From positions 1-64,000 of the forward strand of contig PMUI01000019.1 in assembly GCA_003166955.1 (NCBI GenBank): DNA of 64,000 nt, written 5' to 3'. Position 1 is the stretch's first letter. Every line of letters starts with the position of its first letter. This DNA comes from Acidobacterium sp. (GTDB lineage: Bacteria > Acidobacteriota > Terriglobia > Terriglobales > Acidobacteriaceae). The position numbers and the translations under genes are program-made. Below, piece after piece: positions 1 through 64,000 of this stretch. The notes below the pieces were generated by a model, which ran no database searches, was not told the origin of the DNA, and was given only the letters and a program-made list of their open reading frames with translations.

Positions 1-73
1 CGATCCCGTCCCTGGCCACCATTTAGGATCAACCATTACAGGATTCGGGGGCGAACTATGAATCTCTTCGTGA

Positions 74-148
74 TGGAGCGGGCGGCGGGAGTTGAACCCA
101 CGTGTGTCAGGTTGGAAGCCTGATGCCTTACCGCCTGGCGACGCCCGC
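74..148 (-). tRNA. tRNA-Gly(UCC)
   Basis: Acceptor GCGGGCG pairs with CGCCCGC. Discriminator is U and the 3' CCA is encoded. The anticodon loop is CTTCCAA, closed by the stem TCAGG/CCTGA. A U73 discriminator fits Gly. Confidence 0.9.
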
Positions 149-154
149 TCAGAG

Positions 155-231
155 TGGTCCAGGGAGTGGGAATCGAACCCACGACCTCGCGATTATCGAT
201 CGCGCGCTCTGCCGGTTTGAGTTATCCCTGG
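155..231 (-). tRNA. tRNA-Ile(GAU)-like, C33
   Basis: Acceptor CCAGGGA/TCCCTGG, discriminator A, encoded CCA. Stem CGCGA/TCGCG encloses the loop TCGATAA, which gives anticodon GAU. Position 33 is C rather than the near-universal U. The acceptor starts with C1-G72, unlike the usual GGG start of rrn-linked tRNA-Ile, so amino-acid identity is less certain than the anticodon. Confidence 0.75.
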
Positions 232-247
232 CATACGCCGAACCTAG

Positions 248-319
248 TGCCGGGTGCAGGAGTCGAACCTGCGACCTGTTGCTTGTTGGGCAAGCGCTCT
301 GCCGCTGAGCTAACCCGGC
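248..319 (-). tRNA. tRNA-Val(AAC)-like, C33 and A34
   Basis: Acceptor GCCGGGT/ACCCGGC, discriminator A, followed by CTA instead of CCA. The anticodon stem CTTGC/GCAAC has a C27-C43 mismatch and the loop is CCAACAA, giving AAC. An A34 anticodon is rare in bacteria outside Arg(ACG), and position 33 is C. It may be degenerate. Confidence 0.65.
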
Positions 320-321
320 AA

Positions 322-397
322 TGGAGCGCGTGACGGGGCTCGAACCCGCAGCCTTCGGCTTCGGAAGCCGACGCTCAATCCGTTGAGCTTCACGCGC
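322..397 (-). tRNA. tRNA-Arg(CCG)
   Basis: Acceptor GCGCGTG/CACGCGC, discriminator U, encoded CCA. Stem TCGGC/GCCGA with loop TTCCGAA gives anticodon CCG. The structure is well formed. Confidence 0.9.
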
Positions 398-413
398 ATC
401 TCAAATAACTCTG

Positions 414-489
414 TGGAGCTCCCGGCCGGATTTGAACCGGCATTCATCGCTTAGAAGGCGAGTGTCCTGATCCGTTGAACGACGGGAGC
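414..489 (-). tRNA. tRNA-Arg(UCU)
   Basis: Acceptor GCTCCCG/CGGGAGC, discriminator U, encoded CCA. Loop CTTCTAA gives anticodon UCU. The outer pair of the anticodon stem is a C-U mismatch. Confidence 0.87.
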
Positions 490-491
490 TC

Positions 492-567
492 TGGTGCCGG
501 CAGCAGGAGTTGAACCTGCGTAGTCTGCGCTTAAAAGGCGAGTGCATAACCGTTCTGCCATACCGGC
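492..567 (-). tRNA. tRNA-Lys(UUU)
   Basis: Acceptor GCCGGTA/TGCCGGC, discriminator A, encoded CCA. Loop CTTTTAA gives anticodon UUU. The two outer pairs of the anticodon stem (CTCGC/GCGCA) are mismatched, so the stem is weak. Confidence 0.85.
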
Positions 568-578
568 AAACTCAAATG

Positions 579-654
579 TGGTGCGCGGCGCCGGTCACGA
601 TCCGGCAACCTCCCGCTTAAGAGGCGGGTGCTCTGCCCATTGAGCTAGCCGCGC
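579..654 (-). tRNA. tRNA-Lys(CUU)
   Basis: Acceptor GCGCGGC/GCCGCGC, discriminator A, encoded CCA. Stem CCCGC/GCGGG with loop CTCTTAA gives anticodon CUU. The T-loop reads ATCGTGA, so the usual T54 is A and the loop deviates from TTCRANY. Confidence 0.87.
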
Positions 655-655
655 A

Positions 656-733
656 TGGTCCCTGCCGCTGGATTCGAACCAGCGTTCTGCGCCTTATGAG
701 GGCGCTGCTCTAACCAGGCTGAGCCAGGCAGGG
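656..733 (-). tRNA. tRNA-Met(CAU)-like
   Basis: Acceptor CCCTGCC/GGCAGGG, discriminator A, encoded CCA. Stem GCGCC/GGCGC with loop CTCATAA gives CAU. Position 1 pairs with 72 and the stem lacks the three G-C pairs of initiators, so it is an elongator Met or an Ile2 (lysidine) tRNA. Sequence alone does not decide between these. Confidence 0.85.
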
Positions 734-741
734 ACAAGATG

Positions 742-879
742 TGGCGAGGGTGGGAGGACTCGAACTTGAGCCGCTTAGCGGGCGTCCGAGCCCGCTGGCG
801 AAATCCTGAGCGGGCGCAGCGAGTCGAAGGACCTCGCGGCTTTGGAGACCGGCAGTTTAGCCGCTTCGCAACCACCCTC
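742..879 (-). tRNA. tRNA-Trp(CCA) interrupted by a palindromic insert (possible pseudo-tRNA)
   Basis: The 5' acceptor GAGGGTG pairs with CACCCTC, followed by discriminator G and encoded CCA. The anticodon loop CTCCAAA gives CCA. Between the anticodon arm and the T-loop (TTCGAGT) the gene carries about 60 extra bases (roughly 770-840) containing a perfect inverted repeat AGCGGGC/GCCCGCT. The 5' half of the T-stem no longer pairs with CCTCC. The gene is probably inactivated unless the insert is removed; no intron-type signature is visible. Confidence 0.7.
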
Positions 880-1075
880 ATTTTCAAAGAGCAATAGAAA
901 ACCCCGACCTGAGTCGGGGTCTGGTGCTTGCTGCACCTATGCACTCAGACCCTCATGACACGACTCCCCCAATGACCCGCTCGCCGGTCATTCTGACGAT
1001 GCCGTGTTTGAATGACCTACGTGTCATGCCGACCTGGATAACTAAATGTTGCGAGTTACAGCTCACCACAGTTTT
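880..1075. other. gap within the tRNA array
   Basis: Apart from the hairpin at 895-920, no tRNA, gene or convincing promoter was recognised in this stretch between tRNA-Trp and tRNA-Arg(ACG). Confidence 0.4.
895..920 (-). terminator. terminator-like hairpin upstream of the tRNA-Trp segment
   Basis: On the minus strand ACCCCGAC and GTCGGGGT form a perfect 8-bp stem with a 4-nt loop, followed by TTTTCTATT. It lies about 16 bases before the 5' end of tRNA-Trp. Confidence 0.6.
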
Positions 1076-1152
1076 TGGAGCGCCCGGCAGGACTCGAACC
1101 TGCGTACACTTCGTTCGTAGCGAAGGCCATCGATCCGCTCTGGCACGGACGC
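1076..1152 (-). tRNA. tRNA-Arg(ACG)
   Basis: Acceptor GCGTCCG/CGGGCGC, discriminator U, encoded CCA. Stem CTTCG/CGAAG with loop CTACGAA gives ACG. This is the one anticodon where bacteria normally keep A34 for deamination to inosine. Confidence 0.9.
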
Positions 1153-1161
1153 TCAGCTTTA

Positions 1162-1238
1162 TGGTCCGGGTGGACGGATTTGAACCGCCGACCCCTCGCG
1201 CCCGAGGCGAGTGCGCTTCCAGACTGCGCTACACCCGG
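1162..1238 (-). tRNA. tRNA-Pro(CGG)
   Basis: Acceptor CCGGGTG/CACCCGG, discriminator A, encoded CCA. Stem CTCGC/GCGAG with loop CTCGGGC gives CGG. Confidence 0.9.
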
Positions 1239-1251
1239 ACAAACTCTGCAC

Positions 1252-1327
1252 TGGTGGCTGCCCCCGGTATCGAACCGGACTCTCTGGCTTTTCGGACCAG
1301 CGCTTTCACCTGATTAGCTTGACAGCC
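1252..1327 (-). tRNA. tRNA-Phe(GAA), C33
   Basis: Acceptor GGCTGTC/GGCAGCC, discriminator A, encoded CCA. Stem CTGGT/GCCAG with loop CCGAAAA gives GAA. Position 33 is C instead of U. Confidence 0.87.
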
Positions 1328-1338
1328 ACACCTGAACC

Positions 1339-1414
1339 TGGTGGATACGGTCGGAGTCGAACCGACAGCCTCTCGGGTGCAGGCCGAGTGCTCCCCCAGT
1401 TGAGCTACGTACCC
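1339..1414 (-). tRNA. tRNA-Ala(UGC), C33
   Basis: Acceptor GGGTACG/CGTATCC contains the G3-U70 wobble that defines alanine tRNAs, so identity is well supported. Discriminator is A and CCA is encoded. Stem CTCGG/CCGAG with loop CCTGCAC gives UGC and has C at position 33. Confidence 0.9.
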
Positions 1415-1443
1415 ACTTCTAACTTCCGACTGCACGACTTATG

Positions 1444-1520
1444 GGTGGCCGATGGGAGTTGAACCCACAAGAGACATGTTCCACAGACATGCCCGACGTC
1501 CCGATAGTCGGCACGGCCAC
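1444..1520 (-). tRNA. tRNA-His(GUG), no encoded G-1
   Basis: Acceptor GTGGCCG/CGGCCAC with discriminator C73. Stem CATGT/ACATG with loop CTGTGGA gives GUG. The base before position 1 is T in the gene, so the G-1 required by bacterial HisRS is not encoded. Only CA follows C73. Confidence 0.87.
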
Positions 1521-1523
1521 AGC

Positions 1524-1599
1524 TGGAGCACCCGGAGTTACTCGAAAACCCACGCCGCTGATTACGAATCAGCTGCTCTGCCACTTGAGCTACGGGTGC
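1524..1599 (-). tRNA. tRNA-Thr(CGU)
   Basis: Acceptor GCACCCG/CGGGTGC, discriminator U, encoded CCA. Stem GCTGA/TCAGC with loop TTCGTAA gives CGU. The T-stem is GGGTT/AACTC with one wobble. Confidence 0.9.
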
Positions 1600-1609
1600 A
1601 TGACTTAGC

Positions 1610-1652
1610 TGGAGCCGCCCGTCACCTTGTGTTGAGTTAAGGCGGCCCCATT
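1610..1652 (-). pseudogene. tRNA remnant next to the HNH gene
   Basis: A 6-7 bp acceptor-like pairing (GCCGCC with GGGCGGC, then TCCA) brackets only about 20 bases resembling a D-arm start and little else. It lies between tRNA-Thr and the HNH stop codon. It looks like a tRNA that lost its centre, possibly when the HNH gene arrived; this is inference. Confidence 0.4.
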
Positions 1653-2165
1653 TCAGTAATACAAATACTTCCTCCACTTCTCCTCAGCGCCACCCAGCTG
1701 TCGCAGGAAGGCGCGTGAAGTATGAATCGTAACGACGCGCGGCTTGCGCAGGAGCTTCATACCCGCTTCTGGCGGAGTCCGGTTTGCCTTCCGCGAGTTA
1801 CAGGTGCGGCATGCAGCTACCAGATTCTCCCAGGTGCTCTGTCCGCCCTGCGCCCGCGGGATCACGTGCTCCAGTTCCAGCTCGCTGCTGTTGAACTTCT
1901 CCCCGCAATACTGGCAAACGTGACCATCGCGCAGCAGGATGTTCTTCCGCGACAGCGTCTGAATCCGTATTGGCAGTCGCCGATACTGACGCAGCCGAAT
2001 CACACACGGCAACTGCAATCCAACATGGACGAACCGGTCGCGTGCTTCTTCGATCTCGGCAACCCCCTTGATCAGCAGCACAATGGCACGGCGTGCCCGC
2101 GTAATGTTCACAGGCTCGTAGCTCGCATTCAGCACCAACACCGGCATGGTCATCGCACTCGTCAT
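1653..2165 (-). CDS. stand-alone HNH endonuclease inside the tRNA array
   Basis: A 170-residue protein of the HNH_5/McrA-like type. The N-terminus [19 protein letters not shown] is typical of this compact family. A first zinc knuckle CQYC is followed by LELEHVIP, with the HNH-type catalytic His, and then by [11 protein letters not shown] with the second Cys pair and the Asn. The frame is open further upstream through a tRNA gene, so I placed the start at the ATG preceded by AGAGAAG; an ATG 15 bases upstream (2180) is possible but abuts tRNA-Gly. It is co-oriented with the tRNAs and probably cotranscribed. Likely a DNA nicking or cutting enzyme, which could be homing-type, defensive or phage-derived. 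The substrate cannot be told from sequence. Confidence 0.85.
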
Positions 2166-2182
2166 ATGCTTCTCTTGCATTT

Positions 2183-2257
2183 TGGAGCGGCCGGCCGGGA
2201 TTGAACCGGCGATCTCCGCGCTGGCAACGCAGTGTCTTCCCACTCGACTACAGCCGC
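2183..2257 (-). tRNA. tRNA-Gly(GCC)
   Basis: Acceptor GCGGCTG/CGGCCGC, discriminator U, encoded CCA. Stem CTGCG/CGCGG with loop TTGCCAG gives GCC. Confidence 0.9.
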
Positions 2258-2265
2258 TCAACCTT

Positions 2266-2341
2266 TGGTGCCGGACGGGGGTTCGAACCCAATCCGTTCG
2301 CGGCGCCAAAGACCACTGTCCTGCCGCTGGACGATCCCGGA
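2266..2341 (-). tRNA. tRNA-Gln(UUG), imperfect acceptor
   Basis: D-stem GTCC/GGAC and anticodon stem GTGGT/GCCGC with loop CTTTGGC give UUG. The 5' end TCCGGGA pairs poorly with the 3' GTCCGGC (or TCCGGCA) segment, and the T-stem is also imperfect. An A plus CCA ends the gene. It may be decaying. Confidence 0.75.
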
Positions 2342-2415
2342 ATCAGCATCCTTTCTCTGCCGGTGACATACACGTCAACTCTTCCATGTGAGACTGTTGT
2401 CCACATGGCCATAAC

Positions 2416-2491
2416 TGGATGGCGAGCAAGGCATCGAACCCTGAGTCTCCGCGTTCAGAGCGCGGCGTGTTACCTGTTACACCACTCGCCA
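2416..2491 (-). tRNA. tRNA-Gln(CUG)
   Basis: Acceptor TGGCGAG/CTCGCCA with the U1-A72 pair typical of Gln, discriminator U, encoded CCA. Stem CCGCG/CGCGG with loop CTCTGAA gives CUG. Confidence 0.9.
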
Positions 2492-2498
2492 TGAATAT

Positions 2499-2574
2499 TG
2501 GCTGCGCAGGCGGCCCTCGAACCCGCATACCCCTGATTAACAGTCAGGTACTCTGCCACTTGAGATACCGCGCA
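2499..2574 (-). tRNA. tRNA-Asn(GUU)
   Basis: Acceptor TGCGCGG/CTGCGCA, discriminator G, encoded CCA. Stem CCTGA/TCAGG with loop CTGTTAA gives GUU. Confidence 0.9.
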
Positions 2575-2583
2575 ATTGCTCCC

Positions 2584-2625
2584 AAAAAGTCAAAGCCCCC
2601 GAACCTTGTAGAAGGCCGGGGGCTT
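2584..2625 (-). terminator. terminator-like hairpin upstream of the tRNA-Asn segment
   Basis: On the minus strand AAGCCCCCG pairs with CGGGGGCTT, with an inner CCTT/AAGG extension, followed by TGACTTTTT. It ends about 10 bases before the 5' end of tRNA-Asn. Confidence 0.6.
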
Positions 2626-2745
2626 AAATCTCCTGAAAATGGAGTTTAATCCTGTTAGTCCGGCCTGAAGACGGTTTTACCCTGATGCCGCGGTTGCGCC
2701 GCGACTGGTGTAAATCCGTAATTGGCTCGGAACATCATGAGTGGT

Positions 2746-2775
2746 ACTTTACCTCGACTTACTTTCCCAAGTCAA
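2746..2775 (-). promoter_or_regulatory. candidate sigma70-type promoter inside the array
   Basis: On the minus strand TTGACT (2770-2775) is followed after 18 bases by TAAAGT (2746-2751). It sits in the 257-bp gap between tRNA-Glu and tRNA-Asn and would feed the hairpin at 2584-2625. The -10 match is only moderate. Confidence 0.4.
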
Positions 2776-2831
2776 CCAGAAAAAATGCTGACGTTGCAGA
2801 GGCCTGTCTTTACTGGGACTTCAGAATGGTC

Positions 2832-2906
2832 TGGTCACGCCGACCAGAGTTGAACTGGCATCCGCGCCTTGAAGGGGCGCTGGCCTAACCGTTAGCCTAC
2901 GGCGTG
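2832..2906 (-). tRNA. tRNA-Glu(UUC), C33
   Basis: Acceptor CACGCCG/CGGCGTG, discriminator A, encoded CCA. Stem GCGCC/GGCGC with loop CCTTCAA gives UUC. Position 33 is C. Confidence 0.87.
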
Positions 2907-2914
2907 ACAACCTG

Positions 2915-2991
2915 TGGCGCGGCCGACCGGACTTGAACCGGCACCTTCTCGATCGACAATCGAGAGCTCTGTCCATTTGAGCTACAGCCGC
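2915..2991 (-). tRNA. tRNA-Asp(GUC)
   Basis: Acceptor GCGGCTG/CGGCCGC with discriminator G73, as in Asp tRNAs, and encoded CCA. Stem CTCGA/TCGAG with loop TTGTCGA gives GUC. Confidence 0.9.
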
Positions 2992-3073
2992 GCTTGTGCG
3001 GTGAGCGGTGACATTTTCAGCCGCGGCCCCGAGCCATCTGGACCTGAACTCCGCCCACAACAGTCTAAAGTCC

Positions 3074-3161
3074 TGGTGGGTGTGGAAGGATTCGAACCTT
3101 CAGTGCTCTCAGAGCGCCGGGGTTACGGCCCGGCGGGGCAGCCAGTTGCCCCAACACACCC
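3074..3161 (-). tRNA. tRNA-Tyr(GUA), C33
   Basis: Class II tRNA with a long variable arm. Acceptor GGGTGTG/CACACCC, discriminator A, encoded CCA. Stem CCGGG/CCCGG with loop CCGTAAC gives GUA, with C at position 33. Confidence 0.88.
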
Positions 3162-3167
3162 ACAACC

Positions 3168-3255
3168 TGGCGGAGAGGGCGCGAGTCGGACGCGCAAGTC
3201 CCGGAGGAACGCCCCGCTTCAGACGGAGTCGGCTTGCCACATGCCGAACCTCTCC
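3168..3255 (-). tRNA. tRNA-Ser(UGA), C33
   Basis: Class II tRNA with a long variable arm. Acceptor GGAGAGG/CCTCTCC, discriminator G, encoded CCA. Stem CTCCG/CGGGG with loop TCTGAAG gives UGA; position 33 is C. Confidence 0.88.
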
Positions 3256-3263
3256 AAAACCGT

Positions 3264-3351
3264 TGGCGGTAGCGGCGCGAGTCGAACGCGCAAGCCCCGA
3301 AGGTACGTCCCGCCTCGAACGGGATGGGCTTTCCACATGCCCAACGCTACC
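3264..3351 (-). tRNA. tRNA-Ser(CGA)
   Basis: Class II tRNA. Acceptor GGTAGCG/CGCTACC, discriminator G, encoded CCA. Stem TCCCG/CGGGA with loop TTCGAGG gives CGA. Confidence 0.9.
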
Positions 3352-3352
3352 G

Positions 3353-3442
3353 TGGCGGCAGGAGCAGGACTTGAACCTGCACACGCCTTGCGGCGTGAGC
3401 CTCGCTTCCAGCGAGGGGCGATGCCATTCCGCTCATCCTGCC
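3353..3442 (-). tRNA. tRNA-Ser(GGA)
   Basis: Class II tRNA. Acceptor GGCAGGA/TCCTGCC, discriminator G, encoded CCA. Stem CCTCG/CGAGG with loop CTGGAAG gives GGA. Confidence 0.9.
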
Positions 3443-3456
3443 GTGCACAAACCTAG

Positions 3457-3544
3457 CGGAGACGATCCGATTCGAACGGATGGCGCCTTGGAGGGCGCGC
3501 CGCGTTAGCAATGCGGTGCTTTAGACCGGCTCAGCCACGTCTCC
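3457..3544 (-). tRNA. tRNA-Ser(GCU)
   Basis: Class II tRNA. Acceptor GGAGACG/CGTCTCC, discriminator G, followed by CTA rather than CCA. Loop TTGCTAA gives GCU. Confidence 0.9.
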
Positions 3545-3555
3545 GAAAACTCATT

Positions 3556-3639
3556 TGGTGGGGATGGAGAGGGTCGAACTCTCATGCACGAGGCGCTGGT
3601 TTCTAAGACCAGTGTGTCTCCCAATTCCACCACATCCCC
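3556..3639 (-). tRNA. tRNA-Leu(UAG)
   Basis: Class II tRNA. Acceptor GGGGATG/CATCCCC, discriminator A, encoded CCA. Stem CTGGT/ACCAG with loop CTTAGAA gives UAG. Confidence 0.9.
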
Positions 3640-3738
3640 ACACTTACAAAATTCGCAATGTACTCATGAATTTCACAAAGTATCTATGCACACCTCCGGT
3701 GATCGGGCCGCTGACTCGCGTCTGTTCGGCACAACTAG

Positions 3739-3816
3739 TAGGCTCCCAGGGAGTCGAACCCTGAAGATGTCACAGCTCTTGGAGGCTGCTGCGTCTGCCA
3801 ATTCCGCCAGGAGCCC
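3739..3816 (-). tRNA. tRNA-Leu-like with an 8-nt anticodon loop
   Basis: The Leu-type D-arm (GCGGAATTGGCAGACGC) and a short variable arm are present. The anticodon stem GCAGC/GCTGT closes an 8-base loop, CTCCAAGA. Without one C the loop would be CTCAAGA with anticodon CAA (Leu UUG). The acceptor GGGCTCC/GGAGCCT begins with a G-U pair. CTA follows the discriminator instead of CCA. It is either a +1-frameshift-suppressor-like tRNA or a damaged gene. Confidence 0.7.
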
Positions 3817-3818
3817 AC

Positions 3819-3850
3819 AAAGCAAAAGCCCCTCGATTTCTCGAGGGGCT
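3819..3850 (-). terminator. terminator-like hairpin at the head of the array
   Basis: AGCCCCTCGA and TCGAGGGGCT form a perfect 10-bp stem with a 4-nt loop. On the minus strand it is followed by TTTTGCTTTG. It lies only a few bases upstream of the first (Leu-like) tRNA. Confidence 0.65.
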
Positions 3851-3954
3851 CTGGCTAATACTGACTCAGCCTAAATCAGCCGCACCCCTCCATTCCCAGC
3901 AACACGCTGAGTGATTCGGACAGATACGACCTGAATAAGGTCTTCACGAAAAGG

Positions 3955-3983
3955 AGAATACCGCGACTATTCTGAAAGCGCAA
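3955..3983 (-). promoter_or_regulatory. candidate promoter for the tRNA array
   Basis: Minus strand: TTGCGC (3978-3983), 17-base spacer, TATTCT (3955-3960). It is upstream of the whole array, but the hairpin at 3819-3850 lies between it and the first tRNA. Only four of six consensus positions match in each box. Confidence 0.3.
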
Positions 3984-4253
3984 TAGCTTTTTCAGATAGC
4001 TCACTGGACTTTGTTCTGACTGGGAGGCAGTATTCACTGTGTCTTCCTGGGCTGTGTGGAGGCTAGCGCAGTTGCGGAATTTCACAAACCATGGTGAGAT
4101 AATAATTCGACTGACGAGCAATCGATGCGACTCCAAAGCCCAATGCGTAATATTCGACCCGATTCCGATAATAAAACGGAAACACTGCGGTCGCACGTCG
4201 CAGCCATGGGCTGGGGTGTTTGCATGAGATAGCTCTTCTTTCAGAGATTTCTC

Positions 4254-4292
4254 AAAAGCCCCAGCCCCCAAAGCCGGGGCTTTTGCTTTTGC
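4254..4292. terminator. bidirectional terminator-like hairpin
   Basis: AAGCCCC pairs with GGGGCTT around a GC-rich loop, with T-rich tracts on the outer side of both strands (TTTTGCTTTT on plus). It separates the tRNA-array leader from the rtcB side. Confidence 0.5.
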
Positions 4293-4353
4293 ACCCATGT
4301 CAGATTCAGAAATTCAATTTCTTTCCAAGCCTCAAAGAGAAAGGAGACAGCCC

Positions 4354-4797
4354 ATGTTGCAGTATTCATTCAACGCCGACCTCCGATCAGTTCTGCGGCG
4401 ACTTGCATCCACGATGCCGGCCAGCACAACGGCGTCCACCAGGAGCGAACAACCGGCGCCCCAGGAAAAGCGGGGCCTGCTTCAAACCGCCGCGCAGCAA
4501 CCTCGACTCGAGATTGCACATATTGCCTGCGGCGGCGTCCGCATGAGACTCATGACGCCGCGACCTGAAATCGCAATGGCACCCTCGTTGACCGACGACA
4601 AGTCGGCGGCGAAGAAAGCAGAGAAAGACGATGAAGATGATGGACAACATCCCTGTTTGGGGAGAGCACGAAGAGAAGACGCTGGGGCAGATCCGCACCT
4701 GCGCTGCGACCGCGGACCGCACGGCTCTGATGGCGGACGGCCACCTTGGGTACGCTGTGCCGATCGGCGGCGTGGTGGCGTACAAGGACGCGATTAG
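4354..4797 (+). CDS. uncertain hypothetical frame overlapping the start of rtcB
   Basis: The ATG at 4354 follows AAAGGAGACAGCCC, a near copy of the ribosome binding context of the thiolase gene at 7594, so initiation here is credible. The frame begins MLQYSFNADLRSVLRRL and becomes Ala/Ser/Pro/Gln-rich and then Lys/Asp-rich. It runs 167 bases into rtcB in another frame. No family is recognised. It could be a short leader peptide coupled to rtcB whose stop was lost, or not a gene at all. Confidence 0.3.
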   Translation: MLQYSFNADLRSVLRRLASTMPASTTASTRSEQPAPQEKRGLLQTAAQQPRLEIAHIACGGVRMRLMTPRPEIAMAPSLTDDKSAAKKAEKDDEDDGQHPCLGRARREDAGADPHLRCDRGPHGSDGGRPPWVRCADRRRGGVQGRD

Positions 4798-5809
4798 TCC
4801 TTCAGGCGTGGGCTTTGATATTGCCTGCGGCAACAAGGCGGTGCGTCTCGACATGCCCGGGGAGGAGCTGCGCGCGAAGATCGATCTCGTCATGAATGAG
4901 GTGTGGGCGACGCTGAGCTTTGGCGTCGGACGCAGGAACCCCGAGCGCGTCGAGCACGCGATCTTCGAGCGCGATCATGCTGGATGGGACCTCGAGTCGA
5001 CGCGTCCGCTGCGCCAGAAGGCGGAGAACCAGCTCGGAACGATCGGGTCCGGCAACCACTACGTCGACCTGTTCACAGATGAGGAGGACCGTGTTTGGAT
5101 TGGCGTGCACTTCGGTTCGCGCGGCTTCGGCCATGGTATAGCGACCTGGTTTCTGAAGGCCGCGGGGGCGAAGGACGGCATGGAGGTTGAGCCGTGCGTT
5201 CTCTCCGCGTCGAGCGATCTTGGCGAGCAGTACATCCGCGCCATGACGCTGGCCGGCGAGTACGCCTACGCCGGACGCGACTGGGTCTGCGACCGTGTCG
5301 CGCGTCTGCTGGGCGCGTCGATTGTGGAGAGTGTGCACAACCATCACAACTTCGCCTGGCGCGAAGAGCACAACGGCGAGCCGTACCGGGTCGTCCGTAA
5401 AGGCGCTACGCCGGCGTTTCCCGGACAAAAGGGATTCGTCGGTGGAACCATGGCGGAGCCGGCCGTCATTCTCGAGGGTGTCGAGAGCGACGAGTCGAAG
5501 CTGGCCATGTACTCGACCGTTCACGGAGCGGGCCGCGTGATGGGGCGCCGCGAGGCGACGGGGCTGATCGACCGCAAGACCGGCGAGGTGAAGCGGGCGC
5601 CGAAGATCACGCGCGAGATGATGAACGCGCGTGTGGCGGAGGCGCGTGTGGAGCTGCGTGGAGCGGGCGTGGACGAGTCGCCGCAGTGCTACAAGCGGCT
5701 CAACGAGGTGCTGGCGGCGCACAGCAGTACGGTGCGAATCCTGCACACGCTCACGCCGGTGGGCGTGGCCATGGCCGGGGCGAACGAATTCGATCCTTAT
5801 AAGGATTGA
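4631..5809 (+). CDS. rtcB: RtcB-family RNA 3'-phosphate/5'-OH ligase
   Basis: The 392-residue protein is close to the length of E. coli RtcB (408). RtcB joins RNA ends carrying 2',3'-cyclic phosphate or 3'-phosphate to 5'-OH using GTP and Mn2+, repairing or splicing tRNA. Visible motifs are DGHLGYAVPIGG near residue 36, GVGFDIACGNK near 59 (metal Cys), GTIGSGNH near 136, HFGSRG at 160, VHNHHN near 235, RKGATPAFPG near 256 and STVHGAGR near 295, which carries the guanylylated His298. The start is the first of two close in-frame ATGs; the frame is closed by a stop at 4589. The neighbouring tRNA array makes tRNA end repair a reasonable role. No RtcA or archease gene is nearby. Confidence 0.92.
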   Translation: MKMMDNIPVWGEHEEKTLGQIRTCAATADRTALMADGHLGYAVPIGGVVAYKDAISPSGVGFDIACGNKAVRLDMPGEELRAKIDLVMNEVWATLSFGVGRRNPERVEHAIFERDHAGWDLESTRPLRQKAENQLGTIGSGNHYVDLFTDEEDRVWIGVHFGSRGFGHGIATWFLKAAGAKDGMEVEPCVLSASSDLGEQYIRAMTLAGEYAYAGRDWVCDRVARLLGASIVESVHNHHNFAWREEHNGEPYRVVRKGATPAFPGQKGFVGGTMAEPAVILEGVESDESKLAMYSTVHGAGRVMGRREATGLIDRKTGEVKRAPKITREMMNARVAEARVELRGAGVDESPQCYKRLNEVLAAHSSTVRILHTLTPVGVAMAGANEFDPYKD

Positions 5810-5816
5810 ATTGCGC

Positions 5817-5840
5817 AGGGGACCGTTGTGGCGGTCCCCT
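5817..5840 (+). terminator. GC-rich hairpin after rtcB
   Basis: GGGGACCG and CGGTCCCC form an 8-bp stem with a 6-nt loop eight bases after the rtcB stop. No T-run follows, so it is a weak intrinsic terminator or an RNA-stabilising hairpin. Confidence 0.4.
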
Positions 5841-5980
5841 CCGCCCACTGGCAGCATTCGAACCATCGGTGCTGGACAGCGAAAATCCGGCACTCGCTTG
5901 CGAAACACTTTGAAACTGGCCGCCGGTTCATTGATCCGGGTGGTGCGGCAGTGCTGGTCGGTTCGCGGGATGGAAATATT

Positions 5981-5992
5981 GCAGTGCAGCAT
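5981..5992 (+). promoter_or_regulatory. PhaR-type box upstream of the first SDR gene
   Basis: GCAGTGCAGCAT matches 12 of 17 positions of the palindrome found at 11907-11923 between the phasin and phaR genes. A further GCTGC element lies at 6001. This suggests the SDR gene belongs to the PhaR regulon; binding is inferred. Confidence 0.5.
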
Positions 5993-6037
5993 GTATTCTT
6001 GCTGCGATGCATAATGCCCTGAGGCAGGGTGAATGCC

Positions 6038-6910
6038 ATGGAATCGACTACTTTGCAGGAACAGCCGGGAGTGGAAGCCGAGATGTTGTTCACGCTGGAA
6101 GGCAAAACCGCGCTGGTAACGGGAGCAGGGCGTGGGATCGGCAAAGCCATCGCGAAGAAGCTGGCTGCGGCCGGCGCCCGCGTCATGGTCAACGATCTGG
6201 ATGAAGCGATGCTGCGGGAGTCGGAATCGGAATTCTCCGCTCCGGAGCGCGTGCATCACATCTGCGGCGATCTCACCGATCCGGCGACGCCGGAGGCCGT
6301 GGTGCAGGCCACGCTCTCTGCCTTCGGGTCGATCGACATCATCGTGAACAATGCCGGGTACAGCTGGGACAACGTTATTCAGAAGACAACCGACGAGCAG
6401 TTTCAGGCAATGCTGGAGATCCACCTCGTGACGCCGTTCCGCCTGCTGCGCGCGGCCTCCACCTTCATTCGTGAAACGGCCAAGCGAGAGATCGCCGCGG
6501 GCCAGCTGGTGATGCGCAAGGTGGTGAATATCACCTCCATCGCAGGCACGGACGGCAACCCGGGCCAGGCCGGCTATTCATCGGGAAAGGCCGGCGTCAT
6601 CGGTCTGACAAAAACGCTGGCGAAGGAGTGGGGACGCTACAACGTCAACGTGAACGCAGTGGGATTCGGCCTGATTCAGACGCGACTGGTGCAGGATATG
6701 AACGCAACAGGCGCAGGCATGGAAATGCACGGGCACCACATCCGTCTGGGAGTACAGCCGAGCCTGCTTGAATCGGTAAAAACCTCATGCCCGCTGGGCC
6801 GGCTGGGCACGCCGGAAGAGGCCGCGGGCGCGGTATTGTTCTTCTGTTCGCCCTTATCGGACTACGTCACCGGTGAGGTGCTGATCTGCGGTGGGGGTCT
6901 GCACTTTTAA
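6038..6910 (+). CDS. short-chain dehydrogenase/reductase, FabG-like, PHA-cluster associated
   Basis: A classical SDR of 290 residues with a Rossmann fold. TGAGRGIG (cofactor binding), NNAG, a catalytic Ser in NITSIAG, and YSSGK (Tyr and Lys) are all visible. The family reduces 3-oxoacyl-ACP or 3-oxoacyl-CoA with NAD(P)H; the substrate here is unknown. ATG 6038 is preferred over an in-frame GTG at 6029 because the AGGCAGGG tract lies at a better distance. A stretch of about 20 extra residues around 225-250 (METHGHH-like region before PLGR) lengthens it compared with FabG. The PhaR-like box upstream and the adjacent thiolase and PhaB genes suggest a role in supplying (R)-3-hydroxyacyl-CoA. Confidence 0.85.
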   Translation: MESTTLQEQPGVEAEMLFTLEGKTALVTGAGRGIGKAIAKKLAAAGARVMVNDLDEAMLRESESEFSAPERVHHICGDLTDPATPEAVVQATLSAFGSIDIIVNNAGYSWDNVIQKTTDEQFQAMLEIHLVTPFRLLRAASTFIRETAKREIAAGQLVMRKVVNITSIAGTDGNPGQAGYSSGKAGVIGLTKTLAKEWGRYNVNVNAVGFGLIQTRLVQDMNATGAGMEMHGHHIRLGVQPSLLESVKTSCPLGRLGTPEEAAGAVLFFCSPLSDYVTGEVLICGGGLHF

Positions 6911-6918
6911 CGGGGTGC

Positions 6919-7119
6919 TCACTCTTTGGCTGGGTGTTTCTGGGGCCGGGATTCGACGGTGTGCGGCTCCGAATCGGCATCCTTGGCGAAAAGATAATCT
7001 TCTTCGACAAGCCAGTAGACCTCGAGCCAATGGTCCAGGCTGTGTTCCTGACCGGAATCATAGGAAAGAGGGTGTGGCCTTTGCTGCGGGTGGAGGACCG
7101 GATCGAGGACTGTTGGCAT
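6919..7119 (-). CDS. small hypothetical protein (66 aa)
   Basis: ATG at 7119 is preceded by GGAGG at a 6-base spacing, a strong ribosome binding site. The acidic protein begins MPTVLDPVLHPQQRPHPL and contains a central segment HWLEVYWLVEEDYLF rich in aromatics. No signal peptide, membrane segment or known domain is seen. It is convergent with the SDR gene, with eight bases between their stops. I do not recognise the family. Confidence 0.6.
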   Translation of the reverse strand: MPTVLDPVLHPQQRPHPLSYDSGQEHSLDHWLEVYWLVEEDYLFAKDADSEPHTVESRPQKHPAKE

Positions 7120-7593
7120 AATCGCCTCCGGATTGCTTCTCAGGTGGAGTGAAAGAAGATAAGCATGACAGGCGAGGTCTCCGCTGTGACGACGGACACA
7201 AAACATCACAAATAGCTGGCCACCGCTCAGCCCCAGCTTCGTTTTGACACCATCAATATTCGTTATGTCAAAGCGCGCCCATCACTACAACTTTTGTCGC
7301 AGGGGATTACAGTACCTGATGTCCGCAGTCCCAATTTGCTGATTCCGCCGGCGTCCCTCCTTCCTTAGCTCAACGCTCCGGCAACTGCGGAAGGTCAAGG
7401 CCCGCGTGTTGCAGGGCACTGGTCCCCTCTTACCCTGGACTGCGATCGCACTCATCGGTGGTAACGCCACTATGCGCGTACACGTTCACTCTTTATGCCG
7501 GAGTTGCAGAACCTGGTCTTCTGCCCGGCCCGCTTCCGCTCCGGTGATTCAGTCTGCATTCACACCTCACGAACCATAGAAAGGAGACGGCCC
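7120..7593. other. intergenic region upstream of the thiolase gene
   Basis: About 470 bases without a convincing gene. A minus-strand open frame at 7285-7470 lacks coding character. The 3' end carries the ribosome binding site AAAGGAG used by the thiolase gene. No PhaR-type palindrome was found here. Confidence 0.4.
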
Positions 7594-8781
7594 ATGACTA
7601 ATCGAGAAGTTGTCGTCCTGAGCGCCGTACGCACCGCCATTGGCAAGTTCGGCGGAGCCTTGAAAGATATCCCGCCTACCGAACTGGCAGCCAAAGTTGT
7701 GTGCCAGAGTTTGCAGCGTTCGGGCCTGTCACCGAGCGACATCGGCCATGTCGTCTTCGGAAACGTCATCCACACCGATCAGAAAGACATGTATCTCGCG
7801 CGCGTTGCCGCTTTGCGCGGCGGAGTCCCCGTCGAAACAGCGGCGCTCACGCTCAATCGTCTGTGCGGCAGCGGCCTGCAGGCCATACTGACTGCTGCTG
7901 ACGCCATCATCCACGGCGATACAGATGCCGCTATCGGCGGCGGCGCTGAGTCAATGAGCCGCGCGCCCTACTGGCTGCCCTCGATGCGCTGGGGTGCGCG
8001 CCTCAACGATGCGACTGCGGTCGATGCCCTGGTTGCGGCCGTCACCGATCCTTTCGACGAGGTGCACATGGGCGTCACCGCTGAAAACGTCGCGCGCAAA
8101 TGGGGGATCTCGAGGCAGGATCAGGATGAGCTGGCCGTGGAGAGTCATCGCCGTGCGATGAGCGCGATCGAATCGGGGAAGTTCAAATCGCAGATTGTGC
8201 CCATCGAACAGAAAAGCAAAAACGGGCCCGTCATGTTCATGATCGACGAACAGCCGAGGTCCGACGCGACGCTGGAAAACCTGGCTCGCTTGAAACCGGC
8301 CTTCGATCCCGAGGGTACGGTGACTGCGGGCAATGCCTCCAGCATCAACGACGGCGCAGCTGCCGTGGTCCTGATGGAGCGCAGCGCGGCGGAGGAGCGT
8401 GGCCTAAAACCTATGGCCGTTCTGGTCGACTACGTCGTCACCGGCGTGGAGCCGAAGGTGATGGGGATTGGCCCGATCTCCGCAGTCCGCAAGCTGTTCG
8501 CGCGCACCGGTCTGGGGACAGATGATATGGACGTGATCGAACTCAACGAGGCCTTCGCAGCGCAGCTGCTCGCAGTGCGGCGCGACCTTGGCTTCGCTCC
8601 GGAAAAAACGAATCCGAATGGCAGCGGGATTTCGCTGGGCCATCCTCTCGGCGCAACGGGCACCATTGTTACCGTCAAGGCTCTGCACGAACTGAGCCGG
8701 ATCCACGGAAAATATGCGCTGGTCACTATGTGCATCGGTGGCGGACAAGGCATCGCCGCCATTTTTGAATCGATGAACTAA
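7594..8781 (+). CDS. phaA: acetyl-CoA C-acetyltransferase (thiolase), PhaA-like
   Basis: A 395-residue biosynthetic-type thiolase that condenses two acetyl-CoA to acetoacetyl-CoA, the first step of PHB synthesis. The active-site Cys91 lies in LNRLCGSGLQ. NEAFA, the catalytic His in SLGHPLGATG and the second Cys in MCIGGGQG are in order. The ATG at 7594 follows AAAGGAGACGGCCC; the frame is open upstream, but the extension has no family resemblance. It lies 24 bases before the phaB-like gene and is probably cotranscribed with it. It could also serve fatty-acid or mevalonate-type metabolism. Confidence 0.92.
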   Translation: MTNREVVVLSAVRTAIGKFGGALKDIPPTELAAKVVCQSLQRSGLSPSDIGHVVFGNVIHTDQKDMYLARVAALRGGVPVETAALTLNRLCGSGLQAILTAADAIIHGDTDAAIGGGAESMSRAPYWLPSMRWGARLNDATAVDALVAAVTDPFDEVHMGVTAENVARKWGISRQDQDELAVESHRRAMSAIESGKFKSQIVPIEQKSKNGPVMFMIDEQPRSDATLENLARLKPAFDPEGTVTAGNASSINDGAAAVVLMERSAAEERGLKPMAVLVDYVVTGVEPKVMGIGPISAVRKLFARTGLGTDDMDVIELNEAFAAQLLAVRRDLGFAPEKTNPNGSGISLGHPLGATGTIVTVKALHELSRIHGKYALVTMCIGGGQGIAAIFESMN

Positions 8782-8805
8782 AACCAACAGAAAGGAAAGT
8801 GTGTT

Positions 8806-9588
8806 ATGGCAACTCAGCTTCTGGACGAGCTACAAATTCCATATCTCAGGCCGCTGGAAGGCAAGGTCGCGCTTGTGACCGGCGCTTCCCGCGGCATCGG
8901 CCGCGCGATCGCCAAGGAGCTTTCCGACCGCGGAGCCGTCGTCGTCATCAATTTCTTTAACAGCATTGGCCGTGCCCAGGAACTCCGCGATGAGATCCAG
9001 AGCTGCGGTGGCGAAAGCTGTCTTATGCAGGGAGACATCTCGGATCGCCACGAAGCCCGCCGGATCATTCAAAAACTTCTGGAGGTCTATGGGCGGCTCG
9101 ATGTTCTCGTCAATAATGCCGGCATCACCCGGGATCGATCCATCCGTAAAATGACCGACGAGGACTGGTCGGAGGTAATCGCCACCAATCTCAACAGCAT
9201 TTTCTACTGCACCAGTGCCGCATTGCCCGCGATGATCGAACAGAAGTTTGGCCGCATCGTAAATATTGCTTCGTTCTCAGGACAGGCGGGTAACTTCGGC
9301 CAGGCGAACTATGCAGCCAGTAAGGGCGGGATTATTGCTTTTACCAAGGTCCTTGCTCTGGAACTGGCGAGGTATAACATCACCGCCAACGTCATCTCAC
9401 CTGGCTTCACTTCAACCGACATGCTGGCCGCGGTCCCGACGGATCTGCTCGACTCGATCAGGGACCGGATCCCGCTCCGGCGCTTTGCGCGGCCGGAAGA
9501 AATCGCTAAGGCAGCCGCCTTTCTAATTTGCGACGGCGACTACATTACCGGCCAGCAAATTAATATCAACGGAGGCATTTACATGTAA
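8806..9588 (+). CDS. phaB: acetoacetyl-CoA reductase, PhaB-like SDR
   Basis: A 260-residue SDR. TGASRGIG near residue 25, NNAG near 103, catalytic Ser156, Tyr169 and Lys173 (NYAASKGG) are visible. Its position directly after the thiolase and before phaC supports NADPH-dependent reduction of acetoacetyl-CoA to (R)-3-hydroxybutyryl-CoA; by sequence alone it could be a FabG. The ribosome binding site is AAAGGAAAG. Its end faces the end of phaC, with 11 bases between the stops and no clear terminator. Confidence 0.88.
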   Translation: MATQLLDELQIPYLRPLEGKVALVTGASRGIGRAIAKELSDRGAVVVINFFNSIGRAQELRDEIQSCGGESCLMQGDISDRHEARRIIQKLLEVYGRLDVLVNNAGITRDRSIRKMTDEDWSEVIATNLNSIFYCTSAALPAMIEQKFGRIVNIASFSGQAGNFGQANYAASKGGIIAFTKVLALELARYNITANVISPGFTSTDMLAAVPTDLLDSIRDRIPLRRFARPEEIAKAAAFLICDGDYITGQQININGGIYM

Positions 9589-9599
9589 CTCTGCACTAC

Positions 9600-10667
9600 T
9601 TACCGGGAGCGGGCGCTCAACCAACCTTCGATGTGCGGCCAGGTGGTCTTGTGCGCCGCGCTCCCGGCCATAATTCCGATGTGTCCTCCTGGGATTCGAT
9701 AGAGCTCCTTGTCAGGGCTCGTGGTCAGCGCAAGGATGGCCTCGGACTGGCACGGAGGTGTGATGTGATCCCCCTCCGCAATCACGGTGAGCAGATTGGC
9801 GCGAATCTTTCCCAAGTCGACGCGCTCTCCGCGCACCATCAGTTCGTTCTTCACCAGACGATTGTTGCGATAGAGCTCCACGATCAGCTGGCGATACGCG
9901 GCGCCGGCCATGGGGATGTTATCCGTCACCCACGTATTCATGGCCTCCCACGATTCGACCGCGCGCGGGTCGTCGAGTTTGTCCCACAACCTGCAGTAGT
10001 TTCCGATGTAGTTCTCCACCGGCTTCAGCGCTTTTGCGCCGTAATCGATCATCTCGCCAGGCATGTTGCCGAAGGCTTCCACCACCTTGTCTACGTCGAA
10101 ATACTTCTCGTCGGTCCAACGTGCGAAGGTCAGCCCATTGCGGTTGGAAAAGTCCAGAGGCGCCGTCAACAACAGCAGATTCCGCAGTCCATCGTCGGGC
10201 CGCATCGCAGCATAAATCGTGGTCAGAAGTGCCCCGATGCACCATCCCAGCATGCTGAACTCTTCGACGCCCGCGACCGTTTTGAGTTTGCGAATTGCGC
10301 GCGGCAGATACTCGATCGCGTAGTCGTCGAGTTTGAGGTGCCGGTCTTCCCAACCTGGCACGCCCCAGTCCAGCAGGTACACATCGTAGCCCTGGCCGAC
10401 CATGAACTCGACGAAGCTGTGTCCCGGGCGTAAATCGAGAATCGAGGGCCGATTCATGATCGCAAAGACGAGCAGCAATGGGATGGGATATCGCTTTTCG
10501 GGGGGAACTACAGGCGTGTACCGGTAGAGCTTCGCCTTATTCAGTGCCCACACCAGCTCTTTCGGCGTCTGGGCGATGGCGGCTTTGGTCGTCAACACCC
10601 GGCTGAAGAGCTGCAGCCGCTCCGCCAGACCCGCCCAAGCTTCCGTTGCGACGACAGCGTGGTCCAT
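9600..10667 (-). CDS. phaC: class III poly(R)-hydroxyalkanoate synthase subunit PhaC
   Basis: The 355-residue length fits class III (and IV) synthases, which need a partner subunit, rather than the ~590-residue class I. The alpha/beta-hydrolase nucleophile is Cys143 in the lipase-like box GWCIGA. The catalytic Asp is in EGDHITPP near residue 300 and the His in GGHIGIMAG near 330. It polymerises (R)-3-hydroxyacyl-CoA on the granule surface. It begins three bases after the phaE-like stop, so translation is likely coupled. Confidence 0.94.
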   Translation of the reverse strand: MDHAVVATEAWAGLAERLQLFSRVLTTKAAIAQTPKELVWALNKAKLYRYTPVVPPEKRYPIPLLLVFAIMNRPSILDLRPGHSFVEFMVGQGYDVYLLDWGVPGWEDRHLKLDDYAIEYLPRAIRKLKTVAGVEEFSMLGWCIGALLTTIYAAMRPDDGLRNLLLLTAPLDFSNRNGLTFARWTDEKYFDVDKVVEAFGNMPGEMIDYGAKALKPVENYIGNYCRLWDKLDDPRAVESWEAMNTWVTDNIPMAGAAYRQLIVELYRNNRLVKNELMVRGERVDLGKIRANLLTVIAEGDHITPPCQSEAILALTTSPDKELYRIPGGHIGIMAGSAAHKTTWPHIEGWLSARSR

Positions 10668-10670
10668 GGG

Positions 10671-11174
10671 CTAGCTCCGTTTCCGCGCTGGGGTTCTTTT
10701 GCGGACGAATCGGCCCCTGGCGCCCGGCCGGCTCGCACTTTCGGCAGGCACGCTCCGCGGATTGACTCCCTTCACGGCGGCGCCGCCTTCGCGGACCTTT
10801 CCCGCTTCCGGCGGCGGAGCCGGCTGGTCGCGGCTCAGCAGTTTCTCGATCCGATCCAGCTTGGCATCCATGTCATCCAGCCGCATCTCCACGTTGGTGA
10901 AGCGTTCCGCCAGCGCCGCCACCTCCTGCCGCGAGGGCAGCGACAGCTGTTGCAGAGCCTGGGTCATGGATTTGTCCATCGCCTCGCGCACCGGCACTGT
11001 GGCCGTCAAGTATCCTTCCAGCATCGCCCCGGTCGCCTGTGCGTAGGCCTCCGTGTTCACCGTTTCCACCATGGTCTTTGCCATGGCGTCGAGATACTTA
11101 TCGCGGATGGCGCGGAAAGGCTCGAACGGATCGTTCGTCTGCGATTGGTTGTTGTTGTTGTCGGCTTCGCTCAT
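10671..11174 (-). CDS. phaE: PhaE-like subunit of the class III PHA synthase (short form)
   Basis: The start ATG at 11174 follows AGGAGACAGCATCC; upstream frame extension is rejected. The 167-residue protein has a helical region (FRAIRDKYLDAMAKTM) and then the stretch LSLPSRQEVAALAERF followed by a coiled-coil-like RLDDMDAKLDRIEKLL, the pattern seen at the C-terminus of PhaE. A Pro/Ala linker and a very basic tail (GRFVRKRTPARKRS) end the protein. Typical PhaE is roughly twice as long, so this is a reduced version. Position directly before phaC supports the assignment. Confidence 0.75.
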   Translation of the reverse strand: MSEADNNNNQSQTNDPFEPFRAIRDKYLDAMAKTMVETVNTEAYAQATGAMLEGYLTATVPVREAMDKSMTQALQQLSLPSRQEVAALAERFTNVEMRLDDMDAKLDRIEKLLSRDQPAPPPEAGKVREGGAAVKGVNPRSVPAESASRPGARGRFVRKRTPARKRS

Positions 11175-11294
11175 GGATGCTGTCTCCTGCCCGGCCACAC
11201 GAAGCATATACCTGCCGGTCCGGACGGGCCACGGGTTCTTTCGAGGCATTGCTCACCTCTGCCCGCGGCCCGTCCTCCCTGCGCTGCCGGCCGG

Positions 11295-11873
11295 CTAACG
11301 AACCGCCATGTCCAGCAGTTCTTTCTGCGCGTCCACGATTGCGTTCACGCCACGCTGGATCGAATCGGCCGCCGCATCCACCGGTCCCCCATCCGCGCCG
11401 AACTTCTCTCGTGTGGCGTCGAAGGCTTCTTTTGACTGCGCTGCAGCATGATCCAGCACTTTCTTTTGCGTTGCAACAGCGCGCTCCACTCCCTCCTGCG
11501 CGAACTTCACGACCGTGTCCGCTGCTTTCGCCGTCTCGGTGGTACGCTCCTTCAGCAAATCTGCGATCGCCCGGTTCTGCTCCACCATCAGATCGATGAC
11601 GGCCTTCTGGGTCTCCGCGAACCGCTCGAAAGCGCTGCCTTCCAGATCCAGCATGAACAATCCCGGCGCTCCGGGCAGCTTCTTCACTGTCTTCTTCCAC
11701 AGATCTACCAGCTCGGCGTTCTGCTGCACCGCAACATCCAGAGCCTTCTTCTGGACATCGGCGATCCGTTCCGCTCCGGACGTCACCAGATTGGCCATGT
11801 ACTCGCCAATCTCGATCTTCTCCGGCTCCGCGGGCGCCGCCGGATCGCGATGAACCCTCTGCGTTGTACTCAT
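11295..11873 (-). CDS. phasin family protein
   Basis: A 192-residue, Ala/Glu/Lys-rich, almost wholly helical protein without signal peptide or membrane segment. Several repeats of the form AxxxQKxxxDxAxxQ appear (for example ADVQKKALDVAVQQNAEL and AVATQKKVLDHAAAQSKEA), as in phasins that coat PHA granules. The ATG at 11873 follows GGGAG at a 7-base spacing. The gene diverges from phaR, and the palindrome at 11907-11923 lies between them, which fits repression by PhaR. Confidence 0.85.
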   Translation of the reverse strand: MSTTQRVHRDPAAPAEPEKIEIGEYMANLVTSGAERIADVQKKALDVAVQQNAELVDLWKKTVKKLPGAPGLFMLDLEGSAFERFAETQKAVIDLMVEQNRAIADLLKERTTETAKAADTVVKFAQEGVERAVATQKKVLDHAAAQSKEAFDATREKFGADGGPVDAAADSIQRGVNAIVDAQKELLDMAVR

Positions 11874-11906
11874 AATGGCTCCCTGCCTTTCACCATGCTG
11901 CATTTG

Positions 11907-11923
11907 ATGCTGCACTGCAGCAT
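11907..11923. promoter_or_regulatory. candidate PhaR operator (17-bp palindrome)
   Basis: ATGCTGCACTGCAGCAT is a perfect inverted repeat around a single central base. A further half-site ATGCTGCA lies at 11895-11902. It sits in the 105-bp divergent region between the phasin and phaR starts. Known PhaR sites are also built from CTGC/GCAG half-sites, so autoregulation is likely. Confidence 0.7.
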
Positions 11924-11978
11924 GGGACGATATTACTCCGACGGGGCCGGATGTCAAGGGATAAAATGAAGGCCCGAC

Positions 11979-12572
11979 ATGCCGCCCAAAAACATCCTGA
12001 TCAAAAAGTATGAGAACCGGCGTCTCTACGACGTAACCAACAGCCGCTACGTGAACCTGGAGGACGTGGCACGGATACTGAAAGACGGGCACGACGTACG
12101 CGTGGTCGACGCCGCATCCGGCAAGGATATTACCCGCCTTATCCTCACGCAGATCATCGTCGAGGACGCCAAAGCGCCGGATTCCGCGTTCCCGGTCGAT
12201 CTGCTGCGGGAGATGATTATTTCCTCGGGCCGCGCCAGCCAGGAGACCGCGCTTCGCTACATGAAGACGATGCTCAATCTCTATCAGGACAGCTACCGGG
12301 CCATGTCACCGGCGGTCAATCCCTTTGAGTTCTTCCGTACGGGCGGCCCCGGCTCTGTGCCACCCGGTCAGCCCGCAACGCCCCCGGCCAATCCTCCTGC
12401 CGAACCCGAAGGCTCGCACGAGGAGGGAGTCGACGAACTGAAGCGGCGAGTTGCTGGTCTTGAGAAGCTGGTATCCAGTCTTTCGCCTAAGGTGTCGTCC
12501 GCACCCCGCAAATCCGGGCAGAAAAGTCAAAAAAAACGAATCCACCCTTCAGCAAAGCGGTCGAATCTCTGA
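11979..12572 (+). CDS. phaR: polyhydroxyalkanoate synthesis repressor PhaR
   Basis: The N-terminus carries the characteristic IKKYENRRLYDVTNSRYV signature of the PHB accumulation regulatory DNA-binding domain, followed by the second PHB_acc helical region up to about residue 110. A Pro-rich linker, a short coiled-coil-like stretch (DELKRRVAGLEKLVSSL) and a Lys/Arg/Ser tail complete the 197 residues. PhaR binds PHA granules and DNA and represses phasin genes when polymer is absent. It is divergent from the phasin gene with a palindromic operator between. Confidence 0.93.
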   Translation: MPPKNILIKKYENRRLYDVTNSRYVNLEDVARILKDGHDVRVVDAASGKDITRLILTQIIVEDAKAPDSAFPVDLLREMIISSGRASQETALRYMKTMLNLYQDSYRAMSPAVNPFEFFRTGGPGSVPPGQPATPPANPPAEPEGSHEEGVDELKRRVAGLEKLVSSLSPKVSSAPRKSGQKSQKKRIHPSAKRSNL

Positions 12573-12664
12573 ATCGACTTTCTCGAAGGGCACGGGGTGG
12601 TTCCCCGCGAGCGCGTTCTGCCGGCGGTTGCTATGCACAGTGGGGCGCACAAGCAGCGGACGGG

Positions 12665-14734
12665 CTACTGTTCCGGATGCGAGGAGTTGCTGCTTTGCGC
12701 GCGCGCCCGGAGCGTGTTGGTGGTTTCGGTTTCCCGCTGCGCATCGGCGGGCCGCAGAGCCGCAGTGTACGCGCCGGCCAGTTCGTGATGGAATTTCTCT
12801 GAGTCCGGCGAGAGCTTAACCGCCGTTTCCAGCTCGGTAACCGCTGCCGTGGCGTCGCCACTGGCAAGTTCCGCGCGGCCGAGATCGTAATGCGACTCAG
12901 CATCGCGAGGATTCAGCTGCACGGCAGTCCTGAGTTCCTCGGCCGCCCGTTCATGCTCCGCCAGACGCTCCAGCGCTTCGCCGAGGGCGCGGTGGACATC
13001 AGGGATCTCCGGATGGGACTTCTCCACCGCCTGCAGCCGTTCCATGCCTGCGGCAACCTGGCCAGTCAGAACCAACGAGTCGGCATAGACATACTCCACC
13101 TGGGCAGCGAGATCGGGCTTTCCCATGAGGGAGCGCAGCGCCTCGATACATCCGGAGTAGTTGCCGGTCATGAATTGACTAATGCCTAAGACGCTGCGGG
13201 CTCCGTTATCGTCCGGGTGCGCCTTAAGGTAGCGGGAGAGGGGTCCAAGCGCGTCTGAGAACTGAGAGCCCGCAAACGCGGCTCGTCCCCAGTTATAATC
13301 CAGACCTTCCAGCGAAGGATCCCACTCAGCGGCACGCTCGAAATCAGTAACTGCGGGAGCATAGCGATTGTTGGTTGCCTCGATGGCGCCTAAGTTGTTG
13401 TAACTGTCGGCAACAGCCTGCCTAACCTCATTTCTCATCGCGTTCGCTTTTTTTACAGCGGCGGGATCGGCGGCCGTCAGGTCAACGGGGGGGGCGGCGG
13501 CGAGTTCCGGCGTTGGCGCGGAGGCGTCCGGAGCCATTGTCGTGTCCATGAGCCCGGCCAGCCTGCTTTTATCCTGCGAGAGAGTTTTATTAGCCAGATC
13601 CCGCGACGTCTGCATTTCGGCGTGAGCCGCATCCTGGCTGCCCTGCTGCATAAGAATCCGGCCCAAAAGGAAATGCGCTTTCTGCACTTGATAGCGGTTG
13701 CGCGACACATCCGTGGTAAGGCGAATGCACTGGCGAAGGGAGATTTCCGCTTTCGGGAGGCGGTGTGTATCGAATTCCATCTGCCCTAAGTACAGATATG
13801 GATCGGGATTGTTTGGGTCGAAGGCAATGGCTTTCGTGAGATACTTCTCGGCTTCGGCGTAGTTATTATGAGTTTCTGCAATTTTGCCGAGCGCCGCGTA
13901 GCTCATCGCGTCGCGGGGCGAAACAGCGATTTCCTTCTTCAACTCATCCTCGGCGGCCTGGATGTGGCTCTCGTCGTCGCCGGTGGCCAGCAGAACCGCC
14001 GCAAGTAAGTAGTGCTCTCCCGGCAGGTGCGGATTTTCCTCGATGGCCCGTCTGAATTCGGTAACTGCGCGGGGCTGAAAATCAGAGTCGCCATAGGCAC
14101 GGCCGAAGGCAACGTGGATCTGCGGCGTGTCGCCGAACGACTTCTCCATCTCGCCGAAGACCTGTACAGCGCACTTTTCATCATCCAGATCGAGGCAGGC
14201 AACGGCGAGGTCATAGCCGTTGGGGAAAGTGGGATCGAGCGCCACAGCTGTTTCGAATTCCTTCCGCGCTTCCTGATCCTGATCGAGTTTGAGAAGCGCG
14301 CGCCCAAGCAACTGATGTGCCTGCGCGAGTTGCTCACGCTGGCCGGAGTAGCGGCGAATGAATTCCGCCGCGAGGGTTTTTGCGTGGGCAGAATCTCCCA
14401 GCACGAGTGCGGTGCCCGCGTAGGCAAGAAGCAAGGAGGGAGAATCCGGCTGGAGCGCCAGCGCTTCATCAAACAACGGGGCGGCATGGCGATAGTCGCG
14501 CGCAGCCCCATATTCCATCGCGAGCTGACCAAGAACATCGGCAAGAAACGCACGATATTGGTCCGCAGCCTCATCGAGACGGTTAGCCCGCTGCAGTTGC
14601 TGGGCCTGGTTGTAATGCTGCTGGAGCGGGGAGTTGCTGCCGGAAGGCCTGGCGCCTGCCTGTCCCTCAAGAGCGGCATTCCAGGCTACAAAGCAAACCA
14701 GGATTGAGCCGGGAATTCTATACCAGCAGGACAT
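12665..14734 (-). CDS. exported TPR-repeat protein
   Basis: A 689-residue protein with an N-terminal signal peptide (MSCWYRIPGSILVCFVAWN) followed by tetratricopeptide repeats from about residue 35 to 330 and again from about 440 to 680. Typical TPR features such as AEKYLTKAIAFDPNNPDPY and ESHYDLGRAELASGDATAA recur. A Pro/Ala-rich linker near 400-430 separates the two blocks. The frame extends 17 codons upstream, but the ATG at 14734 gives a proper signal sequence. It lies downstream of the large TonB receptor gene, past a strong terminator. Likely a periplasmic scaffold; partner unknown. Confidence 0.8.
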   Translation of the reverse strand: MSCWYRIPGSILVCFVAWNAALEGQAGARPSGSNSPLQQHYNQAQQLQRANRLDEAADQYRAFLADVLGQLAMEYGAARDYRHAAPLFDEALALQPDSPSLLLAYAGTALVLGDSAHAKTLAAEFIRRYSGQREQLAQAHQLLGRALLKLDQDQEARKEFETAVALDPTFPNGYDLAVACLDLDDEKCAVQVFGEMEKSFGDTPQIHVAFGRAYGDSDFQPRAVTEFRRAIEENPHLPGEHYLLAAVLLATGDDESHIQAAEDELKKEIAVSPRDAMSYAALGKIAETHNNYAEAEKYLTKAIAFDPNNPDPYLYLGQMEFDTHRLPKAEISLRQCIRLTTDVSRNRYQVQKAHFLLGRILMQQGSQDAAHAEMQTSRDLANKTLSQDKSRLAGLMDTTMAPDASAPTPELAAAPPVDLTAADPAAVKKANAMRNEVRQAVADSYNNLGAIEATNNRYAPAVTDFERAAEWDPSLEGLDYNWGRAAFAGSQFSDALGPLSRYLKAHPDDNGARSVLGISQFMTGNYSGCIEALRSLMGKPDLAAQVEYVYADSLVLTGQVAAGMERLQAVEKSHPEIPDVHRALGEALERLAEHERAAEELRTAVQLNPRDAESHYDLGRAELASGDATAAVTELETAVKLSPDSEKFHHELAGAYTAALRPADAQRETETTNTLRARAQSSNSSHPEQ

Positions 14735-14882
14735 AGCGAAACGGCGGAGAGGCGGATGGCGACCGCCGATTTCACATCGTACCATTCGGCAGGCGCCGCG
14801 CGAGCGGGCGATGGGCGTGCCAACTCTGAGGAAGGAAACGCCTCGCCAGAGCTGCCATCCATCATTTTGGGTTAGATTGGCA

Positions 14883-14919
14883 AAAAAAATAGGAAGGTGA
14901 ACTTTCGTTCACCTTCCTC
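14883..14919 (-). terminator. Rho-independent terminator of the first TonB receptor gene
   Basis: On the minus strand GGAAGGTGAAC pairs perfectly with GTTCACCTTCC around a GAAA loop, followed by TATTTTTTTT. It is about 20 bases after the receptor stop codon. Confidence 0.9.
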
Positions 14920-14936
14920 TTCAGTGGAGGCCAACT

Positions 14937-17900
14937 TTAGAAGAAGTACTTCACGTTGAGGTCGATGATGCGCTGATAAGGCGCCGCTGTTTTGGCGGTC
15001 ATCACACCGAAAGTGCTCTGGTTGTAATTGGGGGTGATGGCCTTGCTGCCGTAGTCGACCGTGTAATTGAGAGTGTATGGACTAGACGAGGCGAAGTCCG
15101 GCAACGGATGGTTCAACCAGTCAAAGGCGCTGGCGCGGACCCGAACCGACTGGCTCTCGTGGATGTGGAACGTCCTTTCGATTGCCAGGTCGTTATCGAA
15201 GTACGCCGCAGCTCTCATGTAGGGGAACTTCTGCCCCCCCTGAGTTCCGATGGCCGGCGCAGTAAAGCACTTGCCGTTGAGGACCTGATAGTGGCCCAGA
15301 CCCGAGGTTGGATTGCAGGTGAGCACGGGCAGGATCGGAATAGATGCATCGGTGCCGAAGTACGTCGCGGATCCGAAGCCTGAACCGATCCCCTGCGCGT
15401 TTGCGTTCGCCGGCAGACCCGTATAACTCTGCCCCAGGCCGAAGCTTGGGACGTTGTTGCCCAGTTCTGCCGGAATATAGCCGCCCGCCTGCCAGGTGGA
15501 GATGCCGGAGACGGACCATCCGCTCAGGATGCCGTTGACGGCTCCGTTGAAGTTATGGACGCTCCCGCTCTGATAGGTGTACGAGGAGTTGAAGACGAAC
15601 GGCCGATCAATGGAGGTCGGGCCGTAGTTCAGGTCCACGTTATAAGGATTCTCCTGGAGGCCGGTGCCCAGAGCCTTGGACCAGGTGCCATTGAGGTTGA
15701 AGGTGATGCGGCCGGCGGTCTTGATCCAGGCAGCCTGGAGGCCGTTGTAGTTGGTGTAGTCGCTGCCCTGGATCATATAAGTGCTCTGGTTGCCGTAGAT
15801 CGTCTTGCCGTTCGCCAGGTCGACGCCGTAGGGGTGGTAATCCCCCGGGTTGTTGCCGGTCGCGGTTTTACCGGTGCCGGTGGGATTGTATTGCAGATCC
15901 TCCGGGTTGGTGGAAGTAACACCGGTCAGAGGATCGGGCTTGAAGAAGGCGCCAATCGGGGTTTTGTTCTGATCGGCGATGGCCGAGTAGTTGCTGCCCT
16001 GAATGCCCTCGCTGTCGTCGGAAAGCTGGCTGGTGCTGCTTCCGACGTAGGCGATGTCGAGCACCGAATTCCACTTCAGCCTCTGGTCGATGGTCAGGTT
16101 GTAAGCCAGCGTCAGCGGCTGGCGGTAGTCGGACGGATCGAACCCGGTCTGCGATCCGCTGCTGCAATCCGCGAAGCAGGGAGTATAGGCGAGTTGGCTG
16201 AGCTGTTTCAGCTGGACGGAGTGACCACCGAGCCCGCCAAAGCTGAGGACGTGCTGCGCCGTCACCAGCGGAGCCGACACATCGTTGACCTGGGTGACGA
16301 AGCGGTAAGCGCCCCATCCGCCACGAACCACGGTGTTGCCGTTGCCGAAAACGTCGTAGGAGAGACCGAGTCGCGGATCGAAATAGGCGAAACGGTTGGG
16401 TTGTCCGCTGAGGGGCACACCAGCGTCGATAGCATGCCAGTAGTAGCCCGGCGCGTATTTGCCCGCGTTGAAATCGGGAACGACACGCTGTGGATAGAAG
16501 ACAGCCATGCCGATGCTATCGCGGTCGTACCAGTGGCCGACGTGTTCGACGCGCGCGCCGAGTTCGAGGGTGAGGCGGCGGTTGAACCTCCAGGTATCGT
16601 CCGCGAAAGCGGAGGTCGCCTGGTAGGCGGTGTCGGCAATGGGCGATGAATTGCTTTCGCTGTAGCCGGTGGTGATGCCCATCAGGAAGGTGGCCGTGCT
16701 GTTGGGGGAGCCCATCGGGTTGTTGGTGAGGATATTGTTCGCCACGCCAAAACCGTTGAGGTCGCCATCCTGGTAGGTGCTAAAGGTGCTCTGGAAGTTG
16801 TCGGTGGTCTGGGTGTAGCCGCCCATTTTGATGGTGTGAGCGCCAAACACTTTGGTCAGCACCAGGTTGAATTGCGGAGCTTCCTTGCGGACTGCATATT
16901 GTCCGGGAGGATTGTCGAAGATCGAGTTCTGCGAGAAGTCCGGGAACGACTGGCCACCAGGGCTGTTGTAAGCCGGAATATTCAGAGAACCGTTCTGAAA
17001 GACTTTGGCGTAAGGATAGCCCAGCGTGGTCCTGTAGGCCGCCGATGGATTGGGTTCTGTAAATGGGAAGCTGCCGAAGGCCCATGCGGCCATGAAATCC
17101 ATGGTGGTGGTCGCGTTGAAGTTGTGCACGAAGTGTCCAGCCATCGACTTGCCGCGGAACACCTGTTGCTCGCCGCCACCCGGGTAGGGGATGGCGTTGC
17201 CAGGCGTCCAGTAGAGGTGGGCGCCGTTGCCTGACGCCAGCTCCGCGTCGTAGGCCTGCTGGTAGGAGCCGTAAACCGTGGTGTTGTTTCCGAAGTGATA
17301 GTCGATGCGAATACGATAGAGCCAGCCGTCGTTAACGTTCGGGATTGGCTGGTAGTAGTTATATCCGCCCGTGTTGGCCGGATTGGCGTTGGCCTTGGGC
17401 CAGATTTTGGCCAGGGCCGCGGCTCCCGGGTCGAGGAATTGGGTGGGGATTTTGTTGCCCGCATCCGCCGCCGTCGAGGTGCTGGAGGGAATGCTGGTGC
17501 CGTCAGGGAAGTACGTGCCGGAAAGATCCTGGCACCAGTTGCCCTGTGGGTACCCCGGACCTGGAGACGCGAAGAAGCCCTGAGAACAGAGGGCATTGTT
17601 GTCCGCATTATCGGTGGTGAAGTCGCCCGCCATCATCTCCGGAGAAGGGATGGTTGACTTCAGCACGTTGGCGTTGCCCTGGTTTTGCAGCCAGCGTTCA
17701 TAGCCGCCCCAGAAGAACAGATGGGTATGTGTTCCGGGCACCGGGCCGCCGAAGTTGCCGCCGGGATAGTAGTAGCTCTGCGGGCCCTGGGGGTTATGGT
17801 TGTGGTTGTCTTCCCAGTCGTTGGCATTCAGCACGCTGTTGCGGGCGTCGAAATAACCTTCGCCATGATAGTGGTCGCCACCGGATTTGCTGATGGTGCT

Positions 17901-18725
17901 GATCACGATGGGGCCGAAGGGAACGTCGGCACTGAAGTTGGAAGCCTGTACGCTGACTTCCGCTGTCATATCGGGGTTGACGATGGAAACTGAGGATGCC
18001 ATATCGCCAGGATCGATGACATTGGCACCGTCGGCCAGCAGCGCTGTGCCGCCGCGATTGACCGCGCCGTTAATGTCGATGCCTGAACCGACCGCGCTCT
18101 GCTGCACAGTGATGTTCAGGTCGCTGTAGCTGGGGGCGTTCTGGGTCAGTCCGCTGCCTTGTGTGGTCGCGCCGGGCAGCACTTTCAGCAATTCCGTGAC
18201 GTCCCGGCCTTCCAGAGCCAGGTTCTCGATCTGATGCTGGTCAATAACGTCGGTACGCTGGCCGTTCTCTGTCGGAATCATCTCCGAAGAGGCATTGACG
18301 GTGACAGTGGTGGACTCGGAACCGACGGTTAGCGTCAAAGAGGGAACTGTGCGCTCGTCTCCTGCGTGCAGCACGATGCCGGTTATATTCCTGGGTTCAA
18401 ATCCTTTTGCGCTGACCTTCAACGTGTAAGAGCCGGGGACCAGAGCCGGGAATGCGTAGAGGCCTTCTGCATTGGTCTGGACGACGCGGGGTGTTCCGGT
18501 TGATTCGTCGACGAGGGTGACCTGGGCGTTGGGAATGACGCTGCCCGAGGGATCGGTTACGGTTCCGGTTAACTGAGCTGTGGTCTGTGCGTGTAGAGCC
18601 GGGCCGACGAGAAAGAGCATCGCCAGTCCGACGAGAGGCAGTATCCACCGCCCCATTTCGAGGAGTTGCCGCAGTTCTCGCTGTCGTGATCCTAGTCTGA
18701 AAGGAACACCGGATGCATGGTTCAT
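14937..18725 (-). CDS. Oar-like TonB-dependent receptor with carboxypeptidase-regulatory-like domain
   Basis: A 1262-residue outer-membrane receptor. A signal peptide (WILPLVGLAMLFLVGPALHA) is followed by the Ig-like domain (TGTVTDPSGSVIPNAQVTL to about residue 140), then a plug region (DVTELLKVLPG near 190) and a long beta-barrel ending in ...RIIDLNVKYFF with the terminal Phe typical of BAM substrates. The ATG at 18725 has a perfect AGGAGG. A sigma70-type promoter lies at 18826-18855. Such receptors are expanded in Terriglobia and are thought to import carbohydrates or oligomers; the substrate is unknown. It diverges from the ROK regulator gene. Confidence 0.9.
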   Translation of the reverse strand: MNHASGVPFRLGSRQRELRQLLEMGRWILPLVGLAMLFLVGPALHAQTTAQLTGTVTDPSGSVIPNAQVTLVDESTGTPRVVQTNAEGLYAFPALVPGSYTLKVSAKGFEPRNITGIVLHAGDERTVPSLTLTVGSESTTVTVNASSEMIPTENGQRTDVIDQHQIENLALEGRDVTELLKVLPGATTQGSGLTQNAPSYSDLNITVQQSAVGSGIDINGAVNRGGTALLADGANVIDPGDMASSVSIVNPDMTAEVSVQASNFSADVPFGPIVISTISKSGGDHYHGEGYFDARNSVLNANDWEDNHNHNPQGPQSYYYPGGNFGGPVPGTHTHLFFWGGYERWLQNQGNANVLKSTIPSPEMMAGDFTTDNADNNALCSQGFFASPGPGYPQGNWCQDLSGTYFPDGTSIPSSTSTAADAGNKIPTQFLDPGAAALAKIWPKANANPANTGGYNYYQPIPNVNDGWLYRIRIDYHFGNNTTVYGSYQQAYDAELASGNGAHLYWTPGNAIPYPGGGEQQVFRGKSMAGHFVHNFNATTTMDFMAAWAFGSFPFTEPNPSAAYRTTLGYPYAKVFQNGSLNIPAYNSPGGQSFPDFSQNSIFDNPPGQYAVRKEAPQFNLVLTKVFGAHTIKMGGYTQTTDNFQSTFSTYQDGDLNGFGVANNILTNNPMGSPNSTATFLMGITTGYSESNSSPIADTAYQATSAFADDTWRFNRRLTLELGARVEHVGHWYDRDSIGMAVFYPQRVVPDFNAGKYAPGYYWHAIDAGVPLSGQPNRFAYFDPRLGLSYDVFGNGNTVVRGGWGAYRFVTQVNDVSAPLVTAQHVLSFGGLGGHSVQLKQLSQLAYTPCFADCSSGSQTGFDPSDYRQPLTLAYNLTIDQRLKWNSVLDIAYVGSSTSQLSDDSEGIQGSNYSAIADQNKTPIGAFFKPDPLTGVTSTNPEDLQYNPTGTGKTATGNNPGDYHPYGVDLANGKTIYGNQSTYMIQGSDYTNYNGLQAAWIKTAGRITFNLNGTWSKALGTGLQENPYNVDLNYGPTSIDRPFVFNSSYTYQSGSVHNFNGAVNGILSGWSVSGISTWQAGGYIPAELGNNVPSFGLGQSYTGLPANANAQGIGSGFGSATYFGTDASIPILPVLTCNPTSGLGHYQVLNGKCFTAPAIGTQGGQKFPYMRAAAYFDNDLAIERTFHIHESQSVRVRASAFDWLNHPLPDFASSSPYTLNYTVDYGSKAITPNYNQSTFGVMTAKTAAPYQRIIDLNVKYFF

Positions 18726-19299
18726 TTGTAGTGCCTCCTGAAAAAGCGCCAACAGAGATAAGCTTTCGCTGGTCTACGCACCGGGCGTTTGATCCGCGAA
18801 AACCGTGAATTTGTTAGCGACCGAGACTATAGAAGCCGAGTTTCAGCTCTGTCAAGCGGAAAACGGCGAGGTAAGCGGTTTTAACAATCTGGTGACGAGC
18901 GGGATTAAAGGGAACGATGGCCTGTTTGCGAAGGACACGGGCGGGTTGGCGATCTGACTTTGATCCAGCCTCCCCACAGAAATCGGCTGCGCCGGAGGGA
19001 GATGAAACCGATAACATCAGCCCGTGAAATTGAGGCGTTACCCTTGTTTTTCCAATCACTCAGGGACGGTTGAGTTGCGTCGCGGGTCAGGCGGCAATCT
19101 CATCTTCGACGCAAACAAAATATGCATTGACCCAGGCAAAGCGTTCATCGATGGGACGGCTGATCTTTTCGCGGAAACTTCGCCTGGAGTGGTATGCTTC
19201 CTTCTTTCCGACAGGAACATAATTGGTCAAGGTCGGCAGGAGAGGTTGCTGCCATTGCGGAACGACAGGAACGGGATACGACACATCGATCTGGCTGAG
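18726..19299. other. divergent intergenic region between receptor and ROK regulator genes
   Basis: About 570 bases. It holds the receptor promoter at 18826-18855. The rest is open on the plus strand but has no conserved protein features; it is probably the leader of the ROK gene. Confidence 0.5.
18826..18855 (-). promoter_or_regulatory. sigma70-type promoter of the first TonB receptor gene
   Basis: Minus strand: perfect -35 TTGACA (18850-18855), 18-base spacer, -10 TATAGT (18826-18831), about 100 bases before the start codon. Confidence 0.7.
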
Positions 19300-20472
19300 A
19301 TGCAGCTGGCGTCCAGCGAAACAGCCCGCATCATCAACCGGGATATTGTGCTGGAGTTGATTCGGGCCAGTCAGCCCATTTCTCGGGCGGACCTGGCGCG
19401 ACGGTCGGGGCTGGGACGAAGCACGGTTTCGCAGATCGTAGAGCAGCTGATCGAGGAAAACTGGGTTCGCGAAGGCGCGATGGGCACGCCGCCACGCGGG
19501 CGCAGGCCAACCATGGTCGGCCTGAATGAAGATCTGGTGGCGATCGCCGTGGACATTCACCCGCGGCAGGCCAGCGTGGCTCTGGTGGACCTGAACGGGC
19601 GGCTGCTCTCGCGCTGGCCGGTGCCACTGACATCGGACCCGGCAGCATCGATGCGGCTGATCATCGATTCGGTGCAGCGCATGCACCGCAGCGCGGCGCG
19701 CAAATCTACGGAGGGCATCGGCATCAGTCTGCCGGGAAGGGTGAATCCGGCGACCCAGCGGCTGATCTTCGCGCCGAATCTGAAGTGGCCCGACTTCGAC
19801 ATTAAGAAGCTGGTGGAAACGAAGATGGGACTGCCGGTGACGATGGAGAATGACGCCACCGCGTGCCTGCTGGCGGAATTGACCTTCGCGCGTATGGATG
19901 GGGTTCGCGACGCGGTACTGGTGGCGGTAGCGGAAGGCGTGGGCACGTGCGTACTGGCCAACGGGCAGCTGGTAGCCGGGCACAATGGAATGGCGGGCGA
20001 GTTTGGCCATGTTCCGATCGATCCCGCGGGGCCGCGCTGCGGATGCGGCAAGAAAGGCTGCTGGGAAGTCTTCGGTTCGTGCCGCGCGGCTTTGCATTAC
20101 TATCGCGACCTGCGACCGAAAGCATCTGCTGTCACGTTTCAGGAATTGCTGAACCTGGCCGAGGAAGGCGATGTGGCCGCGGCGCAGGCGCTCACGATGC
20201 AGGCGCAGGGCATCGGTCGCGGGTTGCGGATGATCATCGCCGGCCTTTCGCCCAGCATGATTCTCATTGCCGGCGACGTAACGTCGGCGTGGCATCGATT
20301 TGGCCCGGTGATCGAGAAAGAGGCCATCGACCTGACTCTGGCCGGCAGCTCGCCGGTGATCCGGCCGACGCTCGAAGGCGAAATCGCGCGGCTGCGTGGC
20401 GCTGCCGCTCTCGTGTTCCAGCGCGGATCCCGTCTCGCAACGCAGGCGCCGGCAACCGCCGGGGCAAAATAA
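19300..20472 (+). CDS. ROK-family transcriptional regulator (NagC/XylR type)
   Basis: An N-terminal winged helix-turn-helix (ISRADLARRSGLGRSTVSQI, residues about 22-45) is joined to a ROK sugar-kinase-like domain. The ROK zinc motif CGCGKKGCWE with the upstream GEFGH is intact. NDATAC marks the position of the kinase catalytic Asp. The frame is open upstream to 19024, but regulators of this type start 10-20 residues before the HTH. ATG 19300 gives that, and TTG 19255 after GGAGAGG is an alternative. It diverges from the big receptor gene, so control of that gene by a sugar ligand is likely but unproven. Confidence 0.85.
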   Translation: MQLASSETARIINRDIVLELIRASQPISRADLARRSGLGRSTVSQIVEQLIEENWVREGAMGTPPRGRRPTMVGLNEDLVAIAVDIHPRQASVALVDLNGRLLSRWPVPLTSDPAASMRLIIDSVQRMHRSAARKSTEGIGISLPGRVNPATQRLIFAPNLKWPDFDIKKLVETKMGLPVTMENDATACLLAELTFARMDGVRDAVLVAVAEGVGTCVLANGQLVAGHNGMAGEFGHVPIDPAGPRCGCGKKGCWEVFGSCRAALHYYRDLRPKASAVTFQELLNLAEEGDVAAAQALTMQAQGIGRGLRMIIAGLSPSMILIAGDVTSAWHRFGPVIEKEAIDLTLAGSSPVIRPTLEGEIARLRGAAALVFQRGSRLATQAPATAGAK

Positions 20473-20734
20473 GCCTGAGTGCACGGCGCTTGCTATGGTG
20501 CAGGATTTAGTATCGGTACCGGAGTAAATCAACAATCGAATTGCAAAATGCGGAGGATACGGGCGTTTTTCATTCGGGCTTGTTCGCAGTCTGCTTTGTG
20601 TGTGGCGGCAACACGACGGCGGGCTCACCGACGCGCCCAATATGCGGTACTTCATCGAGTGGGCGGATCGCTTGATCGGCCACACCGCCCCGCAGTAGGT
20701 TGCGTCAGGAACGTCTCGGGCACGCGGTCCGAGT
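20473..20734. other. short intergenic region
   Basis: Convergent gap between the ROK regulator and the TPR gene. No gene, tRNA or clear terminator is recognised. Confidence 0.4.
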
Positions 20735-21946
20735 CTAGGGCGGACCGGTGGCAGACGGCGGCGCCGGATGGTCGGGCTGCGCGTCTTTGGAGCGGTTGGC
20801 GCGGAGCTTCTCCATCACCGTCTTGTCGGCTTCCTGGGTCAGGGTTTTTGTCCTGGCGAACTCCGCCTGGGCCTCCGCGCGTTTGCCCATCGCCTGGTAG
20901 AGGTGCGCCAGCCGCCAGTGCACCTGCACGTCGGAGGGAGCCAGCCTGGCGGCGGCGCTGAAATCGTTCAGAGCGTCACCGTTGCGGCCAGCGGCGGCGT
21001 CCAGAATCCCCAAGTCGAGCCAGGGTAACTCCTGGCGAGAGTCGAGGCGCAGCGCTTTTTCCACCAGAGGGCGGGCCGCGTCGTTCAGGCCAAGGCGCAC
21101 GGTGGAATCGGCCCAATAGGCCAGCGCTTCAGCGTCATCCGGTGAGTTCTCGCTTTCCGCCTGGAATTGCGTCGCGGCTTCCTCGAACTGGCTCTGACAC
21201 CACAACAGGTAGCCGAGGCCGAAGTGGACGCCAGGCTCCCTGGGATCGGCCTTGACGGCGTTGCGGAATTGCTCGATGGCGTCCTGATGATCGCGCATCT
21301 CGTCGTAGGCCTCGCCGGCGAGCATGTCGGCTTCAGCGGATTCGGCGTTGAGGCTGAGGATCTGATGGTAGACATCGAGAACGCACCGGTACTGCTTCGA
21401 CCAGAGGCAGCTATGCGCGAGTACCAGGCGATAGGGCAGATTCTGCGGATCGCGCGCCGTGGCATCGCGGAGATACGAGACGGCGGCGGCGTATTCGGCG
21501 GCGCCGTAGTAAGCCATTCCAAGGAGCAGGCGAAGGCGCTGCGCATCGGGAGAATCGGGGGGCGCCCTGCGCAACAGCGGCGCGAAGACGCGCGCAGCTT
21601 CTTTCAGATCGCCGGCCTTGAAGAGAGCGAGGCCCAGATTCATCTGGAGGCCGGGGATGGTGGGGCTCAGGGCTGCTGCTTTGCGGTAGCTGGCGACGGC
21701 GCCGGTGTAATGTTCCTGCTGCGATTCGAGGAAGCCGATGTGAGCCCAGGCCTCGGCGTTGTTGGGATGGATCTTCGCAATAGCCTGCCAGGCGGCCTCC
21801 GCGTCAGCGATCCTCCCCTGCTGTTCGAGGGCGAAGGCTGCGTCGCCCTGGCTGGGCTCTGCGCCAGCGGACTGGCCGAGGCAGCGGACGGCGCACATGG
21901 TGAGAGCGACGGCAAGCACAAACAGTCGCTGAGCAACGCGGCTCAC
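20735..21946 (-). CDS. exported TPR-repeat protein
   Basis: A 403-residue protein. The GTG at 21946, preceded by GGAG at 6 bases, starts a signal peptide (RLFVLAVALTMCAVRCLG). TPR units run from about residue 35 to 375, including the repeats AEAWAHIGFLESQQEHYTGA and PGVHFGLGYLLWCQSQFEEA. The C-terminus is Pro/Ala-rich. It follows the second TonB receptor gene past a terminator, the same arrangement as at 12.6-18.7 kb. Possibly a periplasmic partner of that receptor. Confidence 0.8.
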   Translation of the reverse strand: MSRVAQRLFVLAVALTMCAVRCLGQSAGAEPSQGDAAFALEQQGRIADAEAAWQAIAKIHPNNAEAWAHIGFLESQQEHYTGAVASYRKAAALSPTIPGLQMNLGLALFKAGDLKEAARVFAPLLRRAPPDSPDAQRLRLLLGMAYYGAAEYAAAVSYLRDATARDPQNLPYRLVLAHSCLWSKQYRCVLDVYHQILSLNAESAEADMLAGEAYDEMRDHQDAIEQFRNAVKADPREPGVHFGLGYLLWCQSQFEEAATQFQAESENSPDDAEALAYWADSTVRLGLNDAARPLVEKALRLDSRQELPWLDLGILDAAAGRNGDALNDFSAAARLAPSDVQVHWRLAHLYQAMGKRAEAQAEFARTKTLTQEADKTVMEKLRANRSKDAQPDHPAPPSATGPP

Positions 21947-22017
21947 ATAAATCTCCAATGTGCCATTGTCGCGCGGTGCATTGCAGATCGGCAATTCGGA
22001 AACGCGGACCCGCAAAA

Positions 22018-22060
22018 AGAAAAAGGCGCGGCAGCAGATTCGCTGTCGCGCCTCAGGGAG
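22018..22060 (-). terminator. terminator of the second TonB receptor gene
   Basis: On the minus strand AGGCGCG plus CAGC pairs with GCTG plus CGCGCCT and is followed by TTTTTCTTTTT, about 15 bases after the receptor stop. Confidence 0.85.
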
Positions 22061-22074
22061 GCACTCAAAGAAAA

Positions 22075-25000
22075 TCAGAAGACAAACTTTCCGGCCAGTT
22101 CCAGAGTGCGCGGACCGTAGTCGCTGGTGACGGCGCCGAAGTTGCCGTCGTGGCTGCCGGCGTCGATGCCCTGGAAGATGGTGTGGTTGAAAGTGTTGAA
22201 GGATTCGAAGCGCAGCTCGACCCTGGTGCCATGCTCGTTGAGCGGGATTGCCTTGAAGAGCGAGAGGTTCCAGTTGAAGATACCCGGTCCGAGAGCCGAG
22301 TCCTTGCCGGCTGTACCGAAGCCCTGGTTAGTGCCGCCTGCCCACGGAGCCAGAGGATCGGCGTAGGAAGCCTTCGAGAACCAAGCCGCTGTCGTCTTCG
22401 GATAAGTGACCTTGGAAACCAGGTTCGGCCGGTCGGTTCCGCCGGCCAAGCCAAGCACGTTTGGTCCGGTATAGGTGACGAAAAGAGGCACACCGGCTTC
22501 TGCGACCGTGATGCCGGAGATGGTCCAGCCACCGATGGTGTCACGCTCCAGCATGCTGCCGTGGGCACCGAAGGGCAGGTTATAGACGTAACTGGCGTTG
22601 AAGATATGACGGCGGTCGAATCCGGTATCGGATCCGCGGTCATATCTGGGGTTGAATGGGTCGGACAATCCATTTAAGTCGTTCTGGACGATTGAAATGT
22701 TATGCGACCAGGTATAGGCCAGCTGACTGGTGAGGCCGTGCTTGTTCTCGAAGCGGATGCCGGCCTGCAGCGAGTTGTAGTTGAAGTTGGTCTCGTTTTC
22801 TTCCTGGGTAATTGTGGAGAAGCCAGGATAGATGCGATACAGGTTGGCGTTCAGCGTCCCGTTAGCGACGCCTTCGCGGAGGTCGTAAGGATTCGCGGAG
22901 TTAGCCGGATCGGTGAGCGGGAGAGTGTTGACGTTGCGATCGTCGTCCTGGCTCCAGCCGTCGGAGCCGACGTACTGGACCTGGAGGACGACGGAAGGCG
23001 CCAGCTCTTGCTGAATGCCAAAGCTGTAGTCCTCCGTACCCGGGCTGGGGAAGTGGTAGTTGATGTTGGTGAGCACAGACGGGAAGGCCTGAGTTGTGGT
23101 GGCTCCCGTAAGCGCGCTGGTGTGGGGGTTAGAGAAGTAGACGTTGGTCGCGGATGGCTGATAGGCGAACGGCGGATTGAGGGCTGCGTTGTAAACATCG
23201 TTGCCCTGGACGCGTTCAAAGAACATACCGAAGCCGCCGCGGAGAACGGTCTTGCCGTTGCCGAAGAGGTTATAGGCGAAGCCGATGCGCGGCTCCCAGG
23301 TGTTGTAGTCATTCTGCACGTTGCCGCGCGGGAATCCGTTCACCCCCGCCTCGCGGATTCCGTTGAGATAAAACGCCTGGCTGCCGGTTTTGCTGAAGGT
23401 GGAAAGATCGGCAGGGTTCAGGGTTCCGTCCGGATTGAGCGGATAGGCTGCAGAACGGGAATAGTCCGCGGCGACGAAGTTGGAGAACAGGTCATAACGT
23501 TCGAAGGCGTGGGGCATGCCGTCGTAGCGGAGACCGAGGTTCAGGGTCAGCCGTGGACTGACATGCCAGTTATCGTTGCCGTAGAAGCCATAGTTGTTGT
23601 TGACCCAGTGCTTGCCGGCCAGATACTGCAGTTGCGTGAAGCTGGAAGCATCTCCCAGCAGGAAGTTGATGTACGAGTCATGCGAGAACGCGCTGTTGCT
23701 GAAAGCTGCGGTTCCCTGGGTGTTGGCCTGCAGCTGCTGATTTTTGTAGTCGTGCAGAAGGCTGAAGCCAAATTTGAACTGGTGGCGGCCTTTGGTCCAC
23801 GAAAGGTCGTCGCGGTACTCAAAGCCCTCGTAGCCGTTTTTCCAGGGATAGTAGGATTCGCTCCAATTGGTGTTGAGCGGCGAACCCTGCAGATCGATTT
23901 CCGGCAGGTCGTCGCCGACGTTGTCGGAAACAGGGAAGAAACTGGAGGCGCCCCAGCCGCTGGGCAACTTGTAACTGCCACCTGAGCCAGCCTGGGGTGT
24001 GAGGGTGATTTTGTTGCCGCTGTACAAGATGGCAGTTTCATTGAGCAGCGTAGGAGTGTAGGTCTGGGTGAGCTTGATAACTGCCGTGTACGACGGATTG
24101 GTCATCGCTGTACCGACTGTGGGGTAGGTGCTGTCGCCCCACAGTGGGGGATAGAAGGACTTGTTCATGGCATCGTGCAGATAGTGACCCATGAGCTGGA
24201 ATTTCGAGTTAATCGTGTGGTCGATACGGACCGCTTCTTCACGGATGTAGTCGGTGGTGGGGACCGATGAGATGAACTGCGTCGTGCCCAGGTTGGGCTT
24301 TGGGAAAGTACCCGCATTCACTTCGAGGACAGCATTGGGGTCAATGAGGTTCGCTGGGATTACGTTGCCGGGGAACGGGCTGCCGGGGGTCAGGCCATCC
24401 TGCGTGTAGAGAGCCAGTTTCGCCGGATCGGTGGTCGCGGGAACGATGGGCGCAGCCGTGTTGTTGAACGGAGTGTAGGTGAGCGATGCGCCAGCGGTGG
24501 GGAAATTGCTGGCGGGAATGGTGTTGACGACGGAGGGGCTGCTGCCCTGGATGAGGCGCCGCCACTCTTCGTTCCAGAAGAAGAAGGTGCGGTTGCGGGT
24601 GTTGTTATAAACGCCCGGGATAAAGAGCGGACCGCCGATGTTGCCGCCGGGCTCGTTGAGCTGGAAGGTGGGCCGCGGTTTGCCGCTGCGCTTCACGAAA
24701 TAATCATTGGCGTTGTAGTCGGTGTTGCGGTTGAACTCGTACAGTTCGCCGTGGAAGTCGTGCGTGCCCGACTTCAGCACGAGTAGAATCGTGCCGCCCG
24801 AGCCTATGCCATAGTCGGGCTGGTAGTTGCTGTCGAGGGTCTGGAACTCTGCGATGGACTCCTGTGAGGGCAGGTTCATGAAGCAGCCGCCGCAGCCGCG
24901 GTCATTCTGCTCCGCGCCGTCGAGGAGGTAGATGTTGTGGGTGGTGCGGGTTCCGTTGAAGCTGATGCCGTTGGCCGACGTGAGGGCGTCAACGCCGCTG

Positions 25001-25560
25001 AAGGAGGGCAGGTTGTTGGAGACGCCGAGGCCGAGGGCGGCGAGCGCCGTGACGTTGTTGCCGTTGGTGGAGAGCTCCTCGACCTGCTGACCGCTGATGA
25101 GTGTGCTGACCTCGCTGGTTTCGGTCTGGGTCTGAAGGGCCTCAGCCTGCACCGAAACGGTCTGTGTAGCGCTGCCGACTTTGAACTGGATGTCCTCCTG
25201 CAGGGTCTGCGCCACGTTCACGACGATGCCCGTCTTGGTGTACTTCGAGAATCCGGAGGCGGTGGCATCAAGGTTGTAGGTGCCGATACCGACGTTACCG
25301 AAGCGGTAGGCACCGACGGAGTTGGAGACTTCGTTTCTGATCTGGCCGGTGGCGGTATTGGTGAGGGTGAGCTGAGCGTTGGCGACGACGGCTCCCGAGG
25401 CGTCGGTAACGGTGCCGTTAATGGTGGCGTTCTCCTGGGCGCGCAGAACGGGAGCGAAGAGAAGGGCTAGGGCTGCGAGGCAGCCGGCGAGGCGGATAGA
25501 GCGGATGCTATGCGTATGGCGGGCGTTGAAGCCCCGGGAAAGAAGCGAGGTGCAAATCAT
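22075..25560 (-). CDS. Oar-like TonB-dependent receptor with carboxypeptidase-regulatory-like domain
   Basis: A 1161-residue outer-membrane receptor starting at an ATG with GGGAGG. A long N-region with signal sequence (LAGCLAALALLFAPVLRA) is followed by the Ig-like domain (INGTVTDASGAVVANAQLTL), a plug and a large barrel ending in LELAGKFVF. A GHYLHD-type strand pattern and several aromatic-rich loops are typical of the family. A promoter lies at 25660-25689 and a CRE-like box at 25575-25584. Given the box shared with the arabinan genes, it may import arabino-oligosaccharides; this is inference. Confidence 0.9.
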   Translation of the reverse strand: MICTSLLSRGFNARHTHSIRSIRLAGCLAALALLFAPVLRAQENATINGTVTDASGAVVANAQLTLTNTATGQIRNEVSNSVGAYRFGNVGIGTYNLDATASGFSKYTKTGIVVNVAQTLQEDIQFKVGSATQTVSVQAEALQTQTETSEVSTLISGQQVEELSTNGNNVTALAALGLGVSNNLPSFSGVDALTSANGISFNGTRTTHNIYLLDGAEQNDRGCGGCFMNLPSQESIAEFQTLDSNYQPDYGIGSGGTILLVLKSGTHDFHGELYEFNRNTDYNANDYFVKRSGKPRPTFQLNEPGGNIGGPLFIPGVYNNTRNRTFFFWNEEWRRLIQGSSPSVVNTIPASNFPTAGASLTYTPFNNTAAPIVPATTDPAKLALYTQDGLTPGSPFPGNVIPANLIDPNAVLEVNAGTFPKPNLGTTQFISSVPTTDYIREEAVRIDHTINSKFQLMGHYLHDAMNKSFYPPLWGDSTYPTVGTAMTNPSYTAVIKLTQTYTPTLLNETAILYSGNKITLTPQAGSGGSYKLPSGWGASSFFPVSDNVGDDLPEIDLQGSPLNTNWSESYYPWKNGYEGFEYRDDLSWTKGRHQFKFGFSLLHDYKNQQLQANTQGTAAFSNSAFSHDSYINFLLGDASSFTQLQYLAGKHWVNNNYGFYGNDNWHVSPRLTLNLGLRYDGMPHAFERYDLFSNFVAADYSRSAAYPLNPDGTLNPADLSTFSKTGSQAFYLNGIREAGVNGFPRGNVQNDYNTWEPRIGFAYNLFGNGKTVLRGGFGMFFERVQGNDVYNAALNPPFAYQPSATNVYFSNPHTSALTGATTTQAFPSVLTNINYHFPSPGTEDYSFGIQQELAPSVVLQVQYVGSDGWSQDDDRNVNTLPLTDPANSANPYDLREGVANGTLNANLYRIYPGFSTITQEENETNFNYNSLQAGIRFENKHGLTSQLAYTWSHNISIVQNDLNGLSDPFNPRYDRGSDTGFDRRHIFNASYVYNLPFGAHGSMLERDTIGGWTISGITVAEAGVPLFVTYTGPNVLGLAGGTDRPNLVSKVTYPKTTAAWFSKASYADPLAPWAGGTNQGFGTAGKDSALGPGIFNWNLSLFKAIPLNEHGTRVELRFESFNTFNHTIFQGIDAGSHDGNFGAVTSDYGPRTLELAGKFVF

Positions 25561-25574
25561 AATGCCTCCCGAGC

Positions 25575-25584
25575 AAACGTTTTC
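25575..25584. promoter_or_regulatory. LacI-type box upstream of the second TonB receptor
   Basis: AAACGTTTTC contains the palindrome AAACGTTT typical of LacI/GalR-family operators. The same decamer occurs at 27640-27649 and, with one change, at 29530-29539. A related GAAACCGTTTTCC lies at 25723-25735. Confidence 0.5.
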
Positions 25585-25659
25585 TCTGTGAAGCGAATCT
25601 GATCTTCCGCCCGAGTTCTTTTGGCAGGCGCAGCTAGGGTCATTTCTCGGGCGAGAAAA

Positions 25660-25689
25660 CAATTACTCTTCTTGAAAAGCCTTTGTCAA
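25660..25689 (-). promoter_or_regulatory. candidate sigma70-type promoter of the second TonB receptor gene
   Basis: Minus strand: perfect -35 TTGACA (25684-25689), 18-base spacer, TAATTG (25660-25665). The operator-like box at 25575-25584 lies downstream in the leader. Confidence 0.55.
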
Positions 25690-25812
25690 GAAGAAGAGTT
25701 GAGCCAGGTTGCGCCCATCTGTGAAACCGTTTTCCACAAAGCGGCGTCCTTTTCTCCGGGGTCGGACGTGGGCGAGGACTGTCCGCCCGGCGGAGATCAA
25801 CTCGGGACCGGA

Positions 25813-27597
25813 TCAGCGAGCGGGTGGCGCAGAGGCAACGACACCAGCCCCTTCTCGCACGCTGTAGAAGCGATCGGCTGGCAAATCTCTTAGGGTTTCG
25901 GTTTTGCCGTCGGGCCACAAAACGCTTGCCCGATCGATGCGGTCATGGTTCGCAAGGCCGAAGTGCAGGCGGAGATCGTTTTGCGAGAGGTAGCTGCCGC
26001 CGCTGAGGACTTCGCCCAGCTGGATCAAGTCGCCGGCCTGCACGCGGACTCTCGCGTTCAGCGCCAGGCGATTGCTCTTCACGCCCTCGAGCTGAAAGCT
26101 AATCCAGTGGTGGGGCGGGCCACCGTCGGGCCGCAGAATCATGGGTTGACCAGACAGATTCTCCACCACCGCCTCCAGCCGGCCGTCGTTGAAAAGGTCG
26201 CCGATTGCCATGCCGCGGCTCACCTGGGGAATCTGAATCGCTTCGCCTACGACTTTGCTGATATCGCGGAAGGTTCCATCGCGCCGATTGAGAAAGAGCA
26301 GCTTCGGTTGGCGATAGCTGGCCCGCTCCGGGATCTGGTCCACCTGCGGATAAACGTGTCCGTCGACCAGGAAGATATCCTGCCAGCCGTCATTCGAAAA
26401 ATCGACGAAGGCGTCGCCCCAGCCAACATAACCACTGGTGGCGCGCGCTATGCCGGAGGCAACCGCCGCGTCTGTGAAGTTCATGCCGCCGTCGTTGCGG
26501 TAGAGCGCAGCATATTCGTTGTCGAAATGCGAGATGAACAGGGACATCAGTCCGGTGTGGAGATAGTCGCCGAGCGCGATACCCATGTTCGCCTGCGCGG
26601 CTCCGTTCGCATTGAGCGCCACGCCCGAGGAGAAGCCGACGTCGGTGAACCGGCCGTTGCCATCGCCCTGATAGAGATAACTGGGCTGGCCGTCGTTGGC
26701 GACGAAAAGATCGAGCTTGCCGTCATTGTCGAAGTCCGACCAGATGGCGGTAAGGCCGTAACGATGATCGGGATCGCTCACGCCGGCCTTTTTCGAAACA
26801 TCCGTGAAGGTGCCGTCGTGATTGTTGTGGTAGAGATTGTCGGGCGAACCTTTCAGGCCGCGCGGGCCGCACTGGACCTCGATGCCCATGTATTTGCAGG
26901 TGTCGCGGGAGCCGAAGGCATCGAGGTGATTGAGATCGATGTCGACGTAATGCGAGACGAAGAGATCCGCCCAGCCGTCGTTGTCGTAGTCGCCGAAAGC
27001 TGCTCCGGTGGCCCACAATGTATCGTTGCCGAGCCCGGCGCGCTTCGTCACATCGGTGAACGTGCCGTCGCCATTGTTGCGGTAGAGCACCACGCCGGAA
27101 AGACAGGTCACGAGCAGGTCGGGCCAGCCGTCGTTGTTGTAGTCGCCGACCGAGACGCCGTTGGCCCAGCAGGGGAAGGCGACGCCGGCTTTTTCGGTGA
27201 CGTCGGTGAAGGTTCCGTCGTGGTTGTTGTGGAACAGAGCGCTGCGCGCTTTGATGCCGGCGCGCGTCATGGCAACGGTTTGGGCATTGGTGAAGTAAAT
27301 GTCGGGCCAGCCGTCGCGGTCGTAGTCGATGAGCGCAACGCCGCCGCTCATCGACTCCACGATGAACTTCTGCTCGGGGCTGGAGTGGTGATCGAACTGA
27401 ATACCGGTCGAGGCAGTGATGTCGACCAGCTTCGGATAGCCCGCAAGGCTGGGCGGAGTGTCCGCGGCGAAGGATGGCAGGCTTCGAGCCAGCCAGAGCA
27501 CGATCGATGTGAGGAGAAAGACAGCGGCGACGAAGCGCCAGAGGCGGCGGTTGTTGATCGAAAGCGGTGTGCGGGCCGTCGGTTCTGCGCCTTGCAT
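25813..27597 (-). CDS. CRTAC1-family exported protein with FG-GAP/VCBS repeats and ASPIC/UnbV domain
   Basis: A 594-residue protein with an N-terminal membrane anchor or signal (FVAAVFLLTSIVLWLARSL). Repeated calcium-binding-like motifs DYDRDGWPD, DYNNDGWPD, DYDNDGWAD, DFDNDGKLD and DFSNDGWQD mark a seven-bladed integrin-like propeller. The C-terminal ASPIC/UnbV region includes HWISFQLEGVKSNRLALNAR and ASVLWPDGKTETL. Such proteins accompany TPR proteins and TonB receptors in Acidobacteriota; the function is unknown, perhaps extracellular glycan binding. It diverges from the GH39-like gene, with two regulatory motifs between them. Confidence 0.88.
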   Translation of the reverse strand: MQGAEPTARTPLSINNRRLWRFVAAVFLLTSIVLWLARSLPSFAADTPPSLAGYPKLVDITASTGIQFDHHSSPEQKFIVESMSGGVALIDYDRDGWPDIYFTNAQTVAMTRAGIKARSALFHNNHDGTFTDVTEKAGVAFPCWANGVSVGDYNNDGWPDLLVTCLSGVVLYRNNGDGTFTDVTKRAGLGNDTLWATGAAFGDYDNDGWADLFVSHYVDIDLNHLDAFGSRDTCKYMGIEVQCGPRGLKGSPDNLYHNNHDGTFTDVSKKAGVSDPDHRYGLTAIWSDFDNDGKLDLFVANDGQPSYLYQGDGNGRFTDVGFSSGVALNANGAAQANMGIALGDYLHTGLMSLFISHFDNEYAALYRNDGGMNFTDAAVASGIARATSGYVGWGDAFVDFSNDGWQDIFLVDGHVYPQVDQIPERASYRQPKLLFLNRRDGTFRDISKVVGEAIQIPQVSRGMAIGDLFNDGRLEAVVENLSGQPMILRPDGGPPHHWISFQLEGVKSNRLALNARVRVQAGDLIQLGEVLSGGSYLSQNDLRLHFGLANHDRIDRASVLWPDGKTETLRDLPADRFYSVREGAGVVASAPPAR

Positions 27598-27610
27598 GCC
27601 TGGAAATCCA

Positions 27611-27628
27611 GAATTCGTTTACAGCATA
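27611..27628 (-). promoter_or_regulatory. promoter/operator element shared with the LacI-type regulator gene
   Basis: On the minus strand TATGCTGTAAACGAATTC lies just upstream of the CRTAC1 gene. The same 18 bases except one occur at 36189-36206, upstream of the LacI-type gene. TATGCT could act as a -10 box and TGTAAACG as an operator half-site. Confidence 0.6.
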
Positions 27629-27639
27629 GAGGAACCGAG

Positions 27640-27649
27640 AAACGTTTTC
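27640..27649. promoter_or_regulatory. LacI-type box in the CRTAC1/GH39 divergent region
   Basis: AAACGTTTTC, identical to the decamer upstream of the second TonB receptor, lies between the two divergent starts. Confidence 0.5.
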
Positions 27650-27655
27650 CTGGAG

Positions 27656-27684
27656 TTGACGCCCTTTGCCTGGCGCATTAGGTT
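27656..27684 (+). promoter_or_regulatory. candidate promoter of the GH39-like gene
   Basis: TTGACG (27656-27661), 17-base spacer, TAGGTT (27679-27684). The -35 is good and the -10 weak. The box at 27640-27649 abuts it. Confidence 0.35.
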
Positions 27685-27760
27685 GGGGTGTCGCTGATCG
27701 ACGATCAACGCCCATCGTCAAGGGCGGGACGGCACTTTTGGCCGACGTCGCGAGGAGAAG

Positions 27761-29455
27761 GTGAGAACGATCCGACTGATGAGCCGGCCGGCGGTTGCGG
27801 GATGGCTGCTGGTATTGTCTTCCGGATGCTTCGGCCAGGCGCCGGTTGAGGTGCGCGTGGATTTGGGGCGCAACCTGGGTGCGTTCACGCCGGTGTATCC
27901 CTGGTTTGGCTACGACGAGTCGAATTACACGACGACGAAGAACGGGCAGGCTCTGCTGCGCGAGTTGCATGATACGACGCCGGAGCCGGTTTATGTGCGC
28001 GCGCATTTTCTGCTGACCACAGGAAACGGCAAGCCCGAACTGAAGTGGAGCTCGAGCAACGTCTATAGCGAAGACGCAAACGGAAAACCGGTGTACGACT
28101 GGACAATCCTCGACGGCATGTTCGACGCGTGGACCCGAGCGGGGGTGCGGCCGATGGTGGAGCTGGGCTTTATGCCGAAGGCGCTCTCGATTCATCCGGA
28201 TCCTTATCACATTCCGTGGCCGACGCAGCCTGGCGAGGTCGAGGGATGGTCGTTTCCACCGAAGGATTACAGCAAGTGGGGCGATCTGATCCGTCAGGTC
28301 GCGGCCCACATGGCGACGCGCTACGGAATGGCCGAGGTTTCCAATTGGTACTGGGAGGTGTGGAACGAACCGGACATTTTCTACTGGCACGGAAGCGAGG
28401 ACGAGTACAACCGCCTGTATGACTACGCGGTCGCCGGGGTTCGGGCGGCGATTCCGACGGCGCGAGTGGGCGGGCCGGCAACGACGGGACCTTCACCGAA
28501 CAGCAAGAGCGCGGCGTTTCTGCAGCAATTTTTGCGGCACTGCGCCGAGGATCGCAGCGGCGCCACGGGCGGCCCTGTTCCACTGGACTTTATTTCGTTT
28601 CATGCGAAGGGCAGCCCGCATATGATGGACGGGCACGTGCAGATGGGGCTCGGCCGTGAACTGGAAAACGCGACGACGGGCTTCGGGATTGTGCGGGCGT
28701 CTTCGAAATTTCGAGGCTTGCCCATCATTTTGAGTGAGGCCGATCCGGAGGGATGCGGTGCCTGTTCGCCCGAGCAGCATCCGGAAGATGCTTATCGCAA
28801 CGGGACGGTTTATCCGGCGTACACCGCGGCGGCGATGAAAGCGCTGATGGATCTGGCCGAGGGTGAGCGCGTGCACCTGATCGGATTTTTGACGTGGGCG
28901 TTTGAGTTCGAGGATCAGCCGTGGTTTGCGGGGCGGCGCACGTTGGCGACGCACGGCACCGACAAGCCAGAAATGAACTTCTTCCGCATGGCGGGACTGC
29001 TGGGCGGCGATCGCGTGGAGGCGGTGAGCCGCGGCGCGATTGCGGCGGAGAGCATCGTGAAGCAAGGCGTGCGCGAGCGGCCGGAGGTGGACGCGATGGC
29101 GACTCGGCGCGGGAGCAGCGCTTCGCTGCTGCTCTGGAATTATCAGGACGACGCCGTGGCGGGACCCGATGTTCGAACGCACATCTCGATCCGGGGGATC
29201 CCGACTGCCGTGGGCCGCGTGTTGGTTGAGGAGTACGGCATCGACAACCAACACAGCAACGCCTTCGAGGTTTGGAAGCAGATGGGTTCGCCGCAGGAGC
29301 CGAGTGCGGAGCAAGATGCGCGACTGAAGGCCGCGGGGCAGCTGGAAACGATAGATTCGCCGCGCTGGATTCCGGTGAAAGATGGCGGCGTGGAGACGGA
29401 GATTGATTTGCCACGGGAGAGTATGGCCCTGCTTCGATTGAGCTGGGAAAAGTGA
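27761..29455 (+). CDS. exported GH39-like glycoside hydrolase
   Basis: A 564-residue clan GH-A-type hydrolase. An N-terminal signal peptide (GWLLVLSSGCFGQA) is followed by a TIM barrel. The acid/base Glu203 lies in YWEVWNEPD and the nucleophile Glu326 in IILSEADPEG, as in GH39 beta-xylosidases. A C-terminal beta domain with WNYQDD follows. The start is a GTG just after AGGAGAAG; an in-frame ATG at 27779 is possible. It heads the plus-strand run with GH51, GH43 and GH127, so it probably acts on arabinan or arabinoxylan side chains. The exact bond is unknown. Confidence 0.82.
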   Translation: MRTIRLMSRPAVAGWLLVLSSGCFGQAPVEVRVDLGRNLGAFTPVYPWFGYDESNYTTTKNGQALLRELHDTTPEPVYVRAHFLLTTGNGKPELKWSSSNVYSEDANGKPVYDWTILDGMFDAWTRAGVRPMVELGFMPKALSIHPDPYHIPWPTQPGEVEGWSFPPKDYSKWGDLIRQVAAHMATRYGMAEVSNWYWEVWNEPDIFYWHGSEDEYNRLYDYAVAGVRAAIPTARVGGPATTGPSPNSKSAAFLQQFLRHCAEDRSGATGGPVPLDFISFHAKGSPHMMDGHVQMGLGRELENATTGFGIVRASSKFRGLPIILSEADPEGCGACSPEQHPEDAYRNGTVYPAYTAAAMKALMDLAEGERVHLIGFLTWAFEFEDQPWFAGRRTLATHGTDKPEMNFFRMAGLLGGDRVEAVSRGAIAAESIVKQGVRERPEVDAMATRRGSSASLLLWNYQDDAVAGPDVRTHISIRGIPTAVGRVLVEEYGIDNQHSNAFEVWKQMGSPQEPSAEQDARLKAAGQLETIDSPRWIPVKDGGVETEIDLPRESMALLRLSWEK

Positions 29456-29529
29456 GGCTGCGCGGCAGAGTTTGCCAAAGCAGTGGCGGGGCCGGCGAGA
29501 AAAGTGACATAGGAAGCGGGGGTTGTGGT

Positions 29530-29539
29530 ATACGTTTTC
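29530..29539. promoter_or_regulatory. LacI-type box variant upstream of the GH51 gene
   Basis: ATACGTTTTC differs by one base from the decamer at 25575 and 27640, and the flank CTCGG also matches the reverse complement of the 27640 site. It lies 36 bases upstream of the GH51 start. Confidence 0.4.
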
Positions 29540-29574
29540 TCGGCGTTGCCGCCGTCCGCAGGAGAGGACCATCC

Positions 29575-31488
29575 ATGAGAACGAGGGGATTCGCAATTCC
29601 AACATTTTCGGCAGTGTGCCTTTTCTGCGCCGCTATGCTGGGCGCGCAGGCCTCAGGCCCCGCCGTCCTGACCATTCACGCGGACCGGACTGCCTCGAAG
29701 GTGAGCCCGACTTTATACGGCCTGATGACCGAGGAAATCAACCACTCCTACGACGGCGGACTTTATGCGGAACTCATTCGCAACAACACGTTTCGGGCGG
29801 ACTGGTCGGGGGTGAACGACTGGATTCTGGTCGAACGCGGAGACGCGAGCGCGAAAATCAGCGTTGATAAAACCAGCGGCCCCAGCCAGGCGCTGCCGTA
29901 CAGCCTGCATGTCGAAGTGAGCCAGGCAAGCGCGGCGAGCCCCGCAGGGGTGCTGAACGGCGGCTACTGGGGCATCCCGCTGCGAACCAACACGACGTAT
30001 CACGGTTCGTTCTATGCGAAGGAAGATTCGGCCGACGTGGGTGCTGTGACCGCAAGCCTGGTGGCCGATCAGAGCGGCAAAGTGGTGGCCAGCGCCGTGG
30101 TTTCGGGCATCGGCACCGAGTGGAAACAGTACACGTTCACGCTGAAGACCGGCGCAATAGCGGAGTCGATGGGGAACCATTTGGTGCTCACCGTCGCGCA
30201 TCCGGGCAGCCTGTGGTTGCAGCTCGTCTCGCTGTTTCCGCCGACGTATCGCGACCGCGCTAACGGGAATCGCATTGATCTGATGGAAAAGCTGGCGGCG
30301 ATGCATCCGCAGTTTCTGCGCTTCCCGGGCGGAAATTATCTCGAGGGCGATCATCTTGCGGACTGGTACGACTGGAAGAAGATGATTGGTCCGCGGGTGG
30401 ATCGGCCAGGGCATCCGAGCCCGTGGAACTACTGGTCGACGGACGGGCTGGGGCTGCTGGAGTTCTTCGAGTGGTGCGAAGACTTGCACATGCAGCCGGT
30501 GCTCGCGGTGTATGCGGGGTATTCCCTGCGGCACGAACATATCAATCCGGGCGGGGATCTTGAGCCTTACGTGCAGGCGGCACTTGATGAGATTGAATAC
30601 GCCACGGGCGGGAGCGATACGAAGTGGGGCGCGCAGCGCGCGGCCGACGGTCATCCGCAGCCGTTCCACATCACGTATGTGGAGATCGGCAATGAAGACT
30701 GGTTTGACACGTCGGGAAGCTACGACAAGCGGTACGCGCAGTTTTACAAGGCGATCAAGGCGAAGTATCCCGATCTGCAGCTGATTGCCACCGCACCCAT
30801 CAAAGGGATGACAGCGGATGTGCTCGACGAGCACTATTATCTGCGTGCGACGGATTTCTTCCACGACGCGACCCATTACGACAAGACCGACCGCAATGGG
30901 CCGAAGATTTTCGTGGGCGAATGGGCCACGCGCGAAGGCACGCCGGCGCCGAACATGGGCGCGGCCCTTGGCGATGCTGCCTGGATGACGGGGATGGAAC
31001 GCAACAGCGACATTATCGTGATGGCATCGTATGCGCCGCTGCTGGTGAACATCAGCCCGAACGCGATGCAGTGGGACACGGACCTGATCGGCTACGACGC
31101 GCTGCGGAGCTATGGCTCGCCCAGCTACTACGCGCAGGTGATGTTCGGCAGTTACATCGGCGACGCGACGCCCGTTTCTTCAGCGGACGGTGCGGGGCCG
31201 AGATTCTTCTACTCTGTGACCGAGGACTCCGCGAAGAAGCGGTTGTTTGTGAAGCTGGTGAATGCGTCGTCGGACGCGCAGGCCCTGGATATCAAGCTGC
31301 CTGGCGCGAAGCTCGCTCCGGAGGGAAAACTGATCAGCCTCAGCGGAAAGGATCCGGAGGCGACCAACACGATCGACCAACCGACGGCCGTCGCTCCCGT
31401 GGAGAGTGCATTACATGGCGTGGGCGAATCGTTCCATCACAGGATTCCGCCGTACACCATCGAGGTGGTCGAGATGGAGATGCGCTGA
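29575..31488 (+). CDS. exported alpha-L-arabinofuranosidase, GH51 family
   Basis: A 637-residue protein with a signal peptide (FSAVCLFCAAMLGAQA). After a barrel-leading stretch there is an inserted carbohydrate-binding-like beta domain (about 90-225). It is followed by the catalytic barrel with acid/base Glu374 in EIGNEDWF and nucleophile Glu449 in FVGEWATREG, and a C-terminal beta domain. GH51 enzymes release terminal arabinofuranose. The ATG at 29575 follows GGAGAGG; a longer frame upstream is rejected. It precedes the GH43 gene by about 50 bases. Confidence 0.92.
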   Translation: MRTRGFAIPTFSAVCLFCAAMLGAQASGPAVLTIHADRTASKVSPTLYGLMTEEINHSYDGGLYAELIRNNTFRADWSGVNDWILVERGDASAKISVDKTSGPSQALPYSLHVEVSQASAASPAGVLNGGYWGIPLRTNTTYHGSFYAKEDSADVGAVTASLVADQSGKVVASAVVSGIGTEWKQYTFTLKTGAIAESMGNHLVLTVAHPGSLWLQLVSLFPPTYRDRANGNRIDLMEKLAAMHPQFLRFPGGNYLEGDHLADWYDWKKMIGPRVDRPGHPSPWNYWSTDGLGLLEFFEWCEDLHMQPVLAVYAGYSLRHEHINPGGDLEPYVQAALDEIEYATGGSDTKWGAQRAADGHPQPFHITYVEIGNEDWFDTSGSYDKRYAQFYKAIKAKYPDLQLIATAPIKGMTADVLDEHYYLRATDFFHDATHYDKTDRNGPKIFVGEWATREGTPAPNMGAALGDAAWMTGMERNSDIIVMASYAPLLVNISPNAMQWDTDLIGYDALRSYGSPSYYAQVMFGSYIGDATPVSSADGAGPRFFYSVTEDSAKKRLFVKLVNASSDAQALDIKLPGAKLAPEGKLISLSGKDPEATNTIDQPTAVAPVESALHGVGESFHHRIPPYTIEVVEMEMR

Positions 31489-31541
31489 AGGCGGCCAGGA
31501 ACAGGACGAGGCAGGGATCGCCTCGTCCCTTGCGAGGCACC

Positions 31542-32582
31542 ATGAAATCCGGTACGTCATTCCTGCTGTTCCTGCTGTATGCGGTGGGCTTCGTGCACCT
31601 CGCAGGGGCTCAGGAAACTCAGGCATTCGATCTAACCGGAGACTTTTGGGGCACGCACGATCCGTCGGCGATCAGGGCGGGCGATACGTGGTATGTGTTT
31701 GCCACGGGCAAGGCGCGGGAGGGCGGGCAATTCCAGATTCGCTGCTCGGCGGGCCTGCATGCGTGGAAGCTGTGCGGGCATGTCTTCGATGAGATTCCGG
31801 AGTGGATCCGGAAGGACAGCCCTGGCACTCGCGATTTATGGGCGCCGGATATTTCGTTTGAGGACGGAGAATATCGGCTGTACTACGCGTATTCGTTGTT
31901 CGGGAAGAACACGTCGGGGATCGCGCTGGCGACGAACAGGACGCTGGATCGTAACAGTCACGATTACAAATGGGAGGACCGCGGCCTGGTTCTGCGCTCG
32001 ACCGCGTCGGACGACTTCAACGCGATCGATCCCAACTTCGTCCTCGATGCGGATCATCATGCGTGGCTGGCTTTCGGCAGCTTCTGGAGCGGCATCAAGA
32101 TGCGCCGTCTCGACGATCGGACCGGAATGGTTTCATCGACTGATCAAAAGACCTACGCGCTGGCGACGCGCACCCGGCCGGACACTGCCCCTGGCGGCAC
32201 ACCGGATTTGCCGCCGGACTGGGAAGCCATCGAAGCGCCGTTTATTGTTCGCCACGGCGGGTACTACTATTCGTTTGTCTCGTGGGATCTCTGTTGCCGG
32301 GGCACGAAGAGCAATTACCGGACGATGGTCGGGCGCTCGAAGCAGATCACCGGCCCTTACGTTGACGATCACGGTGTTGCGATGATGCAGGGCGGCGGCA
32401 CACCGCTGCTGAGCGGCAACGCGCGCTGGCTGGGGCCGGGAGGAGAGTCGGTGGTGATGCAATCGCGAGGGCCGGACATTCTGGTCTTCCACGCCTACGA
32501 CGCGCAAACGGGCAGGCCGGCGCTGCAGATCTCCACGATCGCGTGGCACCATGGATGGCCGCACGTGGCGCTGCAACAGTAG
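31542..32582 (+). CDS. exported GH43 arabinanase-like protein
   Basis: A 346-residue five-bladed propeller protein with a signal peptide (FLLFLLYAVGFVHLAGA). The general base Asp lies in GTHDPSAI, the pKa-modulating Asp in FNAIDPNFV, and the acid Glu in WEAIEAPFIV. This set is typical of GH43 endo-1,5-alpha-L-arabinanases. It lacks the C-terminal extra domain of larger arabinanases. Endo-cleavage of the arabinan backbone would supply the GH51 and GH127 enzymes. Confidence 0.9.
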   Translation: MKSGTSFLLFLLYAVGFVHLAGAQETQAFDLTGDFWGTHDPSAIRAGDTWYVFATGKAREGGQFQIRCSAGLHAWKLCGHVFDEIPEWIRKDSPGTRDLWAPDISFEDGEYRLYYAYSLFGKNTSGIALATNRTLDRNSHDYKWEDRGLVLRSTASDDFNAIDPNFVLDADHHAWLAFGSFWSGIKMRRLDDRTGMVSSTDQKTYALATRTRPDTAPGGTPDLPPDWEAIEAPFIVRHGGYYYSFVSWDLCCRGTKSNYRTMVGRSKQITGPYVDDHGVAMMQGGGTPLLSGNARWLGPGGESVVMQSRGPDILVFHAYDAQTGRPALQISTIAWHHGWPHVALQQ

Positions 32583-32617
32583 CAAAGCCGCGGCCGCAAC
32601 CGAAGGAGGGATCAGGG

Positions 32618-34459
32618 ATGCATCGAATATCTCGACGCAGGTTTCTTGTGAGTTCGGTGGCAGCCGCAGGGGCTGCGCGCCTCCGCCGTCGCGCTTTCTC
32701 GGCTGAACTTCCGGCGCTGGCCGGCAGCACGCGCCTTGAGCAGTTTGACTATGCCGATGTCCGTCTGCTGGATGGGCCGATGCTGGAGCAGTTTCGCGCG
32801 AATCACGCTTACTTTCTCACTCTCAATGAGGACTCGCTGCTGCAGCCCTTTCGCCAGAAGGCCGGACTGCCTGCGCCAGGCGAGGCGATGGGCGGGTGGT
32901 ACAGCTGGTCGAAGGACTTTGATCCTCCGAAGAACATGACCGGGTATGTGCCGGGCCACACGTTTGGACAATATATGTCAGGGCTGGCCCGCGCATATGC
33001 GGCAACGGGAGACGACGCGACGCGTCAGAAGGTCTTCCGCCTGGTTCGCGGCTATGCTGAGACCATCACGCCGAAGTTTTATGACGGCTACCCGCTCCCG
33101 GCTTATACCTCGGACAAGACTGCGTGCGGCCTGATCGACGCGCACCGCTTCGCGCACGATTCACAGGCGCTGGCTGTGTTATCGAAGGCCACGGATGCGG
33201 TACTGCCCTGGCTGCCTCCAAAGGCGCTCAACCGTGAGGAGATGGCGGCGCGGCCGCATCCCAACATGGCGTACACGTGGGACGAGAGCTATACGCTGCC
33301 GGAAAATTACTTTCTTGCGTACCAGATCAGCGGCGATCCGCGTTACCTTTCTCTGGCGAAGCGTTTTCTTGAAGACGACACTTATTTCGGTCCTTTGTCG
33401 GAAGGCCAGAACGTGCTGCCGGGCCAGCACGCTTACAGTCACGTGAACGCGCTGAGCTCCGCGTCGCAGGCATATCTGGTTCTGGGCAGCGAGAAGCATC
33501 TGCGCGCGGCGCGGAATGGCCTTGGTTTCGTCGTCGACACGCAATCGTTTGCCACGGGAGGATGGGGGCCGAACGAGACGTTTCGCGCTCCGGGCAGCGG
33601 CGAGATGGGCGCGAGCCTCACCGATACGCACGCGAGTTTCGAAACGCCGTGCGGCGCGTACGGCCACTTCAAGATCACGCGGTATCTGCTGCGCATCACG
33701 GGCGACAGCCGCTACGGCGACAGCATGGAGAAGGTTCTCTACAACACGATCCTCGGCGCCAGACCGATGCAGCCTGGTGGCATCACCTTTTATTACTCCG
33801 ACTACAACAATTCCGGACGCAAGATGTACTACGAGCAGGCGTGGCCGTGCTGCTCCGGCACTTTTCCGCAGGTGACGGCCGACTACGGCATCAGCTCGTA
33901 CTTCCACGCGCCCGGCGCTCTGTACGTGAACCTGTTCGTGCCGTCGCGGGTCTCGTGGCGGCAGAACGGGGGGCGCATCGCACTGGAGCAGCAGACGCAG
34001 TATCCTTATTCTCCCGACGTGACAATGCGCATTCACGCGGAGCGGCCCGAGACATTCGCCGTGCATCTGCGCGTGCCGGCGTGGGCGGGACCAGGAACGA
34101 AGATTGCGGTCAATGGACGTGCTTTCGATGCGGATTTGCGTCCGGGAACGTTTGTCGCGGTTCGCCGCGAGTGGAAAGACGGTGACCGGATCGAGTATCA
34201 CATCGACATGCCGCTGCGCCTCGAGGCGGTTGATCCGCAACATGCACAAACGCGGGCGCTGCTTGCCGGGCCTGTTGCGCTGTTCGCGGTGGATTCTCCA
34301 GAGGGCCATTTTACGAGCGCGCAGTTGATGGCCGCTCGGCAGAAAAGTGCGGGGTCCACCGACTGGCTGGCGGAATCTGCAACAGGGACGGTTACATTTA
34401 AGTCGTTTCCCGCGATTGGCGAAGAGAAGTATCGGCTGTATCACGACGTCGCGATCTAA
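32618..34459 (+). CDS. GH127-type beta-L-arabinofuranosidase (DUF1680)
   Basis: A 613-residue protein starting at an ATG preceded by AAGGAGGG. A Tat-type signal (SRRRFLVSSVAAAGAA) opens it. An (alpha/alpha)6 barrel follows with E342 and C345 (FETPCGAYGH) and the Cys pair C411-C412 (AWPCCSGT) that hold zinc and supply the Cys nucleophile in HypBA1. A C-terminal beta region ends the protein. It removes beta-L-arabinofuranose. It follows the GH43 gene directly and is likely in the same operon. Confidence 0.9.
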   Translation: MHRISRRRFLVSSVAAAGAARLRRRAFSAELPALAGSTRLEQFDYADVRLLDGPMLEQFRANHAYFLTLNEDSLLQPFRQKAGLPAPGEAMGGWYSWSKDFDPPKNMTGYVPGHTFGQYMSGLARAYAATGDDATRQKVFRLVRGYAETITPKFYDGYPLPAYTSDKTACGLIDAHRFAHDSQALAVLSKATDAVLPWLPPKALNREEMAARPHPNMAYTWDESYTLPENYFLAYQISGDPRYLSLAKRFLEDDTYFGPLSEGQNVLPGQHAYSHVNALSSASQAYLVLGSEKHLRAARNGLGFVVDTQSFATGGWGPNETFRAPGSGEMGASLTDTHASFETPCGAYGHFKITRYLLRITGDSRYGDSMEKVLYNTILGARPMQPGGITFYYSDYNNSGRKMYYEQAWPCCSGTFPQVTADYGISSYFHAPGALYVNLFVPSRVSWRQNGGRIALEQQTQYPYSPDVTMRIHAERPETFAVHLRVPAWAGPGTKIAVNGRAFDADLRPGTFVAVRREWKDGDRIEYHIDMPLRLEAVDPQHAQTRALLAGPVALFAVDSPEGHFTSAQLMAARQKSAGSTDWLAESATGTVTFKSFPAIGEEKYRLYHDVAI

Positions 34460-34477
34460 GAACTCCAGGCCGCGATG

Positions 34478-36064
34478 TTAGCCGGCATTGGCATTGACCT
34501 GGGCGGCGATTTTGCGGAGCTCGGGAAGGACGTCACCCAAGGCGACCGGAGCGGCGGAGCGCGTGCCCAGCGCAAAGTAGACCTTGCGATAGAGCGGGTA
34601 CAGCTTTTCGCACACGGCGGAGGCCTCGGGCCTGGGACGGAACTCGGCGAATTGCGGGCATAGCCTGGCCTGCGCGGCTTCGACGGTGGGAAATACGCCG
34701 GCGGCCAGCATAGCGAAGATGCCCGAGCCGAGGCTGGTGGGGATTTCCGCGGGTACCAGCACCGGCTTGCCGAGAACGTCGGCGTAGACCTGGTTCAGCA
34801 CCGGGTTGTTTTGCGGAACGCCGCCGGCGTTGATGACGCGGTCGACGGGCGTTCCATGTTCGGCCATCCGCTCGAGGATGATCCGTGTGTGGAAGGCGGT
34901 TCCTTCAATAGCAGCGAAGAGCTCGTCCTGCGCGGTGTGGAGCAGATTCCAGCCAAGGGTCACGCCGCCCAGCTCCGAATTCACGAGCACGGTGCGATCC
35001 CCATTATCCCAGGAAAGACGGAGCAGACCGGTTTGTCCGGCTCGATATTTCTCGAGGCCTTTGGACAGCTCGGCGACCTTCACGCCTGCGCGCTTCGCGA
35101 TGGCCTCGAAGATGTCGCCGGTCGCCGACAATCCTGCTTCAATGCCGGTGTATTGCGGGTGCACGCTTCCCGGCACCACGCCGCAGACTCCGGGAATGAG
35201 CTGCGTGTCTTTCGCCATGGCGATGATGCATGTCGACGTGCCGACCACGTTGACGACATCGCCCGCGCGGCAACCGGCCCCCAGCGCATCCCAGTGCGCG
35301 TCGAATGCCCCCACGGGGATGGGAATTCCTGCGCGCAGTCCGAGCTTCTCCGCCCACTCGGCAGCCAGGTGGCCGGCCAGATGATCGGAAGTGAGATACT
35401 CGCCGGCGAGCTTGTCGCGAATACCGTCGAGGAGGGGGTCGACTTTCGACAGAAATGACTGCGGCGGCAAACCGCCCCACTTCGGGTTCCACATCCACTT
35501 GTGGCCCATGGCGCAGATGCTGCGCTTCGCGTGGCGCGGATCGGTAATTCCGCAAAGCGTGGCAGCTACCATGTCGCAGTGTTCGAATGCAGAGGCAAGG
35601 CGCGGCCGCTGTTGCGGATTGTGGCGCAGCCAGTGCAACAGCTTGGCAAATCCCCACTCATGCGAGTAGACGCCGCCGCACCACTCGATGGCTTCGAGGT
35701 TCTCCCGGTGCGCCAGCGCAGTGATTTCCTGCGCTTCGGAGGTGGCGCGGTGATCGCACCAGAGATAGTACTCACCGAGCGGCTGCATCCGGTCGTCAAC
35801 GGGGACGACGCTGGAGCCGGTGGTGTCGAGACCAATGGCTGCGATCTGGTCGCCGCGGATTCCGGCAGTCTGGACGGCGGCGCGCGTGGCTTCAGCGAGG
35901 GCGCGCATGTGATCGACGTGAGACTGCGTCGCGTAATCAGGGTCCTCGCGTTTGCGGTGCAGAGGATAATGGGCGACGGCTGTTCCGAGGCGGCCGCGCG
36001 CGTTGTCTATGATGGAGACGCGCACGCTGAGGGTCCCGAAATCCACGCCTGCAACGATCGTCAT
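34478..36064 (-). CDS. araB: ribulokinase
   Basis: A 528-residue FGGY-family kinase. The N-terminal GVDFGTLSVRVSIIDNARG fits AraB, with DFGT contacting ATP. IGLDTTGSSVVPVD and YLWCDHRA bind substrate, and AFDAHWDALGAG, VVGTSTCI and NAGGVPQNNPVLNQVYADVL are the FGGY signatures. It phosphorylates L-ribulose after AraA; neither araA nor araD is in the window. It is convergent with the GH127 gene and divergent from the LacI-type gene. Confidence 0.93.
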   Translation of the reverse strand: MTIVAGVDFGTLSVRVSIIDNARGRLGTAVAHYPLHRKREDPDYATQSHVDHMRALAEATRAAVQTAGIRGDQIAAIGLDTTGSSVVPVDDRMQPLGEYYLWCDHRATSEAQEITALAHRENLEAIEWCGGVYSHEWGFAKLLHWLRHNPQQRPRLASAFEHCDMVAATLCGITDPRHAKRSICAMGHKWMWNPKWGGLPPQSFLSKVDPLLDGIRDKLAGEYLTSDHLAGHLAAEWAEKLGLRAGIPIPVGAFDAHWDALGAGCRAGDVVNVVGTSTCIIAMAKDTQLIPGVCGVVPGSVHPQYTGIEAGLSATGDIFEAIAKRAGVKVAELSKGLEKYRAGQTGLLRLSWDNGDRTVLVNSELGGVTLGWNLLHTAQDELFAAIEGTAFHTRIILERMAEHGTPVDRVINAGGVPQNNPVLNQVYADVLGKPVLVPAEIPTSLGSGIFAMLAAGVFPTVEAAQARLCPQFAEFRPRPEASAVCEKLYPLYRKVYFALGTRSAAPVALGDVLPELRKIAAQVNANAG

Positions 36065-36123
36065 GGTGTGTTCCTGGGTATTTGGGCGGCCTGGCCGAGT
36101 TCGAGGGTTTCGGTTCCTGGTTC

Positions 36124-36137
36124 AGTAAACATTTACT
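36124..36137. promoter_or_regulatory. inverted repeat in the araB/lacI-type divergent region
   Basis: AGTAAACATTTACT is a perfect inverted repeat of AGTAAA/TTTACT with two central bases, 60 bases upstream of araB. It fits a LacI-type operator. Confidence 0.55.
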
Positions 36138-36188
36138 CACCCTGCGAGGGGCGCTCTTAATTTTTGCCGCTGTCTTTTCACGTTATTG

Positions 36189-36206
36189 TATGCTGTAAAC
36201 GCATTC
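36189..36206 (+). promoter_or_regulatory. promoter/operator element upstream of the LacI-type gene
   Basis: TATGCTGTAAACGCATTC is nearly identical to the element upstream of the CRTAC1 gene (27611-27628, minus strand), differing at one of 18 positions. It lies 14 bases before the start codon, so it could be an autoregulatory site. Confidence 0.6.
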
Positions 36207-36219
36207 TTGGGACTCGCCT

Positions 36220-37326
36220 ATGCCAGGTCCGGCTCGAAAAGGCAGACGCCGTTCGTCGTCGAAGTCCGACCGTATGGATATTCACGCGGTCGCCAAACTG
36301 GCCCTCGTCTCCATCGCCACGGTATCACGCACCATCAATCACATCCCAACCGTCAATCCGAAAATGGCCAAGCGGGTGTGGGAGGCCATCCGCGAGCTGA
36401 ACTACTTTCCGAACACGCAGGCACGAGCCCTGGTCTCCGGGCGCAGCAAACTGCTCGGCCTGATCGTCTCGGAAATCACCAACCCATTCTTCCCGGAACT
36501 GATTCAGGGCTTCGAGGACGTTGCCGTGGAGAACGGATACGAGATTCTGATCGGATCCACAAACTACGAACCGGAACGGATGCAGCGCTGCATCCGGCGC
36601 ATGGTGGAACGCAACGCCGAGGGAGTCGCAGTGATGACTTTCGGCATCGAGCAGCCGCTGCTGGACCAGCTGGCAGAGCGCAAAGTGCCTCTGGTTTTCG
36701 TCGACGTGGCGCCGAACCAGCCGGGCATAAGCGTTCTGCGGGTCGACTATCACCACGGCATCCGCCAGGGAGTGCAACACCTGGCCGCGCTTGGGCATCG
36801 CAGCATCGCGTTCGTCACCGGGCCGTTGCGGCTGCACTCCGCACAGTCGCGGCTGGCGGCGTTCAAGAAAGCGCTGGAGGAATGCGGCATTCCTGTCCAG
36901 GAGAAGTACATCGTCGAGGGCGACCACACGATGGAAGGGGGCGTGGCCGCAGCCGAGCAGCTGATGGCTCTGAAGGAACTGCCCACTGCGATCATGTGCT
37001 CGAACGACATGCTGGCCATCGGCGTCCTGCACAAGCTGTCCCGATCCGGACTTCGCGTTCCGGACGACGTCTCGATCATCGGGTTCGATGACATTCACCT
37101 GGCGTCGATCATGATTCCGCCCCTGACATCCATTCAGATGTCCCGCGCCGACCTGGCTCTGGGCGCGGTCAGCGCACTGCGCGGACATATCGAAGGCTCC
37201 TCGCCGCAGCGCGAATACAAGATCGACACCCGCCTGGTTGTCCGGGAGTCCACCGGCTTTCCCCGAGGCACCATGGCTCATTTGCGCGGCCGCAGAGACA
37301 GAACTGCGCAGCCCACATCCAACTAG
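36220..37326 (+). CDS. LacI-family transcriptional regulator
   Basis: A 368-residue regulator. The HTH is MDIHAVAKLALVSIATVSRT, residues 19-38, with the hinge helix near 60-70 (PNTQARALVSGRS). The periplasmic-binding-like ligand domain follows, with ITNPFFPELIQG, AIMCSNDMLAIGVL and VSIIGFDDI. A basic leader of 18 residues precedes the HTH. It probably senses an arabinose-derived sugar and controls araB and the surrounding glycosidase genes; this rests on shared motifs and gene context. Confidence 0.92.
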   Translation: MPGPARKGRRRSSSKSDRMDIHAVAKLALVSIATVSRTINHIPTVNPKMAKRVWEAIRELNYFPNTQARALVSGRSKLLGLIVSEITNPFFPELIQGFEDVAVENGYEILIGSTNYEPERMQRCIRRMVERNAEGVAVMTFGIEQPLLDQLAERKVPLVFVDVAPNQPGISVLRVDYHHGIRQGVQHLAALGHRSIAFVTGPLRLHSAQSRLAAFKKALEECGIPVQEKYIVEGDHTMEGGVAAAEQLMALKELPTAIMCSNDMLAIGVLHKLSRSGLRVPDDVSIIGFDDIHLASIMIPPLTSIQMSRADLALGAVSALRGHIEGSSPQREYKIDTRLVVRESTGFPRGTMAHLRGRRDRTAQPTSN

Positions 37327-37412
37327 CGCCTGCGGAGGCAATGCGCAGGCCACCCGGCTGCCTGACGTTGCGCGATACACTTGGGCAACGGTTCCGCTCT
37401 TCTTCAGGGGAA

Positions 37413-38981
37413 ATGAGAATCATGGTTCTCTCACGCCGCACCTGCGCGGTCTCGGTTGCAGTGTCGGTCACTGTTCTCTGCTTCTGGTGTTTGCCAGGCG
37501 CGGCCCAACCACTTCCGCGTGGGGGCAAGGCACGAGCGGCGCGTGCCTTTGAAGAAGCCAGGAAAGAGGGCCCGGCGGCGCTGCGCGCGTTTCTGTACCG
37601 GATGCCAAAGGGGGCTGACCTGCACAACCACCTGGGCGGGGCGATCTACGCCGAGACGTTCATTCGCGAGGCGGGCGAGGACGGGATTTGCGTGAACGCC
37701 GCTCAACTGAAGATGGACGCAGAGCAACATGCGCCGGATTGTCCCACGGGGGAAACACCTGCGAGGGACGTCCCGGCGGATCAGCATCTCTACGACGCGC
37801 TGATCGACGCGTTCTCCATGCGGACGTTTGTGCCGGTGACGGGCGAGTCAGGACACGATCACTTCTTCGACACGTTTGGCCGGTTTGGCGACGATAAGCG
37901 CTACACCGGGGAGTGGATCGATGAGGTGGCGGCGCGGGCGGCGGCGCAGAACGAACAGTACCTGGAACTGATGCAGACTCCGGGTTTCAAGCCCGCCTCT
38001 GCATTGGGGCATAAGGTCGGATGGCACGGCGATCCGGCGCAAATGCGAGAGAAGCTGCTGGCCGAGAGCGGATTTCGCGAGAATGTGGAAAGCGATCGAG
38101 CGGAGCTTGCGGAGGCTCTGAAGAAGCGTAACGAGATGGAGCATTGCGGCCAGCCGGATGCGGCGCCGGCGTGCAGGGTGACAGTGCGGTTTTTGTATCA
38201 GGTGCTGAGAGGATTTCCGCCGGAACAGGTGTTTGCGCAGACGCTGCTGGGGTTCGAGGTTGCTTCCGCTGATTCCGATGTAGTGGGAATTAATTTTGTT
38301 ATGCCCGAGGATGGGTATATTTCCATGCGTGATTACGCGCTGCAGATGAAGATGCTCGATTTTCTGCACGGGCAGTATCCGAAGGTGCACATCACACTGC
38401 ACGCGGGGGAGCTGAGCGAGGACATGGTGCCGCCGGATGGGCTGAAGTTTCACATCCGCTCGGCGGTGGAGCAGGGGCACGCGGAACGGATCGGACACGG
38501 CGTGGATGTAGTGTTCGAGGATCGGCCGTGGGAGCTGATGAAGGAAATGGCGGACCGCCACGTAATGGTGGAAGTGAATCTGACCAGCAACGACGTGATC
38601 CTGAACGTGAAGGGAAACGATCATCCGTTCATGCTGTATCGCAAGGCGGGGGTGCCGGTGGCGCTGTCGACCGACGATGAGGGCGTGTCGCGCATCGACC
38701 TGACGCATGAATATGTGCGCGCGGCTGATACGTATCCACTGAGTTATCACGATCTCAAGCTAATGGTACGGACTTCGATCGAGCACAGCTTCCTGCCGGG
38801 GGCGAGTTTGTGGGAGCGCGTGACGCCGGAGAAGCTGGAGCTGCCGGTGGCGGCGTGCCGAGGGCAGATGGGCGCGGAAACGCCGGGTGGGGCTTGCGCG
38901 ACGCTGGTGCGCGCGAACGAGAAGGCGCAGCAGGAGTGGGAACTGGAGCGGCGATTCCACGTATTTGAGGCGAGCTTCTGA
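37413..38981 (+). CDS. exported adenosine deaminase-like amidohydrolase
   Basis: A 522-residue protein with a signal peptide (VSVAVSVTVLCFWCLPGAAQ). Metal-binding HNHLGG near residue 70, HAGE near 330 and the catalytic ERIGHGVD and STDDEGVS segments identify the adenosine/AMP deaminase superfamily. It is longer than cytosolic Add (~335), with an insertion around 150-230, and resembles secreted ADGF-type deaminases. The ATG at 37413 follows CAGGGGA. Likely salvages extracellular or periplasmic adenosine. Confidence 0.87.
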   Translation: MRIMVLSRRTCAVSVAVSVTVLCFWCLPGAAQPLPRGGKARAARAFEEARKEGPAALRAFLYRMPKGADLHNHLGGAIYAETFIREAGEDGICVNAAQLKMDAEQHAPDCPTGETPARDVPADQHLYDALIDAFSMRTFVPVTGESGHDHFFDTFGRFGDDKRYTGEWIDEVAARAAAQNEQYLELMQTPGFKPASALGHKVGWHGDPAQMREKLLAESGFRENVESDRAELAEALKKRNEMEHCGQPDAAPACRVTVRFLYQVLRGFPPEQVFAQTLLGFEVASADSDVVGINFVMPEDGYISMRDYALQMKMLDFLHGQYPKVHITLHAGELSEDMVPPDGLKFHIRSAVEQGHAERIGHGVDVVFEDRPWELMKEMADRHVMVEVNLTSNDVILNVKGNDHPFMLYRKAGVPVALSTDDEGVSRIDLTHEYVRAADTYPLSYHDLKLMVRTSIEHSFLPGASLWERVTPEKLELPVAACRGQMGAETPGGACATLVRANEKAQQEWELERRFHVFEASF

Positions 38982-39026
38982 TTCAGATCTGAAAACATTT
39001 TGCGTTCGAGCCGGTCCCTGGACACG

Positions 39027-40301
39027 ATGAGAATCGTTTTTTCGACGTATGGAACCTTTGGCGATGTGAATCCGCTCATCGCCTTGTCGCTGGAGCTGAA
39101 GCGCCGCGGTCACACACCGGTGTTGGCGATTCCGGAGATGTTCCGGCCGAAGGTGGAACCTCTGGGAATCGGATTTGTGCCGGTGCGACCCGAGCAGGAT
39201 CCCAACGACACGCGGCTGATCGCCATGATTTACGACATCAAGCATGGGACGGAGACCGGGCTGCGGAAGTTCCTCTTCCCTTCCCTGCGCGAGAGCTACC
39301 AGGATCTGATGGCGGCCGTCAAGTCTGACGGTGGCGCGGACCTGCTGGTGGCGGGCGAGTTGGCCTACGCGGGACCGATTGTCGCGGAAAAGACGGGCGT
39401 ACCGTGGGCGTCGTATGTGCTGGCGCCGTTTTCGTTTTTTTCCGGATACGATCCGCCGGTGTTGCCGCCCTATCCAACACTGGCGAAAGTGCAGGAACGG
39501 GTGCCGGCGCTGGGGCATGTGGTGGCGCGGTTCGCGCGGCTGGTGACGCGGAAGTGGCCTGAGCCGGTGTATGCGTTGCGGCGCGAGTTGGGGCTGGCGC
39601 GGGGCAAGGATCCGATTTTCGACGCGAAACATTCGGAGAGTCTGGTGCTGGCGCTGTATTCGCGCGTAATGGGTGAGCCGCAGCCGGACTGGCCGCCGGC
39701 GGTGAAGGTGACGGGGTTCGCGTTTTATGACGGGACAGGTTCTGAGGGAGTGTTGCCGCCGGAGCTGGCGGCTTTTCTGGAGGCAGGACCGGCGCCGCTG
39801 GTGTTCACGCTGGGATCGGCGGCGGTGATGCATGCCGGAGATTTTTACGAGCAGAGCGCGGAGGCGGCGGAGATGCTGGGGCAGCGCGCGGTGCTGCTGA
39901 TCGGCGCGGACGACCGCAATCTGCCGAAGCGGAAACTGCCGGACTCGATTTGCGTAACCCGCTATGCGCCGTACTCGAAGATTTTTCCGCGGGCATCGGT
40001 GATTATTCATCAGGCGGGCATCGGGACCACGGCGCAGGCGCTGCGCGCCGGGCGGCCGATGCTGGTAATGCCGTACAGTCACGATCAGCCGGACAATGCA
40101 CGGCGCGTGCGGCGGCTGGGCGTGGCGGAAGTGCTGGGCAGGACGAAGTTCAACGCGAAGCCGGCGGCGCGGCTGATCGAGCAGCTATTGTCGAACGATG
40201 CGTATCTGGTGCGGGCGCGCGCGGTGGCGGAGAAAGTGGCGGCAGAGAACGGGACGGTCGCGGCGTGCGATGCCCTGGAGGGAGTGCCGAAGCGCCGTTA
40301 G
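39027..40301 (+). CDS. GT1-family glycosyltransferase
   Basis: A 424-residue GT-B enzyme of the UGT/MGT type. The N-terminal domain starts IVFSTYGTFGDVNPLIALS with the acceptor-side glycine-rich loop. The C-terminal donor motif is HQAGIGTTAQALRAGRPMLV followed by PYSHDQPDNA. It resembles rhamnosyl- or macrolide-type glycosyltransferases and transfers a sugar to a small hydrophobic acceptor or lipid. Donor and acceptor are unknown. It is convergent with comEC. Confidence 0.85.
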   Translation: MRIVFSTYGTFGDVNPLIALSLELKRRGHTPVLAIPEMFRPKVEPLGIGFVPVRPEQDPNDTRLIAMIYDIKHGTETGLRKFLFPSLRESYQDLMAAVKSDGGADLLVAGELAYAGPIVAEKTGVPWASYVLAPFSFFSGYDPPVLPPYPTLAKVQERVPALGHVVARFARLVTRKWPEPVYALRRELGLARGKDPIFDAKHSESLVLALYSRVMGEPQPDWPPAVKVTGFAFYDGTGSEGVLPPELAAFLEAGPAPLVFTLGSAAVMHAGDFYEQSAEAAEMLGQRAVLLIGADDRNLPKRKLPDSICVTRYAPYSKIFPRASVIIHQAGIGTTAQALRAGRPMLVMPYSHDQPDNARRVRRLGVAEVLGRTKFNAKPAARLIEQLLSNDAYLVRARAVAEKVAAENGTVAACDALEGVPKRR

Positions 40302-40348
40302 CACCCTAGATTGTTCCGCGGTGCAGATGGTTTGTGTGCTGACGTCGG

Positions 40349-41398
40349 TCAGCGCGCGTCCGTAGCCCACACGGAGGCGCGGACGATGTTTCCATCGAAA
40401 TAAAACGTAGAGAGGCCGAGCATATCCGTGCGAAAGGTGCGGACACGCGCGGACTGGAGTTCGTCGAGGACTTCGTGGCGGGGATGGCCGTAGAAATTGC
40501 GGCGGCCGACGGAGATGGCAGCCCATGAGGGCGAGACGGCGGCGAGGAAATCCGGAGTGGTGGAGGTTCGGCTGCCGTGGTGGCCCACTTTGAGAAAATC
40601 TGAATGGAGGCCGCCTTCGGCGAGCATGCGCTCTTCGCTGGGGGATTCCGCATCCCCCTCGAGCAGCGCGGTGGTGTTTCCGAAGTGCATTTGTAACACC
40701 AGCGAGTCGTTATTGCCGGGGGTTGCGGCGGGGCGATAGCCGGCGTCGGGGGCGAGGACGCGGATTCGGACACCATCAAAGGTGAATATGTCACCAGACG
40801 TGTGACGAATTAGGTGCGTGCCGGTGGTTTGTGCTTCTGCAAAGACGGAATCGTAGAGCACGGAGTGGGGGTTGATCCCGATCCAGAGCTCACGTGGACG
40901 GAAATTCGCGAGGACGGCGGGCATGCCTCCGATGTGATCCGCGTGGGCGTGGGTGATGGCGACCGCGTCCAGACGACGGATGCCGCGAGACCACAGGACC
41001 GGCGAGACGACGTCGTCGCCAACATCGAAATTGGAGGCATGAGCATTGGGGTCGGCGGCGTTGGGGCCGTTGGCGCCGACGATGCCGCCGGCGTCAATGA
41101 GAAGCGTCTTGCCGTGGGGTGTGATGACGAGGATCGAGTCGCCCTGACCGACGTCGATGGTGGAGATTTCGAGGGATCCCGCACGATGCGACAGAGGTCG
41201 CGGGAATATTGTCACCGTGACTGCGACAAGAAGGGTGGTGGCGGCGGCGGGGATGGCATAACGCCGAATGCGAAGCAGGATCAGGGCCACGGCTGTGAGG
41301 ATGATGGTTGCTGCGATGGCGAGCGGCGGGGTGGGGGGGATGCGGAGATCGCCGAGGCGCATGGCTCCGAAGGGCGTGGACCAGGGCGGTGACTCCAT
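40349..41398 (-). CDS. comEC: ComEC C-terminal part (metallo-beta-lactamase domain), separated by a frameshift
   Basis: The frame encodes the last membrane segments and the ComEC nuclease-like domain: STIDVGQGDSILV, a metal-binding THAHADHIGG and later KVGHHGSRTS. It is in a different frame from the N-terminal part. The apparent ATG at 41398 lies inside the normal coding sequence, so this half is probably not a separate gene. Confidence 0.8.
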   Translation of the reverse strand: MESPPWSTPFGAMRLGDLRIPPTPPLAIAATIILTAVALILLRIRRYAIPAAATTLLVAVTVTIFPRPLSHRAGSLEISTIDVGQGDSILVITPHGKTLLIDAGGIVGANGPNAADPNAHASNFDVGDDVVSPVLWSRGIRRLDAVAITHAHADHIGGMPAVLANFRPRELWIGINPHSVLYDSVFAEAQTTGTHLIRHTSGDIFTFDGVRIRVLAPDAGYRPAATPGNNDSLVLQMHFGNTTALLEGDAESPSEERMLAEGGLHSDFLKVGHHGSRTSTTPDFLAAVSPSWAAISVGRRNFYGHPRHEVLDELQSARVRTFRTDMLGLSTFYFDGNIVRASVWATDAR

Positions 41399-43130
41399 GC
41401 AGCAGGAGCGCTACGGCCGCGGCGGGAATGGCGGCGAGTTTGGGGAGGGTGACCACAAGCAGCAGCGTCGCGAGCGCGAGTGGCAGCAGAACTCCGAGCA
41501 GCGGAACGATGAGGATGTTGACCGGCAGAGCAACGGCCGTGATGCGGTGGAAGTAGATGGCCATAGGCAACGCCATGAAGAGCTCGATGGCAAGAGAAGT
41601 GGTGACGAGTTCGACGATCAGGAGGGCGATACGGACGGCGCGGGGAAGAATACGGAGTGCGAGCCAGGGACCGATGAGCCAACGCATCGGGGTGGCGAAC
41701 ATGCGGACGATGACGCGAAACTGAGCGATGCGCGGCGGGAGCGAGGGGTCAATGGGGAGCAGCCAGAGGTCGCGGGTGGCGCGGAGGTAGGGACCGAAGG
41801 TTCTTTCGGCAATGGGAACTGCGATGCCCGCGACGGCGAGGACGGAGAGCAGCGTCATCTGAAAGCCGGCGTCGAGGAGCGCCGCCGGATTGACGGCGAG
41901 CATGACGAGCGCGGCGAATCCGATGGCGTTGAGGGGGTGGCGTTCGCGCCAGAGCATGCGGCCACAGAGATAGAGGGTGACCATCCAAAACGCGCGTTGC
42001 ACGGGCTGGCCGAAGCCTGTGAAGTGCGCGTAGGCAAGGGACAGAGCAATGGTGGCGGCGGAGGCCGAAGCGCGCGGAAGGTGCAGGTGGCCGGCGATCC
42101 AGAGGACGAGGCCGGCGAAGATGGCGAGGTGCATGCCGGAGACGACAAACAGGTGGAAGGAGCCGGTGCGTTCGAAGCCCACGCGGAGTCGATGACCGAG
42201 GAGAGTACGGTCGCCGGTAAGCATTGCAGTGAGCATCGCGGCGTCGTCGTAGGAGAGGCTTAGAAATTGTGGGAGCCGGAAAGATACGGGCTGATCGGCG
42301 AGGCCCAGGAGGCGTTCGCTGGCGGCTTGCTGGATGGAATGAAGCCAACAGGGGAAGCTGTGACCGGCATTTGTCACAGTGACGGCTACATCTTCAGCGT
42401 GCCCGCTGCCAAGGGCGCTGATTCCCTGCTGGCGGAGCCATGCGGAAGCGTCCCAGACGCCGGGGTCGAGGAAGCGCTCTTCGGTGTGCATGGCTACGGG
42501 GCCGCTCAGAGTTCGGCCGCACGCGAGTTGCGGAAACGGTGCGTCGGCCGGAGCGTAGAGGGTGAGGCGGAGACCTTCGGGGGCGGGAAGCTCTCTACCA
42601 TCGACGGTGATGACACGCAGGTCGATCTGCTGGCTATGCTCGTGGCGCACGATGTCGGAGTAAGGAGCGAAGGTCTCGATCTGGCGCAGCGGCGTGGCGC
42701 GGATGATGGCGCCTTCGATGGTGTGTGTGGTTTCGATGCCGAGACGGCGCGTGAAGGGAGTGGAAGTGGGCGTGGCGAAAGCGATCCGCTCGAGGGGCGT
42801 TGAACTGGGTGCATGCCGCTGGACTTCGGCGCTGAAGAGGCCGAGAAAGGCGCAGAGGATTGCGGCGGCGAGCGGGGCGATGCGTGAGGCACGGAAGGCG
42901 GCGACGATCGCGACGATGACGAGCAACGCTATCGCGGTGATGAGATGTCCGGGGAGGAGCCAGAGCCAGTGCGCAATGGCGTCACCACAGGCAAAGCAGA
43001 CGGCCATGAAGAGGGCGGGGGCGCCCAGGATCTTGACGGTGGGCTGGTCTTGTTTGGGGGGCTGCACTGGTGCGGTTTGCGCTGGCGCGCGCGCTGGGGC
43101 CTGCTGCGGAATGGCGAGGGAGGTGGCCAT
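41094..43130 (-). CDS. comEC: ComEC N-terminal part (competence channel), runs into a frameshift
   Basis: The protein has N-terminal membrane segments, an OB-like soluble domain (about 120-240), and the competence channel core with GLVLWIAGHLHLPR and FHLFVVSGMHLAIFAGL. Real homology ends near residue 585 (ALLLHGVTALVHAL); the remainder is an out-of-frame His/Pro/Arg-rich tail. Removal of one base around 41366-41373 would join it to the MBL part through LGAMRLGDLRIPPTPP. ComEC moves single-stranded DNA across the inner membrane in natural transformation. It follows rlmD by 24 bases. Confidence 0.85.
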   Translation of the reverse strand: MATSLAIPQQAPARAPAQTAPVQPPKQDQPTVKILGAPALFMAVCFACGDAIAHWLWLLPGHLITAIALLVIVAIVAAFRASRIAPLAAAILCAFLGLFSAEVQRHAPSSTPLERIAFATPTSTPFTRRLGIETTHTIEGAIIRATPLRQIETFAPYSDIVRHEHSQQIDLRVITVDGRELPAPEGLRLTLYAPADAPFPQLACGRTLSGPVAMHTEERFLDPGVWDASAWLRQQGISALGSGHAEDVAVTVTNAGHSFPCWLHSIQQAASERLLGLADQPVSFRLPQFLSLSYDDAAMLTAMLTGDRTLLGHRLRVGFERTGSFHLFVVSGMHLAIFAGLVLWIAGHLHLPRASASAATIALSLAYAHFTGFGQPVQRAFWMVTLYLCGRMLWRERHPLNAIGFAALVMLAVNPAALLDAGFQMTLLSVLAVAGIAVPIAERTFGPYLRATRDLWLLPIDPSLPPRIAQFRVIVRMFATPMRWLIGPWLALRILPRAVRIALLIVELVTTSLAIELFMALPMAIYFHRITAVALPVNILIVPLLGVLLPLALATLLLVVTLPKLAAIPAAAVALLLHGVTALVHALRSHAPRRSPHPPHPAARHRSNHHPHSRGPDPASHSALCHPRRRHHPSCRSHGDNIPATSVASCGIPRNLHHRRRSGRLDPRHHTPRQDASH

Positions 43131-43154
43131 TGAAAGGGGTCGCCTCCGCTGCGG

Positions 43155-44438
43155 TCAATCCAGAGACAGATGCGTAATGCTCTCCAGATGGTAGGTCTGC
43201 GGGAAGAGGTCCAGCAGATGCATATTTCTGAGGCGATAGCCGGATTCTACTAACGCAGCAAGGTCGCGGCTGAGGGTAGAGGGATCGCACGAAACGTAAG
43301 TAATCTTGCGCGGGCGGATTTTTGCGAGGGCGTCGGTGACGTCGTGGAGGAGCCCGGCGCGGGGCGGATCGACGACGATAAGGTCGGGGGCTGGGAGGCG
43401 CTGCTGAAGAGCGTGGCGCAGGAAGGTGGCGGTATCGGACGCGACGATGCGGTGTTTAGTCCCGCGGAGATTCTCGCGGAGGTCTCGGACGGCGGAGGGG
43501 GAGGATTCTACCGCAGCGACTTCGGCGAAATGCTCTGTGAGAGGCAGCGAGAAAAGGCCGACGCCAGCGTAGAGGTCCCAGGCGATACTTCCCTGCTCCC
43601 CGGCGGTGACGAGGTCGACGAGTGGTTCGATGAGGAAGCGGTTGACCTGGAAGAAGGAGCCGAGGCTGACTCGATAGCGGCGATGGTTGGAGGGGTAAGT
43701 CAGGAAGTCTTCGCCTGAATGGGCCAGAAGACGGCTGGTAGTTCTGGCTCTTTCTTTCGAGAAGATTCCGATGCCCCGGATTTCCGGGATGATTTGTCGC
43801 AGTTGTGGTGACATTTTACCCAGCAATTGCTTTGCTGCGGGCGCTGGGAGGTCGGTCCAGAGGGAAATGAGCAGAGCGGATTCTTCGGGGTCGGTAAAAA
43901 GCTCTATATCGGTTACAGATTCGGCCAGGGCGAGGCTCGGGCCTTCGCGATTCAGGGTTGCGATCGCGCGCTGAAGGATGGGTGCGGCGATGGGGCAGGT
44001 GGTGACGGGCAGATTGGTGTGGGATTTGCGGAATTTGTAACAGAGCGAGAACGGATGTCGCTGGATGTGGAGGCGGAGCCGGTTGCGATAGCCCAGTGGT
44101 TCTGCTGTGATGGGCTGGATGGTGGGGATTTCCTGGATGCGGACGCGTTCGAGGGTCTCGCGGAGGATAGCGAGCTTCATTTCGACCTGAGTGGCGTAGG
44201 CCGCGTGCTGATAATGGCAGCCACCACATTGTCCAAAGTACAGGCAGGGCGGATCGGTGCGTGCGGGGCTGGGTTCGAGGACGGCTTTGAGTTCGGCTGT
44301 CGAGAAGCCGCCTTTGTCGGAGACGATTTCCGCTTCGACTCCTTCGCCGGGAAGAGTGAAGGGGACAAAGACGGCCTTGCCTTCGGCCCGGGCCAGGCCC
44401 GACCCTCCGTAGATGGGTTTTTCGATGCGGAGCTTCAC
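43155..44438 (-). CDS. rlmD: 23S rRNA (uracil-C5)-methyltransferase RlmD-like
   Basis: A 427-residue TrmA/RlmD-family SAM-dependent methyltransferase. A TRAM-like N-terminus (KLRIEKPIYGGSGLAR) precedes an iron-sulfur cluster motif CLYFGQCGGC near residue 80, which points to RlmD or RlmC rather than TrmA. SAM binding WDLYAGVGLFSLPL, the base-binding VVDPPRAG and the nucleophile Cys in YVSCDPSTL are present. The start is a GTG two bases after the upstream stop. Which uridine is methylated cannot be read directly. Confidence 0.9.
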   Translation of the reverse strand: MKLRIEKPIYGGSGLARAEGKAVFVPFTLPGEGVEAEIVSDKGGFSTAELKAVLEPSPARTDPPCLYFGQCGGCHYQHAAYATQVEMKLAILRETLERVRIQEIPTIQPITAEPLGYRNRLRLHIQRHPFSLCYKFRKSHTNLPVTTCPIAAPILQRAIATLNREGPSLALAESVTDIELFTDPEESALLISLWTDLPAPAAKQLLGKMSPQLRQIIPEIRGIGIFSKERARTTSRLLAHSGEDFLTYPSNHRRYRVSLGSFFQVNRFLIEPLVDLVTAGEQGSIAWDLYAGVGLFSLPLTEHFAEVAAVESSPSAVRDLRENLRGTKHRIVASDTATFLRHALQQRLPAPDLIVVDPPRAGLLHDVTDALAKIRPRKITYVSCDPSTLSRDLAALVESGYRLRNMHLLDLFPQTYHLESITHLSLD

Positions 44439-44440
44439 TC

Positions 44441-45139
44441 CTAATCCTGCCTCATGTAAAAAAGGCTGAGGCGCGGGAGGCTGTGTTTTTCGAGCAGGCG
44501 CTTGTGGAGGAATTGCTGCTCGATCTGGCGAATTTGCAGGGCCTGCATGCGGCGGCGGTAGGGGGCGAGTTCCTGGGCGCTCTGTTCGCGGAGGGTGGTG
44601 AGTTCGACCTCCGACGTTGTGGCGATGAGGGCGTTGAGGAGTTTCTCTTCGAGGACGGTGAGGTTGCGTTCCAGATCTTCGAGGTTGGGCACTGAGTCCG
44701 GTGGCGCGGCGAGGACGATGAGACGGTCGGCGATTTCCACTGCGGTTTGCCCGGCGAGGCCGGTGAGCTGCGCGGCTTTCAGAGCGGCGGCGGCTTGGGT
44801 GAGATGGGCCGCGATGCGATCCCACTCGAGACCGGCATCGGCTGAGTCAGACTTTGGTTTGGCTGCGCCGAGGGAAGCCTCGCGGAGGTCTTCGGCGGCG
44901 GTCATGACCTCCTGAGCGCACCAGGCGAGTCCGTTGACGCGGCGCGCGGTGCGGCGCTTGCGAGCGTCGTAGCGGTCGAAGGCGGTGTCGATACCGCGGA
45001 GAACGGCTTCGAGGGGGATGCCCGCTTCGCGCCACGTATCAATAAGCGCCCAGTCGAGAGTGGAGAGCAGCAGGATGGAGCCACGGCGGCGCTGGAAGTG
45101 CTCCTCAATTTCGGTGAAGTAGTTGAAGTAGTTTTCCAC
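44441..45139 (-). CDS. conserved hypothetical protein between coaX and rlmD
   Basis: A 232-residue protein starting at a GTG four bases after the coaX stop. It begins VENYFNYFTEIEEHFQRRRG, followed by LLLSTLDWALIDTWREAGIPL and a helical, Ala/Leu/Glu-rich C-terminus with a likely coiled coil (LREQSAQELAPYRRRMQALQ). No signal peptide or membrane segment is seen. I do not recognise a functional family. Cotranscription with coaX and rlmD is implied by the tight spacing. Confidence 0.75.
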   Translation of the reverse strand: MENYFNYFTEIEEHFQRRRGSILLLSTLDWALIDTWREAGIPLEAVLRGIDTAFDRYDARKRRTARRVNGLAWCAQEVMTAAEDLREASLGAAKPKSDSADAGLEWDRIAAHLTQAAAALKAAQLTGLAGQTAVEIADRLIVLAAPPDSVPNLEDLERNLTVLEEKLLNALIATTSEVELTTLREQSAQELAPYRRRMQALQIRQIEQQFLHKRLLEKHSLPRLSLFYMRQD

Positions 45140-45143
45140 GGGG

Positions 45144-45974
45144 TCAGGCGCTGTGGGCGCGCGCCGGCTCGGAGGGGTTCGGATTGCGCGCGGCGCGATT
45201 GCGGTCGTAGATGAGGCGCAGGCCTTCGAGGGTGAGGCGGTCGTTGACTTCGGAGATGTATTTCGATTCGCGCGCGATGAGATTCGCGAGGCCGCCGGTG
45301 GCGATGCATTTGGTTTCGGGGCCAAGCTCGGCGATCATGCGCTCCAGGATGGAATCGACGAGGCCGATGTGGCCCCAGAAGAGGCCAATCTGGAGGTTGT
45401 CGACGGTGTTGGTGCCGATGATTTTTGCGGGGCGGCGGATTTCGACGCGAGGCAGGCGCGCGGCGCGGGCGAAGAGGGCTTCAGCCGAGATGTTGAGCCC
45501 TGGGGCGATGGCGCCTCCGAGGAATTCACCCTTCTTCGAGACAACGTCGAAGTTGGTGGCGGTGCCAAAGTCGACGACGATGGTGGGGCCACCATATTTG
45601 TGAAATGCGCCTACACAATTGGCGACGCGGTCGGCGCCAACTTCGCCGGGATTGTCGGTGAGGATGGGAAGGCCGGTTTTGACGCCGGGCTCGATGAAGA
45701 GCGGCTTCTGGTTGAAGTAGCGGTCGCAGAACTGGCGGAGGATCCAGTCGATGGGCGGGACGACGGAGGCGATGACGATGCCGCGGATGGAGGCGGTTTC
45801 GACGCTCTCGCTTTGGAGGAGGCTGCGGACTAGGATGCCGTACTCGTCGGCGGTTTGGCCCTGGCGCGTGCTGATGCGCCACGTGGCGTGGAGGTCGCCG
45901 GTGTGGCCGCTGGGCATGAGCGCGTAGAGGGCGATCACGGTGTTGGTGTTGTTGACGTTGAGGACGAGGAGCAT
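45144..45974 (-). CDS. coaX: type III pantothenate kinase CoaX
   Basis: A 276-residue ASKHA-fold kinase that phosphorylates pantothenate, the first step of CoA synthesis. GADRVANCVGA, VVDFGTATNFDVV and GGAIAPGL are the family signatures. The N-terminal phosphate loop, normally D-x-G-N-T, reads NVNNTNT here, so the conserved Asp and Gly are both Asn. The rest of the fold appears complete. Activity may be altered. Confidence 0.9.
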   Translation of the reverse strand: MLLVLNVNNTNTVIALYALMPSGHTGDLHATWRISTRQGQTADEYGILVRSLLQSESVETASIRGIVIASVVPPIDWILRQFCDRYFNQKPLFIEPGVKTGLPILTDNPGEVGADRVANCVGAFHKYGGPTIVVDFGTATNFDVVSKKGEFLGGAIAPGLNISAEALFARAARLPRVEIRRPAKIIGTNTVDNLQIGLFWGHIGLVDSILERMIAELGPETKCIATGGLANLIARESKYISEVNDRLTLEGLRLIYDRNRAARNPNPSEPARAHSA

Positions 45975-46014
45975 GGTTCGATTCTATGCGGTCGATTTTG
46001 GCCCGGGTTCGATT

Positions 46015-46833
46015 TTATGCTCCGGCTTCGCGGACGCCGCCGGAGAGCACGGTACGGAGGCCCGCAGGAGTGCGGACCTGAAGAAAGCCGCGGGGGTCGA
46101 GGCCTTCGGTGATGCCGGTGAAGCCGTCGCCTTCGTCGACACGAACGCGCTTGTTGCGAATCCAGGAGGAGCTTTGTTCGAAGCGGGTGCGGATGCTTTG
46201 GGCGGCGGCGTGGGGATCGGCGAGGGCGGCGAGTTCGCGATCGAGAGATTGTAACAATGCGAGGAGCAGATCCTGGCGGGGCCAGTTGCGGCTGGTTTCG
46301 ATGAAAAGCGAGGTGGCGATCGGGTTCAGTTCATCAGGGAATTTCTGCTGGTGGACATTGATGCCGATGCCGATGACCGCGTGGCGAACGCGGGTGACTT
46401 CGGCGTTCAATTCGGTGAGGATGCCGCTGAATTTGCGCGGGCCGAGGAGCAAATCGTTGGGCCAGCGGAGGTCGGGCTGGAGCGAGGTGACGGTGTGGAT
46501 CGCGCCGTGGACGGCGAGTCCGGCAGCGAGCGAGAGCCAGAGGATGTCGGCGGGCGCGATGCGCGGGCGGAGGAGGATCGAGACGTAGAGTCCGGAGCCG
46601 GGGGGCGAGGTCCAGGCGTGGGCGCCGCGACCGCGGCCGGAGGTTTGTTCGTCGGCGAAATAGACGCTGCCGTCGGGGGCGCCCGCGTCGGCTTGTTGCA
46701 TGGCGTGGGTGTTGGTGGAGTGGATCGAAGGGAAGAAGTGTAGGTTGCCGGCGAAGCGTGAGCCTGCGAGAGCAGCATCGAGGGCGGAAATGTCGAAGGG
46801 GTCGTCGATCCGTTGGCTGTTCGGCGCGGACAC
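46015..46833 (-). CDS. birA: biotin-[acetyl-CoA-carboxylase] ligase
   Basis: A 272-residue biotin protein ligase without the N-terminal DNA-binding domain (monofunctional). The ATP/biotin loop GRGRGAHAWTSPPGSGLY and the signature RWPNDLLLG with KFSGILTE are clear. A small C-terminal SH3-like domain ends it. It follows nadC by four bases. Confidence 0.92.
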   Translation of the reverse strand: MSAPNSQRIDDPFDISALDAALAGSRFAGNLHFFPSIHSTNTHAMQQADAGAPDGSVYFADEQTSGRGRGAHAWTSPPGSGLYVSILLRPRIAPADILWLSLAAGLAVHGAIHTVTSLQPDLRWPNDLLLGPRKFSGILTELNAEVTRVRHAVIGIGINVHQQKFPDELNPIATSLFIETSRNWPRQDLLLALLQSLDRELAALADPHAAAQSIRTRFEQSSSWIRNKRVRVDEGDGFTGITEGLDPRGFLQVRTPAGLRTVLSGGVREAGA

Positions 46834-46837
46834 TGTT

Positions 46838-47722
46838 CTAGTAAATCTCCGCGGTGATGCGCATGGAGAGATCGACGGCGGGGGCGGAGTGGGTGAGGGC
46901 GCCGACGGAGATGTAGTCGGGGCCGGCGAGGACGTATTTGCGGATGTTTTCCAGCGTGATGCCGCCTGAGGCCTCGATGGGGATTTTCAGGCCGCGCTCG
47001 CGGACCAGGTCGACGGACTTTTTGACGTCGGCGGGGGTCATGTTGTCGAGAAGCAGCGATTCGGCGCCGTGGTCGAGGGCGAGAGTGAGCTCAGCCTGGT
47101 TGCGGACTTCGATGTCGATGGTCTGGCCTGGCTTGCGGCGTTCTTTGGCGCGAGTGAGGACTTTCTCGATGCCGCCGCCGAGGGTGATGTGGTTGTTCTT
47201 GATGAGAATGCCGTCGGAGAGGTCGAGGCGATGATTTTCTCCGCCGCCGCAGCGGACCGCGTACTTATCGAGGATGCGGAGGCCAGGGACGGTTTTGCGG
47301 GTGTCGAGGATTTTGACGCCGGTGCCTTTGATTTCGTCGACGTAGCGGCGGGTGAGGGTGGCGACGCCGCTCATGCGCTGCATGAGGTTGAGGATGACGC
47401 GCTCGCAGGCCAATATGACACGGGCATTGTGACGAATTACGGCAACGGCCTGACCTTTGCGAAGGCGGACCCCGTCGAAGATCTCTGGATGCGAGATGAC
47501 TTCGTGGCGGCCGCTCGATTTGCCGTCGAGGCGGGCGAAGATGTCGAGGAAGCGGGGAATGCAGCCGACGCCCGAGAGAACGCATTCTTCTTTGGCGATG
47601 ATGGTGGCAGCGGCGCGGAGCGAGGGGTCGACGGTGAGCGCGGTGGTGACGTCGCTGGTGGCTTTATCTTCGGTGAGGGCCTGTTCGAGGATGGCCTCGA
47701 TGCGGCGGGTTTTCCATTCCAT
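46838..47722 (-). CDS. nadC: nicotinate-nucleotide pyrophosphorylase (carboxylating)
   Basis: A 294-residue quinolinate phosphoribosyltransferase of de novo NAD synthesis. ERVILNLMQRMSGVAT, TRKTVPGLR, CGGGENHR, LIKNNH, IEVRN, LLDNM and EASGGI appear in the order of the family. Its start lies three bases after the valS stop. Confidence 0.95.
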   Translation of the reverse strand: MEWKTRRIEAILEQALTEDKATSDVTTALTVDPSLRAAATIIAKEECVLSGVGCIPRFLDIFARLDGKSSGRHEVISHPEIFDGVRLRKGQAVAVIRHNARVILACERVILNLMQRMSGVATLTRRYVDEIKGTGVKILDTRKTVPGLRILDKYAVRCGGGENHRLDLSDGILIKNNHITLGGGIEKVLTRAKERRKPGQTIDIEVRNQAELTLALDHGAESLLLDNMTPADVKKSVDLVRERGLKIPIEASGGITLENIRKYVLAGPDYISVGALTHSAPAVDLSMRITAEIY

Positions 47723-47725
47723 GAT

Positions 47726-50635
47726 CTATCCGAGGTCCTCCTGTGCGAGGTCGTCGAGGGCTTTGCGGGTCTTTTCGATGAGGAGGCGGTTGTCCGCTTG
47801 AGCTTTTCTTAGGCCTTCGACGACGTGAGGCGGGGCTTTGTCGAGGAAGGCAGGATTGCTGAGCTGTCGTTCGGCGGAGGCGAGGGCTTTTTCCAGTTTG
47901 GCGAGTTCTTTGGTGAGGCGCTCGCGCTCGGCGGCTATGTCGACTTTCTTTTCGTAGACGACCTGGACGTCGAATTGGGGGGTGGAACGGGTGCCGGCTC
48001 CCTGCGGGACCTGATCGATGAACTCGATGTCGGAGACGCGAGCGAGCTTCGAGACAATCGGGAGATTCGCGTTGAGGAGAGACCGGACCTCCTCCGTGGT
48101 ACGGATGTGAATCGGCACTGAGACTTTCTCTTCCACACCGAGGTCCTTGCGCGCCGCACGAACATTGGTGATGACGGATTGCAGCAGGGCCATGTCAGCC
48201 TCGGCCTCCGCATCGTTGGTTGGCTTCTCCGTGCGCGGGTAGGGCATGAGAGCGATCGACTTCATCGGCGCGTGACCTTGATAGTATGCGTGCCACAGTT
48301 CCTCGGTGAGGAACGGCATGAAGGGCGAGAGCATACGCAGGGCTGACTCGAAGACGGCCAGGAGCACGAGCATGGCCATCGTCTTTTTGTCGGGCTCCGG
48401 GGAGTCGAGAGAGAGCTTGACGATTTCGAGGTACCAGTCGCAGAAGTCGCCCCAGAAGAATTGGTAGAGGAATCCGGCAGCCTCGTCGAGGCGGTAGTTC
48501 TCGAGGGCGGCGTTGACTGCAGTTGCGGTGCCGAAGAGGCGCGACATGATCCAGCGATGCTCGAGAGGCCCCGAGTCGGTCGAAGCATTGCCACTGCCAT
48601 TCGGATTTCCGGGATATCCGAGCAGAACAGTGTTGCGCCGATCGGTGAAGTCGAGATTCGCCAGACCGTGGAAGCTCATGTGAGCGCCGCGTTCCGCGAG
48701 CCAATTGTCGACATTCATGAAGATGAAGCGGGCGGCGTTCCAGATTTTGTTGGCGAAGGCGCGGTAGCCCTCGGTGCGGGCTTCGCTGAAGGCGATGTCG
48801 GTGCCGGGCGAGGCCATGGACGCGAGAGTGAACCTCACAGCATCCGTCCCGTATTTTTCGACGATGGTGACGGGGTCGATGACGTTGCCTTTGGTCTTGG
48901 ACATCTTCTGGCGGTCGGCGTCGCGGACGAGGGCGTGAATGTAGACCTCGCGGAAGGGGACGGAATCTTTGAGGGTCCGCGGAGAGCCGTCGGGCATGGG
49001 GGCATCGAGTGAAAAATAGCACCCTAGCATGATCATGCGGGCGACCCAGAAGAAGAGGATGTCGAAGCCGGTGACGAGCAGCGACGTGGGGTAGAAAGCG
49101 TCGAGGTCGGGCGTGGACTGGCCCGCGGGCGGAGGCCATCCGAAGACGGTAACGGGGAGGAGGCCGGAGGAGAACCAGGTGTCGAGGACGTCGGTTTCCT
49201 GGGTGATCTGGTCGCCGCTGCAATGGGCGCAGTGCGTGGGATCCTGTCGGGCGACGGTGATCTGCTTGCACGCCGCGCAGTGCCACGCCGGGATACGATG
49301 GCCCCACCAGAGCTGGCGCGAGATGCACCAGTCGTAGATGTTGTTCATCCACTCGAGGTAGATCTTCGAGTAGTTGTCGGGGGTGATGCGGATGGCTCCG
49401 TCCTCGACGGCTTTGCGAGCGGCGCCGGCCGGTGAGAGGCGGCCGGACTTTGGTTCTTTGTTCACGGCGACGAACCACTGCGTGGAGAGGCGCGGCTCGA
49501 CGACGGTCTGGCATCGCGCGCACTTTCCTATCGAATTGACGTGATCGCGAGCCGCACCGAGGAGGCCCTGGGCTTCGAGGTCTTCGAGAACTTTTTTGCG
49601 CGCAGCGTAGCGGTCGAGACCTGCGTAGACGGGACCGGCTTCGGGGTTCATATGCGCGGTCTCGTCCATCACGGAGATGGCGGGCAAGTTGTGACGCTGG
49701 CCGATTGCGAAGTCGTTAGGGTCGTGCGCGGGGGTGACTTTGACGGCTCCGGTGCCGAAATCGGACTTGACCCAGTCGTCGGCGATGACGGGGACTTCGC
49801 GGTCCGTCAGCGGCAGCTTCAACATTTTGCCGACGAGGTGCGTGTAGCGCTCGTCGAGCGGATTCACGGCCACGGCGACGTCGCCGAGCATAGTCTCAGG
49901 GCGGGTGGTGGCGACGGTGAGGAATTCGCCGGGCGCGCCGATGACCGGGTAGCGAATTTCCCAGAGCTTGCCCAGCTGTTCTTCGTGGGCGACTTCGAGG
50001 TCGGAGATGGCGGTTTGGCAGCGCGGGCACCAGTTGACGATGTAGGCGCCGCGATAGATGAGGCCATCTTCGTAGAGGCGGACGAAGGCTTCGCGCACGG
50101 CGACGGAAAGGTTGTCGTCCATGGTGAAGTACTCGCGGGACCAGTCGACGGTGTCGCCGATGCGCTTCATCGAGGAGAGGATGGCGCCGCCGTAGTGCTT
50201 GCGCCATTGCCAGACGCGCTCGACAAAGGCTTCGCGACCGAGGGCCTGGCGCGAGGTGCCCTCGGAGGTGAGCTGGCGCTCGACGAGCATCTGCGTGGCG
50301 ATTCCGGCGTGGTCTGTGCCGGGAAGCCAGAGGGTGGTTTCGCCGAGCATGCGGTGCCAGCGGACGAGAATGTCCGTCTCGGTGTGCTCGAACATGTGCC
50401 CCATATGCAGATTGCCGGTGACGTTGGGCGGGGGCAGCAGGACGGTGAAGGCGCGCGGGCCGGAGGTGCCGGGCGCTGGGGTCCTGACTTCGAAGAGGCG
50501 CTCGTCGACCCAGTACTTTGCCCAGCGCTCTTCAATGGCGGCGGGATCGTAGGCTTTGGGGAGTTCGCGGCGAGGTTTGGGGGCTTCGTTCATCTCCGGG
50601 CCGCTTTCGAGGGTGTTTCCTGCTTGCTGAGGCAT
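47726..50635 (-). CDS. valS: valyl-tRNA synthetase
   Basis: A class Ia synthetase of 969 residues. PPPNVTGNLHMGHM (the HIGH motif as HMGH), a CP1 editing domain, KMSKTKGNVIDPV (KMSKS) and a C-terminal coiled coil starting KKVDIAAERERLTKEL are all present. The start is uncertain: ATG 50635 or 50593, neither with an ideal ribosome binding site. First gene of a long minus-strand run ending in comEC. Confidence 0.94.
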   Translation of the reverse strand: MPQQAGNTLESGPEMNEAPKPRRELPKAYDPAAIEERWAKYWVDERLFEVRTPAPGTSGPRAFTVLLPPPNVTGNLHMGHMFEHTETDILVRWHRMLGETTLWLPGTDHAGIATQMLVERQLTSEGTSRQALGREAFVERVWQWRKHYGGAILSSMKRIGDTVDWSREYFTMDDNLSVAVREAFVRLYEDGLIYRGAYIVNWCPRCQTAISDLEVAHEEQLGKLWEIRYPVIGAPGEFLTVATTRPETMLGDVAVAVNPLDERYTHLVGKMLKLPLTDREVPVIADDWVKSDFGTGAVKVTPAHDPNDFAIGQRHNLPAISVMDETAHMNPEAGPVYAGLDRYAARKKVLEDLEAQGLLGAARDHVNSIGKCARCQTVVEPRLSTQWFVAVNKEPKSGRLSPAGAARKAVEDGAIRITPDNYSKIYLEWMNNIYDWCISRQLWWGHRIPAWHCAACKQITVARQDPTHCAHCSGDQITQETDVLDTWFSSGLLPVTVFGWPPPAGQSTPDLDAFYPTSLLVTGFDILFFWVARMIMLGCYFSLDAPMPDGSPRTLKDSVPFREVYIHALVRDADRQKMSKTKGNVIDPVTIVEKYGTDAVRFTLASMASPGTDIAFSEARTEGYRAFANKIWNAARFIFMNVDNWLAERGAHMSFHGLANLDFTDRRNTVLLGYPGNPNGSGNASTDSGPLEHRWIMSRLFGTATAVNAALENYRLDEAAGFLYQFFWGDFCDWYLEIVKLSLDSPEPDKKTMAMLVLLAVFESALRMLSPFMPFLTEELWHAYYQGHAPMKSIALMPYPRTEKPTNDAEAEADMALLQSVITNVRAARKDLGVEEKVSVPIHIRTTEEVRSLLNANLPIVSKLARVSDIEFIDQVPQGAGTRSTPQFDVQVVYEKKVDIAAERERLTKELAKLEKALASAERQLSNPAFLDKAPPHVVEGLRKAQADNRLLIEKTRKALDDLAQEDLG

Positions 50636-50696
50636 TCCCTTTTCACGATATAACGTTTTCAATTTTCGATGCAGAGTCGACGATTCTCCAAGCAGA

Positions 50697-50721
50697 AAGG
50701 CCGCCACGAGGGCGGCCTCTG
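50697..50721 (-). terminator. terminator of the BamD-like gene
   Basis: On the minus strand AGGCCGCC pairs with GGCGGCCT, followed by TTTCTGCTT, just after the BamD-like stop at 50740. Confidence 0.75.
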
Positions 50722-50739
50722 CGGTGAGGATTTGAATCC

Positions 50740-52377
50740 TCAGAGCGGATTCAGCTTGTCGAGGCCGGTCTTCTTTTTGTGCTTGCTGGAGGATTCGTCC
50801 TTCTTATCGTAGGGGGCCTTCTTTTTCTTGCCGGGCTTGCCGCTGGCGTTGGCGCCGGTCTGGACCTGCGCGTTGCCGCCGGCGGGGACCTGGTTGACCT
50901 GCTGCGGAGCTTCGGCCGGCTTTTCGACGGCGGGCAGAGGCTGGGGGGTGCCTGGGCCAACGGGCTTGACCAACGGCTCGGCGTTGCTGTGCTCAGCAGG
51001 AGCAGGCGCGGCGTTGGCCGGAGCGCCCTCTCCAGGGACTTCCGTGGCCGGGGCAGGCGTTGCGCGGGACGCGCCGGCGGCAGACGAACCTGTGGGCGCG
51101 CCTTCGCTGGGAACCTGGACAGTAACGGTGCTGCCCGGCGCCCCAGTGGCGTCCGGCACCTCTTCAAAGGTCGATGGCGCCGCGGGGTGCTCACTGGTCG
51201 GCGGCGCGGTTCCGTTGTCGATGGCGGCGTTGGTGGTGGCGGGCGCCTGGGCTGCAATCCCGGTTACGGGTTTACCGGTGAGCGCCTGAGCCCAGGCGGT
51301 GGTGCCCTCTTTCACGACTTCTGGCGCAAGCGTGGGAGGCGGACTGTTGAGCGAGGGCTCGCCGACGCGCGCGGCGCGGACGGTGTTGGGACCACGGCCG
51401 AGGAGCTGCACGGCGCGGCTGCCGAGCCGGAAATTGACGCGGCTGTCTTCCTCCGCCTGGTTTTCGGCAAGGGCCTGGGCACTGGGCTCAGGAAGGGGCC
51501 GACCCATGGCGATGAGGCGGTCCTTGGCGTCTTCAACGTGGGGCGCGAGCGGATAGCGCGAGACGACCCGCGACCACGCAGCGGCGGCTCGGTCGTTATA
51601 ATGCTTCGCCAGCTCGGCCTTCGCCTTCTCGGGAATTTTGGCGCGCGACATGATCTGCGCTTCCTGGGCGTAGGCATCGCCGATGGTGATCAGCGCCTGA
51701 TCGGTGTGGCTGAAGAGCGGATAGGAGTCGGCGACGGTCTGGAGGCGCGCGATGGAGGCGGCCCACTGTTCCCGCGTCGCATAGAACTCGCCGATTTCGA
51801 ACTGGCGCTGGGCAAGAACTTCCTGCGTTTCACGGAGGCGCTGCTTGGCGCGGGGAACGAGCGGCGAGTCCGGGAACTGCTCGAGCATGGTGCGGTATTC
51901 CTGCTCGGCGTGAACGGCGTTCTGCGGATCGCGGTCGGGCTTTTCCATTTGCTGGAAGTAGATGTCGCCGACCTTCATCTGGGCCTCGGCGGCCTCTGGG
52001 GTGTTGGGAAAGAAGGTGATGAAGTCCTTGTATTCGGACTCGGCCTGGGTGAGCGCAGCGGAGCCGCCTTCCTTGAACCACGTGTCGCCAACCGCGAGCT
52101 TGGCGCGCATGTCATATTCGGATTCAGGATAGGTGTTGAGCAACGTCTGGAGATCGAGGCGCGCGACGTCGTACCTGCCATGCTTCATGGCGACCATGGC
52201 CTTGTCGAAGAGCTCCTTGTCAGGCTGCTTCGAGTTGACGTTGGCCAGCGGGTTGGCGCTGAGGTCGACGTTCTTCTTTTTCTTCTTCGCGTGCTCTTTG
52301 GCGAAAGCGTACGGGGAGGAGAGCGCGATCACCAGTGCCAGACATACTGTGGAAGTGCGGATTAACAACCGATTCAT
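50740..52377 (-). CDS. BamD/YfiO-like TPR outer-membrane assembly protein
   Basis: A 545-residue protein. A signal peptide (TVCLALVIALSSPYAFA) of signal-peptidase-I type lacks a lipobox Cys, unlike canonical lipoprotein BamD. TPR-like repeats (ELFDKAMVAMKHGRYDVA, YKDFITFFPNTPEAAEAQ) run to about residue 300. A long Pro/Ala/Gly-rich disordered tail follows and ends in Lys-rich clusters. It may hold BamA or act as a related periplasmic tether. Confidence 0.8.
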   Translation of the reverse strand: MNRLLIRTSTVCLALVIALSSPYAFAKEHAKKKKKNVDLSANPLANVNSKQPDKELFDKAMVAMKHGRYDVARLDLQTLLNTYPESEYDMRAKLAVGDTWFKEGGSAALTQAESEYKDFITFFPNTPEAAEAQMKVGDIYFQQMEKPDRDPQNAVHAEQEYRTMLEQFPDSPLVPRAKQRLRETQEVLAQRQFEIGEFYATREQWAASIARLQTVADSYPLFSHTDQALITIGDAYAQEAQIMSRAKIPEKAKAELAKHYNDRAAAAWSRVVSRYPLAPHVEDAKDRLIAMGRPLPEPSAQALAENQAEEDSRVNFRLGSRAVQLLGRGPNTVRAARVGEPSLNSPPPTLAPEVVKEGTTAWAQALTGKPVTGIAAQAPATTNAAIDNGTAPPTSEHPAAPSTFEEVPDATGAPGSTVTVQVPSEGAPTGSSAAGASRATPAPATEVPGEGAPANAAPAPAEHSNAEPLVKPVGPGTPQPLPAVEKPAEAPQQVNQVPAGGNAQVQTGANASGKPGKKKKAPYDKKDESSSKHKKKTGLDKLNPL

Positions 52378-52461
52378 AACACCTCGTAAAAGCAGACTCC
52401 CCGAACCGAACTGGCCCTGTCCGGGGATGGTCTGCGAAGACCCCGAACCGGGAATGAAAAC

Positions 52462-53139
52462 CTATGCGGCAGCCACCTGGGCGGCGCGCCGGGCTGCTTC
52501 CAGCAGACTGCGCGCATCCCGTTCGGCGTGCCCCTGGCCGAAAACCGCGTTGCCAGCGACCAGCAACTCGGCTCCCGCTTCGACGATGCTGGCGACCGTG
52601 TCGTGAGCGACGCCACCGTCAATTTCAATCCTATAGCTGAGGCCCAGTTCGCGTCGAAGTTCTTTCAGGCGGCGGAGTTTGGCGAGCGAGTACGGGATGA
52701 ACCGCTGGCCGCCAAAGCCGGGGTTCACGCTCATGACCAGGACGTGATGGACCATGCCGAGGATGGGGATGAGGAGGTCGACTGCGGTGTGAGGATTGAT
52801 GACGACGGCGGGCTGCATCTTGTGCTCGGCGATGAGTTCGAGGGTGCGGTGCAGATGGCGACAAGCCTCGTAGTGGACGCTGACCCAGTTGGCGCCCGCG
52901 TCGGCAAAGGCCGGGATAAACTCGTCGGGGTTCTCGATCATCAGGTGGCAGTCGAGCGGCAGTTTGGTGTGCTTGCGGATCGAGGCGACGATGGGCGGCC
53001 CGACGGTGATGTTGGGGACAAAGTGGCCGTCCATCACGTCGACATGGATGACGGTGCCGCCGCCGCGCTCGGCCGCGGAGATTTCATCGGCGAGGCGGGC
53101 AAAGTCGGCGGAAAGGATGGATGGGACGAGCTCGACCAC
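52462..53139 (-). CDS. rpe: ribulose-phosphate 3-epimerase
   Basis: A 225-residue TIM-barrel epimerase converting ribulose-5-P to xylulose-5-P. VPSILSADFARL, HVDVMDGHFVPNIT, HLMIENP, MSVNPGFGGQ and EIDGGV carry the metal-binding His/Asp and catalytic Asp residues. Confidence 0.95.
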   Translation of the reverse strand: MVELVPSILSADFARLADEISAAERGGGTVIHVDVMDGHFVPNITVGPPIVASIRKHTKLPLDCHLMIENPDEFIPAFADAGANWVSVHYEACRHLHRTLELIAEHKMQPAVVINPHTAVDLLIPILGMVHHVLVMSVNPGFGGQRFIPYSLAKLRRLKELRRELGLSYRIEIDGGVAHDTVASIVEAGAELLVAGNAVFGQGHAERDARSLLEAARRAAQVAAA

Positions 53140-53220
53140 TCTACGGAACAGGGTACAGGGTGGAGGGTGCAGGGTAAAGAGCGCTGGGAGCAGGGTGAAG
53201 GGCGAAGCGAGCCCAAAAAG
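53140..53220. repeat. degenerate CAGGGT tandem repeat
   Basis: Between rpe and the DMT gene the sequence repeats AGGGT and GGGTGCAGGG-like units several times (53150-53205). It is short, imperfect and non-coding. Confidence 0.5.
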
Positions 53221-53265
53221 CGAGCATGAAGCGAGCGGGAGGCGAGCCAGGCCCCGGCTGAGGAA

Positions 53266-54240
53266 TCAGGAGCTTTGCGGCTCGTGCGCGCGCTGCCCGG
53301 TGGTGGTGAGGACGATGACCGCGGCGATGATCAGCGCTCCGCCGGCGTAGGCGCCGGGGCCGAGGCGCTCGCCGAGAACGACGACGCCAAGGATCGACCC
53401 GAGGGCGGGCTCGATGTTGAGAAATACGCCGGCGCGCGAGGCGGGCACGCGATGGATGCCCCAGTTCCAGAGGAGCGTAGCCGCGGAGGTGCAGAACAGT
53501 CCGCTGGCGGCCACGGCGAACCAGACGTGCCAGCTGAGGCCGCGGACCGGAGGAAGGCCGTCGCGAAAGAGGACCCAGGGGGAAAGCATGGCTGCGCCGG
53601 TGAGCAGCGTCCAGGAGCTGACGGCGAGAGGCGAGCGGCCGAGCGTCATGAGGCGCTGGTTGATGAGGACCCAGCCCAGCGCGATGATGAGCGAGGCGAC
53701 GACCAGCAGATCGCCTTTGATATTGCCGCCCCGAACGGCCGTAAAGCCGGAGCCGTGACTGGCGCTCATAACGATGAGCGCGATGCCGGTGGTAGAGCCG
53801 AGGAGCGCGATCCAGCCCTTTAGGTCGAGGCGCTCGTGGGAAAAGATGGTGGCGCCGACCGCGAGGATCACAGGCATGGTGCCGACCATCAGCGCCGCGT
53901 GGCTGACGGTGGTGAGCTTCAGCCCCTCGAACTGCACGATGAACTGCAGTGGCACGCCGAGGAAGGCGCCGATGAGCAGGAGCTTCCACTCGCGGGCGGA
54001 GAAGCGCGGCTTTTCGACGATGGGCAGCAGCCCCAGGCACGCGAAGACGAACCGGTAGAGAACATAGTGGCCGACTCCGAGCTGCGTGAAGGCGATTTTG
54101 CCGAAGAAGAAGCCTGTTCCCCAGCAACATCCGGCAAGCGCACAGGCGAAATAGCCGATGCTGCGGCCGACGTTGCGCCGGTGGGCAGCGGGGGGATGCA
54201 GCGCGGCCTGGGAGTGGTCTTCTTTCAGCAACGAGGGCAT
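53266..54240 (-). CDS. EamA/DMT-superfamily transporter
   Basis: A 324-residue inner-membrane protein with ten likely helices in two EamA repeats (SIGYFACALAGCCWGTGFFF... and LLVVASLIIALGWVLINQRL...). The second repeat contains the family pattern ASRAGVFLNIEPALGSILGVVVLGE. Substrate unknown. The ATG at 54240 is used; the longer frame upstream overlaps the ThiE-like gene. It follows that gene by 19 bases. Confidence 0.88.
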   Translation of the reverse strand: MPSLLKEDHSQAALHPPAAHRRNVGRSIGYFACALAGCCWGTGFFFGKIAFTQLGVGHYVLYRFVFACLGLLPIVEKPRFSAREWKLLLIGAFLGVPLQFIVQFEGLKLTTVSHAALMVGTMPVILAVGATIFSHERLDLKGWIALLGSTTGIALIVMSASHGSGFTAVRGGNIKGDLLVVASLIIALGWVLINQRLMTLGRSPLAVSSWTLLTGAAMLSPWVLFRDGLPPVRGLSWHVWFAVAASGLFCTSAATLLWNWGIHRVPASRAGVFLNIEPALGSILGVVVLGERLGPGAYAGGALIIAAVIVLTTTGQRAHEPQSS

Positions 54241-54259
54241 TCCAGAATTGGATGAACCA

Positions 54260-54922
54260 TCAGGATGATGGTCGCACGGATGGCTCGGGGATTTGCAGGA
54301 GCGCGCGCCACGCTTCGCCGAGGAAGAGCCGGATGGCGGCGACGCCGGCTGCGCCGTTCTGCGCGCAGGCCACGGCGTTCTTCTCGTTGACGCCGCCGAG
54401 GGCGAGCACCGGCGTCGGGTTCGCGAGGTCGACGGCGGCGCGGAGAGCGGCGAGCCCCTGGCCGCGGGTGTTTCCCTGCAGCGTGACTTTCTCAAACACT
54501 GGAGAAAAGAGCAGCAGCGAAGCGCCGTGTGCCTGGCGGATTTCGTCGGGAGAATGGCAGGCGGCGCTGATGACCGGCTCGAGATTGGCGCGGGCGTAGA
54601 CCTGTTGTGCGGCGCGGACGGCGGCGGGTTCGGCATTGGCGTGGAGATGCACGCCGTCGGCTCCCACGTCGAGAGCAAGCTGGGCGGGACCGTTGACAAG
54701 GACGCGGGTCTTGCTCCGGGTTTTGCTTTCTGCCGCGCGAACGGCCTGGACGATGCGGGCGGCGAGAAACTGGAGTTCCCTGAGAGGCAAATCTTTTTCG
54801 CGGAGCTGGATAGTGTCGACCCCGCCGCGCGCCCATTCCTCGGCAAGCACGACAAGGCGATCGCGCTTCGCGTTCTCGTCGCCGGGCAGCAGGTGGCGGT
54901 TCGTGATGGCATAGAGCAGCAT
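54260..54922 (-). CDS. thiamine-phosphate synthase-like protein
   Basis: A 220-residue TIM-barrel protein of the ThiE/TenI family. DTIQLREKDL, DVGADGVHLHANAEP, ISAACHSPDEI, LFSPVFEK and VLALGGVNEKNA follow the family. The usual GQEDLP after the substrate loop reads HANAEP and the phosphate-binding segment is atypical, so it may be a TenI-like homologue rather than a true ThiE. Confidence 0.82.
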   Translation of the reverse strand: MLLYAITNRHLLPGDENAKRDRLVVLAEEWARGGVDTIQLREKDLPLRELQFLAARIVQAVRAAESKTRSKTRVLVNGPAQLALDVGADGVHLHANAEPAAVRAAQQVYARANLEPVISAACHSPDEIRQAHGASLLLFSPVFEKVTLQGNTRGQGLAALRAAVDLANPTPVLALGGVNEKNAVACAQNGAAGVAAIRLFLGEAWRALLQIPEPSVRPSS

Positions 54923-55029
54923 CGGAAAGATTAGTGTAAAAGCGTATTCACACGGCCTGTCATCACTGGATTGTAAGATGGGCTCGGTCCTGCAACGGAA
55001 TGCGTGCGATGCAGGCCATCTTCTGACAC

Positions 55030-56427
55030 ATGGCGCAATACGATCTGCTCGTCATCGGTTCAGGCCCTTCAGGACAGCGCGCGGCTGTGTCCGCGGTGAA
55101 GAGGGGCAAGCACGTGGCGCTCGTCGAGATGCGGAGCGTGGTCGGCGGCGTGTGCATCAACACCGGCACCATCCCCAGCAAGACGATGCGCGAGGCGGTG
55201 CTGCATCTGTCCGGCTACAACTACCGGTCAATTTACGGAATGAATTACCGCGTGAAGGAAAAGATCACGATGGCCGATCTTGCCTTCCGCGTCCAGCACG
55301 TGGTCAAGACCGAAATCGACGTGACGGAGGCGCAGCTTTCGCGCAACGGGGTGGAAGTATTCAACGGAGTAGCGCGGTTTGAGGACGACCATCACATTCG
55401 CGTGGATGGCCTGCGCGGGACGAATACGTATGAGGCCGACAACATCATCATCGCGGTGGGAACGAAGCCTGCGTCGTCGCCGAAAGTGCCGGTAAACGGG
55501 AAGACGATCGTCAACAGCGACCAGGTAATGGATATGGTCGAGCTGCCGAAGAGCCTGATCGTGGTGGGCGGCGGCGTGATCGGGGTCGAGTACACGTGCA
55601 TGTTTGCGGCGCTCGGCGTGCGGGTGATTCTGATCGAGAAGCGGCCGCGGCTGCTGGAATTCGCGGATCAGGAGATCATCGAGGCGCTGAGTTACCACCT
55701 GCGCGACAGCCGCGTGACCATGCGGCTGGGCGAAGAAGTGGAGAGCGTGGAGCAGCTGGCCGACGGCACCGTGGTCGCGAATCTCGAAAGCAAGAAGAAG
55801 ATGTCCGGCGATGCGCTGCTGTATGCGGTCGGCCGCCAGGGCAATATCGACGAGCTGAATCTGCAGGCGGCGGGGATCGAGGCCGACAATCGCGGAAGGA
55901 TTCCGGTGGACAAGGATTTTCGGACGAAAGTGCCGCACATCTACGCTGTGGGCGACGTGATCGGGTTTCCGGCGCTGGCTTCTGTGTCGATGGAGCAGGG
56001 GCGCATCGCGGCGGCCCGCGCGTTTGGCGACGACCACATCCAGTCGAACCCGAGTTTCTATCCGTATGGCATTTACACCATTCCTGAGATTTCATTCATC
56101 GGCAAGACGGAAGAGCAGCTGACCGAAGAGGATGTGCCGTACGAAGTCGGCGTGGCGTATTATCGCGAGATTGCGCGCGGGCAGATTCGCGGCGACACGA
56201 CGGGGCGCCTGAAGCTGGTGTTCCATCGCCAGACTCGCCAGGTGCTGGGCGTGCACATCATCGGCGAGGGCGCTGCGGAGCTGGTGCACATCGGCCAGGC
56301 GGTCATGGCGCTCAACGGCACCGTGGACTACTTCATCGATACGGTGTTCAACTATCCCACCCTGGCCGAGTGCTACAAGGCCGCCGCGTTTAACGGCATC
56401 AACCGGCTGGCCCGTTTTGAGGGTTGA
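55030..56427 (+). CDS. sthA: soluble (Si-specific) NAD(P)+ transhydrogenase
   Basis: A 465-residue flavoprotein of the pyridine nucleotide-disulfide family. FAD binding IGSGPSGQRAA, GGVCINTGTIPSKTMRE with a single Cys (lacking the redox disulfide, as in SthA), NAD binding VVGGGVIGVEYT, and YAVGDVIGFPAL are seen. The dimerisation domain is complete. It exchanges reducing equivalents between NADH and NADPH in the cytoplasm. Confidence 0.93.
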   Translation: MAQYDLLVIGSGPSGQRAAVSAVKRGKHVALVEMRSVVGGVCINTGTIPSKTMREAVLHLSGYNYRSIYGMNYRVKEKITMADLAFRVQHVVKTEIDVTEAQLSRNGVEVFNGVARFEDDHHIRVDGLRGTNTYEADNIIIAVGTKPASSPKVPVNGKTIVNSDQVMDMVELPKSLIVVGGGVIGVEYTCMFAALGVRVILIEKRPRLLEFADQEIIEALSYHLRDSRVTMRLGEEVESVEQLADGTVVANLESKKKMSGDALLYAVGRQGNIDELNLQAAGIEADNRGRIPVDKDFRTKVPHIYAVGDVIGFPALASVSMEQGRIAAARAFGDDHIQSNPSFYPYGIYTIPEISFIGKTEEQLTEEDVPYEVGVAYYREIARGQIRGDTTGRLKLVFHRQTRQVLGVHIIGEGAAELVHIGQAVMALNGTVDYFIDTVFNYPTLAECYKAAAFNGINRLARFEG

Positions 56428-56442
56428 TCTGCGCGAGGGTTT

Positions 56443-57339
56443 ATGTCGAAGACGGTTGGGGCGGTAATGACGACGCGAGTGGTCGCGGGGCTGATTGAAG
56501 ACCACAAGCTGCAGGGCGGGCTCAGGGAATTTCCGGAGAACATCGACGATACGAATGGGCTCATCGAGGTCCCGGCGGAAAGCCTCTGCGACATTATTTG
56601 CGATGCGATCGCGTCGCTGATTCCCGCGGGTTCGACGATTGATGCGGCGGGCGTGGCGATGCCGGGCTACGTGCACCAGGGCGTGATGCTCGACGCGCCG
56701 AATCTGCCGCAGCTGAAGGGCGAGCAGGTTTGCAGCAATCTGAGCGCGGGGTTGAAGCGGCGCGGGATCGACGTGAAGCTGGCGGTCTTCAATGATGCGG
56801 ACGCCGTGGCTGCCGGCATTGCGGCGACGCGGGGACAGATGAATCGCCAGGTACGCGTGTGGACCATCGGCAACGGGATCGGCTTCGGCCGCTATCCCTA
56901 CACCGAGGGCCCATGGGAAGGCGGGCACATGGTGGTGACGCTGGACCCGAAGGAGAATTACTGCGGCTGCGGCGGCCGTGGTCATCTGGAAGGAATCATG
57001 GGGCACCGGGCGATGCGGCTGCGGTTCCTGGACATGGAACCGGACGAGGTGTTTGCCGCAGCGAAGAAGGGTGACAAGCGCTGCGCCGATTTTGTGGAGC
57101 GCTGGCATTGCGCGCTGGCGGCGGCCACCGCGTCGCAGATTCATCTGGAGGGGCCGGGGCGGTTCTATTACACGGGTCGCGACATTGAGCGGCTGGAGCT
57201 GCCGCGGCTGAAGCAACATCTGTGGGAGATGGTGAAGATGAGCCCGCTGCAGAATTACATGGTCGAAGTGCTGCCGGATGACGATTCGCTGGCGGTGATT
57301 GGAGCCGGCGTGGCGGCGCTGATCGAGAGCAAGTGCTGA
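56443..57339 (+). CDS. ROK-family protein
   Basis: A 298-residue ROK protein starting 15 bases after sthA. NDADAVAAG provides the catalytic Asp region, and CGCGGRGHLE is the zinc motif with His in place of the last Cys. The N-terminal phosphate loop DxGGT is absent (it reads AVMTTR), so classical sugar-kinase activity is doubtful. It could be a diverged kinase or regulatory relative. Confidence 0.8.
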   Translation: MSKTVGAVMTTRVVAGLIEDHKLQGGLREFPENIDDTNGLIEVPAESLCDIICDAIASLIPAGSTIDAAGVAMPGYVHQGVMLDAPNLPQLKGEQVCSNLSAGLKRRGIDVKLAVFNDADAVAAGIAATRGQMNRQVRVWTIGNGIGFGRYPYTEGPWEGGHMVVTLDPKENYCGCGGRGHLEGIMGHRAMRLRFLDMEPDEVFAAAKKGDKRCADFVERWHCALAAATASQIHLEGPGRFYYTGRDIERLELPRLKQHLWEMVKMSPLQNYMVEVLPDDDSLAVIGAGVAALIESKC

Positions 57340-57764
57340 CGAGAGCCACACGAGCGAGCCTGGCGGTTCAGTGTGCTCTTTACGTCGCCAGCGGCATCAA
57401 CCATTTTTGGCACGAAGGTTTTTACCTGCACATCATGCCGGATCACTATGCGCATCCCCTTGCGCTGGTCAGGCTGAGCGGAGTGGCAGAGATCCTTGGC
57501 GGGCTGGGCTTGCTGGTTCCGGTAACGCGGCGTTTCTCCGCTGTGGGCATTGCGGCGATGCTGGTGGTTTTCTTCGATGTGCATTTTTTCATGGTGCGTC
57601 ATGCTGCGCGCTTTGCTGAAGTGCCCGCGTGGGTGCTCTGGGCGCGGATCCCACTGCAGTTCTTGCTCATTGCGTGGGCTCTTTATTTTGCCCGGCGGAG
57701 CGGCTTGGCGTCTGCGGAATACGGCTCGGCTTCGAATTCCGCGAAAGCTATTCGCCGAAATTGA
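57333..57764 (+). CDS. DoxX-like membrane protein
   Basis: A 143-residue protein with four likely membrane helices. ASGINHFWH near residue 20 and LVRLSGVAEILGGLGLLVPV are typical of DoxX-like proteins. The GTG start overlaps the ROK stop codon (GTGCTGA), so translation is coupled. Function unknown; DoxX proteins have been linked to redox or thiol chemistry. Confidence 0.78.
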   Translation: MLTRATRASLAVQCALYVASGINHFWHEGFYLHIMPDHYAHPLALVRLSGVAEILGGLGLLVPVTRRFSAVGIAAMLVVFFDVHFFMVRHAARFAEVPAWVLWARIPLQFLLIAWALYFARRSGLASAEYGSASNSAKAIRRN

Positions 57765-59955
57765 GCCGCAGCCCGAACCGCGCCAGTCGCGGCGTTCCCA
57801 GCGTGGTGAGCGGGGTTTTCCCGACTTCAATCGACCGGTCGAAGAGGTTCTCGCCTGAGGCGAAGGCGACCACGTGCCGGCCGAAGTTGTGCTCCGCGCT
57901 GGCATCCAGACGAAAATAGCTGTGCAGCAGGTAAACGTTGGCGTCGTCGTCGAACTGGCGGCCGCTCGTGCGCCCCTGCAGGCTCAGGATGCCGACGCGC
58001 GGGCGCGTGAAGCGAACCTGCGCCGTGGCCATGTTGCGCGCGACCTGAGGGATCCAGTTGCCGACCAGCTGCGGCTCGGGGTCATTTTTTGTAACCGTGG
58101 CATCGGCAAATTGATAACCGCCCTCGATGCCGATCCAGGACGCGGGCTGCATGGCATAGTCAAGAGAGAGGCCGCGGCTCTCGATCTGGCCGAGGTTCTC
58201 GCGCTGCAACAGAGTCGATGTGGGCGTCGTGCTGAGGGTGAGCGCAGTAATGGGGCGATTGACCTGCGTCCAGAAATAGCTGGCGCGGACGCTCGCCCCG
58301 TAGCGGCGGATGTCCGCCTGGAAGCCGGCTTCCCAGCCCGTGGCGCGCTCGGAGCGCAGGTTGGGATTGGGCTCGGTGATCTGCTGGCCGACCTGGCCGG
58401 CGCGGTAAAGCTCGTTTTGCGTCGGCGCGCGATAGGCGCGAAAGCCGGAGGCGTTCAGCGACAGCGACGGCGTGATACGGCGGACCAAGCCGAGGCGCGG
58501 ATCGAAGACGGTTTCAGAAAATGCTGGGAGCTGGACGGGGGCGGCGGAGCTCGAGAACTGCTGCGCGTCGAAATTGGAGAAGTGATCGACGCGGGCCGAG
58601 CCGCTGATGGTCCACTGCGCGGGCGTGAAAAGAGCCTCGCCCCAGACGCCAGTCTGGCGCTGGCGCGCGGTAGTCGAGAGCGTGCCGCCCTTGCCGCTAA
58701 AGAGCCGCTCCGCGTCTTCGGCGCGGACGTCGTGCGTGTCAGCCCCGGCCAGGGCGAGGACATGGGTGCCGATGGGCCGATGCCAGCGCAGCGCTGCGCC
58801 GAGTTCATCGGCAGGATCGAAGGCGAAACGCGTCAGGGTCTCCGAGGCGCGGCCCGCTCCAACGCTGGAGAACGTCTGGCGGTAGTGCTCGTTGTCGCCG
58901 AAGAGGCGGAGCGCAAAGTCGTGCCAGTCCGCGCCCGCCGCGCCGCGCCACAGGCGAGTGGCGTTCCAGGTGGCCGGCGTGCCGTTGTGCCGAATTTCAT
59001 TGAGGACGTTGCTGCGGAGGAATACGCGGCCATCGCCGGGCAGAATACGGTCGATTTCCGCGAGGCCATTCTGCGCGTGCACATTGGACGGCTGATCGAT
59101 GGGACCGCGCAGATGCGGCGCAATGAGCGTGTAGCCGTCGGCGGCGATGAGGCCGCCGCTGGCGAGCCCGGACCACGCGCCGCGCTTGATGGTCGCGAGT
59201 GCGCCGTCATCGAGCGCAGCCTCAGAGCCGCCGCTGGCGAAGAGCTGGACGCCGGTAGTCTGCGAGCGCACCGGGATGACGCTGATGACCCCGCCGATGG
59301 CGCTCGAACCGTAGAGATCGGACGCGCCCCCGCGTACGACTTCGACCGAGTGGATGGAGAGCTCCGGCAATTCTTCCCAGTGGACCCATCCGCCGTAGGG
59401 ATCGTTGAGGGGAATGTCATCGAGGACGACGAGGGAGCGGCTGGCCGCGGTCGAACCCAGGCCGCGCAACGAGACGCCTTCGGTAGTGGGGTTGGCGACC
59501 AGCGAACTGGAGCGGCGGAACAACTCGAAGCCGGGAATCTGACGGAGCTTGCCGTCGAGGGAAGGCGACGCCGACTGCTGCAGCTGCTGCGTATCGAGAA
59601 CCCGCGTGCTGGCCGGACTGTCGGAGGAGCCCAACGCGGAACGATACGCGGTGACGGTGACGGTTTCGAGGGGTTGGCGGAGGACGACGTTAACCGGCTG
59701 GCCGGTGGTTATCGTAACGACGGCGGTTACGTAATGTGGCGCGGACACTTCGACTTGGTTCGGAGGCTGGGACAGGGTAAAGGCGCCGTCGCTGGACGAA
59801 ACCGCGAGCTGGTGGCCGGCAAGGTCGGTAATGGTGGCGGCGGAAACGGGGTCGCCATCGGCGTTGCGAACCGTACCGCGGGTCTGCGCGGACGCTGCGG
59901 CGGCGAGAGCCAGCACGATGGCGGCGAGATGGATGCGGCTTGGGGAAAAGCGCAT
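57748..59955 (-). CDS. TonB-dependent receptor, BtuB/cobalamin-receptor-like size
   Basis: A 735-residue receptor with signal peptide (LAAIVLALAAAASAQ). A short carboxypeptidase-regulatory-like domain (TRGTVRNADGDPVSAATI) and a plug follow (GVSLRGLGSTAASRSLVVLDDI and VEVVRGGASDLYGSSAIGG). The beta-barrel ends RFGLRLNFGE. Substrate unknown; plug motifs resemble siderophore or vitamin receptors. It begins 10 bases after folK and is probably cotranscribed. Its 3' end overlaps the DoxX-like gene tail by 17 bases, convergently. Confidence 0.9.
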   Translation of the reverse strand: MRFSPSRIHLAAIVLALAAAASAQTRGTVRNADGDPVSAATITDLAGHQLAVSSSDGAFTLSQPPNQVEVSAPHYVTAVVTITTGQPVNVVLRQPLETVTVTAYRSALGSSDSPASTRVLDTQQLQQSASPSLDGKLRQIPGFELFRRSSSLVANPTTEGVSLRGLGSTAASRSLVVLDDIPLNDPYGGWVHWEELPELSIHSVEVVRGGASDLYGSSAIGGVISVIPVRSQTTGVQLFASGGSEAALDDGALATIKRGAWSGLASGGLIAADGYTLIAPHLRGPIDQPSNVHAQNGLAEIDRILPGDGRVFLRSNVLNEIRHNGTPATWNATRLWRGAAGADWHDFALRLFGDNEHYRQTFSSVGAGRASETLTRFAFDPADELGAALRWHRPIGTHVLALAGADTHDVRAEDAERLFSGKGGTLSTTARQRQTGVWGEALFTPAQWTISGSARVDHFSNFDAQQFSSSAAPVQLPAFSETVFDPRLGLVRRITPSLSLNASGFRAYRAPTQNELYRAGQVGQQITEPNPNLRSERATGWEAGFQADIRRYGASVRASYFWTQVNRPITALTLSTTPTSTLLQRENLGQIESRGLSLDYAMQPASWIGIEGGYQFADATVTKNDPEPQLVGNWIPQVARNMATAQVRFTRPRVGILSLQGRTSGRQFDDDANVYLLHSYFRLDASAEHNFGRHVVAFASGENLFDRSIEVGKTPLTTLGTPRLARFGLRLNFGE

Positions 59956-59965
59956 GCGCTTTGGT

Positions 59966-60496
59966 TCAGAGGCCTTGGGGCGAGTATATCTTTCGCACGG
60001 ATTCGATGCGGTTGGGGCCTTCGGCGGGTAGTTCCGCCAGCAATTCGGCGACGGTTTTATTGAGAACCGGGTGGCGGAGGCCGCGGGCAATCTCGGCGAG
60101 GGGCGCAAGGACGAATCGGCGCTCGGCGAGCGAGGGATGCGGGAGAGTGAGGCGCGGCGAGCTGAGGACGAGGTCGTCCATGAGCAGCAGGTCCAGATCG
60201 AGGGCGCGCGGGCCTTTGGGAATATCGCTGCCCCGCTCGCGGCCGTAGCGGCGCTCGACGCCAAGGAGGACGTCAAGCAGCGCCTCAGGGGCGAGGGCGG
60301 TCTCGAATGTAACAGCCGCGTTAACAAATGCAGGCTGATCCGTGAAGTCAACAGGTTCGGTGCGGTAGAGCGAGGAGCGCGCGACGACTTTGCCGACGGC
60401 CGCGAGGTCTCCGATAGCGGCGAGGATGGTCTGCTCGGGCGCGCCGGCGGGCGAGGGAAGATTGGCGCCTAGGCCGATGGCGGCGAGCGGGCTCAC
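59966..60496 (-). CDS. folK: 2-amino-4-hydroxy-6-hydroxymethyldihydropteridine pyrophosphokinase
   Basis: A 176-residue HPPK of folate synthesis. IGLGANLPSP at the N-terminus, SSLYRTEPV and the signature GPRALDLDLLLMDD with two catalytic Asp residues, followed by LPHPSLAERRFVLAPLAEI. Divergent from nadD with 57 bases between. Confidence 0.94.
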   Translation of the reverse strand: MSPLAAIGLGANLPSPAGAPEQTILAAIGDLAAVGKVVARSSLYRTEPVDFTDQPAFVNAAVTFETALAPEALLDVLLGVERRYGRERGSDIPKGPRALDLDLLLMDDLVLSSPRLTLPHPSLAERRFVLAPLAEIARGLRHPVLNKTVAELLAELPAEGPNRIESVRKIYSPQGL

Positions 60497-60553
60497 AAAG
60501 TCACACTAATCGAATTTCGCCGCTGGCGCTGGTCGCGTTTATGCTCAAAAGAC

Positions 60554-61237
60554 ATGAAGATCGGCTTCTTTGGAGGCAGTTTCGATCCGCCGCACCGCGG
60601 GCATGTGGCGCTGGCGCGGCTGGCGATGGAGTGCGTCGGCCTCGGACGCGTGTTGTTCGCGCCGGCAGGCCTTCAGCCGCTGAAGCGCGACCGTTCCCAG
60701 GCGAGCTACGCGGACCGCGTGGCGATGACCAATCTGGCGATCGAGGGCGAGGCGGGACTGGAGCTGTCGGAGATCGACGCGCCGCGAGGCGACGGGAAGC
60801 CGAACTACACGATCGACACGGTGCGCGCCCTGAAGAAAACGCTGGCGGAAGAGGACCGGCTCTTTTTTCTGATGGGGGCCGATTCGTTCCTGAGCATCAG
60901 TAAATGGCATCGCTCCAGCGAGCTGCTGGTGGCGTGCGATTTTATTGTGGGATCGCGGCCGGGATTCGACCTGAGCCGGATTGCCGCGGCGTTGCCGGCG
61001 AGCATCGCGGTGGGCTCCTGCGACACGACGCAGCCGGACAATCTGGTGCTGTGCCTGCACGGGGCGGGACAGCGGGAATCGCGGCTGTATCTGCTGCCCG
61101 ATCTGAGCGAACTGGCTTCGGCCAGCGGCATTCGCGCCTCATTGCAGCGGGGGGCAGAGCCGCGCTGGGATCTGGATCCCAAAGTGGCTGCGTACATCCG
61201 CCAGCAGGGGCTCTACCGGGACAGCCGGGCTTCGTGA
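60554..61237 (+). CDS. nadD: nicotinate-nucleotide adenylyltransferase
   Basis: A 227-residue nucleotidyltransferase. GGSFDPPHRGHVALAR holds the HxGH motif, MGADSFLSISKWHRS follows, and the ISxxxR-type loop appears in GIRASLQRG. It makes nicotinate adenine dinucleotide. The window thus holds two NAD genes, nadC and nadD. Confidence 0.94.
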   Translation: MKIGFFGGSFDPPHRGHVALARLAMECVGLGRVLFAPAGLQPLKRDRSQASYADRVAMTNLAIEGEAGLELSEIDAPRGDGKPNYTIDTVRALKKTLAEEDRLFFLMGADSFLSISKWHRSSELLVACDFIVGSRPGFDLSRIAAALPASIAVGSCDTTQPDNLVLCLHGAGQRESRLYLLPDLSELASASGIRASLQRGAEPRWDLDPKVAAYIRQQGLYRDSRAS

Positions 61238-61316
61238 TTCTGCTCGCCGGACCGCGCGCGATTCCCCAGGCGCGGTGAATTGCCGTACCATCGAAACGAG
61301 AGCGCTCACCCCACGC

Positions 61317-61832
61317 ATGGCATCGACGGAAACCCGCAAAATGGTTCTGGCCGCGGCTGCGGCCTGCGAAGACAAAAAAGGCGAAGAGACGAGGATTCTG
61401 CAACTCGATCCCGCGGATTCGGCCTTCACCGATTTCTTCCTCATCACCAGCACGGCCAACGATCGGCAGTCGCAGGCGATTGCCGACGAGATCGAGGCGC
61501 GCCTGAAACGCGAGTTCGCGCAATATCCGAACTCGGTGGAGGGGCGGCGGCTGGGCGAGTGGATCCTGATGGACTACGTGGATTTCGTGGTCCACATTTT
61601 CCTGCGCGAGCGTCGTGCGTTTTACGACCTTGAGCGGCTGCGGAAGTCGGCGCGGCCGATCGAGTTGGCGGAGCTGACCGCGGCTCTGACCGAGAAGACG
61701 CTGGCGGCGCGGAAGAAGGCGCCGGTGAAGCGCGTGGTGAAGAAGGCCGTGGCAAAGAAGGTGACCGCGAAGAAGGCGGCGAAGAAAACCACGAAAAAAG
61801 CCAGGAAACCCTCCGTAAAACGCGGAGAATAG
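61317..61832 (+). CDS. rsfS: ribosome silencing factor RsfS with a long basic tail
   Basis: A 171-residue protein whose first ~115 residues match RsfS ([34 protein letters not shown]). The C-terminal ~50 residues are almost only Lys, Ala, Val and Thr ([21 protein letters not shown]), histone H1-like, and absent from short RsfS proteins. RsfS binds L14 to keep 50S subunits apart. An in-frame GTG at 61275 is an alternative start. Confidence 0.9.
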
Positions 61833-61836
61833 GTTT

Positions 61837-62928
61837 GTGCCGAAGGCTGCATTCACCTTCGTCGATCTTTTCGCCGGTATCGGCGGAATGCGCATGGGGT
61901 TTGAGGCGGCGGGCGGGCGCTGCATCTTCACCAGCGAGTGGAATCCGTGGGCGTGCGAGACCTATGCGGCGAATTTCGGCACGGGCGAGGCGATTGCGGG
62001 CGACATTCGCGAGCAGGATGAGGACGCAATTCCCGATCATGATGTGCTGCTGGCCGGTTTTCCCTGCCAGCCGTTTTCGATTGCAGGCATAAGTAAGAAA
62101 AATGCGCTGGGGCGGCCGCACGGATTTGCGTGCGCGACGCAGGGGACGCTGTTTTTCGACGTGGCGCGGATTCTTGCAGCGAAACGGCCGTGGGCGTTTC
62201 TGCTCGAAAACGTGAAGAACCTGGTGAATCACGATCGCGGGCGCACGTTTCGCGTGATCCAGCAGACGCTGGAGGAAGAACTCGGCTACCGCGTTTCCTG
62301 GCGCGTGATCGACGCAGCGCATTTTGTTCCGCAGCATCGCGAGCGGATTCTGATTGCGGGGTTTCGTGAGGACTGCGGTTTTGATCTGAACGACGTGACG
62401 CTGCCGAGTGGCGGGACAAAGCTGCGGACGTTGCTGCATCCGGAAGATGGAAGCGAGGCGGCGGAGGAGCCGTACACACGAGGCCGACGCGCTGGGGTAA
62501 ATCCGAAGTACACGCTCACGAAGAAGCTCTGGGATTATTTGCAGGCGTACGCGGCGAAGCATCGCGCGGCGGGCAATGGGTTTGGGTTTGGGCTGGTGGA
62601 TGGGGACTCGGTCGCGCGCACGCTGTCGGCGCGGTATTACAAGGATGGGTCGGAGATTCTGGTGAGCCGGGGCGAAGGCGAGAATCCGCGGCGGCTGACT
62701 CCCAGGGAGTGCGCGCGCCTGATGGGTTTCCCTGACAGCTTCCGGATTCCGGTTTCTGACACGCAGGCGTACAAGCAGTTCGGGAACAGCGTGGTGGTAC
62801 CGGTGATCGTGACGGTGGCGCGGGCGATGCAGCCTCATCTTGTCCCTGAGGTGAAGGGTGAAACCGCTTCGAGGACGGCGCCGGTTCGGCGCGGGCCCAC
62901 CGCCGAGCCAGCCGCGTTGCTCCCATGA
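61837..62928 (+). CDS. dcm: DNA cytosine-C5 methyltransferase
   Basis: A 363-residue enzyme starting at a GTG four bases after rsfS. Motif [15 protein letters not shown], motif [11 protein letters not shown] with the catalytic Cys, motif VI LENVKN, motif [16 protein letters not shown], motif [17 protein letters not shown] and motif [11 protein letters not shown] are intact. The target recognition region lies at about 215-290. It is paired with vsr and has no restriction endonuclease next to it in the window. Confidence 0.94.
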
Positions 62929-63338
62929 CCGACGTCCATACCCGGGAGCAGCGGAGCCGCAACATGGCGGCGATCCGTTCACGGAACACCAAGCCTGAGG
63001 TGCGGGTGCGGCGCGTACTGCACGCGATGGGGTTCCGGTTCCGGCTGCATCGCAAGGACCTGCCAGGGCGCCCGGACATTGTGCTGCCGAAGTTCCGGAC
63101 GGTGATTTTCGTCCACGGGTGCTTTTGGCACTGTCACCGTTGCAAATACGGGTCGGTGGTTCCGGCTACGCGGGCGGAGTTCTGGGCGGCGAAGCGAGGC
63201 GGAAATGTGGCGCGGGATCGGCGGCACGCGGCGGCACTGCGGCGGCTGGGGTGGCGCGTGGTGGTGGTGTGGGAGTGCGAGGTGCGCACGGATGCTGCAG
63301 CAGAGACGAAGCTCCGCGAGTTGCGCATCGGACGCTGA
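62925..63338 (+). CDS. vsr: very short patch repair (Vsr) endonuclease
   Basis: A 137-residue mismatch endonuclease overlapping dcm by four bases (ATGA). [27 protein letters not shown] with the catalytic Asp, [11 protein letters not shown] zinc-type motif and [10 protein letters not shown] are diagnostic. It nicks next to T:G mismatches formed by deamination of methylcytosine at Dcm sites. Confidence 0.95.
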
Positions 63339-63354
63339 GGTAGCATCAAGTCGA

Positions 63355-64000
63355 ATGACTGAGCGTGAGCTGGGGGATTTGCCGACCGAGGCGCGCAATC
63401 CGGCGTCCGAGCGGATCGACGAGGTGTCGACGCTGGAGATGCTGGGGGTGATCCATGCGGCAGACCAGGAGGCGGTCGCCGCGGTTGGGCGCCAGCTGCC
63501 GCGGATTGCTGCCGCGGTCGATGCGATTGCGGCACGGATTGAAGAAGGCGGGCGACTGTACTACCTGGGTGCGGGGACGTCAGGGCGGCTGGGAGTGCTG
63601 GATGCCTCGGAGTGCCCGCCGACCTTCAACACGCCGCCAGAGTTGGTGCAGGGGATCATCGCGGGCGGCGAAGCGGCTCTGCGGCGGTCGATGGAGCGCG
63701 TGGAGGATGATCCTGCGCTGGGTGCGATGGATCTCGAGGAGAACGATTTTGGCGCGGGCGATGTGCTGGTGGGGATCGCCACCAGCGGGCGCACGCCGTA
63801 TGTGCTGGGCGGGATGGCGTACGCGCGGCGGCTGGGCGCGCTGACCGTGGGCGTGACGTGCGTGCCGGACTCGCCGGTGGCGGAGGCGGCGGAGATCGCG
63901 ATTGTGCCGGAGACCGGACCGGAGGTGGTGACGGGCTCGACGCGCATGAAGGCGGGCACGGCGACGAAGCTGGTGCTGAATATGCTCTCGACGGGCGCGT
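63355..64000 (+). CDS. murQ: N-acetylmuramic acid 6-phosphate etherase (truncated by the window end)
   Basis: The first ~215 residues are present and the frame runs off the window. [18 protein letters not shown], the SIS-domain [22 protein letters not shown] and [20 protein letters not shown] are typical of MurQ, which cleaves the lactyl ether of MurNAc-6-P in cell-wall recycling. ATG 63355 is the only good start. Confidence 0.93.

Follow-up and report, generated by a model that had tools for sequence, protein, structure and literature searches.

A shared 18-bp element before a LacI-type regulator gene and a CRTAC1-like gene as a candidate promoter-embedded operator in Acidobacterium

An 18-bp element, TATGCTGTAAACG[A/C]ATTC, precedes both a LacI-type regulator gene and a gene for a CRTAC1-like protein in the 64,000-nucleotide stretch of Acidobacterium DNA analysed here (the window). 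The element is likely to be a promoter-embedded operator of this LacI-type regulator, which would repress its own promoter and that of the CRTAC1-like gene.

The element pair and the arabinose-related locus

The two copies of the element are identical at 17 of 18 positions and have the same orientation relative to their own genes, with their starts 8578 bp apart, as the sequence-only reading had described (one mismatch in 18, 8.6 kb apart). At both genes the gap between the element and the ATG is exactly 13 bp (CRTAC1 ATG at 27597, LacI ATG at 36220). A scan of the window allowing up to three mismatches returned two matches, where shuffled sequences gave 0.04 on average. Applied to the full genome of 5,409,550 bases in 142 contigs, the same threshold gave six matches, and the reversed-pattern control gave two. 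The window pair showed no mismatch, one match had two, and three matches had three; no other place in the 5.4-Mb genome comes within one mismatch of the pattern. The sequence-only reading would have been refuted by a motif common across the genome. With six matches against two in the control, the genome-wide search shows the element to be rare, and the reading is not refuted on this point.

The genes of the locus are listed in Table 1. The gene for ribulokinase, araB, adjoins lacI, and arabinofuranosidase genes sit between lacI and CRTAC1. The start of the receptor gene was reset from the TTG at 25662 in the first-pass open reading frame to a conserved ATG; the sequence GGAGGCATTATG is conserved in five aligned genomes. 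A search for the arabinose isomerase AraA (PF02610) in the 12 genomes of the genus found it in two, and not in the window's genome. Between araB and lacI, genome G010 encodes a protein with an L-fucose-isomerase C-terminal domain (Pfam), G006 has a similar frame, and G005 has a cut frame. The araB-lacI gap in the window is too small for a gene.

Table 1. Genes, elements and LacI-type sites in the window.
Feature	Position	Strand	Remarks
18-bp element before lacI, TATGCTGTAAACGCATTC	36189..36206	+	conserved at lacI orthologues
-10-like box TATGCT in the lacI element	36189-36194	+	
cre-like operator CTGTAAACGCATTCTT	36193-36208	+	overlaps the -10-like box
18-bp element before the CRTAC1-like gene, TATGCTGTAAACGAATTC	27611..27628	-	CRTAC1 copy in six genomes of the genus, window's included
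LacI-family regulator (HTH and periplasmic-binding-like sensor domain)	36220..37326	+	Pfam LacI and Peripla_BP_3 over cut-off
CRTAC1-like protein (FG-GAP repeats and ASPIC/UnbV domain)	25813..27597	-	Pfam; name CRTAC1 from the sequence-only reading
Ribulokinase araB, divergent from lacI	34478..36064	-	NCBIfam NF003154 over cut-off; TIGR01234 below cut-off
Outer-membrane beta-barrel receptor	22075..25560	-	Pfam OMP_b-brl_4, CarboxypepD_reg
Glycoside hydrolase family 39, divergent from CRTAC1	27761..29455	+	Pfam
Alpha-L-arabinofuranosidase (GH51 type)	29575..31488	+	Pfam ASD1_dom, Alpha-L-AF_C; start reset to conserved ATG 29575
Glycoside hydrolase family 43 (open reading frame extent)	30921..32582	+	Pfam
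Beta-L-arabinofuranosidase, GH127	32543..34459	+	Pfam
Symmetric LacI-type operator GTAAACATTTAC, araB-lacI divergent region	36125..36136		GTAAACCTTTAC or GTAAACATTTTC in relatives
Second LacI-type palindrome upstream of CRTAC1, GGAAAACGTTTCTC on minus strand	27637..27650		
LacI-type site GCAAACGTTTTC just before the receptor ribosome-binding site	25573..25584		identical in 5/5 aligned genomes, window included
LacI-type site GAAAACAATTAC	25655..25666		identical in 5/5 aligned genomes, window included
LacI-type site GAAAACGGTTTC	25723..25734	-	GTAAACGGTTTC in four aligned relatives
LacI-type site GTATACGTTTTC before GH51	29528..29539	+	~20-bp identical block in 4/4 aligned genomes, window included

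Conservation of the element and the LacI clade

The relaxed pattern TATNCTGWAAACGCATTC, with up to one mismatch, matched 24 times in 17 of 300 genomes of the family, which are a draw from a larger group; the reversed control matched once. Eleven matches are located before LacI orthologues, six before CRTAC1 orthologues, and seven elsewhere, including one before araD. All 12 exact matches precede LacI (10) or CRTAC1 (2) orthologues. The 12 matches with one mismatch consist of five at LacI or CRTAC1 orthologues, the one before araD, and six that fit none of these genes. The araD gene (NF006047 over cut-off) belongs to another genus and has its match 39 bp upstream; the LacI homologue in that genome, G224, shows 60% identity, and its upstream site differs from the 18-mer. 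A further 16 genomes, at least two of which had been scanned before, gave 22 matches (control 4). Nine of them are at LacI, seven of these being exact, and the remaining 13 all have one mismatch and are unclassified by gene.

Within the genus, the element is present at both lacI and CRTAC1 in 6 of 12 genomes. The LacI homologues of the six genomes without the element are 61-77% identical, so the absence of the element at CRTAC1 in these genomes is weak evidence. In a set of 17 CRTAC1 upstream regions, four (G000, G010, G002 and G006) have the motif with one mismatch to the consensus, and 13, including that of a G005 paralogue, lack it (5-9 mismatches, about the control range); the CRTAC1 orthologues of G005 and G011 were read separately from this set. 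Outside the genus, every exact match is at lacI, and the LacI proteins concerned belong to a single supported clade. In aligned relatives, the element is kept while the surrounding intergenic DNA diverges.

The regulator is a LacI-family protein, with scores of 49.4 bits for PF00356 (cut-off 27) and 125.4 bits for PF13377 (cut-off 26.5). Its nearest solved structures are those of CcpA, and the recognition helix is nearly identical (VSIATVSR aligned with VSMATVSR). It differs from CcpA in its score for the NCBIfam ccpA equivalog TIGR01481, 201.4 bits against a cut-off of 442.35. CcpA is a global regulator, whereas the element is rare, with two copies in the genome. The presence of the element follows the identity of the regulator. 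It was found, with up to three mismatches and near the start, at 16 of 22 LacI loci with at least 69% identity and at none of 14 with 64% identity or less. The survey covered 36 of 75 loci, several of which are contigs of genomes with G handles (e.g., L097/G006, L099/G011, L102/G003 and L105/G115). In the tree of 35 LacI proteins, from which L167 and L171, both parts of a single genome, were omitted, all 15 motif-bearing rows fall into one clade of 21 (support 100/99). Six members of this clade lack the element, and the label needs six changes on the tree. The sequence-only reading had proposed that the LacI-type regulator controls itself and the CRTAC1 gene. Phylogenetic footprinting supports this proposal: the element is found before lacI and CRTAC1 orthologues, and, among the proteins examined, the lacI copies belong to one LacI clade.

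Anatomy of the element and neighbouring LacI-type sites

The hexamer TATNCT is conserved in a table of 27 collected sites. This table includes near relatives and was partly collected with a pattern, which favours low variation, and it omits the degenerate lacI promoter of G003/L102 (five mismatches) and other motif-less lacI promoters. The cre consensus of CcpA, a LacI-family protein of Bacillota, is given as WTGNAANCGNWNNCWW in PMC8359418. Over the 27 sites, the letter changes in 1 of 189 cells at its fixed positions, against 9 of 135 cells at its N positions; all fixed letters fit in 26 sites. Among the W positions, the first fits in 1/27, as the element has C there in 26/27 where cre has A or T, the middle one fits in 26/27, and the last two are loose (20/27 and 15/27). 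The central CG is retained in 26/27 sites. The right half of the element pairs poorly with the left; by eye, the halves pair at only 3/6 positions, in contrast to the site 70 bp upstream, which is symmetric. A standard sigma-70 scan for -35/-10 consensus hexamers 16-18 bp apart called a promoter at neither element, and no -35 box was seen by eye upstream of CRTAC1 in the window. In several relatives, TGTCAA is observed by eye 17-19 bp upstream of TATNCT at lacI; the window has no TGTCAA there. The element had been interpreted as a possible -10 box combined with a TGTAAACG half-site. Phylogenetic footprinting supports this combination. The element resembles a whole cre-like operator, not a half-site alone. 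In the best reading, a -10 box and a cre-like LacI operator overlap in the element, and the operator would be ancestral for lacI autoregulation and would have been recruited by CRTAC1 in the genus.

The GTAAAC core of the element is also seen at nearby LacI-type palindromes, and the neighbouring LacI-type sites are more symmetric than the element. The pattern GTAAACNNTTWC, which was picked after two of its sites had been seen, gave eight matches in the window with up to one mismatch, against a shuffle mean of 1.74 (1 of 100 shuffles reaches eight). All seven distinct places are located within 25.5-36.2 kb. Genome-wide, exact matches are not enriched (seven, against eight in the control). Therefore, only a local regulon is claimed, and a global regulon is ruled out as a claim. 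The sister pattern GTAAACNNNTTC occurs outside the locus or inside genes (33926, 43635, 45125, 57414, 60347 and others), and so does GNAANCGNTTNC (33541). In four relatives, such sites are found at the promoters of the receptor, araB-lacI, lacI and, where the sequence covers it, GH51; these relatives also have a few extra matches away from these genes. Since the locus has further LacI-type sites besides the 18-bp element, before the outer-membrane receptor, GH51 and araB, the regulon probably extends beyond two genes.

It is rather unlikely that the element is a LacI-type promoter operator bound by a LacI paralogue or another regulator, with the neighbouring LacI using only symmetric sites such as GTAAACATTTAC. 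The genome has five LacI-type genes, and the asymmetric element is unlike the symmetric site that shares its intergenic region, so that the two may have different binders. However, the element follows the clade of this LacI and its own promoter, and outside the genus the exact matches are at this LacI alone. At the four other LacI-CRTAC1 neighbourhoods of the genome (contigs C96, C123, C129 and C23), searched with two patterns, no shared LacI-CRTAC1 pair was seen. The sites before LacI there are different or absent; a clear LacI-type site directly before LacI is found at C96 only.

A specialised promoter for an alternative sigma factor or an activator, common to lacI and CRTAC1, would explain the conserved TATNCT and the same orientation at both genes. 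This is improbable, as the conserved sequence is a single contiguous block rather than two hexamers, includes the GTAAAC core of the nearby palindromes, and occurs two or three times in each of the six genus genomes that have it. The last observation also rules out a general promoter motif. A leader-RNA or translation element acting near the start codon would be consistent with the equal 13-bp spacing in the window, but is very improbable. The distance to CRTAC1 varies in relatives from 11 to about 45 bp where the start can be placed, and the pattern of changes over the 27 sites fits a DNA operator. A chance resemblance, or a recent functionless copy of the lacI promoter, agrees with there being only two copies in the genome but has a negligible probability: the window shuffles (0/100 with two matches), the whole-genome scan and the 300-genome scan rule out a chance origin, both genes bear the element in six genomes with variants that differ between the genes (e.g., TATGCT at lacI and TATTCT at CRTAC1 in G010), and the flanks of the two sites show no sign of duplication.

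Proposed regulation and its significance

Based on the sequence evidence, the repressor most likely turns off both lacI and CRTAC1 by acting at the element. From the sequence, rarity, conservation, gene specificity and cre resemblance of the element, we infer that this LacI, not a paralogue, binds it, and that the effect is repression rather than activation. TATNCT would function as the -10 box, and the operator CTGTAAACGCATTCTT would span roughly positions -8 to +8 of the transcript. When no inducer is present, a LacI dimer bound at the element would block RNA polymerase at its own promoter, resulting in negative autoregulation, and would block the CRTAC1 promoter in the same way. Further targets of the same LacI protein are probably the related sites ahead of araB and GH51 and the three ahead of the receptor. 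An arabinose-derived sugar would be the inducer, releasing all sites together.

Local, autoregulated sugar regulons of the LacI family were reconstructed by Ravcheev et al. 2014 (PMC4052901). The present locus belongs with such regulons in that its regulator gene is preceded by an operator-like site which is kept at the orthologues. It resembles those described there in this site, the adjoining likely sugar targets, the several related sites, and the central CG in some of them. It differs in the lower symmetry of the sites at lacI and CRTAC1, in their overlap with a -10-like box and their nearness to the ATG, and in that the centre of the araB-lacI site is CA or CC. The word "Acidobacteria" does not occur in the main text of that paper. 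The arabinose regulator AraR of Bacteroides, as described in PMC4666351, likewise controls L-arabinose use but belongs to another protein family, NrtR. LacI-type regulators are also described in bifidobacteria (PMC5928203, PMC6882875). In the literature searched, by titles and abstract openings, no LacI-type regulon of this kind was found for Acidobacteriota, and the literature searched gave no role for the CRTAC1-like family in these bacteria.

In three genomes, 8 of 22 LacI genes have an ASPIC gene within 11 kb, where 1.35 would be expected (P about 3e-5); four distances were tried, 11 kb was chosen after looking, and contig ends were ignored. The counts per genome are 4/5 in the window's genome, 2/5 in G003 and 2/12 in G008. 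This proximity is a supporting hint for a more tentative idea. CRTAC1-like proteins (FG-GAP plus ASPIC/UnbV) might be components dedicated to LacI-controlled loci for glycan use in Acidobacteriota, partnering an outer-membrane receptor with a carboxypeptidase-regulatory domain much as SusD-type partners do. One of them might have been wired, in this genus, to the feedback operator of the regulator and be made in step with the sensor.

Acidobacteriota are abundant soil bacteria. The mechanism itself would be ordinary bacterial repressor biology, but the analysis supplies a likely operator sequence for one LacI-type regulator of this phylum and predicts a small regulon under it. The sharing of the promoter element ties the poorly understood CRTAC1-like family, here a surface protein, to the use of the plant sugar arabinan, and offers a testable clue.

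The element at lacI and at the CRTAC1-like gene

The sequence-only reading had placed a near-identical 18-mer before lacI and before the CRTAC1-like gene (CRTAC1). Both copies of this element are found there, are 17/18 identical to each other, and lie on the strand that fits each gene. The distance from the end of the element to the ATG is exactly 13 bp at both genes. The pair is rare; in the 5.41-Mb genome, no other copy has fewer than 2 mismatches. The next closest copies are one with 2 mismatches and three with 3; a reversed control pattern gave 2 matches.

Features of the locus and of related loci (coordinates refer to the window unless a fetched locus, L, is named)
Feature	Position	Strand	Remark
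Outer-membrane receptor	22075-25560	minus	beta-barrel with CarboxypepD_reg domain
CRTAC1-like gene	25813-27597	minus	adjoins receptor; FG-GAP and ASPIC/UnbV
Element before CRTAC1	27611-27628	minus	
Second palindrome 5' of CRTAC1	27637-27650		altered form in relatives
GH39, GH51, GH43, GH127 genes		plus	after CRTAC1, in this order
Ribulokinase araB		minus	divergent from lacI
Element before lacI	36189-36206	plus	
lacI	36220-37326	plus	divergent from araB
Adenosine deaminase-like gene	37341-38981		directly 3' of lacI
GTAAACNNTTWC-type places	within 25573-36206		three before receptor; one each before CRTAC1, GH51, and lacI; one in the araB-lacI intergenic region
L-fucose-isomerase-domain gene, relative G010	L201:4020-5432		between araB and lacI
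Locus compared, relative G006	L198:8781-11444		relative with the GH3 gene between CRTAC1 and GH39
Element copy before araD, G224	L195:8896-8913		one mismatch

Because the Pfam names in the locus include alpha- and beta-L-arabinofuranosidase, its role is most likely in arabinan or arabinose-containing glycans, judging from the families. The named LacI records matching best are from Acidobacterium sp. and Acidobacteriaceae metagenome assemblies. The gene downstream of lacI shows a partial adenosine deaminase match within 546 aa, which exceeds the Pfam cut-off and misses the NCBIfam cut-offs. Relatives carry a gene with an L-fucose-isomerase C-terminal domain (Pfam in G010) and, between CRTAC1 and GH39, a GH3 gene (Pfam in G006). 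Both genes are absent at the window locus, where 36064-36220 was compared with G010 and G006.

Distribution of the element and the LacI clade

Among the matches listed from 60 relatives, whose upstream sequences were read, several genomes of the genus have the element at lacI as well as at CRTAC1. In 300 genomes of the family, themselves taken from a larger group, a mildly loosened pattern allowing at most 1 mismatch had 24 matches in 17 genomes versus 1 for the control. Eleven are before LacI genes, 6 before CRTAC1, and 7 elsewhere; the exact matches (12/12) are all at LacI (10) or CRTAC1 (2). Six of the 12 genus genomes in the scan have the element at both genes and six have no match, a split that is not independent proof because the LacI homologues of the latter are more distant (61-77% identity).

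Outside the genus, all 3 exact matches are at LacI, and the 8 one-mismatch matches comprise one at LacI, one before araD, and six elsewhere. Among these six, one is inside a frame whose translation appears pyruvate kinase-like, one is 17 bp before a presumably purQ-like start, and four are left unassigned. The araD copy, in G224 from another genus, is 39 bp before the gene and fits an arabinose regulator, although the site upstream of the LacI homologue of G224 (60% identity) is another one. G002 contains two LacI copies (contigs C66 and C352), one truncated at the edge of its contig and the other split over two frames, with the element upstream of each.

Seventy-five LacI loci were fetched, and 36 of them, some from genomes already scanned, were examined for the element. 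It is observed near the start, with at most 3 mismatches, in 16/22 loci of at least 69% identity, and in 0/14 of the examined loci of at most 64% identity. In the tree of 35 LacI proteins, all 15 motif-bearing proteins fall in one clade of 21 (support 100/99), in which 6 lack the element. The element label requires 6 changes on this tree versus a shuffled mean of 11.6. A still looser pattern was applied to 16 genomes holding such LacI genes. All 7 exact matches are at lacI by position; of 15 one-mismatch matches, 2 are at lacI and 13 are unclassified (control 4). On these locus counts, the tree, and the 16-genome scan, the element is most simply read as an old self-control site of the LacI clade with several losses, and its use at CRTAC1 would have been gained later in the window's genus.

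Nature of the site

Because the 27 collected sites share ancestry and some were picked with a pattern, their counts are descriptive only. Invariant positions are A2, T3, T6, G7, A9, A10, G13, T16, and C18. Positions 8, 11, 14, and 17 are variable, positions 1, 5, 12, and 15 show one departure each, and positions 19 and 20 are loose. At position 4, within the putative -10 box, G, C, and T all occur.

TATNCT may be this -10 box; the reading is kept conditional because an automatic sigma-70 scan called no promoter at lacI or CRTAC1 in the window. TGTCAA is seen by eye 17-19 bp 5' of the box at lacI in several relatives. Overlap of the TATNCT box with an operator spanning about -8 to +8 would be a classic arrangement for a repressor. 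The box inside the site would explain the constant orientation of a site expected to work both ways.

CcpA structures are the closest solved relatives of the LacI protein, and the recognition helix is the same except for one residue. The cre consensus of CcpA is WTGNAANCGNWNNCWW in the excerpt of PMC8359418. Over the 27 sites, the fixed letters of this consensus are changed in 1/189 cells and the N positions in 9/135. In contrast, the first W is C in 26/27 sites, and the last two W fit in 20/27 and 15/27.

A probable local regulon and the proposed CRTAC1 link

With at most 1 mismatch, GTAAACNNTTWC occurs at 7 distinct places in the window, all in the locus interval (Table). Matches on both strands number 8 versus a shuffle mean of 1.74, and 8 was reached in 1/100 shuffles, for a pattern derived from two of its own sites after they were seen. 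Sister patterns also match inside genes or beyond the locus. The receptor, araB-lacI, and lacI sites are repeated in four relatives (G005, G006, G010, and G011), which have a few more matches at other places, and the GH51 site in 3/3 relatives with the region available (G006, G010, and G011). Alignment with relatives, by conserved ATG and leader, shifts the receptor and GH51 starts in frame to ATG 25560 and ATG 29575. The true starts are very likely downstream of the longest-frame starts, which would place these candidate sites in leaders, not coding sequence. Genome-wide, exact matches to the short pattern show no enrichment (7 versus control 8), and thus the claim is restricted to a local regulon.

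Self-controlled local regulons are commonplace in the LacI family. In the excerpted part of Ravcheev et al. 2014 (PMC4052901), 72% of the LacI-type factors studied are autoregulated, and their sites are mostly even palindromes with a central CG. A literature search of titles and abstract starts found no description of such a LacI regulon in Acidobacteria.

In three genomes of the genus, the window's own (G000), G003, and G008, LacI genes are near ASPIC/CRTAC1 genes above expectation (8/22 within 11 kb versus 1.35 expected): 4/5, 2/5, and only 2/12, respectively.

Phylogenetic footprinting at both genes supports, with refinement, the earlier proposal that the LacI-type regulator may control itself and CRTAC1. 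The mechanism would be ordinary, and the CRTAC1 link is a useful lead.
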